40,144 nt of DNA from a virus. Every line of letters begins with the position of its first letter. Position 1 is the stretch's first letter. Of the stretch, positions 1 through 40,144 are shown piece after piece. Below the pieces are notes generated by a model. It searched no databases and was not told where the DNA came from. It saw only the letters and a program-made list of their open reading frames with translations. A program made the translations under genes and the position numbers. Where the stretch lies: IMG/VR virus record IMGVR_UViG_3300042465_001389, positions 1 through 40,144 of that record; one strand, 5' to 3'.

Positions 1-354
1 GCTCATATCGGGAGTATCAGTCCACCCCTCATGAGTCCACACATCACGCAACAATTCATGAAGCACCTCATGCGTGTAATAAAAACTATCAGCAATAGGT
101 GAACGAGATAGATGCGAGCGCTCTTTAGCAACATACTTCTGCGCTTCATTGTAGAAAGTCTTGCGCAGTTTAAACTTTAAACTTTCTTCTTCGCTCCACT
201 GTTCTATCTTGTGCCAGTGTTCTAGCGCCCACAGCGATAGGTGTTGGTAGACATCATCAGTGGTTACAATGCCACGGTGTATACGATTGGCACGGGTTGC
301 TACTTGTCTAGCCACACCATAAATAGTTTCCCAAACTTTATCTTGGCTATCCAT
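1..354 (-). CDS. Sigma-70-like factor, N-terminal part (gene crosses the circular join)
   Basis: The ATG at 354 opens 118 codons that run off the left edge in frame. On the closed circle they continue at 40012 and stop at 39686, giving a 226-residue protein. This half has the look of sigma region 2 (VWETIYGVARQVATRANR, then TTDDVYQHLSLWALEHW), which in the family contacts core polymerase and the -10 box; I infer this from pattern only. The start overlaps the end of the upstream gene by 8 bases (ATGGATAG). It is the penultimate gene of the leftward replication operon. A GTTTAAAC copy at 168 encodes Phe-Lys. Function as a phage sigma factor for late genes is plausible but not shown; a non-sigma HTH regulator is the alternative. 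Confidence 0.75.
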   Translation of the reverse strand, partial: MDSQDKVWETIYGVARQVATRANRIHRGIVTTDDVYQHLSLWALEHWHKIEQWSEEESLKFKLRKTFYNEAQKYVAKERSHLSRSPIADSFYYTHEVLHELLRDVWTHEGWTDTPDMS

Positions 355-754
355 CTTTTGGTTCTGCTTTCTCGTTCTTTAATTTACGCATTGCCATAAG
401 TAAATCGTCAACGGTTATGAGGTAACCCTTGCTTTTATTCGGTGGTATCTCGCAAGTAATCTCACGACCAAACTCTTTAACTGCATACAACACATGCGAT
501 GTAGGTACCATGAGTACGCCCTGCTCTAGTACAAACGCCCAATAATCTGCCTCAGTTACCATCACACCCGATGGCTCCCAAGACTGTGACTTCATGTACC
601 AGCACTCTACTTCTACATAGAGATTGTTAGTGACCCACCATTTTCTATCTCGCTTTACTTCTACCTTCTTGCCTTGGGTTAGCAGTTCTTCAACTAACTG
701 TTCACCCTTGCGCCCGTATCCAAAGTCCAAATCAAATGATGAGTTCTTTGCCAC
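347..754 (-). CDS. Putative PD-(D/E)XK-fold nuclease-like protein
   Basis: A 135-residue protein starting with GTG (GTG GCA AAG). The N-terminal half has FDLDFGYGRKGEQLVEELL followed by KVEVKRDRKWW and NNLYVEVECW. An upstream Glu in a helix followed by an E-x-K strand motif (EVK) is the expected order for a PD-(D/E)XK nuclease core, and proteins of this layout (ending WEPSGVMVTEADYWAFVL) recur in phage replication operons. I infer a nuclease fold; the catalytic Asp is not certain. It lies between the TOPRIM primase and the sigma-like gene, overlapping the latter by 8 bases. The GTTTAAAC at 756 provides the stop codon of the upstream gene just before this start. Confidence 0.6.
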   Translation of the reverse strand: MAKNSSFDLDFGYGRKGEQLVEELLTQGKKVEVKRDRKWWVTNNLYVEVECWYMKSQSWEPSGVMVTEADYWAFVLEQGVLMVPTSHVLYAVKEFGREITCEIPPNKSKGYLITVDDLLMAMRKLKNEKAEPKDG

Positions 755-757
755 CGT

Positions 758-1378
758 TTAAACACCTACTCGTCTGCGTAATCCCTCTGCTCCTTCAGCA
801 AGGAACACATCGTTAACATCGCAGTTGTCAGGCATGAACACGGGGAATACATTGTCCAATTCTCGTGAGATAGTCTTAGCCATCTCTTTACCTGCGTTGT
901 CACCATCACAAAACAACATAATCTTTTCCCAGTCAGCAAGGACACGGGAGTAAAACGGCTTCCAGTTGTTGGCTCCAGGAAGTCCAACAGCAGCGAACCC
1001 AACCTGCGTTGCAATGATTGTGTCTAGTTCACCTTCGCAAATCACAAGCATGTCAGCATCTCTATCCAATGCTTGAACATTGTAAATGTGTGTGCTTGCG
1101 CCTGGTCTTGATAGGTACTTCGGACCACTATCGTTGTTTAAACTACGAAAGCGTATGTCAATCACACCTGATGGAGTCAGATATGGGATAGCCAACTTAC
1201 CAAGGTAAGGTTCATGTCCTGCTTCAGGATTCGCCACGAAGCCGAGGCGGAATATACGCGCCGTTTCCTCTGCTATACCGCGACTCGTCAGATACGGTAG
1301 CGCTTCGCTTAGGCTTCCTGCGTAGTTCTCCGTTGCTTTCGCCAGTAATTCCCTCTGCGATTTGGACAGCCTTGCCAT
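758..1378 (-). CDS. DnaG-type primase, TOPRIM domain protein
   Basis: 206 residues. The first 90 residues resemble the domain preceding TOPRIM in DnaG-like primases (YLTSRGIAEETARIFRLGF, then AIPYLTPSGVIDIRFRSL). The TOPRIM core follows: VICEGELDTIIA with the conserved Glu, GLPGANNW, and LFCDGDNAGKEMA with the DxD metal-binding acidic pair. The protein would make RNA primers together with the zinc-finger protein encoded directly upstream. That gene overlaps this one by 155 nt in another frame, so the primase is split across two ORFs. The stop codon lies within a GTTTAAAC palindrome (756) and another copy at 1136 encodes Leu-Asn. No DNA polymerase is encoded in this genome. Confidence 0.88.
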   Translation of the reverse strand: MARLSKSQRELLAKATENYAGSLSEALPYLTSRGIAEETARIFRLGFVANPEAGHEPYLGKLAIPYLTPSGVIDIRFRSLNNDSGPKYLSRPGASTHIYNVQALDRDADMLVICEGELDTIIATQVGFAAVGLPGANNWKPFYSRVLADWEKIMLFCDGDNAGKEMAKTISRELDNVFPVFMPDNCDVNDVFLAEGAEGLRRRVGV

Positions 1379-1601
1379 AGTTCACGCCCTCTTTCTTCAT
1401 GATGATTGAATAAACATCGCCAGCCATGTCACAAGCGAAACATCTAAACCCACCAATATCAATGTTTAAACGAGCAGATTTTACATGGTCATTGTGGAAG
1501 GCGCAACGCACTGATTGCCACCCGCCACGGTTAGTTGCAACTACAAATCCATAGTGTTCAAGTACTTTAACAATGTCATGCTTAGAGGTTTGCGAGGACA
1601 T
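1224..1601 (-). CDS. Primase zinc-binding (CHC2-type) domain protein
   Basis: About 125 residues from the ATG at 1601 (MSSQTSKHDIVKVLEHYGF); longer starts exist but would extend further into the upstream gene. Ligands match a CHC2 zinc ribbon: SVRCAFHNDH, then RCFACDMAGDVYSIIMKKEG. This fold recognises template DNA in DnaG-like primases. The last 50 residues (basic and Ser/Arg-rich) overlap the start of the TOPRIM gene by 155 nt. A fused product would need a +1 (or -2) shift. The start overlaps the end of the resolvase-like gene by 20 bases and no strong Shine-Dalgarno is visible, so translational coupling is likely. GTTTAAAC at 1464 encodes Leu-Asn in this gene. Confidence 0.85.
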   Translation of the reverse strand: MSSQTSKHDIVKVLEHYGFVVATNRGGWQSVRCAFHNDHVKSARLNIDIGGFRCFACDMAGDVYSIIMKKEGVNYGKAVQIAEGITGESNGELRRKPKRSATVSDESRYSRGNGAYIPPRLRGES

Positions 1602-1944
1602 CACTGAGTTTCTGAACGACATACGCTTCACCAACTCCCTTGTTGCTTGCCTTGATAATCACCAGTGGCGTAGGTGCAATGGCTAATCGTTTAGCAACTC
1701 GGTAATTCTCTGCCTCAATCTCTGCCTCTCGTATCCAACCACTCAAGTCAATGCGACCATCACGGCGTGGAGCCTTGGCTTCTACAACATAGGCACCGTT
1801 AACTCCTGGAACAAACACATCGCCAACATCATTGCGACCTGCACGAGGCAAACGCTGTGCGTTTAAACCTTGCTCCATAAACCAGTCAGTTAAATCTATT
1901 TCCCACGCTGCGCCTCTACGCTTGTTGCTCTTTTGTAGACTCAC
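1582..1944 (-). CDS. Holliday junction resolvase-like / VRR-NUC-like nuclease
   Basis: 120 residues from a GTG start at 1944, chosen because GAAAGGAGAG lies just upstream (GAAAGGAGAGAGC-GTG). The sequence follows the archaeal Hjc/VRR-NUC PD-(D/E)XK pattern: RRGAAWEIDLTDWFMEQG with the first Glu, LPRAGRNDVGDVFVPG with the catalytic Asp, then YVVEAKAPRRDGR with E-x-K. Such enzymes cut branched DNA before packaging or process recombination intermediates. The gene overlaps the C-terminus of the glycosyltransferase gene by 29 bases and sits immediately before the primase genes. GTTTAAAC at 1861 encodes Leu-Asn between the two catalytic regions. Confidence 0.8.
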   Translation of the reverse strand: MSLQKSNKRRGAAWEIDLTDWFMEQGLNAQRLPRAGRNDVGDVFVPGVNGAYVVEAKAPRRDGRIDLSGWIREAEIEAENYRVAKRLAIAPTPLVIIKASNKGVGEAYVVQKLSDVLANL

Positions 1945-2653
1945 GCTCTCTCCTTTCGGCTGCTTCAACTGCTGCCCAGTACAAGTTGTAGTAGGCATCA
2001 TCAAATGAAAATCGTTTCATGTGCTTGGCAATCACACCAGTGTGGGCATGTACGGGTATACCCGCAGCCTTGACCTTGCGGAAGAAGGCAATGTCCTCAC
2101 CGATGAACTTCTCACCACGCTCGTTGTTCTCACCAAACCAGAAATCATCTGGAAACTTCTCGTTTAAACTCTTGAGTACACTCTTGTGCATCATCACTAG
2201 ACCCATGCCAGCGTTGTCAACCTTTACTATTTGGTTCTTAGGTAAAGGGTGGAGATAACTAATCTCATACTCGTTGCCAGTTTCATTAAAGATACATGGC
2301 ATAGGTTGCATCAAAGAACTTTCCATGCCCTTGGATATGAAGTAAACACCACTGACTACAGGGCGTGTTACTTTGTCAGCCGTATCCCATAGAGTCTTGA
2401 GCATCTCTTTGGTTAATACAATGTCAGAGTCAACCCACAACGCCCAGTCAGTGTTGACCTTCTGCCACATCTCTATGGCTGCTTGGCGTTGGCGTGCTAT
2501 CTGATTGCCTTGTACACGCACTGCGTTGTTAATCGGTACTCCAATAGTGGGTCCATGGATAATCGTGTAGACCAAACCTTCAGTAAACTTTCCATCTGTC
2601 ATGCCATTGTCACACCAAATGATGGACAGAGTTTCTTTATTGCTATGAGCCAT
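1916..2653 (-). CDS. GT-A fold glycosyltransferase
   Basis: 245 residues from the ATG at 2653; the Shine-Dalgarno GAGG is followed by TTTAAAC and then ATG, so the palindrome GTTTAAAC forms the spacer. It has the GT-A signature: NQIARQRQAAIEMW, WALWVDSDIVL with the metal-binding DSD at 75-77, a middle acceptor region, and GEDIAFFRKVKAAGIPVHAH near the end. The family transfers sugars from nucleotide-sugars. In a phage the acceptor could be host surface polymers, phage DNA or a virion protein; the sequence does not say which. Its position inside a replication operon between small unknown genes and the resolvase hints at a nucleic acid or early role, but this is inference. Confidence 0.85.
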   Translation of the reverse strand: MAHSNKETLSIIWCDNGMTDGKFTEGLVYTIIHGPTIGVPINNAVRVQGNQIARQRQAAIEMWQKVNTDWALWVDSDIVLTKEMLKTLWDTADKVTRPVVSGVYFISKGMESSLMQPMPCIFNETGNEYEISYLHPLPKNQIVKVDNAGMGLVMMHKSVLKSLNEKFPDDFWFGENNERGEKFIGEDIAFFRKVKAAGIPVHAHTGVIAKHMKRFSFDDAYYNLYWAAVEAAERRERESTKEQQA

Positions 2654-3059
2654 GTTTAAACCTCGCATCTGATTTGTCTATAATTGTCATTGCATGTTCG
2701 GCTAAGTCTTTATAGGACTCTGCCATGATTACTAATCGTTCTGCGATTTCTTTTGTACAGTCGGGTCCGTGGTCCTCTCGGAGATGTCCAGCAAGTTGCG
2801 CCACATAGTCAGCAAACTGGAGTGACTCAAACCATGCTGCAGATGGGCTGAAGATTTTGCTTGTCGCTTCATCAACCAATTCCACAAAGTTAGGAAGTTC
2901 ATCTAGCAAACTATCCTTCAGTGCTTGGGGTATGTCCGACTTCGCTATCGCCTCCGCCACCATTTGAGGGGTGATTGAGAGTTCCTCCATTGAGAAGGGT
3001 TGTGTGTTCCTCTTGAGTAAGTTCCTTAAATCTGCCCGTTTCTTTTTCCTGCCAAACAT
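2643..3059 (-). CDS. Hypothetical protein, acidic helical
   Basis: 138 residues from the ATG at 3059, preceded by GGAGAACCT. The protein opens with a basic stretch (MFGRKKKRADLRNLL) and continues as predicted helices rich in Glu, Ala and Leu (MVAEAIAKSDIPQALKDSLLDELPNF, given here in part). No family recognised. The gene overlaps the upstream ORF by 149 bases in another frame and its end overlaps the glycosyltransferase start. Its C-terminus (RFKHGS) is encoded across a GTTTAAAC at 2654. The good ribosome binding site and protein-like composition support it being real. Confidence 0.7.
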   Translation of the reverse strand: MFGRKKKRADLRNLLKRNTQPFSMEELSITPQMVAEAIAKSDIPQALKDSLLDELPNFVELVDEATSKIFSPSAAWFESLQFADYVAQLAGHLREDHGPDCTKEIAERLVIMAESYKDLAEHAMTIIDKSDARFKHGS

Positions 3060-3228
3060 AGGTTCTCCATCCAACTGTCCAAGTAAAGTTCTTAGGTAAA
3101 AACATTAACTGCGCTTTCATATCTGTAACCAGTGCTTTGGTAGGAACTACAACATCTTCACTGTCGTAAGTGCCAACAAGTTCACCCATGTTTTCAGCAA
3201 TCTTTAATTCCCATTTAGAACTCATCAT
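2911..3228 (-). CDS. Hypothetical protein with Gly-rich tail
   Basis: 105 residues from the ATG at 3228 (MMSSKWELKIAENMGEL), with AGAGAGGAATTCT directly upstream as ribosome binding site. The first 60 residues look globular with aromatic residues (NFTWTVGWRTYVWQEKETG). The tail after residue about 78 is Asn/Gly/Thr-rich and is encoded in the 149 bases shared out of frame with the next gene. No known domain recognised. The start overlaps the end of the small membrane protein gene by 14 bases. Confidence 0.62.
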   Translation of the reverse strand: MMSSKWELKIAENMGELVGTYDSEDVVVPTKALVTDMKAQLMFLPKNFTWTVGWRTYVWQEKETGRFKELTQEEHTTLLNGGTLNHPSNGGGGDSEVGHTPSTEG

Positions 3229-3349
3229 AGAATTCCTCTCTTTCGTACTCATCAAAATCAATAACAACATCAATGACAGCCATAGCAACAATGATTACTA
3301 CTGCTATAAGTATTACAAGCGAGGCAAACATCGCAAGAATAAATTTCAT
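3215..3349 (-). CDS. Small single-pass membrane protein
   Basis: 44 residues: MKFILAMFASLVILIAVVII and on to residue about 28 form one long hydrophobic segment, followed by an acidic tail (DFDEYEREEFYDEF). The ATG overlaps the TGA of the ATPase gene (ATGA), and its own stop lies 14 bases inside the next gene. This tight packing supports it. A small membrane protein in a replication operon could act on the host envelope or tether replication, but no family can be named. Confidence 0.6.
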   Translation of the reverse strand: MKFILAMFASLVILIAVVIIVAMAVIDVVIDFDEYEREEFYDEF

Positions 3350-4125
3350 GGTGCCACCAAATCCTTAATCTGCATACTTGCAGGGTCGTAGGCAAGCCAC
3401 ACTGGTGTAGCGCCGTTGGCATCGGCGGGTCCATATCTATTCTTAACCGCACATACACCCATTGATGCAAGTTGTCCGTGTACGGTTAGTATCAGAGAAG
3501 GAGTCTGCGCAATTTTGCCATGCAACGCAGAGCGTGGCGGGCAAGGATTGCCATTAACACCTTCACTTGTATGGTGGCAAACAACAACAGCAGCGCCAGT
3601 ATCTCTAGCCCACCATTTAAGTTCACGCATGAGGGTGCGCAATCCGCCCCACTCATCTTGCCCATCAATGGTTACATCTACTGCGTTGTCAAGTACGATA
3701 AGTTCAACATCTCTACCTAAACGCTCGCGGGCTGCAAGTACTGCATCCTCTACATCTTTAAGTGAAGGCGCTGAATCAAACTCCCACATGATGTGGTCAG
3801 CAGGCTTGAGCATCTGTGCTGCCCACTCTCTGTCTGCTTCCATCATTGGTTCTACTTCGGCTTGTGTTCTGCCAGTTAACATCGCAAGCAAACGCAAACT
3901 CATAGTGTGTGAGTGTGTATCTGCTGAGATGTATAGCGTTGGTACTTGCACATGCACTGCAAGTGATAGAGCAAGTGTGGATTTACCAGCCCCTGGAGGA
4001 CCAGCAATCATGCTTACCTCGCCCCGTCTAAACGCTATTTGCTGCTCAAGCAGAGAGCGCCACACTGTTGGCAGTGTCGCACCCCCTGCTGATGCAGTAC
4101 GGATAGCGCGGGATAGGAGGCGCAT
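3346..4125 (-). CDS. RecA/DnaB-like ATPase, probable replicative helicase
   Basis: 259 residues with a RecA-type ATPase core: Walker A GPPGAGKST at 42-50 following RRGEVSMIA, a strand TLYISADT at 63-70, Walker B ELIVLD at 141-146, and AAVVVCHHTSEG as the sensor strand. This order is that of DnaB- and RepA-like hexameric helicases; the N-terminal primase-interaction domain of DnaB is missing, so it is a short form. In phages with a split primase it is expected to unwind the fork. The start is preceded by a weak AAGGT and lies 3 bases after the stop of the zinc-ribbon gene. KaiC-like recombination ATPase is the alternative. Confidence 0.8.
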   Translation of the reverse strand: MRLLSRAIRTASAGGATLPTVWRSLLEQQIAFRRGEVSMIAGPPGAGKSTLALSLAVHVQVPTLYISADTHSHTMSLRLLAMLTGRTQAEVEPMMEADREWAAQMLKPADHIMWEFDSAPSLKDVEDAVLAARERLGRDVELIVLDNAVDVTIDGQDEWGGLRTLMRELKWWARDTGAAVVVCHHTSEGVNGNPCPPRSALHGKIAQTPSLILTVHGQLASMGVCAVKNRYGPADANGATPVWLAYDPASMQIKDLVAP

Positions 4126-4128
4126 AAA

Positions 4129-4518
4129 CTATAGAGTTACCTTGTTAGGGCAAGACTGACCCTGTGGTTTAGGGCATGCATAGAACGCCTTGTATGGGCG
4201 ACCAGTTGACTTAGCAATACCTGCTGGTACGAAGCGCATTGCTCCTGCACCGCATGCACAATCAGGTGCGCCTGCTGGTGCTGTTTGTACTGGGCGTGGT
4301 GCCACAGTTGTACCTTGTACTGGTACTGAGTTAGGGAAAGCATCCTTAACAACTGCCATACCTTCAACAGTTTTCTCAAGGTCAACAAGCGCAGCAAGGC
4401 GCTGTGTTAGTTGGTCAAGTAGTAAATCAAGTTCAGCACCATCGGTGGCACGAAGGTTAATCAACATGCCATCTTTCTTGGTTTTGAAGTTGATTTGGAT
4501 TGGTGAGTTTTCACTCAT
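4129..4518 (-). CDS. Zinc-ribbon protein, possible single-strand DNA-binding factor
   Basis: 129 residues from the ATG at 4518, chosen because AGGAG is 6 bases upstream; an ATG at 4524 would abut it. The first 60 residues are a small domain (IQINFKTKKDGMLINLRATD, LDLLLDQLTQRL), then a Pro/Thr/Ala linker (VPVQGTTVAPRPVQTAPAG), then a four-Cys ribbon CACGAGAMRF...FYACPKPQGQSC. The layout of the ribbon resembles small phage proteins encoded beside RecB-like nucleases and helicases. A role in binding single-stranded DNA is inferred from context. It overlaps the end of the nuclease gene by 8 bases. Confidence 0.65.
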   Translation of the reverse strand: MSENSPIQINFKTKKDGMLINLRATDGAELDLLLDQLTQRLAALVDLEKTVEGMAVVKDAFPNSVPVQGTTVAPRPVQTAPAGAPDCACGAGAMRFVPAGIAKSTGRPYKAFYACPKPQGQSCPNKVTL

Positions 4519-5362
4519 TGTCATCTCCTAGTTCAGGGTATTTGTGGGATTCGGAACCATTAACTGCATAGCATGCGTGATTGACAGAACATGTACCGCA
4601 CATAAATCCTGGCTGTGGGATAAAGATGTTGTTGTCTACCGCAGTCTTAAAGCCCTTAACCTGTGAGGCTAAGCGCCGTTCAGTGTAGTGTGATAGGTCT
4701 ACTGGTTCAGTTAGTTCACCAGTACGAGCCATGAAGTAGGCACCCTTGACAGGGCGAATACCCATAGCCTTCTCGCACATAATCGCGTATGTGCCTAGTT
4801 GGGTATAGGTAACTGGTGGTTTGCTTGAAGTCTTGATGTCAACGACCACAAGTTCCCCATCGGGAGAAACCATAAGTCGGTCAAGAAAGCCCTTCATGAG
4901 GACTCCACCAATTTCTACATTGAGTTCAGTTTCAATGGCTGCCTCGCCACCTGACAGTAGGTACGGTTGGTATCCACTATCCTTGCGAAACTGTATCCAA
5001 AAATCTAACATCTTGGGTCCATTGTCCACCCACCATGAAGCATCCTCTTTGTTGGGATACTGCTTGGTAGCCCTGCCACCAGCACGGAACGGCATGCCGT
5101 TGTCAGCAAGACGGTAGTTATCCTCCCATTTATCTAGGAAGATTTGTCGTAAATCAAAGTCACCTATCTCCTGCAGTTGTGGGCTGAGGTTGTCGTACCA
5201 CTCAGTACACTCATGTAAGGATTTACCCCCTACTAGCCAGTAGGATGGGTTCTCAGGCACTTTCTGTATGCGGGTAAGGTAGAACGACCAGCCACAGTTA
5301 AGCCATGTAGACATGGCGCTGTGGGAGATGTAACCTTTCCCAGTCTTTTCTTCAAGTGTCAT
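4511..5362 (-). CDS. Cas4/AddB-like Fe-S PD-(D/E)XK exonuclease
   Basis: 283 residues from the ATG at 5362, 4 bases after AGGAGA; a TTG start 15 bases upstream would lie in the ribosome binding site. All RecB-family nuclease motifs are in order: His50 (KSLHECTEWY), Asp161 (GFLDRLMV), D175-I-K177 (LVVVDIKTSSKP) and QLGTY at 188-192. One Cys near the start (Cys23, LNCGWSF) and three near the end (C255-GT-C258-x5-C264) reproduce the four-cysteine iron-sulphur staple of Cas4 and AddB. It probably resects DNA in phage recombination or degrades host DNA. It is the first gene of the leftward replication operon. No CRISPR locus is present, so a CRISPR role is unlikely. Confidence 0.88.
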   Translation of the reverse strand: MTLEEKTGKGYISHSAMSTWLNCGWSFYLTRIQKVPENPSYWLVGGKSLHECTEWYDNLSPQLQEIGDFDLRQIFLDKWEDNYRLADNGMPFRAGGRATKQYPNKEDASWWVDNGPKMLDFWIQFRKDSGYQPYLLSGGEAAIETELNVEIGGVLMKGFLDRLMVSPDGELVVVDIKTSSKPPVTYTQLGTYAIMCEKAMGIRPVKGAYFMARTGELTEPVDLSHYTERRLASQVKGFKTAVDNNIFIPQPGFMCGTCSVNHACYAVNGSESHKYPELGDDNE

Positions 5363-5488
5363 ACTTCTCCTTTGCAATAGAGGAGTTTACATGCACCTCG
5401 CTCCTCTATCCTGCGACACGCCGAGAAAACTACATCAGTGTAATTAAAAAATCAGTATACTCCTGTTCGTGCAGAACGGGTTAAGTGT
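5363..5488. promoter_or_regulatory. Divergent promoter region between nuclease gene and zinc-ribbon gene
   Basis: About 125 non-coding bases separate two divergent genes, so both need promoters here. A 9-base inverted repeat, ATAGAGGAG at 5377-5385 and CTCCTCTAT at 5401-5409, spans the leader of the leftward operon. On the plus strand TATACT at 5456-5461 is a good -10 candidate for the rightward gene; no clear -35 is seen. Assignment of exact start points is not possible from sequence alone. Confidence 0.45.
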
Positions 5489-5695
5489 ATGTGTCTGCTG
5501 AAGCGTAAGCGGAAGCAGAGCATAGTTAAGCATAGTTATCGTGGTATTCCTACTCATGCATGTCCTTGCGGTTCTCAAGTAATTAAAGTCGCGTGCATAT
5601 TTGAAGATGGCGAGATTGCTTTGTGGTTTACCGAAGCAGAGTGCGCATTATGTGGCGCTGAATTGACAGCCCCAACCCCACTTGATAAAGTCTAA
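5489..5695 (+). CDS. Small zinc-ribbon protein
   Basis: 68 residues, the only rightward gene in the left half. After a basic N-terminus, THACPCGSQVIKVACIFEDG and ECALCGAELTAPTPLDKV make a two-knuckle zinc ribbon. I recognise this arrangement, including the TAPTPLD ending, from short proteins in many actinophages, whose function is unknown. No convincing ribosome binding site precedes the ATG, so the start is uncertain and the basic first 15 residues may not be translated. It is flanked by a divergent promoter region upstream and the strong terminator downstream. Confidence 0.75.
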   Translation: MCLLKRKRKQSIVKHSYRGIPTHACPCGSQVIKVACIFEDGEIALWFTEAECALCGAELTAPTPLDKV

Positions 5696-5753
5696 GCGCT
5701 ACAGTATTTGGGGAAGTGCTGTAGTGCAGTAAAACTACATATCGGATAAATGC

Positions 5754-5802
5754 AAAAAAGCCCCCGCTCACCAAGATTTCTCTTGATGGCGGGGGTTCTT
5801 TT
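5754..5802. terminator. Strong bidirectional terminator
   Basis: GCCCCCGC at 5760-5767 pairs with GCGGGGG at 5789-5795, with an inner stem CCAAGA/TCTTG, A-run upstream (AAAAAA) and TTCTTTTG downstream. It therefore works as an intrinsic terminator in both directions, ending the rightward zinc-ribbon gene and the leftward late operon. A GTTTAAAC copy at 5803 directly follows the T-rich tract. Confidence 0.85.
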
Positions 5803-5819
5803 GTTTAAACTATATTAAG

Positions 5820-6002
5820 TTATTTTGTTCTGCCGAACTCTCCTGCGGAGGGGTCCAACCACTTCAATACAGGACCGAGGAAGCCTGCGAGAGCAGCCAT
5901 CCCAAGTGTTTTGAAATCGGTTTCACCAGCGAGGTAGAGTGCGATTGCAGCAGATGCTGCAGCACGGAACCAGGTCAGCGAGATTTGCTTTAGTGTTTCC
6001 AT
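5820..6002 (-). CDS. Holin
   Basis: 60 residues: a hydrophobic helix (TWFRAAASAAIALYLAG), a short loop (ETDFKTL), a second hydrophobic helix (GMAALAGFLGPVLKWL) and the tail DPSAGEFGRTK. This two-helix layout with the ETD-loop and a terminal FGR is that of small actinophage holins, which form membrane lesions timing lysis. It overlaps the endolysin stop as TAATG and is the last gene of the late operon, just before the terminator. Confidence 0.85.
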   Translation of the reverse strand: METLKQISLTWFRAAASAAIALYLAGETDFKTLGMAALAGFLGPVLKWLDPSAGEFGRTK

Positions 6003-6526
6003 TAGTTACCTTTCTTGCCATGTACTTTGCAGCAGGTACATACGGGTGCCAATATGACACCTTTTGCCACCTTCTTCTTGGGCGTTCCGCCAATGGCTTC
6101 AGCCACTATCTGCTTAGTTAGGCTTGGTTGATTTTTCCACCAGAACCAAGGGCTGGTATCACCAGCGAACTCTGGCTTGATGGAAACATGGAGGTGTTTC
6201 GTATGCGGATTTTTACCTGCATACTTTCGGTCACCTTGCTTTGCATATTTGCGGGACCAAATCTTTCCATTGAATATGAGATAGTCAACTCGGTCATCTT
6301 CTTTGAGGCGTTGAAAGATGTCTGCACAGTCAATGCCATTCTTTGGGTCATGGGTTAAGTCTACCGCAAGACCTGTGTTGTGGTCTGAGTTAGGGCTTTG
6401 TTTTAAATGTGCAATGGAAGGGAGTAAACCGTCTGAGGCTTTCTTCCGCAGGGGTGCAAGGGCAGTCGCCTGGCGTAGCATGGCAATGGCAGCAGGGCTG
6501 GCAGACTTGGCAACCTTGGGTTTCAT
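6002..6526 (-). CDS. Endolysin, M15-type D-Ala-D-Ala/L,D peptidase
   Basis: 174 residues with AGGAAGTGAAAG upstream of the ATG. The core has SDHNTGLAVDLTHDPKNG and HTKHLHVSI: His49, Asp56 and His113 match the zinc ligands of M15/VanY-type peptidases, which cut peptidoglycan peptides. The segment DYLIFNGKIWSRKYAKQGDRKY is typical of actinophage lysins of this class. There is no signal peptide, so export depends on the holin. The C-terminus carries CTCC after a basic linker, perhaps an extra metal site. It is flanked by two holin-like genes, forming a lysis cassette. Confidence 0.9.
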   Translation of the reverse strand: MKPKVAKSASPAAIAMLRQATALAPLRKKASDGLLPSIAHLKQSPNSDHNTGLAVDLTHDPKNGIDCADIFQRLKEDDRVDYLIFNGKIWSRKYAKQGDRKYAGKNPHTKHLHVSIKPEFAGDTSPWFWWKNQPSLTKQIVAEAIGGTPKKKVAKGVILAPVCTCCKVHGKKGN

Positions 6527-6529
6527 CTT

Positions 6530-6733
6530 TCACTTCCTCAATACTTCTTTGACTAAATCAGTTAACAGGTCAACTTTTTCTTCAAGGCTATTCACCTTGT
6601 CTTTCAGACTTGACCCACCGTTGGGTTTGAGTTCCGACAGATAATGTTTAGTTAGATGCTTAACACCCATGGCTAGTGCGCCAACAAGGGTGGTTACGGA
6701 CACGGCTAAAGCAGCCCAATCAGCAGGAGTCAT
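6530..6733 (-). CDS. Second holin-like protein, membrane helix plus coiled coil
   Basis: 67 residues with AAGGATAG before the ATG. One N-terminal hydrophobic helix (WAALAVSVTTLVGALAMGV), the motif KHYLSELKPNGGSS, and a C-terminal heptad-like coiled coil (LKDKVNSLEEKVDLLTDLV). Small proteins of this layout, including LKPNGGSS, accompany endolysins in actinophages and are usually annotated as holins. It precedes the endolysin by 3 bases, so that cassette is holin-like, endolysin, holin. An antiholin or spanin-like role cannot be excluded. Confidence 0.75.
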   Translation of the reverse strand: MTPADWAALAVSVTTLVGALAMGVKHLTKHYLSELKPNGGSSLKDKVNSLEEKVDLLTDLVKEVLRK

Positions 6734-6751
6734 GTTTCTATCCTTATATGT

Positions 6752-8722
6752 TTAAACGACAGTACGAGCGACAATCTGGAGAATTCCACCGTAGCCTGAG
6801 AAGTTACCGCTAGGTGGTGTAGTGCGGGTGAAAGACACCTGCTCAATCACTGCTTCAATAGGTTCTCCGTCAGCAGTGAAATCTTGGATGATGATAGTTT
6901 CGCCTTGGGCTTCCATAGCCTCTAGCGCTTGGAGTCTACCGAGTGCGTAGCCTTGGAATCCCATGATGTTCTTATTGCGGTCACGCTCCGAATCAAAACA
7001 AAAGACAGGGATTTGAATAACACGAGCGCGGGTAGGAGTAGGCAGAGCCTTAACAGAGTAACCATAAATAACAGCGCCAGTCGTGGCAGTTGTATCGTTA
7101 CGATTGAGGCGGAATTTAAACTGCGCTTCCACGCCAACATCTGTAAAAACCGATGAGAGGTCGTAGTCATAATCAGTTGTACTCCCTTGCGTTACGGTAC
7201 GGAAGGCTGTGTCTGCTCCGTTTTGAACACGAAAGATGTCAATGTCACCTTGCAGAGTTCCCTCAGTGCGTAGTTTTAAACGCTTCCATGCTTTGTTCTC
7301 AAGGGTTTCGTAACGGATAATACCTGTGGTGATTTCACCTGACTCAACAAGTTCAGTTGCATGCTCAATAAATAAACCATCACCGTTTACACAGAAAGCA
7401 ATTCTGCCATCGCCAAGGTTTGCAACGCCTTCTACTTTACCCGTTGCGCCTTCTGCATAAATATCTGTGGAGTATGCATAGGCACCATTTGTTAATGGCT
7501 GTGATAGGTCAACTCTATAGACACCAGAGTAGCCACCAACACCAGAGTCAACACCAGCAATAATAAATTTGCTGTATGCGCTCATCTTGAATATGCCTAG
7601 GTTGTTTTCAAATATAAGCGGTCCGTAAGAAAGGTCGCCAACTTCATTGGCTATTGCGATACGCAAACCTCTGCTAGTTCCTATGGCAACATAAGTTCCA
7701 AGGTAGCCAAGTAAGCCAGTTACTTCTTCTCCACTTGGTAGCGTTATCACGCTAGTCATGGTTGTTAACGCACCAGTGTTGTCTACCGTAATCTTGTATA
7801 CATTACCCTGCTCACCAGAAAATCCACCAACATAGATTGCAGCACCTGCTTCTGTTATAGCCCTAAAGGTGTAGCCAGTTGGCATGGTGCTGCTGCCATT
7901 AACTGGGGTAAGAGTGCTTAGGTTGATTGATGAACCAGAATTTCTATTAATTTCATAAACAAATGTATTTTTATTTACATCATGAAACCCAAGCATGAAA
8001 CGGTTTTTAACATAGGCAATAGTTGCTGTTTGTGCATTTGCCGTGTTAATTGTATAGTCTTGATGTAGTGATGGAGAAGCGGCATCAAATGAATATCGCC
8101 ACACTTTGGTTGGTGTAACCATCATAAGGTCATTACCACCCATACCAACGGCTATGATGTTTTCAGTAATGGCAGTATTGTCAATAATGGTTGTTTCTGA
8201 ATAATCACTAACTCTGATTCTTAATACACGGATTGTTTCCGTGGATGAATACTTAACTAATATCAGATACTCAACGCCACTAATGATGGTATTAAATACA
8301 CGGCTATCGCCAGTTACTGCCTCTTGTAGGAATGTTCTGCGAAGCAGAGAGATTCTGCCTGGAGTCCAAGGGTTAATGCCAACAGATGAACTGAAGCGGA
8401 AGCGTGCTTCCTCTAAGGTTCCAGTGATTGGCTCTTGGTATGTGCTGCCTGTTCCAAGGTGGAATGATGACTGGCTGCGAATCCAGTAGCCTGAACCTGA
8501 AAGTGACTGCTCACCTGGGTCGCGTAGTTGGTCCACGCGCTGAGTACGAAACTCTGCAGTCTGACGGCGATATGGAGTATTGTCTGTAATCGCTGCAATA
8601 AAAGGCATGCCACCGATAGCAAAGTCATACTTGTATGTGGTTGGGTCGTAGTATGTGGAGATGCGACCCGACAGGTCAATTATTACGCGTTCAGATATAT
8701 CGGGCGGTCTGCTGTCTACCAT
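6752..8722 (-). CDS. Large tail protein, beta-propeller-like
   Basis: 656 residues with AAAGGAGCAGC before the ATG. The N-terminal 100 residues are Gly/Ser/Thr-rich (FHLGTGSTYQEPITGTLEEA), the middle is a series of repeated beta-rich blocks (for example FIIAGVDSGVGGYSGVYRVD, GDGRIAFCVNGDGLFIEHA) suggesting a beta-propeller, and the last 100 residues (IQIPVFCFDSERDRNKNIMG, QDFTADGEPIEAVIEQV) look like a separate compact domain. Its place between the fibre cassettes and the lysis genes fits a tail tip or spike. The stop lies inside a GTTTAAAC at 6750. I cannot assign an enzymatic function. Confidence 0.75.
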   Translation of the reverse strand: MVDSRPPDISERVIIDLSGRISTYYDPTTYKYDFAIGGMPFIAAITDNTPYRRQTAEFRTQRVDQLRDPGEQSLSGSGYWIRSQSSFHLGTGSTYQEPITGTLEEARFRFSSSVGINPWTPGRISLLRRTFLQEAVTGDSRVFNTIISGVEYLILVKYSSTETIRVLRIRVSDYSETTIIDNTAITENIIAVGMGGNDLMMVTPTKVWRYSFDAASPSLHQDYTINTANAQTATIAYVKNRFMLGFHDVNKNTFVYEINRNSGSSINLSTLTPVNGSSTMPTGYTFRAITEAGAAIYVGGFSGEQGNVYKITVDNTGALTTMTSVITLPSGEEVTGLLGYLGTYVAIGTSRGLRIAIANEVGDLSYGPLIFENNLGIFKMSAYSKFIIAGVDSGVGGYSGVYRVDLSQPLTNGAYAYSTDIYAEGATGKVEGVANLGDGRIAFCVNGDGLFIEHATELVESGEITTGIIRYETLENKAWKRLKLRTEGTLQGDIDIFRVQNGADTAFRTVTQGSTTDYDYDLSSVFTDVGVEAQFKFRLNRNDTTATTGAVIYGYSVKALPTPTRARVIQIPVFCFDSERDRNKNIMGFQGYALGRLQALEAMEAQGETIIIQDFTADGEPIEAVIEQVSFTRTTPPSGNFSGYGGILQIVARTVV

Positions 8723-8736
8723 GCTGCTCCTTTAAA

Positions 8737-8862
8737 TTAAATTGATGTCCAACCTCTGATACTGCCGCCCTCTACAGGGCATTTGAAAGGTAAATGTTTG
8801 CCATCGGCAATCCATTGACGGTGGGCTGCATTGTGAGCAGCCCAATCTATGTCGCTAGTCAC
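8737..8862 (-). CDS. Small hypothetical protein
   Basis: 41 residues from a GTG that shares one base with the preceding stop (TAGTG): VTSDIDWAAHNAAHRQWIAD, then a short Cys/Gly-rich tail (CPVEGGSIRGW). It fills an otherwise empty 140-base gap and ends just before the ribosome binding site of the large tail gene. Protein-like composition and coupling support it; no family recognised. Confidence 0.5.
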   Translation of the reverse strand: MTSDIDWAAHNAAHRQWIADGKHLPFKCPVEGGSIRGWTSI

Positions 8863-9155
8863 TATGAAAGAAGTAGTTTTGCTTCGTCTTCGGTGATTCC
8901 TAGTTTGGCTAGGAGTGCTTGCTTGGCTGCTGCTGCTTCGGCTTCGGCTTGCGCTTTTAATTCTAATGCTGTTGGTAGTGTTGCCACTAAAGTAGCCATT
9001 TCAGGTTCTGCGTATTTATCCGTAACCCATTCCAAAAAGATTTCTTCAGAATCAGAAAACTTTATCGCACCAAAATCTTTATTAGGTATCAAATCTGGAT
9101 AAATATGATTCACAACAATAGGTAAATCTTTAGGAGTAATTGTTAGAATTTGCAT
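8862..9155 (-). CDS. Small fibre-partner protein, cassette 3
   Basis: 97 residues. Begins MQILTITPKDLPIVVNHIYP and ends with an Ala/Glu helix (KAQAEAEAAAAKQALLAKLG) and ITEDEAKLLLS. The C-terminal motif KLG-ITEDEAKLLL is equivalent to KLASVGLSLEELKAAL in the two other small proteins that follow fibre genes. It starts in TAATG overlap with fibre 3. By analogy with tail-fibre chaperones or capping proteins it may help fold or attach the fibre; this is inference from position. Confidence 0.65.
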   Translation of the reverse strand: MQILTITPKDLPIVVNHIYPDLIPNKDFGAIKFSDSEEIFLEWVTDKYAEPEMATLVATLPTALELKAQAEAEAAAAKQALLAKLGITEDEAKLLLS

Positions 9156-9760
9156 TATGCACCTATCTTATAGATAACCATACGAGAAGCGGCTCCATAT
9201 TGTGGAGTACCACCAGAAGTAACATTAAGAGTAACAAAAGTGCTGATGTAATCAGTTGTGCCGTTACAATCTATAATACCAGAAACAGTTTGTGGAAGAT
9301 TGTATGCTGCGTAAGAAATATAAAAATCGGCATCACATCTAGCAAATTCGCTTCCATTTTTTCTTAAAGAAACTGTACCCTGATGCCAGATACCTGCACC
9401 ATTTGCATTTACCATAATAGTTGCGGTTACAAAGTATTTACCTGCTGTTTGTGGAGTAAATCTACCTGTACTTGTATTGTAAGCATTATCTGAATCAAAA
9501 TTCTCATTACTGAATACTGCTTCGGTTGCAACATTGTCAGTGATATTTGTAGCATTAGCATTAACGGAACAGTAAGGAGTTAAAGAACCACCTGCAGGCG
9601 TAGCCCACTTAAGTCCCGTGGCTGTGCTAGAGTCAACAGTAAGGACCTGATTAGCAGAACCTACTGCCAAAATGCCAGAGTCATTGGTGGTAGTACCTAC
9701 TACCAAATCGCCCTTTGCTGCAGGAGCAACAGCGTTAGATGATGCTTTTGATATAGGCAT
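9155..9760 (-). CDS. Tail fibre / receptor-binding protein with C1q-like head, cassette 3
   Basis: 201 residues. The N-terminal 60 residues carry KGDLVVGTTTNDSGILAVGS and VLTVDSSTATGLKWATPAGG, a fibre-shaft segment shared with cassette 1. The C-terminal 130 residues have the order of a C1q/TNF-like jelly roll: NENFDSDNAY, GRFTPQTAGKYFVTATI, SLRKNGSEFAR, then the closing strand RMVIYKIGA. Such heads trimerise and bind host surface ligands. TAATG overlaps link it to genes on both sides. It is shorter and diverged in the head region, consistent with receptor-range diversification. Confidence 0.75.
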   Translation of the reverse strand: MPISKASSNAVAPAAKGDLVVGTTTNDSGILAVGSANQVLTVDSSTATGLKWATPAGGSLTPYCSVNANATNITDNVATEAVFSNENFDSDNAYNTSTGRFTPQTAGKYFVTATIMVNANGAGIWHQGTVSLRKNGSEFARCDADFYISYAAYNLPQTVSGIIDCNGTTDYISTFVTLNVTSGGTPQYGAASRMVIYKIGA

Positions 9761-10035
9761 TAGTTACCTCCAAGGATTGCTGCTTTGAGTTCGTCTAAAG
9801 ATAGTCCTACTGATGCCAACTTGTCAGCGATGGTAGGTTCAGGAGCAGGTTGTGGAATATGTGCGTTTAACACATCCTGTGCCTTCTGGGTATCGGCAGG
9901 ATTGATGTCTAACCAGAAAGTACCGCTAGCATCAAGTTTAGGTGATGTATTACGATTAATAGAAATACCTGCCGCTTCTAGTTCATCGCAAAGTTGAATT
10001 CCATTTACTTCTAAAGGTTTATCAAATGCTATCAT
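9760..10035 (-). CDS. Small fibre-partner protein, cassette 2
   Basis: 91 residues: DKPLEVNGIQLCDELEAAGI, a middle segment with FWLDINPADTQKAQDVLNAH, Pro-rich linker (IPQPAPEPTI), then DKLASVGLSLDELKAAILGGN. Clearly paralogous to the 81-residue protein of cassette 1 (NPPAPTEPTVAEKLASVGLS). Starts and ends in TAATG overlaps with the neighbouring fibre genes. A fibre-assembly or attachment role is inferred from repeated pairing with fibre genes. Confidence 0.65.
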   Translation of the reverse strand: MIAFDKPLEVNGIQLCDELEAAGISINRNTSPKLDASGTFWLDINPADTQKAQDVLNAHIPQPAPEPTIADKLASVGLSLDELKAAILGGN

Positions 10036-10910
10036 TATCCCACCCTATACATTCCGAAGGAGCCATAACTTCCAGTATTTTCCCAAGTTTGATTAGAACC
10101 AGCATCGTGATAAACAGACATCTGTAGGTAATCTCCATCATTTAGATAAAAAGTTCCCAAAGCAACAATGCTTGTCCAGTCGCTAGTTCTTTTTTGCATA
10201 CGAACTCTTATTAATTCATTTGTATTTTTGTCAATTAAGATTTGACCAATGCTAATTAATCCTGTTGATGTCCACATACCCCAAGCAAATACACTGTAAT
10301 AACCTGCTTTTCCTGTAGGAACAGTTAATCTATCGGTATTAGATGATGTGCTATGGTATCCATCTGTATCGTAGACTTCTTGATTAAAAGTCAAAGTAGT
10401 AGAAACTCCACTGGGAACAGTTGTAGCAGTAGAATTTTTTACTAATACACCACCAAATGTTGGATACGGAGCAGCACCCCACGCAGGAATACCACCGCTT
10501 ACCTTTAGTACTTGGTCAGTGCTACCAATCCCAAGACGAGCAGGGGTATTAGCAGCAGATGCGTAGATGATGTCGCCAGTGGTAGTAGTCAAAGTGTTTC
10601 TAATAAACCTACCATCAGCAACTGTCTGTGAATAGGTATCTGTTAGTGGGATTGTCTGGTTAGCAAATACTTCAATGATGTCGCCAGCAAGAGTTGCATC
10701 AATAAGTGTGATGCTTGTGCCATTGGTTGCGGTGTAGTCATTACCGCGTGAGAGCAGGGTACCGTTACGGTAGACAGCCTCATAGCCTACTGAGTAGACC
10801 AGTGATACTGAGTTGTCGTCTAGTCCAGACAGGCTGGTAGTACCAGCGTTAGGTGCCTTAGACCAGCGAGTAGTCAGTACTGGTGTAGTACCTATTCTTC
10901 CTGTTGCCAT
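10035..10910 (-). CDS. Tail fibre / receptor-binding protein with C1q-like head, cassette 2
   Basis: 291 residues, the longest of the three cassette fibres. The first 95 residues (MATGRIGTTPVLTTRWSKAP, YEAVYRNGTLLSRGNDYTAT, IEVFANQTIPLTD) form a virion-attachment domain seen in many phage fibres. Then a shaft (GDIIYASAANTPARLGIGS) and a C1q-like head: NQEVYDTDGYHS, DRLTVPTGKAGYYSVFAWG, FYLNDGDYLQMSVYHD, GSFGMYRVG. Well-placed GGAGGAAACTAG precedes the ATG. The different N-terminus suggests it is the one anchored directly to the tail. Confidence 0.78.
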   Translation of the reverse strand: MATGRIGTTPVLTTRWSKAPNAGTTSLSGLDDNSVSLVYSVGYEAVYRNGTLLSRGNDYTATNGTSITLIDATLAGDIIEVFANQTIPLTDTYSQTVADGRFIRNTLTTTTGDIIYASAANTPARLGIGSTDQVLKVSGGIPAWGAAPYPTFGGVLVKNSTATTVPSGVSTTLTFNQEVYDTDGYHSTSSNTDRLTVPTGKAGYYSVFAWGMWTSTGLISIGQILIDKNTNELIRVRMQKRTSDWTSIVALGTFYLNDGDYLQMSVYHDAGSNQTWENTGSYGSFGMYRVG

Positions 10911-11156
10911 CTAGTTTCCTCCAAGTGCTGCTTTGAGTTCTTCAAGTGAAAGCCCAACGCTTGCTAGTTTTTCAGCAACTGTTGGTTCAGTAGGTGCTGG
11001 TGGGTTGTGAGCATCAAGGGCTGCTTGTGCTTGCTCAAAAGAACATTCACCACGAATATATAACTGACCATCTTTAGTAAACAATTCCCATCCAGTTTCA
11101 TTTCTAAAAATATCAGTGCTAAGTGGTTTGTTGGGCATAGTCATCAAATGTTCCAT
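10911..11156 (-). CDS. Small fibre-partner protein, cassette 1
   Basis: 81 residues with AGGAGC 5 bases before the ATG. MTMPNKPLSTDIFRNETGWE, then DGQLYIRGECSFEQAQAALD, a Pro-rich linker and the C-terminal motif EKLASVGLSLEELKAALGGN shared with cassette 2. Lies directly between two fibre genes. Function inferred as for the paralogues. Confidence 0.65.
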   Translation of the reverse strand: MEHLMTMPNKPLSTDIFRNETGWELFTKDGQLYIRGECSFEQAQAALDAHNPPAPTEPTVAEKLASVGLSLEELKAALGGN

Positions 11157-11157
11157 A

Positions 11158-11772
11158 TTATGCTCCTAAGTAATATAGATAAAATGCTGCAACTACAGTT
11201 GGTGTTGCTGTTGCGTTATAAACCATATAAAGTTCTACATAATCTCCAGCCGATAAACTTACTATTCTTGAACCCAAAATAGCAGCATTATTTCCACCAA
11301 GATTTCTGTGTTGCTGTAATATGTTCTGGTCGCCACTGCCAGAGCCATTTAAGTAATATCTTAGAGTAAAACCATCAGATGAACCAGCACTTAATGAACC
11401 ATATCCTATAAGAAGATATTTTCCGCCATATCCAGATGGAATAGTAAAACGACTATTGTTTGTGGAGTTATCGTGAAAACCATTAGTGTCAACAACTTCA
11501 CTGTCAAAAGGAATTTGAAAAGCAACATTGTTTGTAATTGATATTGTCCCACTACCTCTTGTTGCCCAAGCGCCAACAAAACTAGGACTTGCAGGCGTAG
11601 CCCATTTGAGTCCTGTCGCCGTACTTGAGTCCACAGTGAGGACTTGGTTAGCGCTACCAACAGCCAGCCTTGCTGGTGTATCTGCTGCTGTGGCTACAAT
11701 CAAGTCACCCTTAGCATCAAGGATAGTAGGCTGAATTGCGGTATCACCCGCACCTAATCTTCCTGTTGACAT
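11158..11772 (-). CDS. Tail fibre / receptor-binding protein with C1q-like head, cassette 1
   Basis: 204 residues from the ATG at 11772 (MSTGRLGAGDTAI), which directly follows the upstream stop; a longer frame would extend into the preceding gene. The shaft segment DAKGDLIVATAADTPARLAV and VLTVDSSTATGLKWATPA is shared with cassette 3 and with the long fibre. The C-terminus follows the C1q-like order: DSEVVDTNGFHD, SRFTIPSGYGGKYLLIGYGS, SLSAGDYVELYMVY, AAFYLYYLGA. Synonymous sites differ widely from cassette 3, so the duplication is old or diverged under recombination. Confidence 0.76.
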   Translation of the reverse strand: MSTGRLGAGDTAIQPTILDAKGDLIVATAADTPARLAVGSANQVLTVDSSTATGLKWATPASPSFVGAWATRGSGTISITNNVAFQIPFDSEVVDTNGFHDNSTNNSRFTIPSGYGGKYLLIGYGSLSAGSSDGFTLRYYLNGSGSGDQNILQQHRNLGGNNAAILGSRIVSLSAGDYVELYMVYNATATPTVVAAFYLYYLGA

Positions 11773-11773
11773 A

Positions 11774-12103
11774 TTATGAAATCTCGCTTCCGTAAGCGTT
11801 GAATGAGAAGTTAGCAGATGAGGCATACACTGTTACTACATCAGTAGCACCAAGTGTTAGTCCCAATGTCAAGGTGTCTGTTGTATTAGCAGGTAGGCTG
11901 ATGTCATATGCGACATACTGTGCTGCAGCGAGCGATGCTCCTGCAATGCGTACTGCGATGCGATAAGTACCAGCAGTTGCTGCTTGGTTACATACTGTCA
12001 CAGTTGATACGATAGTCTGCGTAGCAGACGGTACTGTGTAGAGGGTTGTTGCTGTTGTTGCCGATGGGTTTGATTGCCCAAGGACTTTATAGGTTGTTGG
12101 CAT
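11774..12103 (-). CDS. Small virion/tail-associated protein
   Basis: 109 residues with AAGGAGAAATAA before the ATG. SNPSATTATTLYTVPSATQT, then VSTVTVCNQAATAGTYRIAV and DTLTLGLTLGATDVVTVYAS indicate an all-beta domain. Proteins with SATTATTLYTVP and a beta sandwich are common next to tail fibre genes in many tailed phages and are thought to be structural. No enzymatic motif. Confidence 0.7.
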   Translation of the reverse strand: MPTTYKVLGQSNPSATTATTLYTVPSATQTIVSTVTVCNQAATAGTYRIAVRIAGASLAAAQYVAYDISLPANTTDTLTLGLTLGATDVVTVYASSANFSFNAYGSEIS

Positions 12104-12117
12104 TTATTTCTCCTTAG

Positions 12118-14001
12118 TTACATCCCACCGAACAGCAACGCTGTTGGTGTTGGGTCTGTTGTAATTGTTGCCCACGAAGCGGTAGTTCCGTCTGTGGTCA
12201 AATACTTTCCTGAGTTTCCTGTCTGGCTTGGTAGAGCATCTATTGCTGTCCAAGCAAGTCCTGATGCTGTTGCTGAACTTACTGTCAACACATAACCATT
12301 GGTTGATGCGACTGTAAGAATTGTTGAACTATCTGCACCTGTTCCAACAATCAAATCACCCTTGGCATTGGTATCAAGCCCAAGAGTTACGCTGCCTGAT
12401 GTGCCTCCACCTTGGAGTCCATTGCCCGCAACAACTGCGGTTATATCTCCAGTAGATGTAAAGACTTGCCACGATGATGTACCACCGTTCCAGACATACA
12501 TGTTGCCATCGGAAGTGTCATAATAAATAACACCTGCGGTTAATGGGTTGCCATCATTGTCTACTGTTGGTGGTGTTGACTTTGGACCAAGGTAACGGTC
12601 ATCAAAGGAGTCCCATGCAGCCTCTGCAGATGTAGCGCTAGATGCAGCGCTTGTAGCAGATGTTGCTGCTGCGGTTGCACTATTGGCTGCTGAGGTAGCA
12701 GAAGTGGCTGCATTGGTTTCTGATGTAGCAGCAGCGCTTGCTGAATTAGAAGCACTTGTTGCACTGGTTGCAGCACTGGTAGCCGATGTTGCAGCACTTG
12801 ATGCGGAGGTAGCAGCAGCACTAGCGCTATTGGCTGAGGCTGTTGCACTGTTGGCTGCGCTTGTGGCTGAAGTTGCTGCAGCAGTTGCTGAGTTAGCAGC
12901 GTTTGTTTCACTTGAAGCAGCAGCCGTTGCACTGGCTGCAGCACTGGTTGCATAGCCTGCGATTGTTGCTACGGATGCAGCAGCAGTTGTTGCAGAAGCA
13001 GCAGCGCTGGTTGCTGATGTGGCTGCAGCCGATGCGCTTGTAGCAGCGCTTGTAGCGCTGGTAGCAGCAGCAGTAGCAGAATTAGATGCGCTAGTCGCGC
13101 TTGTTGCAGCAGAGGTTGCACTCGTTGCTGCTGCGCTGGCACTACTAGCAGATGCTGTAGCACTATTCGCAGCAGATGTGGCTGATGTCGCTGCTGCTGT
13201 AGCAGAGTTAGAGGCTGAGGTAGCAGAGGTTGCTGCTGCTGCAGCAGAGGCTGCTGCTTGTGCAACACCACTACTAACGCCAGTGTCTACATAATTTTTA
13301 GTGGCTGCATCTTGTGCTGATGTTGGGTCGCCAAGACCAGTAATTTTATATGTTGCAGCAGCAAGGTTTGAGCCAAGAGTTTTATTAGATAAGGTTTGGC
13401 TGGCATCTGCAATAACTACAGTTCCTGAAGTATTTGGAAGTGTGATATTTCTATCTGCTGTTGGGTCCTCAACATTTAATGTTGTTTCAAAACCATTATC
13501 TGTTGCGCCTTCAAAATGCAGACCAGTAGAACCGATTGTTTTATTAGTGAGGGTTTGCTCTTTGGTTGTACCTACAATGACACCATCGCCAGTGGCAATA
13601 CCGTGAACATGTGTTTGGTTAGCAGCAGTAAGGATTGCCTCGTCAATGTCATAGCCACGAGCAGCAATGTGGTTTTCTGATTCACGGAAGTCACGACCAG
13701 ATACACCATGGCGAACCACCGCACCAGCAGAGTGGGCTACAGCCTGTGTATTGTCAGAGCCACGAGTGACAGTAAGAGTTGTGCTTGTACCGCTTGTGAC
13801 TGTAATGACTTCTTCTTTAGAAGTGTCAGGGTCAACGATGAGCGTGTACGGAAATGATGTCGGGAATCCGCTAATGGATGCGACAATGAATGATGTGTAT
13901 GACTGCCCCTGCGACTGTGCGGGGATAGATGCTTGGAGCGAGGTTTCTACTGCGGTTGAGGAGTAGTACCGCGCTGGTGAGCCTGGGTCGCCTGCTGCCA
14001 T
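12118..14001 (-). CDS. Long tail fibre with Ala/Ser/Thr repeat shaft
   Basis: 627 residues. The N-terminal about 110 residues (YYSSTAVETSLQASIPAQSQ, SGFPTSFPYTLIVDPDTSKE, RGVSG-like RHGVSGRDFRESENH) form the tail-attachment domain usual in actinophage fibres. Residues about 245-465 are a low-complexity repeat of ATSATSAA/NSATAAA units, as in lambda side-tail-fibre shafts, which form long helical or coiled stalks. After this come GVIYYDTSDGNMYVWNGGTS and DAKGDLIVGTGADSSTILTV, the latter shared with the cassette fibres. The repeat gives rise to spurious open frames on both strands. AAGGTAG precedes the start. Confidence 0.82.
   Translation of the reverse strand: MAAGDPGSPARYYSSTAVETSLQASIPAQSQGQSYTSFIVASISGFPTSFPYTLIVDPDTSKEEVITVTSGTSTTLTVTRGSDNTQAVAHSAGAVVRHGVSGRDFRESENHIAARGYDIDEAILTAANQTHVHGIATGDGVIVGTTKEQTLTNKTIGSTGLHFEGATDNGFETTLNVEDPTADRNITLPNTSGTVVIADASQTLSNKTLGSNLAAATYKITGLGDPTSAQDAATKNYVDTGVSSGVAQAAASAAAAATSATSASNSATAAATSATSAANSATASASSASAAATSATSAATSATSASNSATAAATSATSAATSASAAATSATSAAASATTAAASVATIAGYATSAAASATAAASSETNAANSATAAATSATSAANSATASANSASAAATSASSAATSATSAATSATSASNSASAAATSETNAATSATSAANSATAAATSATSAASSATSAEAAWDSFDDRYLGPKSTPPTVDNDGNPLTAGVIYYDTSDGNMYVWNGGTSSWQVFTSTGDITAVVAGNGLQGGGTSGSVTLGLDTNAKGDLIVGTGADSSTILTVASTNGYVLTVSSATASGLAWTAIDALPSQTGNSGKYLTTDGTTASWATITTDPTPTALLFGGM
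12630..13260 (-). repeat. Degenerate tandem repeat encoding Ala-Ser/Thr shaft
   Basis: About 630 bases made of imperfect short repeats of GCAGCAACATCAGC-type codons coding for Ala, Ser, Thr and occasional Asn. It is the fibre shaft of the long tail fibre. Such repeats allow changes in shaft length by slippage or recombination. Confidence 0.8.
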
Positions 14002-14009
14002 TTTCTACC

Positions 14010-14903
14010 TTATCTCTGATAGTGCGAACGGATTGGATGTTGACGGCGTTGGTTATTCGCCACTTCGTTTAAACGCTGCTGATAAATGTTGTACAAGAAT
14101 CTGGCTGCGTTCTGCCCCGAACCTGTCGGGCGCACGCCATCAAGGATGTCTGCTGCTGCAGACTGAGGACCAAGGCGTGAAGGGTCCAAGAACGAAATCA
14201 TGCGGAAGGCTGCGCCATAGATGGCAACATCCTCCGAATAAGATGGAAAGCCTGTTACTGTTTCATAAACATCAGTATCATTAACAAGTGCTGTTGGGCG
14301 CTTGCTGTATGACACATGCACTGTTTGTCCAGGAACAATCTCTGAATAGATAGATAGGCTCTTTGTGGTAGCAAAGGCATCTGAATCTGCAACTCTATCT
14401 AGTTGCCATGCACGAGATGGAAACCACTCTTTGGATGGCCCTACTGTTGAGTAAGTTACAGATAAAACATTTTGTACTGCAGCAGGAATCTCATAGGAAT
14501 ACTGTGCTGCTACATAATCAAAGTCATAGGTACCTACCGCAAAGATGCTTGGGTACATAGCATTGATTGTGTCATTGATGGCGTTCTTAATCTCTTGCCG
14601 TGGGAACAGTGGTGCCATTGTTACTTTGGCATTGCTTGTGTGAGCAGCAGCAGTTGTGCCACGCTGCGCTCTACCCCATGGAGCAAGGCTTAGAGTATTG
14701 GCTACATTGTCTGTAGAGTTAACGAATACAATTTCATCGTCAATCTGTACATAACCACGCCCAATAACTGAAGCATCATAAACGCTCAAGGTTGTTGCTG
14801 TGCTAGTAGCGTTGCTAACTAGCCAAGTAGCAGGCTCTGTGTTCTCTGTATAGCCATGCAATACAGCCTCAACACGGTCTGCTAGTTGTCCGAAAGTACT
14901 CAT
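14010..14903 (-). CDS. Putative tail adaptor / tail tube-like protein
   Basis: 297 residues, start overlapping the previous stop as ATGA. The N-terminus MSTFGQLADRVEAVLHGYTE, beta-rich centre with GRGYVQIDDEIVFVNSTDNV and APWGRAQRGTTAAAHTSNAK, and later EIKNAINDTINAMYPSIF and SYEIPAAVQNVLSVTYST. The GRGYVQIDDEIVxV segment occurs in structural proteins of short-tailed phages at the head-tail region. Position between the small head genes and the long fibre suggests an adaptor or tubular protein. Not firmly assigned. GTTTAAAC at 14067 encodes Leu-Asn. Confidence 0.6.
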   Translation of the reverse strand: MSTFGQLADRVEAVLHGYTENTEPATWLVSNATSTATTLSVYDASVIGRGYVQIDDEIVFVNSTDNVANTLSLAPWGRAQRGTTAAAHTSNAKVTMAPLFPRQEIKNAINDTINAMYPSIFAVGTYDFDYVAAQYSYEIPAAVQNVLSVTYSTVGPSKEWFPSRAWQLDRVADSDAFATTKSLSIYSEIVPGQTVHVSYSKRPTALVNDTDVYETVTGFPSYSEDVAIYGAAFRMISFLDPSRLGPQSAAADILDGVRPTGSGQNAARFLYNIYQQRLNEVANNQRRQHPIRSHYQR

Positions 14904-15175
14904 AGGTCAATGCTCCTTAATGCAACCACGGCTGATAATCCAGAGGTGCCAGCAAGTTCATTGCAGATGGCGTTTAAACCTTTGTAGTCATTTGGCTGGC
15001 GTGTAGAACTAGCCTTGTAATTGAGGGCAGCAATCAGTCCTTTGCCAGTAGTTCCAGCCCACGCATTAGCAGCACCTTGTGGTGCATCGTAAACTGTATA
15101 AACAGGGTATGTACCGCCATTGGCTAGACGGTTAAGTTCACCCGTAAGTGTGCTTCCTGCTGCTCCTGTTGCCAT
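14900..15175 (-). CDS. Hypothetical virion-associated protein
   Basis: 91 residues: MATGAAGSTLTGELNRLANG, a middle with YTVYDAPQGAANAWAGTTGK and a C-terminus KGLNAICNELAGTSGLSAVV. Starts in TAATG overlap and ends in ATGA overlap with the adaptor candidate. No domain recognised, but the operon position points to a head-tail component. GTTTAAAC at 14972 encodes Leu-Asn. Confidence 0.68.
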   Translation of the reverse strand: MATGAAGSTLTGELNRLANGGTYPVYTVYDAPQGAANAWAGTTGKGLIAALNYKASSTRQPNDYKGLNAICNELAGTSGLSAVVALRSIDL

Positions 15176-15345
15176 TACTTGCCTTTCTTCTTAGCCTTGC
15201 GAGCCACTGCTGCGTTATCTACTAGGTTCGGATACTTCCGACCCGCAGCCTTTGCACGAGCCTTGGCAGCAGCCTTCTGTGCAGAAGTAAGTTTTGTAGA
15301 TGTCTTTTTTGGATTCTTCTTGTCCCAAAATGCTTTACCTTTCAC
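15175..15345 (-). CDS. Small basic protein
   Basis: 56 residues from the GTG at 15345, chosen because it overlaps the previous stop (GTGA) and has AAGGTG upstream; a TTG at 15366 is less likely. KAFWDKKNPKKTSTKLTSAQ, KAAAKARAKAAGRKYPNLVD, ending in KKKGK. The AGRKYPNLVDN motif recurs in small basic phage proteins beside DUF6321-like genes. Probably binds DNA or packs into the virion; inference from charge only. Confidence 0.68.
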   Translation of the reverse strand: MKGKAFWDKKNPKKTSTKLTSAQKAAAKARAKAAGRKYPNLVDNAAVARKAKKKGK

Positions 15346-15617
15346 CACTTCACCTTGTCTGCCCAATACGCTGCACTCATCTTGCCCTTAGCAATGTTCT
15401 TTGCATGGCGGGCTTTAAATGATTTCTGTCGCTTTGTGGGCTGTCTATCGCCTGTTACACCTTGTTGACCAAAACGGATGGTCTTTACTTGGCTGCCTTC
15501 TTTTGCTACCACCACATGTGATTTACTTGGGTGGCTTGGTGTGCGCTTTGGTTTATTGAAACCAGATACGCCAGCCCTCGCTAGGCGAGGGTCGCGCTTA
15601 CTTCTTTTTTCCGCCAC
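15342..15617 (-). CDS. DUF6321-like basic protein
   Basis: 91 residues from GTG at 15617, overlapping the lysine-rich end of the upstream gene by 20 bases. RDPRLARAGVSGFNKPKRTP, SHVVVAKEGSQVKTIRFGQQ, then KARHAKNIAKGKMSAAYWAD match what I remember of the DUF6321 family, found in many environmental phages, function unknown. The strongly basic character and clustering with two other basic genes suggests nucleic acid binding or a minor virion role. Confidence 0.75.
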   Translation of the reverse strand: MAEKRSKRDPRLARAGVSGFNKPKRTPSHPSKSHVVVAKEGSQVKTIRFGQQGVTGDRQPTKRQKSFKARHAKNIAKGKMSAAYWADKVKW

Positions 15618-15780
15618 GCTTAGCAGCCTTCTTCTTAGCCATTCCTGCTTCGCTCATAGCGATAGCAACGGCTTGCTTCTTGGACTTAACAACGGGTCCA
15701 CCCTTACCTGAGTGAAGGGTTCCACGCTTGTACTCGCCCATTACTTTGCCAACTTTTTTCATTGCTGCTTTTTTCTTCAT
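15598..15780 (-). CDS. DUF6496-like lysine-rich protein
   Basis: 60 residues: MKKKAAMKKVGKVMGEYKRG, LHSGKGGPVVKSKKQAVAIA, MSEAGMAKKKAAKRGG and a KKK end. The order GKVM-EYK-G-LHSG-GP-VKSKKQA-AIA-SEA is that of DUF6496, widespread in phages and some bacteria and thought to bind DNA. Its ATG overlaps the previous stop as TAATG. Confidence 0.75.
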   Translation of the reverse strand: MKKKAAMKKVGKVMGEYKRGTLHSGKGGPVVKSKKQAVAIAMSEAGMAKKKAAKRGGKKK

Positions 15781-15953
15781 TAGTCGTAATCCTCTGAGTC
15801 GTTTTCTTCCATCTTGCTCATTGGGGATTCGCCAATACGGACAATTGGCTTGTTATACATGGCTACATTTGGAGCCTTTGGTAGTTGTGTAGGTGTTCTG
15901 CCACCAACGCCGTAAGGCGTTACAGTTCCGAAGCAATTGCACTCAATGCACAT
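15780..15953 (-). CDS. Small Cys-containing protein
   Basis: 57 residues: MCIECNCFGTVTPYGVGGRT, PTQLPKAPNVAMYNKPIVRI, ending in an acidic tail (EENDSEDYD). It is linked at both ends by TAATG overlaps to its neighbours. The CIECNCFG motif could bind a metal. No family named. Confidence 0.62.
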   Translation of the reverse strand: MCIECNCFGTVTPYGVGGRTPTQLPKAPNVAMYNKPIVRIGESPMSKMEENDSEDYD

Positions 15954-16045
15954 TATTCTTCCTCATCTTCGTAAATGTCCTCATCTTCTATAGTGGGAGA
16001 GGGCAGTCCCCACATTGGCTCTGGGATAATTGAGTTAGTCGTCAT
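15953..16045 (-). CDS. Very small acidic protein
   Basis: 30 residues: MTTNSIIPEPMWGLPSPTIE and an acidic end (DEDIYEDEEE). Start lies inside the end of the upstream gene (ATGACGACTAA) and the stop overlaps the next start as TAATG. It explains a gap between coupled genes; support is context only. Confidence 0.45.
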   Translation of the reverse strand: MTTNSIIPEPMWGLPSPTIEDEDIYEDEEE

Positions 16046-16292
16046 CATCCTCATCCAACATTTTCTTAATCTCATCCTCAGAAGGGGAGCGGTATTGCAC
16101 CCAACTTGGATAAGAACCTTTATCCATTACAAAGGTAAGGGCTACATCAGACTTAAAGCCTGCCTTGAGTAAGGAGTTGTAGTACTCGTTAAGCCAAATG
16201 CAGTACATCTCTAGTTCTGTATATGACTCATCCTTGACTGTGCGAACCCGTGCTGCAGCCTTTTTCTTGCGTTGTGGTTTGCGAGCAGCCAT
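16035..16292 (-). CDS. Hypothetical protein with basic head and acidic tail
   Basis: 85 residues with GGGAGGAATC before the ATG. Basic start (MAARKPQRKKKAAARVR), a globular helical part (ELEMYCIWLNEYYNSLLKAG, DVALTFVMDKGSYPSWVQYR) and a strongly acidic end (EDEIKKMLDEDDDD). No family recognised; the conserved operon position among head genes suggests a virion or assembly role. Confidence 0.68.
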   Translation of the reverse strand: MAARKPQRKKKAAARVRTVKDESYTELEMYCIWLNEYYNSLLKAGFKSDVALTFVMDKGSYPSWVQYRSPSEDEIKKMLDEDDDD

Positions 16293-16301
16293 GATTCCTC
16301 C

Positions 16302-16553
16302 CTATGCTCCGAACGCCTTACCTGTTTCATTTGAAATTCTTACTGCTTCTTGAACCTTTTTCATGCTGGTTCCTGCGGGCTGTATGCCCTGAGCGCGGGC
16401 ATCTCTATATGCCTGCAATTCTTTATCCCAGTTCTTTGAAGATACGCTGAGGTTAGAGTTAGCATCTCCTGTATTCATGACAAGAGTTCCAACTTTGCAA
16501 CCAAAGCAACCCTCAACAAACTCTGGGTGGGTCTGTATTTGATGTAGGTTCAT
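16302..16553 (-). CDS. Small protein with GCFGC motif
   Basis: 83 residues. HPEFVEGCFGCKVGTLVMNT followed by GDANSNLSVSSKNWDKELQAYRD (part) and a C-terminal helix. The EGCFGCK-x-TL motif near a capsid gene is one I have seen in environmental phage genomes, function unknown; two close cysteines may bind a metal. ATGA overlap with the previous gene. Confidence 0.7.
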   Translation of the reverse strand: MNLHQIQTHPEFVEGCFGCKVGTLVMNTGDANSNLSVSSKNWDKELQAYRDARAQGIQPAGTSMKKVQEAVRISNETGKAFGA

Positions 16554-16810
16554 GCTGGTGTTATGTACTCTCCATAGCCTTGTGCTGTTAGCGCATCGGC
16601 TGTCTGTTGTGTAATCAGAGTTGATGTACCACCTGGGTAGTACTCCTCAGCAGTAGTTGTGAGAATCTGACTTGGGTATCTGTATGAGGAATAAATACCG
16701 TTTAAACGCAAGACTGAGATACCACGCGCTATCTTGTAGCGAGCAAAGAGGATGTTATCTCCTGCAGGAGTTTCATCTACCGTAGGGGTAGTGAAGTAAT
16801 ACATTGACAT
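16550..16810 (-). CDS. Small head-associated protein
   Basis: About 86 residues from the ATG at 16810 or 84 from 16804; AGGAGG lies 4 or 10 bases upstream respectively. YYFTTPTVDETPAGDNILFA, RYKIARGISVLRLNGIYSSY, GGTSTLITQQTADALTAQGY. Immediately downstream of the capsid gene, so a head-completion or decoration role is possible. GTTTAAAC at 16700 encodes Leu-Asn. Confidence 0.68.
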   Translation of the reverse strand: MSMYYFTTPTVDETPAGDNILFARYKIARGISVLRLNGIYSSYRYPSQILTTTAEEYYPGGTSTLITQQTADALTAQGYGEYITPA

Positions 16811-16830
16811 TAAGCCTCCTAATGGACTCA

Positions 16831-16877
16831 CCCCGAAGGGGCAGACTTTTCAAATATGCCTGCCCCTCAGAGTCAAT
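16831..16877 (-). terminator. Intercistronic stem-loop after the major capsid gene
   Basis: On the minus strand GACTCTGAGGGGCAG pairs with CTGCCCC and GAGTC downstream, and an alternative very stable CCCC-TTCG-GGGG hairpin lies in the 3' arm. There is no clean U-run, so this looks like an attenuator or mRNA-stabilising element setting high capsid mRNA levels, not a full stop. Confidence 0.5.
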
Positions 16878-16880
16878 CAA

Positions 16881-18053
16881 CTAAAGTGCAGCGATTGAAG
16901 AACCAGTTTCAATGCGGTATAGCGCCTCTTGACGGTAGATGCTCCATCCGAGAACACCGTACCAACCGATTGGGCGGAAACGCATCAACTTATCAGTTAC
17001 TGGACCGATAACAACATTTGGCTCCTGTGATACGGCTTCTGCCAATGCTTGCTTTCCAGCAAGGATTGTGGAGAATACGCGAGTTACTGGAGTTACTGTT
17101 ACAACTGTAGAAACAGTTACAGCAGCAGTGTTAGCAGTGTCAACAGTGAATGTAGTTGTTGAACCTGAAGTTGAGATTGCAGTAATCTTGGCACCTGAAG
17201 CGATACCAGTTCCTGAAACCTTGTCGCCTACTTCTGCACGAGTTGCGATGACTGCAGATGAAGCAACACCGAAGGTGAAGCCTGCTGATGTACCAGCAAC
17301 AGTTACTGCTGTGGTAGCAAGAGCGGTCTGGTCAGCACCTGACTTAGCAGAGTACATGCGTGGGTTTTCAATATAGAAAGCACCTTCGTAAGTTCCGATG
17401 GAACCAGCAAACAAGTTGCCGAGTGATGCATCGGTGTGTAGGTGCGATTCACGCCAGCCAACCGAGCCTGTTTCGGCACGGAGGTCGTGTGATACTTCTG
17501 GGTGAATACCGACCCAGTAAAGGCTTCCAGCGCGTGGAACTGCCTTGTTGGAGCGGAGTTTAGCAACAGCCTTGCGGAGGTCAGCAGAATCAATTGTGTC
17601 TGATGCTGTGATTGTTGCGGTTGATGTGCGTGTTCCACCGTAGATAACATTGGTTCCTGCGACAAGGACATTTTGTGCCACTGTGTCTAGTGAGTCAGCC
17701 ATGTTGTACGCGATGATGTCTGCAACAGCAGGGTCAACATCTGATAGTGAGAACAACTGTAGTTTACGGGTAACAAGTGATGCATTTCCGTACTCATTGA
17801 GAGTTACAGATACGGTATCAACATTGTTCAAAGCAACTGCATCTACATCTGTTGTTTCAGAGAGAGTGGAAGTTGCTGCTGCCAAGTCGTTGTAAAGTGA
17901 GAATACAACGGAGTTGCCTGGCATAGCCTGTTGTACAGGCTTCTTATCCGCAACAGCACGAATCATCGGCTGAGCGCGGAGGGCAAATTCAACATAACGG
18001 TCATACGCTGTCTTGACTAGACCAGCGAGCGCCGAGGTGTCTGTATATGCCAT
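16881..18053 (-). CDS. Major capsid protein, N4-gp56-like, with inserted domain
   Basis: 390 residues, with the strongest ribosome binding site of the genome (AGGAGGTGA, 6 bases, ATG). The N-terminus (SALAGLVKTAYDRYVEFALR), the strand DTVSVTLNEYGNASLVTRKL and the C-terminus TDKLMRFRPIGWYGVLGWSI, YRQEALYRIETGSSIAAL match the N4-gp56 capsid family, which has an HK97-like fold. Residues about 244-322 (from ALATTAVTVAG to VTVTP) are Thr/Val/Ser/Ala-rich, lack the family pattern, and read like a surface-exposed beta-sandwich. Scaffold lies upstream. Confidence 0.85.
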   Translation of the reverse strand: MAYTDTSALAGLVKTAYDRYVEFALRAQPMIRAVADKKPVQQAMPGNSVVFSLYNDLAAATSTLSETTDVDAVALNNVDTVSVTLNEYGNASLVTRKLQLFSLSDVDPAVADIIAYNMADSLDTVAQNVLVAGTNVIYGGTRTSTATITASDTIDSADLRKAVAKLRSNKAVPRAGSLYWVGIHPEVSHDLRAETGSVGWRESHLHTDASLGNLFAGSIGTYEGAFYIENPRMYSAKSGADQTALATTAVTVAGTSAGFTFGVASSAVIATRAEVGDKVSGTGIASGAKITAISTSGSTTTFTVDTANTAAVTVSTVVTVTPVTRVFSTILAGKQALAEAVSQEPNVVIGPVTDKLMRFRPIGWYGVLGWSIYRQEALYRIETGSSIAAL

Positions 18054-18093
18054 GTAGGTTCACCTCCTGGTGATTGGTTGATGTGTGAGTTAT

Positions 18094-18546
18094 TTATTGC
18101 AATCCAAGGAGTGCATCTAGGTCCTCACGAGTTTTGGCTCCTGCAATCTTTGCAAACGCATCTTCGTCAACATCTGGCGCAGTGCCAGTTGCAACGAGAT
18201 TATTGATTCTTGCTTGTGCCATAACTTCTGGACTCTTTTGTGCAGGCTTTTCTTCAGATGGAGTTTGGATTCCAAATACATCGCCGTATTCATTCACCCA
18301 AGTAGTGATTGCCTCCTCAGAGGAATCAATATCTTGTGGGATAAATGCAGCAATCTTTGGGTTTAATCCCTTAGCCTGTAGCACATCCTTGACAGTACGC
18401 TGACGGGTCTGAGTTTTCAGACCGCTCAACTCCTGTTCTAGTTCTTTCGCACGCTTTTCTAGCGCACGGTTTACTTTGCGGAGTTGTCCGACAACATCAG
18501 TAGTTGTGTCGTCATCTTCGTCATCGTATTCGTAATTGGTAGCCAT
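18094..18546 (-). CDS. Scaffolding protein
   Basis: 150 residues: acidic N-terminus (YEYDDEDDDTTTDVVGQL), a coiled coil (LRKVNRALEKRAKELEQELS), and a C-terminal Ala/Asp-rich segment ending TREDLDALLGLQ. Acidic, helical, coiled-coil proteins encoded directly before the capsid gene are scaffolds that guide procapsid assembly. Length is short but typical for this phage group. Confidence 0.75.
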   Translation of the reverse strand: MATNYEYDDEDDDTTTDVVGQLRKVNRALEKRAKELEQELSGLKTQTRQRTVKDVLQAKGLNPKIAAFIPQDIDSSEEAITTWVNEYGDVFGIQTPSEEKPAQKSPEVMAQARINNLVATGTAPDVDEDAFAKIAGAKTREDLDALLGLQ

Positions 18547-18666
18547 CTACCTATCTCCCTTTTGTTAGTTGTATTCGCAATCCACAAGGCAGTTCGGGGA
18601 AACTACTTTGGCTATTGCTTCCAGACTTATACGCCCCCCTGGGCTGGTCGGTCAGGGTGGGGATTC
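18547..18666. other. Non-coding spacer with GC-rich stretch
   Basis: 120 bases before the scaffold gene. On the minus strand CCCTG and CAGGG can pair across GACCGACCAGCC. A frame out of phase with the upstream gene is open for about 19 codons (VQPQYKNPHPDRPAQGGV) but lacks a start and follows an in-frame stop. I see no gene. Confidence 0.4.
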
Positions 18667-20241
18667 TTATATTGTGGTTGTACTTCTTAAGGTTGAGCCT
18701 GTTACGCCACCACGAGCACTAAAGCGGGCTGCTTCACGCTGAGCGCGTTGCTGTGATGCAAGCAATGCTTCTGGACTGCCTTCAATAACAGCCTGCAACG
18801 CTTCTTGTTCATTGTATGTAACGCCTTCAAGTTGAGCAAGGCGTTGTTGTGTACGGCGTAATTGACCTGCACTGCCAAGTGCCTTGGCAAGTTCAGCCTC
18901 TGAAAGTTTTGCATAGGATTCTGTACCAGCAATGTTTTCTGCTTGTTGTGCTGTGATGCCACCGAGAGTAAATCCAGCAGCACGACCAATTCCTACAAAT
19001 TGTGCAGCCTTAGCCTGCTTCTGAATCAATGGTAATGCACGCTCTGCATCAAGAACAAAGGCTGTTAAATCGCCTTCTCCTACGCCATAAAAATCTATTA
19101 GTTGTTGTTTAACCGCAGGGTTTAAACTACGAGCCAAATCTTGACCTACTTGTAGACGGTCTTGGAATTCCTTTGGAGATACTTCTTTTCCAATCAAATC
19201 ACCAAAGTCATCTGGCGTGTCGTAGAAACCTTTAGGAATATCAAAGAAACGAGCAGTTTGAACCATAGCATTTTCGTTTTTCATATACTCTGATTCAGTA
19301 ATAGTACGACCTGCCTTACGCAACGCAGCCATACCAGGAAAACGCCTTTGATATTCTGGTTGGTCGTAAAGTTCAAGCATGACTTGTTCTTCTGAAACAT
19401 CAGCCATAATACGGCGGTCAATGAATCCAGCAAGTCCTTCAAGACCATAACCTGCCAACATTGTGGTTAGTTTGTCTTTAGCCTTTACCTTAAGAGCCAA
19501 CTTAGCAGCATCTGCTTCAGCCTTTTGTTGAGCAGCAAGTGCATCAAACTTAGCCTGTTGTGTAGCCAATGCTTTTGTAATAGCAGCATCTACATCTGCT
19601 TGAGTTAAACCTTTAGTACTACTTGCTCCGTCAGTACTGCCTGAACCATCAGTTGCTGCATTACTGGCATTAGGCTTGCTAGACACAAAAGAAATATAAT
19701 TACCGCTTGCATCTGTTGTAAATCTAGCACCAAATGTTTGGTAACTACCAGGACCAGTAGCAACTTGTAATTGCTGGCTTCCATCAGAATTTGTAACAAT
19801 TCTATAGCCAAGATAACCAGCAGAGGAACCAAATAGTTTTTCTAGTCCAGCAGGAAATGACCCTGCGGTAAAACCAGCAGGAAGATTACCAGTAGCAATG
19901 TTATTACCATCTGTGCTTGGTGGGTTTGATGTTGTCTTTAAAGTATTAGCACCAACTGCACTATTGAAGGTAGCCTGAGTAGCGCCACCTTGAGAGCGTG
20001 TTTCAGCACTTGAAGCCTGCGGAGAATCTATTGGAGTTTGATATAACTTCCAACGACCACTTGAAGCCCCACCAATCCAACCGTAATACTTAACCATGTT
20101 AGGGTCATCTTGTTCAGCCTCTGGGCGAACTGTTGGGTTGCGCATTGGGTCTGCTTCAGCACGAGCCTTGGCTGCATCTGCTAAACGCTTTTCACGCTCT
20201 GCTTTTAATTGGGCTAAGCGTTCTTCTCTGTCAACTGCCAT
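18667..20241 (-). CDS. Large virion-type protein, low-complexity centre
   Basis: 524 residues, linked to the preceding gene by a TAATG overlap. N-terminal charged coiled coil (REERLAQLKAEREKRLADAA), a long Ser/Thr/Gly/Asn-rich segment to about residue 215, an Ala/Lys helix (ALATQQAKFDALAAQQKAEA) and a C-terminal helical domain (AMVQTARFFDIPKGFYDTPD, EVSPKEFQDRLQVGQDLA). No enzymatic motif. It belongs to a set of four large proteins between portal and scaffold, the position of internal or ejection proteins in short-tailed phages; this is inference. GTTTAAAC at 19120 encodes Leu-Asn. Confidence 0.72.
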   Translation of the reverse strand: MAVDREERLAQLKAEREKRLADAAKARAEADPMRNPTVRPEAEQDDPNMVKYYGWIGGASSGRWKLYQTPIDSPQASSAETRSQGGATQATFNSAVGANTLKTTSNPPSTDGNNIATGNLPAGFTAGSFPAGLEKLFGSSAGYLGYRIVTNSDGSQQLQVATGPGSYQTFGARFTTDASGNYISFVSSKPNASNAATDGSGSTDGASSTKGLTQADVDAAITKALATQQAKFDALAAQQKAEADAAKLALKVKAKDKLTTMLAGYGLEGLAGFIDRRIMADVSEEQVMLELYDQPEYQRRFPGMAALRKAGRTITESEYMKNENAMVQTARFFDIPKGFYDTPDDFGDLIGKEVSPKEFQDRLQVGQDLARSLNPAVKQQLIDFYGVGEGDLTAFVLDAERALPLIQKQAKAAQFVGIGRAAGFTLGGITAQQAENIAGTESYAKLSEAELAKALGSAGQLRRTQQRLAQLEGVTYNEQEALQAVIEGSPEALLASQQRAQREAARFSARGGVTGSTLRSTTTI

Positions 20242-21227
20242 TAGATTGCCACCAATCCAAATTTGTTTAACATGCTGATTCCATAACCCTCATACAAGCG
20301 TGTGGCATTTTCTGTATATTGCCAACGGTCATCTTGCTTGATTAACTTTTCTGCATCCCATGCTGGTCGCATCATAATCTTGCCTGTTTTTTCATCAGCC
20401 ATTGTAAATATCTTGCCGTCTTTCCACAATGGGTCGTTCCAATCAAGAGTATCTTCATCAACCTCAAGTAAGTCAGCCCATTTCTTACGATGCAAGGAAG
20501 TTACATCCCATAAAGTACGACCTGCTGCAAAGTCATCTGAGAACATTGGATAAAGTAAAGCCTGCTTATCTGCAATCTCTTTCTTGATTTGGTCAGGTGT
20601 AGCCTTAACGCGTAATCCGTCAGTGGTTACTTCACCAATTAAACGGCGTTGATAATCGGTTGCAGTCTGTTGGCTAATGGGTACACCCATGAGGTTTGCA
20701 TAAGATGTAATATCTTGAATGGTGTCAACATAGGCACCACCGCCAGCCTTGCTAAAAATATCTTTGTTAGAAACAATAGAGTTCTCAATGTAGTCTTTTT
20801 CCCAACCATTGAGGAATGATGTTTCTGCTAAACCTGATAGATAAGTTGCAATTACTGGGTCTTTTAGGTCAAGACCAAGGGCTGATGCAATACCAGATAT
20901 GGTGATTTTATATTCACTGATATTCTGGTTGTACCATTTCTCGCCATACTTAAACTTGCCAGCAATGTTGGCTGCAACTGTAGGACCATTCTTGAGATAC
21001 CAGTCGCTGCTGGTAATCATGTCAACAATTACGCCTTCGGCGTATAAGAACTTACCTGTTTTAGGGTCGCGTACAGCATCATAGATAGCACGAAGTTGGT
21101 CAACATTTTTAAGTAAATTTACAATCCAACTTGTCATTGTTGGTATTAGTGTGCTGTCATCATCTTGCTTAAATGGGTCACTGCCACCATCGTCTACAAG
21201 AGGTCCACCTTCACCAATTCTTGCCAT
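20241..21227 (-). CDS. Virion-type protein of unknown function
   Basis: 328 residues with AAGGGG before the ATG. Helical, with many aromatic and charged residues: STLIPTMTSWIVNLLKNVDQ, SSDWYLKNGPTVAANIAG, GKWYNQ-like KYGEKWYNQNISEYKITI. The segment AAGRTLWDVTSLHRKKWADL recurs in no family I can name. Its operon position is that of internal virion proteins. Confidence 0.68.
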   Translation of the reverse strand: MARIGEGGPLVDDGGSDPFKQDDDSTLIPTMTSWIVNLLKNVDQLRAIYDAVRDPKTGKFLYAEGVIVDMITSSDWYLKNGPTVAANIAGKFKYGEKWYNQNISEYKITISGIASALGLDLKDPVIATYLSGLAETSFLNGWEKDYIENSIVSNKDIFSKAGGGAYVDTIQDITSYANLMGVPISQQTATDYQRRLIGEVTTDGLRVKATPDQIKKEIADKQALLYPMFSDDFAAGRTLWDVTSLHRKKWADLLEVDEDTLDWNDPLWKDGKIFTMADEKTGKIMMRPAWDAEKLIKQDDRWQYTENATRLYEGYGISMLNKFGLVAI

Positions 21228-21228
21228 A

Positions 21229-22461
21229 TTAACCCCTTAGTCCTAATGCCTTTTCAAGGGCTGAACCAAATACATTTGCTGTCTGGAATTCCTTGTAGAG
21301 CGGGTCTTGCATTGCACGCTTTTCAGCCTCTGCAGCAGCCTCTGCCTCACCATAGCCTGGAGTTGTAACAGTCACCTTCTTGCCTTTGACTGTCTTAACC
21401 TCAGTTTTTGTAGGAGAAGCAAGTTGTTTTTCACGGACAAACTTAGCAAAGTCATCTGCTTCTGCATCATCAACGATGCGACCTGCTCGTTGTTCTAAAT
21501 ACTGTTTATACAGTTCTCTAGCGTTCTGACTCTTAATAAGTTGAGTACTGTATGAAGGACCCTTATCTGCTCCACCGCCCCATAAACCACGCTGAATATC
21601 AAGTAGTTGGTATGGAGTTAATTTTTGTCCTTGGCGATTAGCCTCTAGTGAAAGTTTACCCCATGTTTCCCATTGACTTTTAAGTTCTTGGAAACCAGCA
21701 GATGCGCTAACTACGCCTGCTGCTACTAACTTAGACTTCCACTCAGCCAAAGCCTTTGGATTAGCCATAGGAAATTGTTTGTTCCATTGGGTTAGTGAAA
21801 TAATATCTGATTTAACCTCAACAGGGCGACCACCTGCAAATGAAGGAGGTGCGCTAGATACAATCTGTGGTTTACCAGTATAAACACCAGCACCGCCAAC
21901 TACTGTATCTTGTGAACCCATGATTGCACCAATGTTGAAGTTAGGATTCTTCATTAGTTGCTGACCAGCAGCAGTATTGAGAAGGGCGTTTACATCGCCA
22001 CCTGCTGCCTCATATTGAGCCATGCCCATCATTAAATCTGTATTAGCCTGGTCTGCAATAGCCTGCTGTTGTGCAGCAGCATCGGCTCCATCATCGCCAC
22101 CAAATGCACCAACTACAGCACCAGCAATACCTAATAATCCAGCACGCTTTGCAGTTTTCTTAACATCTACTTTGCCATCTGGTTTTCTAGGGATGACAGT
22201 TTTAGCAAGTCCAGAAACAGCCTTGCCTCCAGCCTTAGCGCCAGCAACGGCAGAAGCAGCCTTAGCAGCAATCTTGCCAGGGCTAACTACTTCACCACTT
22301 AGTTTTGTCATAGCAGCAGTAGGAAGCATGCCCTTCTTGGGAAACTCTTTAAAAGCATCAGGATTCTTTACGAAATAATCAACTGCCTTTTTTAGGTTTT
22401 CATCTGGAAGGTCGGGATACTTTGCCCGCACTTGCCGTGCTATTTCTGCTCTAGTTGCCAT
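21229..22461 (-). CDS. Virion-type protein of unknown function
   Basis: 410 residues from the ATG at 22461, 4 bases after the stop of the giant gene; an upstream start would overlap that gene. Starts with a small helical domain (AEIARQVRAKYPDLPDENLK), followed by an Ala/Gly-rich hydrophobic stretch (AAKAASAVAGAKAGGKAVSG, GLLGIAGAVVGAFGG) that could contact membranes, and helical regions to the end (AEAEKRAMQDPLYKEFQTAN). A membrane-active ejection protein is a reasonable guess, not shown. Confidence 0.68.
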   Translation of the reverse strand: MATRAEIARQVRAKYPDLPDENLKKAVDYFVKNPDAFKEFPKKGMLPTAAMTKLSGEVVSPGKIAAKAASAVAGAKAGGKAVSGLAKTVIPRKPDGKVDVKKTAKRAGLLGIAGAVVGAFGGDDGADAAAQQQAIADQANTDLMMGMAQYEAAGGDVNALLNTAAGQQLMKNPNFNIGAIMGSQDTVVGGAGVYTGKPQIVSSAPPSFAGGRPVEVKSDIISLTQWNKQFPMANPKALAEWKSKLVAAGVVSASAGFQELKSQWETWGKLSLEANRQGQKLTPYQLLDIQRGLWGGGADKGPSYSTQLIKSQNARELYKQYLEQRAGRIVDDAEADDFAKFVREKQLASPTKTEVKTVKGKKVTVTTPGYGEAEAAAEAEKRAMQDPLYKEFQTANVFGSALEKALGLRG

Positions 22462-22465
22462 AGTC

Positions 22466-25400
22466 CTATCCAAGTGTTACTGGGTCGTTTTGTAAGAATC
22501 GGTTATAGAAATCGCCAAACTCTGGAGAACCTTTACGAAGTTGTGCGATTGTTGAATTCCATAGCGCATCTAAGTCAGCATTATCTTCTGCTGTTAGCGT
22601 TGAAGCCATACCGTATGCCTTGCGGTTAGCAAGTTCGCGGGCTATTTGAGTACGCATATTGAGATATACAGCGATGGATTGAACTACTGGTCTGCGACCA
22701 TTTTCTGCCATCCACTTAGGGTCTGACAACATGGTACGCATAGATTCCATGCGGTAAATCCACTTGCCTCTATCTACGCTGTAGTAGTCAGCAGCCCAAT
22801 CTTGATTACGGCGGGTTAAGTCTGCAACCATCATTTGCTTGAGGGTTTGAAGTTCCTCAGCACCACTTTCGTTGTAAGACTCATAACCTTGAGCCTCTAG
22901 TTGGTAATCAAGTAAATCCATGTTCTTACGGAACTCAATCCAACCAACCTTTATATTGGCATCTTTCTTGAGTTCTGCAGGGTTACGGCGGGCGCGATAG
23001 TTCTCTGTTGAGCCAGGAACTGGAGCATTGCCATACTGCCATGCATATACAGCCTCTGAGAAGTCATACTTTCCATCTGGGTCATTGACTAAGAAGCCAA
23101 TCATCTCAGGTGTTGTCTGACCAATCTTACCAATCAAGCCTTTGTACTTCTGGATATTTTGGAAAGCAGCCTGTGATGCTTGCGCACCTGTTGGGTTATA
23201 TGAGGCGCTAACCAAAGCAGGACCCATTTCTGGGTACATCTGCAAGAACAACACCTCTGCATCTTGTCCATATACCTGTTGTAATCTACGGAATTGCTGT
23301 GTGTAGAAACTCAATGGTGAGTCATACTGTGCAGCAAATGGCATTACAAGGTTTGACAAGATACGAACTTTGTAGAAGTTGCTAGTTAAATCTGCAACCT
23401 CTTTAAGTTCAGGCATTGTGTCGCGCTCGCCAAGGTTGTAACGAATCAACTCATAGCGGTAAACTGTGTTAAATGTACGGCTCCATAGTTCATCCTGTCC
23501 AGCAAGAGAAGCCAACTTCTGTGCTGCTGGTGGGAACAACTGGCGTAGTGAACCTTCTTGTGGTCCAAATGGAAGCACTGGCAAAACGCTAGAGGTAACA
23601 ATATCCTCAAGGTCTGGTTTTAACTTAACAATCTCATTGACTGGTAGCGTTACAAGTGGACCAAAACCTGCTATAACTTCACCTTGCATGATGACATCCA
23701 TGCTTCGGATTGGAATAGAAACCTGTGTTCCTGTGGAACGGATAGCCTCTGCCATGCCCTTGCCCCATACTGGAATCTTGCTAATGCCCTCAATAACACC
23801 TTCAGACATTGGCACAACAATCTTGTTCTCATAGGAGAACTCAGTTGTTGGGTTTCCATCTTGGTCAACCACATTTGGCTGATTGCGTAGCGAGGACACA
23901 ATTTGTCCAGCACGAGCAATAACTGCAGGGTTTTCCTTGGCAAGACCTGACCAACGGCGGATGGTGTTCTCCCATGCGTTAAAGAATGGCATGATGAAGC
24001 GCATCTTCTCGCCTGCGTAGGACTTGCGGATAATTGTAAAGAGTGTCTTGTTTACTTCTTTGCGTGTTGCCTCAATAGCATCACGGCGAAGCCCGTTAAT
24101 TTCATCAACAGTTAGTTCTAACTTGTTATCGTTTAAACGCATACGCTTTGTAGCCAATGCGATGTCCATACGCTGTGTCATATCTGAGCGGTAGATTTGA
24201 CGAGCCAATGGGTGGCGAGCAAGCGTTGTTTCAGGCAGTGAACCTAAGAAGTAGAACGCTCTGTCAACAACCTTTGCTAAGCCTTCTTGCCAGTTACGAG
24301 CCTGTGGGCTAGTAGGCACAATGCGACCAATAATGTCTGGCATCTCTGTAGCCTCAGCAAAATGCTCACGCAACCAAGACTCAGTAATTTCTCCATTACG
24401 GAAGGCTTCCTGCACTTGTCTATCTGGTAGGTAGCGATTGTAGGCGCTATACAAGTCACCAACAAAATCTTCTGCATCAATGGATACATCTAGGCGTTCT
24501 GAAGCAACCTTGATTCCTGGCACATCAATGTTAAATCTGCGGGCATACTCAACATTATCTGGGTTGCGTAGCCATGCCACGATTTCTTCGGGGCGTGCAT
24601 TGTTAAGCATTTGCTCAATGATTGGGTCAATACGACCATCTGGGCTACGGAAGAAACTGTTAAGTGAATTTGCGTAACCTGCATAGTAGTCAGGCATTGC
24701 AGGTGTAAGAGTTTCCTCAACAAAGTTGCCATGCTCAGCAGCAAATAGTTGTGCAGGATGGTCAACAAATCGGCGGTAAGTTTCTGCGCTGTTTGTGCGG
24801 TCAAGTAGGATGCTTCCTAATTCACCAGCAAAAGCATCATCTACTTCTACCTTGGTGCCATCATACAAAGTAAGAATTCTGCGACCTGTGCCTTGAATAG
24901 CCTTTGGTGCGCCTAAGCGTTCTTCTTCAACAATTCTTCCGTTTAAACGCTGTAGTAGTGCTTTTAATTCTTTTTGGCGTGTAGCCTGTCCGTCAGCAAT
25001 TTCACGGACAATAGTTGCTAAGCCTTCGGTTGGGTATTTGCCTCTGCCGATGGATTCGGAGATTTCATTAACGCGCTGTCTAAAATTCTCTGGGCGAGTA
25101 ACTCTGCGAACGCTCTGCGTTCTTGTGAGTTCATCTGGTTTAACGGCTTTTGTGCCTTTACCCAATGCAAATGCTGCGCTTGCTCCGACATCTCCTGTGC
25201 CTTTCGTGTCAATGTACTCAAGGTTTCCTATATCAAAGACACCCTGCTGGTTTCTGTCCTTGCCAATCTTAATGGCTTTCCCACGATTTTCAATTACATT
25301 TACGGGGTCGGACTTAATATGAGGAACGCCATCAATATCGTCAATCCAAGTACCAAAATACTGTGCATCGCCAAACTTATCAAAATTAGCCTCAATATGG

Positions 25401-28400
25401 GCAGCAACAGAATCAACCCAAGCCTGTGGGTTATTCCTTGCATCTTCCAACGAAAACGCATGGGTTGCGCCACGGATAGATACTGCCACGCCTTTTGTAG
25501 GTACATCGCCTGATACATTATCAGAGAACTTAAATGTTCCGCCACCTTGAGCCATGGTGCGCTCAATAATCTGTAGGATACGAGCATCCTCAGACAGCAA
25601 CTGCTGTTGCTTCTTGATTGCTTCTAGGCGCTTGCGAGCCAGAGCCTCTGTTGGTTTACGACCAAAGGCTTCTACCATCTCAGGGTCAACAAGTACTGTG
25701 GAGTAACCGTTAGCCTTGTTATCAGGCAAGGTTAGTTTGCCAACACCATTGGCACGCATCCATTCAAGTAGTTGCTGTTCTTTGCCTTCCCAAGCAGCAC
25801 GATTCTTCCACTGGTTTGCTCCACCAGTGATACCAAGAATCTTCTGTAGTTCAGGGTAATCCTCAAGTCCAAGACGGGCTTGGTTACCACGGAAGGTAAC
25901 AAGATTTACTGAGCGACCATAAACCTTTTGGCTAAGGGTGATGCCCTCGTTGCCAGGTTTGCGAATTCTAAATTCACCATTAAGTAACATTTTTTGTGTT
26001 ACGGTGTTTGGGTCAATAGTTGTCCAACGACCAGTTGATGGGTTAAGAACCTCAACACTATTACCGTTGTTAACGCTGTTGATAAATCCGTCACGCATAT
26101 CAGCAGCAATAGTTTCCATTGCTTTGCTTGGCTTGCGTGCTGGCTGCTTGATTAGTTCGCCAGTTTCTCTTGAGCGTAGATTCTTTGGCATTGGATAAGC
26201 CCGACCAGAAATACGCTTGTAAATTTCTGAGGCGTTAATGCGAGGCATACTTGCTGTGGCATAACGCTCTGCAATATCTTGACTTGTTGACATTGCTAAG
26301 GGGCGAGTTGTGTCTAAGTCATTGATAACTCTTGATGTTCCATGGAATAACCACTCACCAGTTGCATATTGGAAAACATCGGCAACTTCCATGTATTGCT
26401 CATCGGTTAGTCTGCCTGAACGATAAGCACGCTCAAAGGCTGCTAGGTGTGCATAAACATCATCTAGCAAGCGCTCGCCTGCAAAAATCTCTGTCTGTAA
26501 AGTAGACCATTGCTTGCGCAACTTAACAGAATCCTCACGCAACCCTTGTGCTACAAGTCTGCGGTCTGTTAGGCGCTCAACATCACGGACACGGTTTGTG
26601 TACCAAGACTTAAATCCTTCACGGTTTAAGTCACCCAATGCCATAAGTCCATAACCTTTACCAAGGATAGACATACCTGCTTCTGTAAGGTTACGAACTG
26701 TATAACCAAGGCGAAGTAGAACAGATGCTTTCCACATGTCATTTAGTACACCAGTTGTGTACTTCCATGAATCTGGGTCAAGAACTTCTGTTTGGCGATT
26801 GAGAGTATTGATGAAACCTTTGTTCTTCTCAATAACTCTAAAGTAATTCTGTAGGTCAACCATTGGTAGTGCGTTAGCACCTTGGCGCTCTAGGTAAGGA
26901 ATCTTCAAGATGACATCATCATCAGTCATCAAGAACTTACGGTCCTTAATCATCTGTCGTGCAGTTTCACGGCGAGCCTTGTACTGGCTCCAAATTACCT
27001 GTGCTGCCTCATCGGTTAGTCCAGCCTTCTTATTTAGTGCAGAAATAGCCAAGTCCTCAAAAGACTCTACAACTCTTGCACGAAGTTCTGGTACTCCACC
27101 TGCTCGGATGTAATCCTGTAGGTGGCGGTCAATAATTGGCTGTGCTTCTTCCTTGCCAACTAGACGGCGTAATAGTTCACCGAAAGCAGTTAACTCGTTA
27201 AATGAGTCACTATCGTTTAAATTCAAATAACCTGCTGGAGTTTCAGCAAATGCATCGCCAATTTTGCGCATACCGAAGTTGTATACGGCAATGATTGGGT
27301 GATACTTAGTTGGTTGAAAAACACCAACCGTTGGGAAATCTGTTGGTTTGTCTACTCCACGAATACGACCAGCACGGCGTTCAGCGCGGTTCATAGCCAA
27401 CTTTTCAAATACTGGCTTACCAAATGTACGCTTAGTTAAATCAGCCTGACGGTCATTGAAAGTGTTGAGCATACGGAAGTATGGGTCTTTCTCAACAGTC
27501 TTAACTAAGTCACTTGCTGCATCTAACTTATTGACATCATCAGTAATGCCGTTAGTTGGAAGATTGTTTAGAATCTTCTCATCGGCTTGGCTTACGCCTT
27601 TGAGTTTGTCAAAAACAAAACTTAAATCTCTGCGCTTTTGTACAAGACGAGCCATGGCTTCTGTATCGCGTAGCGCTGTAGCCATGAGTGTATCTGCTAC
27701 ATCATCTACCGTACTTGCCTCACCCAAGAGATACGATAATGTATCTGCATCGTTTGATGCTTCAATCATTGGGTGATTACGGATTGCAACTCTATCCGAC
27801 TTAGCCATCCAAGAAAGGGTGTTGTAGATTTCTCCACTTTCTTCACGACCCTCGTTAATCATCTTAGATAGAGTCTGTGGCGAAATAATTGTCGTGTTGC
27901 GGATACCACGAGGTAAAACAAAATCACGGGCAAGACTTGCTGCATTTGCATCTTTTGCACCGAGTGGGCGCATAACAGTTGCTTTGCGAGCAAGACCTGC
28001 TGCCTTACCAATCTTACCTAGCGGGTCTGTTACTGTTGTAAAAAATGTATCGTAAGCACCGCTTACTGTGCGGGCTGACCAGTCAGTTTGAAACACCTTG
28101 CGGTCATTAGGATTAAAAATATCAAAGTCTGCGCTGAACTCTGCTTCACCAAGTGTGCCAGGTATGCGTGACTGTAGGTAGGTAAGTGCTTGACCTGGAG
28201 AAATCTGGTCACGGTTTTCCCACGATTTCTTAATATCACCTGTGGCTAAAGTTGTTAGCGCTGCAGATAATGGTTCACGAAGGTAACGACCACCAACATT
28301 GTATGAAACCATTGCTGTTGGTAGTAAAACTTTTTCAAATGCTGCACCTGCAGTCTTGCGAATTGGGTAAGAAGCACCTAGTACCGTTGAACGGAAGGTG

Positions 28401-28555
28401 TCACCAGCGATATTAAACGCATCTGACACCCAGTTCTTGTCGTTAGACGACACAGTTGCGATGTCAAATAACAAAGTTGGTAAGCCAATCTCGTTGGCAA
28501 ATCCATTACCTTGCAGTTTTTTCGCTGCATTACCCAGTATTTCGCTAAAACTCAT
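22466..28555 (-). CDS. Giant 2029-residue virion protein, probable internal/ejection protein
   Basis: The longest gene, 15% of the genome. ATGA overlap with the preceding gene. Mostly helical, with basic segments. Notable stretches: LRLGYTVRNLTEAGMSILGK at about 640; WLFHGTSRVINDLDTTRPLA then STSQDIAERYATASMPR at about 733-765, which resembles the NAD-site strand and Ser-Thr-Ser motif of ADP-ribosyltransferases; and KSYAGEKMRFIMPFFNAWEN at about 1510. In T7-like phages, large internal proteins are ejected to build a channel; the position between portal and scaffold and the lack of a tape-measure gene fit this. No T7-type RNA polymerase motif was found. Function remains open. Confidence 0.75.
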   Translation of the reverse strand: MSFSEILGNAAKKLQGNGFANEIGLPTLLFDIATVSSNDKNWVSDAFNIAGDTFRSTVLGASYPIRKTAGAAFEKVLLPTAMVSYNVGGRYLREPLSAALTTLATGDIKKSWENRDQISPGQALTYLQSRIPGTLGEAEFSADFDIFNPNDRKVFQTDWSARTVSGAYDTFFTTVTDPLGKIGKAAGLARKATVMRPLGAKDANAASLARDFVLPRGIRNTTIISPQTLSKMINEGREESGEIYNTLSWMAKSDRVAIRNHPMIEASNDADTLSYLLGEASTVDDVADTLMATALRDTEAMARLVQKRRDLSFVFDKLKGVSQADEKILNNLPTNGITDDVNKLDAASDLVKTVEKDPYFRMLNTFNDRQADLTKRTFGKPVFEKLAMNRAERRAGRIRGVDKPTDFPTVGVFQPTKYHPIIAVYNFGMRKIGDAFAETPAGYLNLNDSDSFNELTAFGELLRRLVGKEEAQPIIDRHLQDYIRAGGVPELRARVVESFEDLAISALNKKAGLTDEAAQVIWSQYKARRETARQMIKDRKFLMTDDDVILKIPYLERQGANALPMVDLQNYFRVIEKNKGFINTLNRQTEVLDPDSWKYTTGVLNDMWKASVLLRLGYTVRNLTEAGMSILGKGYGLMALGDLNREGFKSWYTNRVRDVERLTDRRLVAQGLREDSVKLRKQWSTLQTEIFAGERLLDDVYAHLAAFERAYRSGRLTDEQYMEVADVFQYATGEWLFHGTSRVINDLDTTRPLAMSTSQDIAERYATASMPRINASEIYKRISGRAYPMPKNLRSRETGELIKQPARKPSKAMETIAADMRDGFINSVNNGNSVEVLNPSTGRWTTIDPNTVTQKMLLNGEFRIRKPGNEGITLSQKVYGRSVNLVTFRGNQARLGLEDYPELQKILGITGGANQWKNRAAWEGKEQQLLEWMRANGVGKLTLPDNKANGYSTVLVDPEMVEAFGRKPTEALARKRLEAIKKQQQLLSEDARILQIIERTMAQGGGTFKFSDNVSGDVPTKGVAVSIRGATHAFSLEDARNNPQAWVDSVAAHIEANFDKFGDAQYFGTWIDDIDGVPHIKSDPVNVIENRGKAIKIGKDRNQQGVFDIGNLEYIDTKGTGDVGASAAFALGKGTKAVKPDELTRTQSVRRVTRPENFRQRVNEISESIGRGKYPTEGLATIVREIADGQATRQKELKALLQRLNGRIVEEERLGAPKAIQGTGRRILTLYDGTKVEVDDAFAGELGSILLDRTNSAETYRRFVDHPAQLFAAEHGNFVEETLTPAMPDYYAGYANSLNSFFRSPDGRIDPIIEQMLNNARPEEIVAWLRNPDNVEYARRFNIDVPGIKVASERLDVSIDAEDFVGDLYSAYNRYLPDRQVQEAFRNGEITESWLREHFAEATEMPDIIGRIVPTSPQARNWQEGLAKVVDRAFYFLGSLPETTLARHPLARQIYRSDMTQRMDIALATKRMRLNDNKLELTVDEINGLRRDAIEATRKEVNKTLFTIIRKSYAGEKMRFIMPFFNAWENTIRRWSGLAKENPAVIARAGQIVSSLRNQPNVVDQDGNPTTEFSYENKIVVPMSEGVIEGISKIPVWGKGMAEAIRSTGTQVSIPIRSMDVIMQGEVIAGFGPLVTLPVNEIVKLKPDLEDIVTSSVLPVLPFGPQEGSLRQLFPPAAQKLASLAGQDELWSRTFNTVYRYELIRYNLGERDTMPELKEVADLTSNFYKVRILSNLVMPFAAQYDSPLSFYTQQFRRLQQVYGQDAEVLFLQMYPEMGPALVSASYNPTGAQASQAAFQNIQKYKGLIGKIGQTTPEMIGFLVNDPDGKYDFSEAVYAWQYGNAPVPGSTENYRARRNPAELKKDANIKVGWIEFRKNMDLLDYQLEAQGYESYNESGAEELQTLKQMMVADLTRRNQDWAADYYSVDRGKWIYRMESMRTMLSDPKWMAENGRRPVVQSIAVYLNMRTQIARELANRKAYGMASTLTAEDNADLDALWNSTIAQLRKGSPEFGDFYNRFLQNDPVTLG

Positions 28556-28983
28556 AGTACGCTTTTTAAGTACCTTACATAGTTACGAAACGAATTAGAT
28601 GTTTCTGGCAATTCTGCCAATATGGACAAATAAGGTAGTGCTGCACGCATACGGTTTGCATCTTCACCGTTAGCCATTTGGTCTGATGCGTACATTGTTT
28701 CTTGACCAAATGCTCCACCTGTGCGAACATCCTCATTAGGGCGCTGTGTGGGCGCATTGAGTGGCACTAAAGGTGTTGCCGAGTCGCCACGAAATGGGCG
28801 TTGGCTAGATGGTGATGGTACGCGAGAGAAAGCAGGGTTGCTTCCTTCTAACTTTGCAGCAGTCTGCAAGTCATAGAAGTCCTGTGCATTGTCTATACCT
28901 GCTGCAAATCGTGCAGGTTGACCATTAGTACCTGCACCGCCAGTAGCAGACACTTGAAAGTTCTGCTCTTTTGCTTTTGCCAT
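28552..28983 (-). CDS. Hypothetical protein before the giant gene
   Basis: 143 residues from the ATG at 28983, with GGGAGGG 3 bases upstream. First half flexible (VSATGGAGTNGQPARFAAGI, SSQRPFRGDSATPLVPLN), second half with a helical segment (DANRMRAALPYLSILAELPE, NSFRNYVRYL). Overlaps the giant gene start as ATGA, suggesting a coupled partner such as a chaperone or minor virion component. Confidence 0.66.
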   Translation of the reverse strand: MAKAKEQNFQVSATGGAGTNGQPARFAAGIDNAQDFYDLQTAAKLEGSNPAFSRVPSPSSQRPFRGDSATPLVPLNAPTQRPNEDVRTGGAFGQETMYASDQMANGEDANRMRAALPYLSILAELPETSNSFRNYVRYLKSVL

Positions 28984-29051
28984 TTTCCCTCCCACTTAAG
29001 TTCGGATTTAAATTTAGTTGAGCAGTTTTTAGACTTGCTCAGGTCGTTTAA

Positions 29052-29210
29052 TTACTTGTTGCGTGAACCGCGAGTTCCTGTTGGGTTCTTGCTGAAATAT
29101 GTCTTGCCACCCTTTGAGGAAGCCTTTTTAGCCATAAGTGGCTTCATTGTGTTTGGCTTTCCTGCTGAACCTTGGTTTGCTGGCTTCTTGCCTGCTTTAA
29201 TCTTCTTCAT
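29052..29210 (-). CDS. Small basic protein
   Basis: 52 residues with a very good GGAGGTGA before the ATG: MKKIKAGKKPANQGSAGKPN, TMKPLMAKKASSKGGKTYFS and RGSRNK. Strongly basic, Lys/Gly/Ser-rich. Fills a gap of more than 200 bases between portal and the next gene. A DNA-binding or packaging-related role can only be guessed. Confidence 0.66.
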   Translation of the reverse strand: MKKIKAGKKPANQGSAGKPNTMKPLMAKKASSKGGKTYFSKNPTGTRGSRNK

Positions 29211-29224
29211 CCCTGTCACCTCCC

Positions 29225-31048
29225 TTACGCTACTGGTAGTCGTCTGACGAGGGAAGCCTGAAGATTAGGTTCACCTCTTTGGGTTAAACTTGCTAAAAGT
29301 GACTGAACATCTGGTCTACCGCCTGGAGCAATTTGTCCAGGAGCAACACCAAGCATCCGACCAGTGGCACTAAGACCCTGTGGAAGTTGCCCCTCACCTG
29401 GAGGGACCGCACCTGGCTGCCCAAGCATGTCGGGACTTACGATTCCTTCAGGGGTCATCGCACCAGGTGGGGGATTCTCTGGCTGAAACGCCTCTGATAC
29501 TGCCTGTTCAATAGGCGTACCTTTCTGGCGTTCATTTATGACAGTAGATAACTTGTACAAAATATCTGACGGATTTTGTCCCTGAGAAGCAAGTGCAGGA
29601 ATTGCTTGTGCATAGGAAGCAATTGCTTGCTTCATTGCATCGCGCAAATCTTCGGTGTCAACCTTTTCTTCTTCTTGTGTTGCATTGAAAGAGAAAGGCA
29701 TCTGACGGCGTAGGAAGTCACGGGAAATCAATTTATCTCCACGAGCCTGTAGACCAAACACTAATGCACGGTTAGGGTCAAGTCCTGCCATCAAACCATA
29801 CTGAACATCAACGGTGTAGTCACCGTCAATGTCGCGTGATGGCTTGTATTTGATTGCGTATGGAACTCCATTGCGTGTACCGCGTAGAGTTTTCTCCATA
29901 TCGCCAAAAACTTTTTCATCAACTTTGAGCGCAAGCCCAATAAGTTCAACAAAAGCACGAGCAAACATTGCATGTGCAGTTTTGATTTGTGTGTCAAATC
30001 CACCCATGAGTGCTTGTACGCCACGACCTGTGACGATGGAGGCATCAATGTTTCCTGTGCGGGATTCTGGGTAACGACTTCCTAGACGGAGTTCTCCTTC
30101 AAGAACCTGCTGTTGTGCGAAAGCACCTGCTGGTATCTCAATAGGCAATCTGCGAACATCTGAAGGTCGGTCAGTTCTAATAACAGCATCTGGTCCAAAG
30201 GCTAACTCATTTACATCTTGAGGGGCTACGAGTGGTGCTTGAACTGCTTTAGTCGCTGCTTCAAGAGATAGAAGCGCATAGCGAGCCTTAGCAACCTGAA
30301 TTGCAAGAACATCGTCAAATTGACCTCGCGTTTCGCCATCCAAGGATGGTCGCTTAACAACGCGAATAAGACACTCGCCAATCGGATTAGGCGTTCTATC
30401 AATAACGATATTGTTTCTTGAAGGGACAAAAAGAATATCTTGGTCTTTGTCATGATAGCGAACAATCTCCAACATTGAATCTGTAGAATCTTTGTCATAC
30501 AGTAAATGTGCATACTCTGGGTATGCGCTCATCAGTTCAGCCAAAGGCTTCTTGATGCGCTGATACATGCCGTGTACTTTTCCAAATCTGTCAATGATTG
30601 GGTAGCATCCATAGGAATCCATAAATCGGATGCGTGGCATGTTGTTCTCTAAATCAACTTCAACCTGAGCAGGTACGAATCCGTAGGATACATAACGGTC
30701 AGAGGCTGGAAACATCTGTGTTTGTAAGTCTGAAAAGTCAATAATGCCGTTAACGATTTCTTCTCGTTTGTCAGCCTTCTTGCGTTCTTTGTCAGACACC
30801 ATAGATGGGGAATTACAGTTAAATGCGGGTAGTGGCGCTATAACTTCAGACAAGTCACGAGCAGAAATATCTACCATGTTTGCAACGATAGGATTCTCAA
30901 ATGGTCCGTCTGGGAACAAATCTGGGAAAACATCGCGCATGCGACCCTTACGAACAAGAAGTACTTGTTCCATGCGGGTGTCACGGTCAGAGTACAACTG
31001 GCGATAACGCTCGTAGTTGTCTTTGATTTCGTCTAGCGAGAGTGGCAC
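29225..31048 (-). CDS. Portal protein (putative)
   Basis: 607 residues from a GTG at 31048; AGGAGG lies 5 bases upstream, while an earlier GTG at 31054 overlaps it. Directly follows the terminase by 14 bases, the place of a portal. N-terminal DEIKDNYERYRQLYSDRDTR, followed by a beta/alpha central region (RIRFMDSYGCYPIIDRFGKV), a long helix (VAKARYALLSLEAATKAVQA) and a C-terminal Pro/Gln/Gly-rich tail (QPGAVPPGEGQLPQGLSATG), as in portals of short-tailed phages. Forms the dodecameric ring through which DNA enters. Supported mainly by context. Confidence 0.75.
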   Translation of the reverse strand: MPLSLDEIKDNYERYRQLYSDRDTRMEQVLLVRKGRMRDVFPDLFPDGPFENPIVANMVDISARDLSEVIAPLPAFNCNSPSMVSDKERKKADKREEIVNGIIDFSDLQTQMFPASDRYVSYGFVPAQVEVDLENNMPRIRFMDSYGCYPIIDRFGKVHGMYQRIKKPLAELMSAYPEYAHLLYDKDSTDSMLEIVRYHDKDQDILFVPSRNNIVIDRTPNPIGECLIRVVKRPSLDGETRGQFDDVLAIQVAKARYALLSLEAATKAVQAPLVAPQDVNELAFGPDAVIRTDRPSDVRRLPIEIPAGAFAQQQVLEGELRLGSRYPESRTGNIDASIVTGRGVQALMGGFDTQIKTAHAMFARAFVELIGLALKVDEKVFGDMEKTLRGTRNGVPYAIKYKPSRDIDGDYTVDVQYGLMAGLDPNRALVFGLQARGDKLISRDFLRRQMPFSFNATQEEEKVDTEDLRDAMKQAIASYAQAIPALASQGQNPSDILYKLSTVINERQKGTPIEQAVSEAFQPENPPPGAMTPEGIVSPDMLGQPGAVPPGEGQLPQGLSATGRMLGVAPGQIAPGGRPDVQSLLASLTQRGEPNLQASLVRRLPVA

Positions 31049-31062
31049 ACCCACCTCCTGTT

Positions 31063-32919
31063 CTAATAGATGTCGCTGAGTGTTACGGTGTATTGCTTAG
31101 ATTTATCGTATGGAGTGTGGAACATATTGATGCTGCTATGAGTGCGTGCAAATGTTCTTGCGTTAGCGACTCTATCTCTGCATCCAAGTTCTGCAAACCA
31201 GAAAGCCATCACAGTATCTGTCTTTTGCGCTTTAGGCGCATCTGGATACCAGGTGATAAGTTGTTCAATTAAAGTCTTGATACCTTCTGAGGCATGAGTT
31301 GATGGGAACTCAATGAGAGCATTGCCATCTTCCCAACCATGGAATAGTGTCGTCAGGGATGCAACTCCGAAGTTGGTGTCCCATTTGTTTTGACCCGTAT
31401 GATGTTCTCGTAAAGTTGCACCCCGTGACGAGAGGTATTCCCGCACCTCACGGTCCTGAGTTAACATCGTTTGGAAAGCATTTTTCTCAATACGCCACTC
31501 AGAAATTTTGTAGATGTCAGTCCAATCTTTAATCAGTTCTCTGATTTCATCTGGCTTCATGCCAGCCTTGTTGGATACATCTAGTAGATAACGCTTCTGT
31601 GTAGAAATGTCTATGGCTAAACAAACGGCTGCTGTGTAACCAGAGCCAGCAGGGTCAAGCCCTGCAATCACAATAAGTCCATCCATGCCGTTATGTCTTA
31701 CGCCAGCCTTGCCTTTAGGTATTCGCCCAAAGTTTCTAGCGCCGTTGATAACGCCTTTAATGGCATCGGAAGGAAATGCTGAATCTTCATGTACCTGCTG
31801 TTGCTGGTAGACCATTGCCCATAGGTTTGGAGATAGACGGCTTCGTTTTTTAAGAAGTGCGTGTCCATCCCATTTGCGGTATAGCCCGTCTTTGTCGGGT
31901 ACACCTTTACCTGATACAGGTGGCATGTTGGTCTTAGCCCAGAGGGTTACCCACTTGTCGGGGTCCTCATCAAATTCTAAAACGGCAGGTTGAGCAAAGT
32001 AAGTCCAAGGGGAAGTTTCATCTGGGTATCGCATAGGGTCGCGCAACTCGGAGTACAAGTCCTTTGGTCGCAAGCGGGTTCCTATGAGAAGCAGTTTGCC
32101 CCCATCCTCATCAATACGGGACATGACTTCAGACTGAATCCAGTCAATCTGCTTTTCGTACTCATGGGCGTTGGTGTTATCCACACAGTCATCCATGATG
32201 ATTAAGTCAGCACGAGCGCCGTAGATATGACCACGGATACCTATAGCCTGAACTGTAGGGTCCTTTTCGCCTGAGTCACGAGCCTCTGAGGAGAGGTAAA
32301 TTAAGTCCTGCTTCCACGAATCAGAATTCTTTTCAAAACCACCTGGAGGTCCAAAGGTTAGTTGTAGGTCCTGATACTTAGGATGCGTTAGTCTGTTCTT
32401 GATGGAGAGCAGGAACTTTTGCGCCATAGCCTGTGTCTTAGACACAATCATAATTCTGATATTAGGGTTCTGGCAAATCCGATAGACAGCATAGTTGACC
32501 GTAATGGTCGTAGACTTTGCGTGTTCTGGTGGGGTATTGACAATCAATAAGTCGGGTGCGCCTACCTCATAGGAGATGGCAGGGTGTACATCGGAGGGTT
32601 CTCTACCCTCTAATAAATCTATCCAATGGCGTTGGTGTGTAAACACCTGAGTGCCTAGGTATTTCTCTGAGAATTCGGGGAAGGGTGGTACTTCCCCTCT
32701 GCTTGAGCCTATCTCGCCTCTAGCGGTCATGGACCGCACTTTGTCCACAGCAGTGGCAAACTCAGTATCTACCTTTCGGTAGTACTCATAAGTCTTGACA
32801 CTTCTGCCTACGGCATCCATAGCCCTTTGTACAGAGTAGCCCTGCATTAAAAAATCTATAACTTGCTTTTTGATAGCATCACTTTTGTGTGATTGCGCTG
32901 TAACTCTTTTTCTTTCCAT
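31063..32919 (-). CDS. Terminase large subunit with N-terminal HTH
   Basis: 618 residues from the ATG at 32919, with GGGAG upstream. Residues 17-49 (KKQVIDFLMQGYSVQRAMDA, then RSVKTYEYYRK) look like a helix-turn-helix, as found in small terminase subunits. The ATPase part has a Walker A-like VNTPPEHAKST at 127-137 and Walker B DLIIMDD at 238-244; the RNase H-type nuclease starts at GLDPAGSG (Asp422). The enzyme packages and cuts DNA. No separate small subunit gene is seen beside it, so this N-terminal domain may replace one. First gene of the late operon, behind a highly structured leader. Confidence 0.88.
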   Translation of the reverse strand: MERKRVTAQSHKSDAIKKQVIDFLMQGYSVQRAMDAVGRSVKTYEYYRKVDTEFATAVDKVRSMTARGEIGSSRGEVPPFPEFSEKYLGTQVFTHQRHWIDLLEGREPSDVHPAISYEVGAPDLLIVNTPPEHAKSTTITVNYAVYRICQNPNIRIMIVSKTQAMAQKFLLSIKNRLTHPKYQDLQLTFGPPGGFEKNSDSWKQDLIYLSSEARDSGEKDPTVQAIGIRGHIYGARADLIIMDDCVDNTNAHEYEKQIDWIQSEVMSRIDEDGGKLLLIGTRLRPKDLYSELRDPMRYPDETSPWTYFAQPAVLEFDEDPDKWVTLWAKTNMPPVSGKGVPDKDGLYRKWDGHALLKKRSRLSPNLWAMVYQQQQVHEDSAFPSDAIKGVINGARNFGRIPKGKAGVRHNGMDGLIVIAGLDPAGSGYTAAVCLAIDISTQKRYLLDVSNKAGMKPDEIRELIKDWTDIYKISEWRIEKNAFQTMLTQDREVREYLSSRGATLREHHTGQNKWDTNFGVASLTTLFHGWEDGNALIEFPSTHASEGIKTLIEQLITWYPDAPKAQKTDTVMAFWFAELGCRDRVANARTFARTHSSINMFHTPYDKSKQYTVTLSDIY

Positions 32920-33160
32920 AGCATCTCCCAAGACGGGGTATTTGGAGTCTTGGGGCTAAACTCCTAACCGAAGGCGTAGTCCAAACGAAGCCGAAGGTTA
33001 GGGCTTCTACTAGGGCGACCCATAGGGTCGCAGTTAAGTGTTCGGAGGCTCCGATAATTTCGCCTCCTCACTAATACTATAGGTGTCCAAAAGGTCCTCA
33101 TCGGACACTTTTGGGCGTGTGATTTACGCCACATATATAGTAAATCAGCAAAAGTGCAGG
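32920..33160 (-). promoter_or_regulatory. Structured leader of the late operon, tandem hairpins
   Basis: Upstream of the terminase the DNA holds a row of inverted repeats: CCTAACC/GGTTAGG (32963-33002, with inner GGC/GCC), GCGACCC-ATA-GGGTCGC (33015-33031), TCGGAG-G-CTCCGA (33042-33054), GTGTCC/GGACAC (33083-33108), GGCGT/ACGCC (33114-33130) and GATTTAC/GTAAATC (33121-33146). No ORF with a plausible start covers them. As a leftward transcript they would fold into successive stem-loops, suitable for antitermination or as packaging/origin signals. Confidence 0.55.
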
Positions 33161-33690
33161 TCGGAGCCACATTTATGGGGGGCGAGGACTAGCAAAGTTA
33201 TGTATATAGAGATATACACAGGCACGCTCCGCGATTTTAAAAACCCTGGGGTGCGATTTTTCATCGCACTGCTTCGTGTTGCACACTGTTTAAACGCTCA
33301 CTGCTAGGCATGCATGCGCTCACTCACTGCAATGCAGGGCTGGCATGCGGGGAGGCGCTTACTCTCACATCTAATCGCGCCCCCCCTGCATACATCGCAA
33401 GCAAGCAATGCAAGATAGTTGAACTTTCAACAATTAAACCCGCAACGGCTAAGCAGTAGCCCGTAAGTTACTCATCGGTAACATGCGAAAAAGCAAATAA
33501 AACACGAGAAAATCTCACATGCGAAATATCATAGGTGTGAGAAAAGCAGTATAAAACAATGGTTTTCTCATGGTTACTCAGCAGTAACTTATGCAACCTC
33601 GCTCAATCTCGCTCAAGCCGTGAAGCAATCCGAGGCAATGGGCAATCGTTTAAACCCCTCAAAAGTGAGTATTTTACGCTGGTTTTCGGG
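33161..33690. other. Non-coding divergent control region, origin candidate
   Basis: More than 500 bases without a gene. It holds GTGCGAT-TTTTC-ATCGCAC (33251-33269), GTTGAA-CT-TTCAAC (33418-33431), GTTAC/GTAAC (33467-33482), TCTCACA/TGTGAGA (33513-33542) and GTTACT-CAGC-AGTAAC (33573-33588), a 10-base direct repeat ACATGCGAAA (33481 and 33517), an AT-rich part at 33480-33570, and GTTTAAAC at 33288 and 33648. Both main transcription blocks diverge from here. These are the features expected of an origin or a master control region, not proof of one. Confidence 0.5.
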
Positions 33691-33695
33691 CATGC

Positions 33696-33725
33696 TTGAC
33701 TTTGTTTAAACCTCACGATTAAACT
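33696..33725 (+). promoter_or_regulatory. Putative promoter of the rightward operon with GTTTAAAC in the spacer
   Basis: TTGACT at 33696-33701 and TAAACT at 33720-33725 are separated by 18 bases, a sigma-70-type layout. The palindrome GTTTAAAC at 33704-33711 lies inside the spacer, where a bound protein would block polymerase. The 12 bases ATGCTTGACTTT recur at about 36499 before the next sub-operon. Confidence 0.5.
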
Positions 33726-33726
33726 C

Positions 33727-33741
33727 TGCCCCGAAGGGGCA
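33727..33741 (+). promoter_or_regulatory. Leader hairpin before the SprT-like gene
   Basis: TGCCCC-GAA-GGGGCA, a 6-base stem with a triloop in the 5' untranslated region, 14 bases before the ACGAAAGGAA ribosome binding motif at 33755-33764. It may stabilise or regulate the transcript. Confidence 0.45.
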
Positions 33742-33773
33742 ACCAGCCCCACCGACGAAAGGAATGGCTCACG

Positions 33774-34325
33774 ATGAATCGTGAACAATGGCTCAAAACA
33801 CTGGCAGACACTGCAGTGCCTCAAATCTCCTCAAGCCTTGAACTGGCTACGGAGGAGTTAAGCCTCAAACTCTCTTGCGGTTTCCCTGCTCAAAAGGGCA
33901 AGCGCAACAAGGTTTCAGCCTCTCTTGTACCTCCAACAGCATCGGAGGAATTTAACGCTGAAATTTTCGTGACTCCCGAACTATCGGAGAAGCGCAAAGT
34001 GGCTCAAGCCGTTTTACCTCTCCTCGTTGCCGTTGTGACTGGCGATTACCAGCAACGCCGTATCTACCGCGATGCTGTACGCCGTTTAAACCTCAACGGC
34101 TCCGAATTGCCAGCATGGGCAAAGTCAATCGCCGATGCGATGCCTGCCTATCCTCACGCCTCAATCACGCTTGAGGAGCAGGCTAAGCAATCCACCCGTT
34201 TAATCAAGGTTATCTGCCCGAATCTTGAGCATGATGCCTATATCGCCCGCATGAGCCGTAAAACTCTTGAATTTGGCAGTCCAATCTGCCCATGCGGTCA
34301 GACCATGAGAGCGGTGAATTACTAA
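33774..34325 (+). CDS. SprT-like protein lacking the HExxH protease motif
   Basis: 183 residues. The layout follows actinophage SprT-like proteins: MNREQWLKTLADTAVPQISS, then KLSCGFPAQKGKRNKVSASL, then EIFVTPELSEKRKVAQAVL, then PAYPHASITLEEQAKQSTRL and a C-terminal metal ribbon ending PICPCGQTM. Where homologues have HELVHA, this protein has LPLLVAVVTGDY, so no zinc protease site remains, and the first knuckle of the ribbon is CPNLEH instead of C-x-x-C. It is therefore probably a binding protein derived from a protease. ACGAAAGGAA precedes the ATG. First gene of the rightward operon. Confidence 0.7.
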   Translation: MNREQWLKTLADTAVPQISSSLELATEELSLKLSCGFPAQKGKRNKVSASLVPPTASEEFNAEIFVTPELSEKRKVAQAVLPLLVAVVTGDYQQRRIYRDAVRRLNLNGSELPAWAKSIADAMPAYPHASITLEEQAKQSTRLIKVICPNLEHDAYIARMSRKTLEFGSPICPCGQTMRAVNY

Positions 34326-34327
34326 TC

Positions 34328-35053
34328 ATGGAAACTTTCGGAATTGAACTAGAGGTTTCCAACCTCTCAATCGCAGGCGCTCAACACGCAATCAACCGCG
34401 CTGGTTTAAACTGGCAGGTTAAATTTGACGGTACCCGTCATGTATCCGCCGAAGCGGTCAGCCCAATCCTTGACCGTGACCGTTTAAACGAGGCTAAGAA
34501 GGCAACCCGCGCCCTGCTTGCCAGTGGCGCAACCGTCAACAAGCAAACGGGTCTGCATGTACACCTCGGAGCCGATGAGTACGGCGTAGAAGGTATTGCC
34601 CGCCTCGTGTGGAATTGGAATCTCGCTCACGCCACAATCGGAGCGCTTGTTGCCAAATCCCGTTTAAACAATCACTTCTGCCAAGCCGTGACACTCTCAC
34701 GCCTTGAGTCATGGGTTGAGCATGTACGCAATGGCTCAATCCGTAACCTTGAGGGCGGGCGCTACTGGTCGCTCAATCTCAACGCATACAGCGCACACCG
34801 CACGGTTGAATTCCGCCTACATCACGGCACGCTTAACGGCTCCAAGGTCAAGGCATGGGCGGAATTCGTAAGCGCCATGGCTAACTATTCCACGGCTGGC
34901 AATCTGCTCAGCACGAATGACGGTTGGTACAACCCTATTGACCGTTTAAACAAGGTCGGCGAATTGTTGGACACGCTGGCACACGCTGGCAATCTCTCAG
35001 GCGATACCGCCGAATTCCTCAAGGGTAGAGCGGAGGAATTGAGCGCCCGCTAA
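34328..35053 (+). CDS. Amidoligase family enzyme (glutamine-synthetase-like COOH-NH2 ligase)
   Basis: 241 residues from the ATG at 34328. Conserved marks of the phage amidoligase family are present: METFGIELEVSNLS at the start, TGLHVHLGADEYG in the middle and HRTVEFRLHHGTLNGSKVKA near the end, providing acidic and His/Arg residues of the ATP-metal site. The family links a carboxyl group to an amine with ATP. Substrate is unknown. A glutamine amidotransferase two small genes away could supply ammonia. Four GTTTAAAC copies occur within this one gene (34404, 34482, 34662, 34944), all read as Leu-Asn. Confidence 0.85.
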   Translation: METFGIELEVSNLSIAGAQHAINRAGLNWQVKFDGTRHVSAEAVSPILDRDRLNEAKKATRALLASGATVNKQTGLHVHLGADEYGVEGIARLVWNWNLAHATIGALVAKSRLNNHFCQAVTLSRLESWVEHVRNGSIRNLEGGRYWSLNLNAYSAHRTVEFRLHHGTLNGSKVKAWAEFVSAMANYSTAGNLLSTNDGWYNPIDRLNKVGELLDTLAHAGNLSGDTAEFLKGRAEELSAR

Positions 35054-35131
35054 GCGGGTAGCCCGCCCCTAGTGGGCATGCGTGAGTGCAATCCTCACGG
35101 CGGGCGCTAGTGATACCAAATCGGTGTCACT
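35042..35131 (+). promoter_or_regulatory. Multi-branched RNA structure between amidoligase and the next genes
   Basis: A perfect 9-base stem AGCGCCCGC (35042-35050) with GCGGGCGCT (35100-35108) closes over two or three hairpins: GCGGG/CCCGC (35054-35066), or alternatively GCCC/GGGC (35065-35077), and CGTGAG/CTCACG (35081-35099). A second hairpin follows, AGTGATACC (35109-35117) with GGTGTCACT (35123-35131), nine pairs with one G-U. GTTTAAAC begins at 35132 and a ribosome binding site follows. No U-run, so not a simple terminator. Confidence 0.6.
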
Positions 35132-35157
35132 GTTTAAACTGACGAAAGGAAATAAGC

Positions 35158-35277
35158 ATGTGGAAACGAAACGAACATGATATGACTTGCCTTGTATGCG
35201 GAGCCGTTTACAGTTACGCATCAGAGTGGGACATGGCGAATGTAGATTGGCACGAGCATGACAAGGAAGGTGTTTAA
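35158..35277 (+). CDS. Tiny zinc-finger-like protein
   Basis: 39 residues, with ACGAAAGGAA 6 bases before the ATG: MWKRNEHDMTCLVCGAVYSY, then a tail containing DWHEHDKEGV. C-x-x-C followed by H-x-H resembles a C2H2-type finger. The stop TAA lies in the GTTTAAAC at 35272 and the next ATG follows two bases later. Likely a small DNA- or protein-binding factor. Confidence 0.65.
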   Translation: MWKRNEHDMTCLVCGAVYSYASEWDMANVDWHEHDKEGV

Positions 35278-35279
35278 AC

Positions 35280-35393
35280 ATGTACCCAAACGCATTACCT
35301 TGGTGGCTTCAATGGATAGACGGAAGCGTGATTTTGTTGGTTGCGCTTGTGATTTATTTCCTGTACAAAGCACGCAACAGTGGAGGTAACTAA
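35280..35393 (+). CDS. Tiny single-pass membrane protein
   Basis: 37 residues: an aromatic start (MYPNALPWWLQWIDG), one hydrophobic helix (SVILLVALVIYFLY) and a short basic tail (KARNSGGN). Translation starts at the shared AGGTGTTTAAACATG element. Function unknown. Confidence 0.62.
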   Translation: MYPNALPWWLQWIDGSVILLVALVIYFLYKARNSGGN

Positions 35394-35395
35394 TC

Positions 35396-35545
35396 ATGTA
35401 CAGCAAAGATAACACCTGTTTAAACTGCGGGGAAAGTTTATGGTACCCGCATCAACCAACATGTGTATGGTCAGACGATGACCGTTTAAACACCGTCACT
35501 TGTGGCGACTGCTTGCGCTCCGATTGCGCTGGCTGTGAAGTGTGA
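35396..35545 (+). CDS. Tiny cysteine-rich zinc-ribbon protein
   Basis: 49 residues with GGAGG upstream: TCLNCGESLWYPHQ, PTCVWSDDDRLNTV, TCGDCLRSDCAGCEV. Seven Cys in three clusters imply one or two zinc sites. Two GTTTAAAC copies (35418, 35484) lie within 74 bases, both read as Leu-Asn. A putative promoter (TTGCGC, 16 bases, TATACT at 35524-35551) overlaps its end. Confidence 0.65.
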   Translation: MYSKDNTCLNCGESLWYPHQPTCVWSDDDRLNTVTCGDCLRSDCAGCEV

Positions 35546-35551
35546 TATACT
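35524..35551 (+). promoter_or_regulatory. Putative promoter of the amidotransferase gene
   Basis: TTGCGC at 35524-35529 and TATACT at 35546-35551 with a 16-base spacer, 37 bases before the ATG of the amidotransferase gene, which has GGAG as ribosome binding site. The -10 is good, the -35 moderate. Confidence 0.4.
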
Positions 35552-35588
35552 TAACCCGTAAACCTACAACAGACTGGAGATATAACTT

Positions 35589-36377
35589 ATGTGTGGAATC
35601 GCAGGCTATTGCCTAGACCCCAAGCACGCTAAGCGTGTTAGTACCGCAGACCTAGCAGGACAGATGCTCCTTGACATTGAGCATCGTGGCTATCATGCAA
35701 CGGGAGTTGCATACATCAACCGTTTAAACGGTAACCGTGTTATCCGCAAGGCTCCTACTTGCGCCACTGATTTCATCAAACGCAGTGGCAAACACCTATG
35801 TGACGGAGCGCAAACCGCAATCCTTCACACCCGTTGGGCTACGCAAGGCGACCCAAAGAACAACGACAACAACCACCCAATCCCACGCGGGCGTATCGTG
35901 TTGACTCACAACGGACACATCAGCAACGACACCGAACTGTTTAAACAACTAAACATTCAGCGCCGTGGTCAAGTTGACAGCGAGGCAGTGACCGCACTGC
36001 TTGCCTTCAGTAAAGCCAAGCCGTGGCAAGTACTGCCACAGATGCGAGGTACAGCCGCGCTTGCATGGATTGAGCAAGACAACGCCAACACCCTGCACCT
36101 AGCGCGTGTCAATTCCTCACCGTTATGGATTGGACAAACCAACACGGGTTCACTGGTCTACGGTTCAACCGAGGAAACCATTGAGAACGCATGCGTAATG
36201 CTTGACTCCGAACTAGATTGGAAATACTCAGCAGATGAGGGTGAGTACTTCAAGGTGCGTGACGGTGCAATCATTGAGTACGAAACCTTCAAGCCCACAC
36301 GCTACGCAGGTAACTGGAATTACCGCGATAGTCAGTGGGATAAATACTGGGACAAGCAAGATGAGTTAGCCTTCTGA
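35589..36377 (+). CDS. Class II glutamine amidotransferase (Ntn hydrolase)
   Basis: 262 residues. Cys2 directly after the initiator Met (MCGIAGYCL) is the N-terminal nucleophile. Other family marks follow: MLLDIEHRGYHATGVAYINR, ILHTRWATQGDPKNN, NHPIPRGRIVLTHNGHISND and GTAALAWIEQDNANTLHLAR. The enzyme releases ammonia from glutamine for transfer to an acceptor. No synthetase domain is fused; the nearby amidoligase is a likely partner. Other possibility: a stand-alone gamma-glutamyl hydrolase. Followed by a strong intrinsic terminator. GTTTAAAC at 35722 and 35939. Confidence 0.9.
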   Translation: MCGIAGYCLDPKHAKRVSTADLAGQMLLDIEHRGYHATGVAYINRLNGNRVIRKAPTCATDFIKRSGKHLCDGAQTAILHTRWATQGDPKNNDNNHPIPRGRIVLTHNGHISNDTELFKQLNIQRRGQVDSEAVTALLAFSKAKPWQVLPQMRGTAALAWIEQDNANTLHLARVNSSPLWIGQTNTGSLVYGSTEETIENACVMLDSELDWKYSADEGEYFKVRDGAIIEYETFKPTRYAGNWNYRDSQWDKYWDKQDELAF

Positions 36378-36393
36378 TTTACCAGAAGAATAC

Positions 36394-36429
36394 AAACCCC
36401 CTGTTTAAACGCAGGGGGTTTTTCTTTTG
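36394..36429 (+). terminator. Intrinsic terminator with GTTTAAAC in the loop
   Basis: AAACCCCCTG (36394-36403) pairs with CAGGGGGTTT (36412-36421); the 8-base loop plus closing base holds GTTTAAAC (36403-36410), and TTTCTTTT follows. It ends the amidotransferase transcript. Confidence 0.88.
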
Positions 36430-36567
36430 CCAGACGATGTGCGCACAATGTATACACAATTGTTTAAACAAAAAAATAATTTAAAAATCTTTTGATAAAT
36501 GCTTGACTTTATATTTACCAAGCGGGAGTATATGACAGTGGCAACAACGCCACACCTACGAAAGGAA
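36430..36567 (+). promoter_or_regulatory. Promoter region of the small-gene chain
   Basis: After an AT-rich stretch with GTTTAAAC at 36462, ATGCTTGACTTTATATT (from about 36499) supplies a TTGACT -35 like that at 33696; the -10 is uncertain (GAGTAT at 17 or TATATG at 20 bases). ACGAAAGGAA at 36558-36567 is the ribosome binding motif, also found before 33774 and 35158. Confidence 0.45.
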
Positions 36568-36571
36568 AGCA

Positions 36572-36742
36572 ATGCTAGTAACAGATATAATCGCAGTTAG
36601 TATTGCGTTAGTTAGTGCGGTTGGATTACTTATCCATGGCGCAAGAGTTAATGCAAGACTAGAAAAAGAAAACAATTACCTACGCAAACAGGTACGAGAG
36701 ATGCGCAAGCAAATCGGTAACATGGTGGAGCGCCCATTCTAA
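36572..36742 (+). CDS. Small membrane protein with coiled coil
   Basis: 56 residues: MLVTDIIAVSIALVSAVGLL forms one membrane helix, followed by HGARVNARLEKENNYLRKQV, a basic coiled coil. The stop overlaps the next start as TAATG. A membrane-anchored small regulator or superinfection-exclusion-type protein is possible; nothing specific can be named. Confidence 0.65.
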   Translation: MLVTDIIAVSIALVSAVGLLIHGARVNARLEKENNYLRKQVREMRKQIGNMVERPF

Positions 36743-36948
36743 TGAGCGACACAAGGAAAGAACTAAAGAGTAGGCACGCGCTGGCACAGAGCAGGGCAAA
36801 GACCCGACTAGTGCAAGCACACAAAGCGGAATACGAAACTATCTACCGCCAAGAGTGCGAGAAGTTGGGACTAACAAACCGACTACCAAAGGCGGAACGA
36901 ATCGCCAAACTAAAAGCACAACTACAAAGACTGGAAGCAGGTGTTTAA
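36742..36948 (+). CDS. Small basic helical protein
   Basis: 68 residues: SDTRKELKSRHALAQSRAKT, RLVQAHKAEYETIYRQECEK, RIAKLKAQLQRLEAGV. Mostly helix, Lys/Arg-rich, possible coiled coil. The stop lies in the GTTTAAAC at 36943. No family recognised. Confidence 0.65.
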   Translation: MSDTRKELKSRHALAQSRAKTRLVQAHKAEYETIYRQECEKLGLTNRLPKAERIAKLKAQLQRLEAGV

Positions 36949-36950
36949 AC

Positions 36951-37178
36951 ATGGCTAAGCAATTTTCCTACGCAATATATTTTGACGGAACTCAGTGGCA
37001 CCTAGATGTAGACACGGAGGAGCAAGCCTTTCCAAATGGAACTGTCTATGATACCGAAACCAAATCGTGGGACTACGCCTATCAGGGTGACGGTAAATTT
37101 ATTGAGGGTGCGCAAGAAGCAGACAAACAACTGCAAGACATGCTCAACAAAATGAATCAAGAAAGGTTAGGTGTTTAA
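36951..37178 (+). CDS. Small hypothetical protein
   Basis: 75 residues starting at the AGGTGTTTAAACATG element. KQFSYAIYFDGTQWHLDVDT, NGTVYDTETKSWDYAYQGDG and a helical end (ADKQLQDMLNKMNQERLGV). The stop lies in the GTTTAAAC at 37173. An alpha/beta small domain of unknown role. Confidence 0.68.
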   Translation: MAKQFSYAIYFDGTQWHLDVDTEEQAFPNGTVYDTETKSWDYAYQGDGKFIEGAQEADKQLQDMLNKMNQERLGV

Positions 37179-37180
37179 AC

Positions 37181-37432
37181 ATGAGTAAACAAACTTATGA
37201 GGGCTGGAAAAACTACGAAACTTGGAACTGTGCGCTATGGATTAACAACGATTACCCGTTGTACATCAGCGCAAGATTGTTCATGAAAGACTATCGTGGT
37301 GCCAAGCCTTACCGTGATTGGGTGCGCGTTGCTGGATTGGAAAATCAACAAACCAAAGACGGTTGCAAATGGATTAGCGATAAGTTATCCTACTCAGAAC
37401 TTAACAACATGATGGAAGGATTAAACAACTAA
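37181..37432 (+). CDS. DUF7249-like protein
   Basis: 83 residues from the third AGGTGTTTAAACATG element. EGWKNYETWNCALWINNDYP, LYISARLFMKDYRGAKPYRD. The NYETWNxALWI core is one I know from small proteins in many phages and plasmids, annotated DUF7249 as far as I recall; function unknown. Confidence 0.75.
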   Translation: MSKQTYEGWKNYETWNCALWINNDYPLYISARLFMKDYRGAKPYRDWVRVAGLENQQTKDGCKWISDKLSYSELNNMMEGLNN

Positions 37433-37617
37433 TGAAAGACCCGAAAGAAGTTGCACGCATACGAGTATCGGCATCAAAGTATGCGATTAAATTCCTGCGA
37501 CATAAATACCGCAGGGAATATCAAGAACTTTATGATGCGTACCTACGCAACAGAGGTTTAAACACACGCCGTCACCCTGCTGAACTGATTGACGAACGCG
37601 AGATGATTAAATCATGA
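37432..37617 (+). CDS. Small basic protein
   Basis: 61 residues in TAATG overlap with the previous gene. KDPKEVARIRVSASKYAIKF, LRHKYRREYQELYDAYLRNR, then RRHPAELIDEREMIKS. Helical and basic. GTTTAAAC at 37556 encodes Leu-Asn. No family. Confidence 0.62.
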   Translation: MKDPKEVARIRVSASKYAIKFLRHKYRREYQELYDAYLRNRGLNTRRHPAELIDEREMIKS

Positions 37618-37760
37618 GCAAGTGCGGAGCATGTGGCGGAACTATCTCAAATACCGTGGTACCTCACGGACAAATCTGTGATGATGACATCATGGCACCG
37701 AGCATCAACGACCTAATGAAATCACTAGACGAAAGCGAAATGGAGGAGGACAATGACTGA
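37614..37760 (+). CDS. Tiny Cys-containing acidic protein
   Basis: 48 residues, overlapping both neighbours (ATGA at the start, 8 bases at the end). MSKCGACGGTISNTVVPHGQ, ICDDDIMAPSINDLMKSLDE, acidic end. C-x-x-C, a distant His and a Cys could bind one zinc. Confidence 0.6.
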   Translation: MSKCGACGGTISNTVVPHGQICDDDIMAPSINDLMKSLDESEMEEDND

Positions 37761-38118
37761 ATACAAAGCAGTCAAGGGTGTAGTTATCCACCCCGATGGT
37801 ACACATGACGAGAGGGTGTTTAAACAACTCTTGGATTATCAGCAAGCAGTCCACGGAATCATAGATGCTGTTAGATTGTATGACTACAACGGGCAAGAGA
37901 TAGCGTGCGCTTATGTAGATGATGAAGGGCTACTCAAAAGCCTGCCACTAAACCCAATGGCGAGTGCGTTATCTTTCCTCTTTGGCAATACGCCACACTT
38001 GGTTGGTGACATCGTACTTGTTGGGCGTTCAGATGATGAGGGCTACGACACAGACTTGCCCGACTTTATCCTCACACTGGTGCGAAACATCAGTGCCAAA
38101 CAGGAGATTAACGCATAA
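37753..38118 (+). CDS. DUF3846-like protein
   Basis: 121 residues. The pattern DYQQAVHGIIDAVRL, then DYNGQEIACAYVDDEGLLKS, then LPLNPMASALSFLFG and VGDIVLVGRSDDEGY fits DUF3846 as I know it from phages and actinobacterial mobile elements; the protein is small and function unknown. Stop overlaps the transglycosylase start as TAATG. GTTTAAAC at 37818 encodes Phe-Lys. Confidence 0.78.
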   Translation: MTEYKAVKGVVIHPDGTHDERVFKQLLDYQQAVHGIIDAVRLYDYNGQEIACAYVDDEGLLKSLPLNPMASALSFLFGNTPHLVGDIVLVGRSDDEGYDTDLPDFILTLVRNISAKQEINA

Positions 38119-38558
38119 TGTTTAAACGCATAGTCACTATCTTCCTCATCGTCACCGCAAGCGTGGCGATAGATGACAGGTTCTTTGACAAATCGCATGT
38201 ACCAATTTCGCCACTGACGGACAAGGCGCACATCAGTGGCACGGTGGTAGCCTTCTATGAGAATGAATACCAACGCTACGCAGTAGACATGCTCACACAA
38301 ATGGGCAAACTTGAACAGTGGTCATGCTTGTACACACTATGGACACGCGAATCAAACTGGAATCCACGGTCATTGAATCGTAAGTCAGGTGCCTATGGTA
38401 TAGCGCAGTTCATGCCAGCAACATGGAAGCAAGTAGGGTTTAAACGCACCGATGACGGCTTCATACAGGTGGAAGCAGGGCTTGCATATATCCAACGAAA
38501 GTATGGTGGCAATATCTGCAAGGCGCTCGGTTCAAATCTATCAAGAGGGTGGTACTAA
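38118..38558 (+). CDS. Lytic transglycosylase-like (SLT domain) protein
   Basis: 146 residues. The N-terminus MFKRIVTIFLIVTASVAI is a signal or membrane anchor. The SLT core follows: LYTLWTRESNWNPRSLNRKS with the catalytic Glu, then GAYGIAQFMPATWKQVGF and EAGLAYIQRKYGG. The enzyme cleaves peptidoglycan glycan strands. It is encoded far from the lysis cassette, in the early operon, so it may act at entry or on the host wall early, or replace a virion muralytic enzyme. Two GTTTAAAC copies (38120 at the start codon, 38438). Confidence 0.85.
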   Translation: MFKRIVTIFLIVTASVAIDDRFFDKSHVPISPLTDKAHISGTVVAFYENEYQRYAVDMLTQMGKLEQWSCLYTLWTRESNWNPRSLNRKSGAYGIAQFMPATWKQVGFKRTDDGFIQVEAGLAYIQRKYGGNICKALGSNLSRGWY

Positions 38559-38743
38559 TGAGTGAATATCAGGAACTTTTAGAGGGCTTAAAGAAGCACC
38601 TCATACTGAGTGGTCTAACTTTCAACGCAGAGATAGCCACTGACCCAATAATTACAAGACCAGTACGCGTTGAGATGCTGGTCGCCACAGTAATGGAGTA
38701 TTTAAATGGCACAGGATACGCAAACACAACCAAGGTTTCATAG
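38558..38743 (+). CDS. Small hypothetical protein before WhiB
   Basis: 61 residues from the ATG in TAATG overlap with the transglycosylase gene; MSEYQELLEGLKKHLILSGL, TFNAEIATDPIITRPVRVEM, then LVATVMEYLNG. The last 38 bases overlap the WhiB start. A small alpha/beta domain, perhaps a WhiB-associated factor; no family named. Confidence 0.62.
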   Translation: MSEYQELLEGLKKHLILSGLTFNAEIATDPIITRPVRVEMLVATVMEYLNGTGYANTTKVS

Positions 38744-39065
38744 AATCAGAAAGGTCTTGCGTTTAAATGACCGTGTTTATTACACGCTTGTGTATAACGC
38801 AAAGAACTTTGATGGAGCCAAGTGTTTTGGTGTACCAACCGAAGTGTTTTACCCAGTCACCGATAAGTTTACTGCCGAGGAGGAGCGGTATATCCGCGAC
38901 AGAGTATGCGGTGGCTGTCCAGTCCTTGAAGCGTGTGCCGAGTGGGGACTAGCCCATGAACGCTACGGAATATGGGGTGGTATGACACCCGTAATGAGAG
39001 ATAGAGTACGCAGAAAACGCAAGTGGGGTTTGACAGACCCGCAGTTGCGCGATACTCAAAGATAG
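38706..39065 (+). CDS. WhiB-family iron-sulphur transcription regulator
   Basis: 119 residues. Four cysteines in WhiB order, Cys40, Cys68, Cys71 and Cys77 (KCFG; VCGGCPVLEACAEW), and the GIWGG turn at 88-92 followed by a basic C-terminal segment (RDRVRRKRK). WhiB-like proteins hold a 4Fe-4S cluster, bind sigma region 4 and are restricted to Actinobacteria and their phages, so this gene gives the best host evidence. In phages they can reprogramme host genes; here one target could be the phage sigma-like factor. Last gene of the rightward operon. Confidence 0.9.
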   Translation: MAQDTQTQPRFHRIRKVLRLNDRVYYTLVYNAKNFDGAKCFGVPTEVFYPVTDKFTAEEERYIRDRVCGGCPVLEACAEWGLAHERYGIWGGMTPVMRDRVRRKRKWGLTDPQLRDTQR

Positions 39066-39080
39066 AATAAACTAAGAACA

Positions 39081-39147
39081 AGAAGCACCTGCACTCCTTT
39101 CGTCGGGTATGTACTCCAGTCACATAATGCAGGTGCTTCTCTCTTTT
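39081..39147. terminator. Bidirectional hairpin between convergent operons
   Basis: A perfect 13-base inverted repeat, AGAAGCACCTGCA at 39081-39093 and TGCAGGTGCTTCT at 39128-39140, with a 34-base loop, followed on the plus strand by CTCTTTT. It lies exactly between the rightward WhiB gene and the leftward dNMP kinase gene, so it can end transcription from both sides. The loop contains CCTTTCGTCGG, the complement of the ACGAAAGG ribosome-binding motif used elsewhere in this genome. Confidence 0.75.
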
Positions 39148-39152
39148 ACAAA

Positions 39153-39689
39153 TTAAAGTTTGTGAACATTATGCATCAACATGAATACCTCATTAGCAAG
39201 TTCATCAAGTGAGCCATCGTTGTATACAACTCGTTTAAACATGTGATTATCTAATGCGCGTTCGCTTATATGGTCATTGACTGCGCCATGGTTGTGTCTG
39301 TTTATACGCCACACTTCACCACCGCGTTCTTCAATCATGCGTGCTTCGTTAGGGAAGCGAACATCAGGGATAATAATGCGCTCATCAGTGTCAATCTTAT
39401 TAAACAAACGCCACACCCAAACATCTTCATGAATTAACTTACGACCAACTTCGGTACCCATAACTTGTAGCAGTCGGCGCACTTCATCTTTAGCCTTTGC
39501 TACTTCCCAACCATACATAGTAACTATCTCGTTTAAACGATGACCGTCATGCAAGATGGGGTTGAGTGCAAGCAATGCTTCTCTTATGCCATCAGCGAAC
39601 GCCATGCGTTTAAACTGATAGTTCAATACAAGTAACTCAGCAACTGTGTCCTTGCCACTACGAGCATATCCACTTAATCCAATAATCAC
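39153..39689 (-). CDS. Deoxynucleoside monophosphate kinase
   Basis: A 178-residue P-loop kinase with the nucleotide-binding loop GYARSGKDT at residues 7-15, right after the first beta strand MIIGLS. This arrangement is that of phage dNMP kinases, related to dephospho-CoA kinase, which phosphorylate dNMPs to supply precursors for phage DNA synthesis. Later segments (VWRLFNKIDTDERIIIPDV, RFPNEARMIEERGG) match the substrate-binding region of that family. The start is GTG, overlapping the stop of the sigma-like gene (GTGA), so translation is probably coupled. It is the last gene of the leftward non-structural operon and faces WhiB across a shared hairpin terminator. Copies of GTTTAAAC lie at 39233, 39531 and 39608 inside the gene. 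Confidence 0.88.
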   Translation of the reverse strand: MIIGLSGYARSGKDTVAELLVLNYQFKRMAFADGIREALLALNPILHDGHRLNEIVTMYGWEVAKAKDEVRRLLQVMGTEVGRKLIHEDVWVWRLFNKIDTDERIIIPDVRFPNEARMIEERGGEVWRINRHNHGAVNDHISERALDNHMFKRVVYNDGSLDELANEVFMLMHNVHKL

Positions 39690-40144
39690 TCTTGCTCCTC
39701 CTGATTTCTTATCTCTGCTCTTGCTTCGGCATTACTACGAACGCGCCTACGACCACGCCACACTGGTGCTTCGCCACCTAATCTGTCTTGTAGTTTAGTA
39801 AGCGCCCGTTTAACACGCTTACGCATGGCTTCCTCAGTGGTGCCATACGATTCAGCCAACGCGCCAAATTCCATACCACCATTGGCATAGCGCATACGCA
39901 GCAAGTCCTGGTCTGTCTTGTTTAAACGGTCAAGTCCTGCTGCTACATCTGACAACAGCGCAATGCGATTGCCACCCTCTGATGGTTTAGAACTACGAGA
40001 AATATATTCACTGCTCATATCGGGAGTATCAGTCCACCCCTCATGAGTCCACACATCACGCAACAATTCATGAAGCACCTCATGCGTGTAATAAAAACTA
40101 TCAGCAATAGGTGAACGAGATAGATGCGAGCGCTCTTTGGCAAC
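39686..40144 (-). CDS. Sigma-70-like factor, C-terminal part (continues at position 354 on the circle)
   Basis: Bases 40013-40144 duplicate 1-132, so this open frame is the C-terminal half of the gene that starts at 354. The full product is 226 residues. Residues about 144-196 form a sigma region 4-type helix-turn-helix: LDRLNKTDQDLLRMRY, then EFGALAESYGTTEEAMRKRV, then a basic tail rich in Arg. Region 4 binds -35 elements in sigma factors. The gene ends in GTGA, shared with the start of the dNMP kinase gene. The only difference between the two copies of the overlap (A at 127, G at 40139) is synonymous, GCT/GCC for Ala. A GTTTAAAC copy at 39920 encodes Leu-Asn just before the HTH. Confidence 0.75.
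   Translation of the reverse strand, partial: VAKERSHLSRSPIADSFYYTHEVLHELLRDVWTHEGWTDTPDMSSEYISRSSKPSEGGNRIALLSDVAAGLDRLNKTDQDLLRMRYANGGMEFGALAESYGTTEEAMRKRVKRALTKLQDRLGGEAPVWRGRRRVRSNAEARAEIRNQEEQE
40013..40144. repeat. Terminal repeat equal to bases 1-132 (circular closure)
   Basis: 132 bases match 1-132 with one mismatch (A127/G40139), synonymous in the sigma-like gene. This closes the map at about 40,012 bp. It is either an assembly overlap of a circularly permuted genome or a short direct terminal repeat. Confidence 0.9.

Follow-up and report, generated by a model that had tools for sequence, protein, structure and literature searches.

Organisation of the early region and its sites

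The window, by which we mean the whole 40,144-nt stretch of DNA analysed here, derives from a freshwater phage that we have compared with hundreds of phages, some related to it and some not, and it carries 41 exact copies of a perfect 8-bp palindrome, GTTTAAAC. The first gene of its early plus-strand operon (33774-34325) encodes a SprT-like protein of 183 aa that lacks the HExxH motif and is our candidate regulator; it was assigned by profile matches and alignment, and the latter places a QSTR segment and zinc ribbon (AKQSTRLIKVIC...PICPCG) at its C-terminus (34182-34322, plus strand). The putative early promoter, on the same strand, consists of a -35-like TTGACT (33696-33701), the TTGA of which is conserved in relatives, and a -10-like TAAACT (33720-33725). 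One copy of the palindrome occupies the spacer between these elements (33704-33711), another lies upstream of the promoter (33648-33655) and a third is found at 33288-33295. Two further plus-strand genes are predicted to encode an amidoligase (34292-35053; PF12224, E 1e-22) and a glutamine amidotransferase (35589-36377; phrog_14519).

Downstream of the promoter, copies are found inside the regulator gene (34084-34091), the amidoligase gene (34404-34411, 34482-34489, 34662-34669 and 34944-34951) and the glutamine amidotransferase gene (35722-35729 and 35939-35946), at stop/start junctions (35272-35279, 36943-36950 and 37173-37180), in intergenic sequence (35132-35139 and 36462-36469), in a terminator-like hairpin (36403-36410), overlapping the start of a transglycosylase-like gene (38120-38127) and at other intragenic positions (35418-35425, 35484-35491, 37556-37563, 37818-37825 and 38438-38445). 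Beyond these, the dNMP kinase gene holds copies at 39233-39240, 39531-39538 and 39608-39615 and a sigma-like gene one at 39920-39927. From the start of the window, sites follow at 168-175, 756-763, 1136-1143 (primase gene), 1464-1471, 1861-1868, 2162-2169 (glycosyltransferase gene), 2654-2661, 5803-5810 and 6750-6757, the last where the replication block ends. The structural block has copies at 14067-14074, 14972-14979, 16700-16707 and 19120-19127, and the gene for a 2029-aa protein has them at 24131-24138 and 24941-24948.

Density and sharpness of the array

GTTTAAAC is the top 8-mer of the window, with about 2 copies expected under an order-3 Markov model (z = 28). The word is sharp, as is evident from the mere 20 one-mismatch neighbours in 40 kb, and its flanks show a weak preference for Y before and R after. 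Within coding sequence both readable frames are used equally (7 LN and 7 FK), so a repeated peptide or codon pattern does not account for the array. The plus-strand cassette at 32932-39152 contains 22 sites (3.5/kb, where 0.14-0.18 is expected), all of them within 33288-38445 as the earlier note had counted, 39153-40144 contains 4 (4.0/kb) and 1-6751 contains 9 (1.3/kb). The strong bias towards non-structural sequence that was claimed in that note is confirmed, with 35 of the 41 sites falling in 13,964 bp (binomial P 3e-11), though the two site-rich blocks it described are in circular order one continuous region, in which 39.9 kb runs into position 1. It was also right to count six sites among the virion genes, but these genes are not devoid of signal: six sites in the structural block (6752-32931; 0.23/kb) against about 0.5 expected is above chance (P ~1e-5). 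The enrichment is not compositional, a claim borne out both by the Markov expectation and by TTTAAA outside the sites, which occurs 4, 0, 2 and 8 times in 32932-39152, 39153-40144, 1-6751 and 6752-32931, respectively, and lacks the regional pattern of GTTTAAAC. Array spacings (43-46, 51-55 and 75-79 bp) revealed no clean helical period.

Selection on the word and its replacement in close relatives

We divided the relatives of the phage into three types by their word: T1 with GTTTAAAC, T2 with GTTTAGAC and T3 with GWMTTAAGACA, the sibling words occurring at a similar density. Most near-complete T1 relatives have 29-47 copies of GTTTAAAC, and one partial contig has 20. Where the peptide is unchanged in the relative, codon-aligned comparison finds 108 of 114 GTTTAAAC sites (95%) kept, against 37% of control 8-mers, and in DNA alignments at 70-75% identity 560 of 831 sites are kept, against a fraction of about 0.10-0.13. 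Comparisons of this kind argue that the copies are under strong selection beyond that imposed by protein coding.

When 433 T1 sites were examined at homologous coding positions of T2 phages, 179 (41%) read GTTTAGAC and none read GTTTAAAC; such concerted replacement implies that the sites are read by a trans-acting factor. Thus the codons of the T2 phage G021 homologous to the site at 34482 spell GTTTAGAC, the same word lies in G021 at the offset (350) of the glutamine amidotransferase site at 35939, and the site at 38120 has its counterpart there at an identical offset. One locus (L133) is a mixture of T1 and T2, with the words at 10 to 10. GTTTAGAC is a near-palindrome found in both orientations, which flip at a homologous gene boundary. 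Relatives also have intergenic groups of 3-4 sites at spacings of 43-55 bp.

The word switches together with an exchangeable early cassette, the type of which predicts the word in 89/89 loci. The phages G016 and G038 have backbones that are ~97% identical and words that differ, and their sites lie mostly in the exchanged cassette. The amidoligase is inherited with the GTTTAAAC/GTTTAGAC cassette type in 62/62 loci, as is the glutamine amidotransferase with the same type, and the pair form a perfect marker of the cassette; they were rejected as the reader because both also occur in the Arthrobacter phages Salgado and Ottawa, which carry no such word. The sigma-like protein (39686-40078) was likewise rejected, being 98% identical between the T1 and T3 phages of the G016/G038 pair. 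A module of the 2029-aa protein correlated early on with the word, a correlation that was broken by the recombinants G003, G005 and G022; the module recombines freely.

A candidate reader of the sites

The SprT-like product of 33774-34325 is the best candidate for the reader of GTTTAAAC sites. It matches phrog_6361, a PHROG family of unannotated function (E 1.6e-9), and is the sole match in the window to profile A1, built from SprT proteins with a QxTR segment (E 1.2e-28), while Pfam gave no match for this protein and neither Foldseek nor a PDB sequence search gave a significant one. The HExxH protease motif is replaced in the window copy and in full-length T1 and T2 relatives, and is intact in T3 (HEVAH). 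The QSTR segment and ribbon, in which the Q-x-T-R of the family is present, are the only part retained in all T1 relatives. In the relative G013 the protein is reduced to a ribbon of 55 aa. Many ribbons lack a complete first Cys knuckle, which makes zinc binding uncertain, and no residue was found that explains the choice between GTTTAAAC, GTTTAGAC and GTTTACAC.

The association extends to phages of other hosts, which we selected by SprT-family homology alone. Sites of the form GTTTACAC or GTTTAAAC occur in 13/13 cultured phages that keep QxTR and in none of the 9 that do not, so that the rule by which QxTR predicts GTTTnnAC held in 22/22 cultured phages with hosts among the Actinobacteria and Proteobacteria, a sample in which the lineages are not independent, one ribbon type being common to 7/9 negatives, and in which three exploratory phages predate the rule. 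The cluster AZ/EH phages Powerpuff, Yang, Zeta1847 and Honk, for example, combine a QxTR SprT-like protein with ~17-28 copies of GTTTACAC, several of them in promoters. A host-wide motif was rejected, as same-host phages differ by ribbon type: in phages of Microbacterium foliorum (Honk and Cen1621 versus Coltrane, Kieran and Gack) the word tracks the ribbon and not the host. In the reverse test, unrelated contigs were picked by their GTTTAAAC arrays only, and the SprT-like family was found in 17/46 of these and in 0/48 random contigs; among contigs of at least 15 kb with at least 1 site/kb it was found in 15/18, the other 3, which may be incomplete, showing no member. It is the only family common to the diverse positives. 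Manuel, FlowerPower and Immanuel3, to which the phage is closest among cultured relatives as judged by terminase, have no comparable word, and a terminase scan of bacterial genomes returned no relatives and hence no direct host assignment.

Placement at promoters is a further recurring feature. The position of the 33704 site is conserved, all T1 and T2 relatives with the regulator gene having a site at the TTGA of the -35 element; 11/13 cultured positives have a site 18-81 bp ahead of the SprT-like gene, and in Zeta1847 sites fall within the 17-bp spacer of several promoters. Of the uncultured, unrelated array phages, 1/14 has a site no more than 100 bp ahead of its SprT gene, which is chance level, and autoregulation is therefore not universal.

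Comparison with known systems

The closest parallel is with the operators and stoperators of Rep in cluster A mycobacteriophages such as L5 and Bxb1. Their genomes are likewise dotted with tens of near-identical sites (20-30 each, against 41 in the window), many of which are not associated with promoters while some are; the site at 33704 matches the promoter operators of that system by placement. In cluster A, too, sibling words in related phages follow the regulator (PMC6550527). The L5 sites, however, are asymmetric 13-14-mers oriented with transcription (PMC9283540, PMC6550527), whereas the window has an 8-bp palindrome with weak Y/R flanks, T2 sites point both ways and only those of T3 are oriented. 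The L5 repressor is monomeric, with an HTH and a Stoperator domain (PMC9283540), whereas the candidate here is a zinc ribbon derived from SprT, in which no HTH is recognised, and among the cassette proteins scanned no HTH or repressor family was found (the L5 Rep sequence was not among the queries). The likeness to L5 stoperators proposed in the earlier note, which already described the L5 sites as longer and asymmetric, therefore stands as a functional analogy that extends to neither site nor repressor: the GTTTAAAC system appears to work like the L5 operators and stoperators without being a member of that system.

By profile the window protein belongs with the phage SprT-like proteases (phrog_6361; PF10263), a family annotated as protease or unknown, from which it differs in having no HExxH. 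The papers that we found do not link this family to a DNA site, and searching the literature on phages for GTTTAAAC or GTTTACAC brought up nothing relevant. Cluster AZ/EH phages, which share the QxTR SprT-like protein and the site array, are temperate siphoviruses that encode serine integrases and whose repressor has yet to be identified (PMC8758107); in the window phage, in contrast, none of the annotated genes is an integrase gene.

Mechanism and alternative explanations

We consider it likely, on the comparative evidence, that GTTTAAAC is the binding site of the phage-encoded SprT-derived zinc-ribbon protein (33774-34325) and that this protein shuts down early transcription. The regulator would recognise GTTTnnAC as duplex DNA through its QxTR segment and ribbon. 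At promoters, including its own, it would block initiation, giving negative feedback, and at the many sites within early genes and replication genes it would impede elongation, as the L5 repressor does at stoperators, such that its accumulation would shut early transcription down. Direct binding, repression as the sign of the effect and a roadblock at intragenic sites are each probable components of this mechanism, and the SprT-family protein could act with a partner. Regulation of the early half, as first proposed from the sequence of the window, gains support from selection beyond coding, from concerted word switching, from the sites in the early promoter and from the sibling sites embedded in promoters of cultured phages. 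This evidence supports a regulator that acts in trans and at the level of DNA.

It seems unlikely that some other protein, from the host or an undetected phage HTH, binds the sites and that the SprT-like protein is an accessory, for example a protease that removes a repressor as ImmA/IrrE or CapP does. SprT-like proteins are zincins, HExxH is kept in most cultured positives and the structure of CapP is among the non-significant Foldseek matches, but about half of the T1 relatives retain little but the ribbon, and the window copy has lost HExxH, yet their arrays are intact and selected; the tracking of ribbon by word within M. foliorum and the want of any other family common to the positives also speak against it. 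A role for the sites in replication, which the earlier note named as an alternative, or in partition or genome organisation, with the ribbon protein as DNA organiser or initiator, would account for their high density near replication genes and for the closely spaced intergenic arrays of the relatives. Replication has no independent line of support, and we think such a role improbable, given the sites inside promoters in both the window clade and cultured phages and their dispersal over coding regions in place of grouping at a single origin.

As an exact palindrome of 8 bp that has few near-matches, the word also brings to mind a target of restriction or methylation, retained because it protects the DNA or signals modification. 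The chance of this is very small: over-representation is the reverse of restriction avoidance, sites are concentrated in early genes, the word becomes non-palindromic with the early cassette and no methyltransferase was seen among the window proteins scanned, which cover part of the ORFs. Cluster K mycobacteriophages have start-associated sequences, and the T3 word resembles them in often adjoining or running into the ribosome-binding site, in the direction of transcription. That the word is such an RNA-level element, a translation start signal or processing site, is nevertheless barely credible, as T1 sites are mostly intragenic, the word of the window is not tied to start codons, T2 sites occur in both orientations and flip at a homologous gene boundary, and the T1/T2 promoter site precedes the start of transcription.

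Conclusion

Repression by the ribbon protein may have a wider reach. It is possible, though we would stop a little short of expecting it, that SprT-derived zinc ribbons without a helix-turn-helix form a new and widespread class of phage transcriptional repressor, reading GTTTnnAC-type sites in phages of Actinobacteria and Proteobacteria, lytic as well as temperate, that they provide cluster AZ/EH phages with the immunity repressor still missing there and that the lineage of the window discarded the protease and turned ribbon and sites into a stoperator-like early shut-off switch that is exchanged as a cassette. The present work connects a DNA word and a putative regulatory role with a gene family whose only annotation is 'SprT-like protease' or unknown. 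T1, T2, T3 and the T1/T2 mixture provide a natural series in which the specificity of a regulator and of dozens of sites may be seen to change together. The E. coli phage HeidiAbel_Bas97 offers a tractable host system and, for the temperate cluster AZ/EH phages (PMC8758107), a candidate for the missing repressor is now available, with Arthrobacter as the test system.

Distribution of the palindrome

The window is a nearly whole contig, of ~40 kb, from a podovirus-like actinophage, and encodes a terminase, a portal, a capsid protein (PF13252), a primase, a DnaB-like helicase and a RecB-like exonuclease, together with a WhiB protein, a sigma-like protein and a glycosyltransferase. Its closest cultured relatives are the Streptomyces Beephvirinae phages (terminase ~50% identity), and relatives with terminal redundancy (G013, G018) give a genome size of ~39.5-40 kb. 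In gene content and size the phage is similar to E7 and F5, two cultured phages of Planktophila (PMC10202952), a likeness that offers a possible lead to its host.

No 8-mer of the window is more over-represented than the 8-bp palindrome GTTTAAAC, which has 41 exact copies where an order-3 Markov model predicts ~2. The word is sharp, since only 20 one-mismatch words are present. Its bias towards non-structural sequence, proposed in an earlier note, is real: such sequence, 13,964 bp in all, holds 35 of the 41 copies (binomial P = 3e-11), with 22 of them at 33288-38445, exactly as that note had counted. The virion genes, described there as site-poor, do hold only six copies, though this is still above the ~0.5 expected. 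TTTAAA outside the palindrome sites lacks such a regional pattern, and sites within genes fall equally in the two readable frames; with the regional distribution itself, these checks exclude base composition, as the note had argued, and also codon repeats, as the cause. One copy lies inside a terminator-like hairpin (36394-36421); in relatives, sites flank the terminator on both sides. Relatives also have runs of 3-4 intergenic copies, spaced by 43-46 or 51-55 bp, next to a terminator (e.g. G035 3509-3663, G013 2008-2175).

Selection and concerted switching of the word

At 70-75% identity, DNA alignments of relatives bearing the same word show 67% of the sites unchanged, compared to 10-13% of control 8-mers. 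The test was repeated with codon alignments to avoid alignment anchoring. Where the peptide is identical, the word survives in 95% of site comparisons (108 of 114), control 8-mers in 37%. Selection acts on the DNA and not on the protein.

Three types, alike in their number of sites, can be told apart among close relatives with terminases 84-99% identical. T1 carries GTTTAAAC (the window plus 13 of the 21 further genomes), T2 carries GTTTAGAC/GTCTAAAC (G021 and G022) and T3 carries GWMTTAAGACA (six genomes). At homologous coding positions the T2 word is present at 179 of 433 T1 sites and GTTTAAAC is left at none, one such switch turning RLNE into RLDE in the amidoligase. One phage, L133, has ten copies of each word and is apparently caught between T1 and T2. 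Changing the same letter at dozens of sites requires a trans-acting reader. The T3 word occurs about once per small gene, mostly oriented along transcription, and extends into the ribosome-binding site (TTAAGACAGGAG-ATG; e.g. L172-L175, L186-L189). The interval 33083-33300, which separates the terminase from the early operon, is conserved in all three types in translations of both strands and is therefore probably non-coding; it may be the seat of a packaging end or a late promoter.

A candidate reader

The shared backbone of G016 (T3) and G038 (T1) is ~97% identical, but the two differ by an exchange of the early cassette, and most of their sites are in this exchanged part. Across 89 loci, the amidoligase/amidotransferase cassette accompanies T1/T2 in 62 of 62 and the SprT cassette T3 in 27 of 27. 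The amidoligase and glutamine amidotransferase pair (34292-36377) is also found in the Arthrobacter phages Salgado and Ottawa. Two proteins are ruled out as the reader: the sigma-like protein, which is 98% identical between G016 and G038, and a 2029-aa protein, which recombines independently of the word. The latter and its neighbours (window 21229-28995; 9-18 kb in G016 and G038) take two exchangeable forms, with a fam39 or fam48 partner, whose recombination is independent of motif type; this module may correspond to the 8-kb island described between phages E7 and F5 (PMC10202952).

The early operon opens with a gene (33774-34325, + strand) that at first looked unknown; its product is a SprT-like protein that has lost HExxH. 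A short form, with little beyond the C-terminal ribbon (KQ[ST]TRLxKVxC...YIARxSR...G.PxCPxC), is found in seven T1 relatives. The first gene of T3 cassettes encodes an intact SprT-like protein whose ribbon begins GRNTN instead. An intact homologue, L314, is predicted by AlphaFold2 (mean pLDDT 81.5) to have a SprT-like core followed by a flexible linker and a small beta-beta-alpha domain. Association, in two independent tests, strongly supports this product as the predicted regulator.

In the first, annotated phages with a homologue of an uncultured SprT-like protein were chosen, whatever their DNA words. GTTTACAC is the top or a near-top 8-mer in Yang (20 copies), Zeta1847 (22), VroomVroom (9), Honk (21) and UNTPL (31), against 0.2-1.4 expected, and GTTTAAAC is present in Arya (Enterobacter; 7), R5C (Dinoroseobacter; 9) and Alexa (Acinetobacter; 8), against 0.3-1.0; Coltrane and Kieran have neither word. 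The ribbons of the eight word-bearing phages contain QxTR, those of Coltrane and Kieran SRSGKS. The rule drawn from these ten was then applied to 12 further phages: QxTR is kept in Cen1621, Maureen and 4A (28, 17 and 13 copies of GTTTACAC) and in Mano and HeidiAbel_Bas97 (4 and 6 of GTTTAAAC), while Franklin22, Gack, FP1, Epa43, Katzastrophic, BAjuniper and Eden, without it, have 0-1 copies. The rule is thus correct in 22 of 22 (P = 2e-6 if independent, but many of the phages are related). Host is controlled for, since M. foliorum is common to several word-positive and word-negative phages and S. griseus ATCC 10137 is host to both UNTPL (positive) and Immanuel3 (without the motif). Further strong repeats occur in Yang, Zeta1847 and VroomVroom (L325, L326, L327): GGGGCAACCTTCT; CATGACGAACACC, at the start of genes; and CTGGCGCTCTCT.

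Conversely, among window-unrelated contigs chosen solely by three close GTTTAAAC copies, the SprT-like family is encoded by 17 of 46 records, against 0 of 48 random contigs, and by 15 of the 18 with at least 15 kb and at least one site per kb; no other family is shared by this diverse set of positives.

Promoter sites and likeness to stoperators

The predicted promoter of the candidate regulator gene (33696-33725), the first-listed promoter-like match of the region, reads TTGACT-TT-GTTTAAAC-N8-TAAACT. Promoter matches overall are no more numerous than in shuffled sequence, so the weight of this call rests on conservation: the word stands at the promoter TTGA in every T1/T2 relative holding the SprT-like gene. 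In Zeta1847, GTTTACAC lies within the 17-bp spacer of several promoters and, in Yang, after the -10. Of the 13 cultured positives, 11 have a site 18-81 bp ahead of the SprT gene (nine from one scan, Zeta1847 and Cen1621 by reading). On the simplest reading, the regulator would occupy the spacer of its own promoter and repress it. Against this, only 1 of 14 uncultured, unrelated array phages has a site just upstream of the gene, which makes autoregulation lineage-dependent. The remaining sites, inside early and replication genes, would hinder elongation in the manner of stoperators; alternatively, the protein may activate, rather than repress, through its sites.

L5-type repressors are monomers that bind asymmetric 13-14-mers, oriented along transcription, via an HTH and a Stoperator domain (PMC9283540, PMC6550527). 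The earlier note's analogy to these stoperators stands for the dispersed sites, the promoter sites and the covariation of word and regulator, but site symmetry, orientation and regulator family differ; repression by such a regulator would work like the L5 system without being a member of it. The note's broader regulatory reading is well supported by site selection on DNA, the concerted word switch and the conserved promoter site. Cluster AZ/EH phages are temperate and without an identifiable repressor (PMC8758107). Both a QxTR protein and GTTTACAC promoter sites are present in them, and together these make the QxTR SprT-like protein a testable candidate for the cluster AZ/EH repressor.
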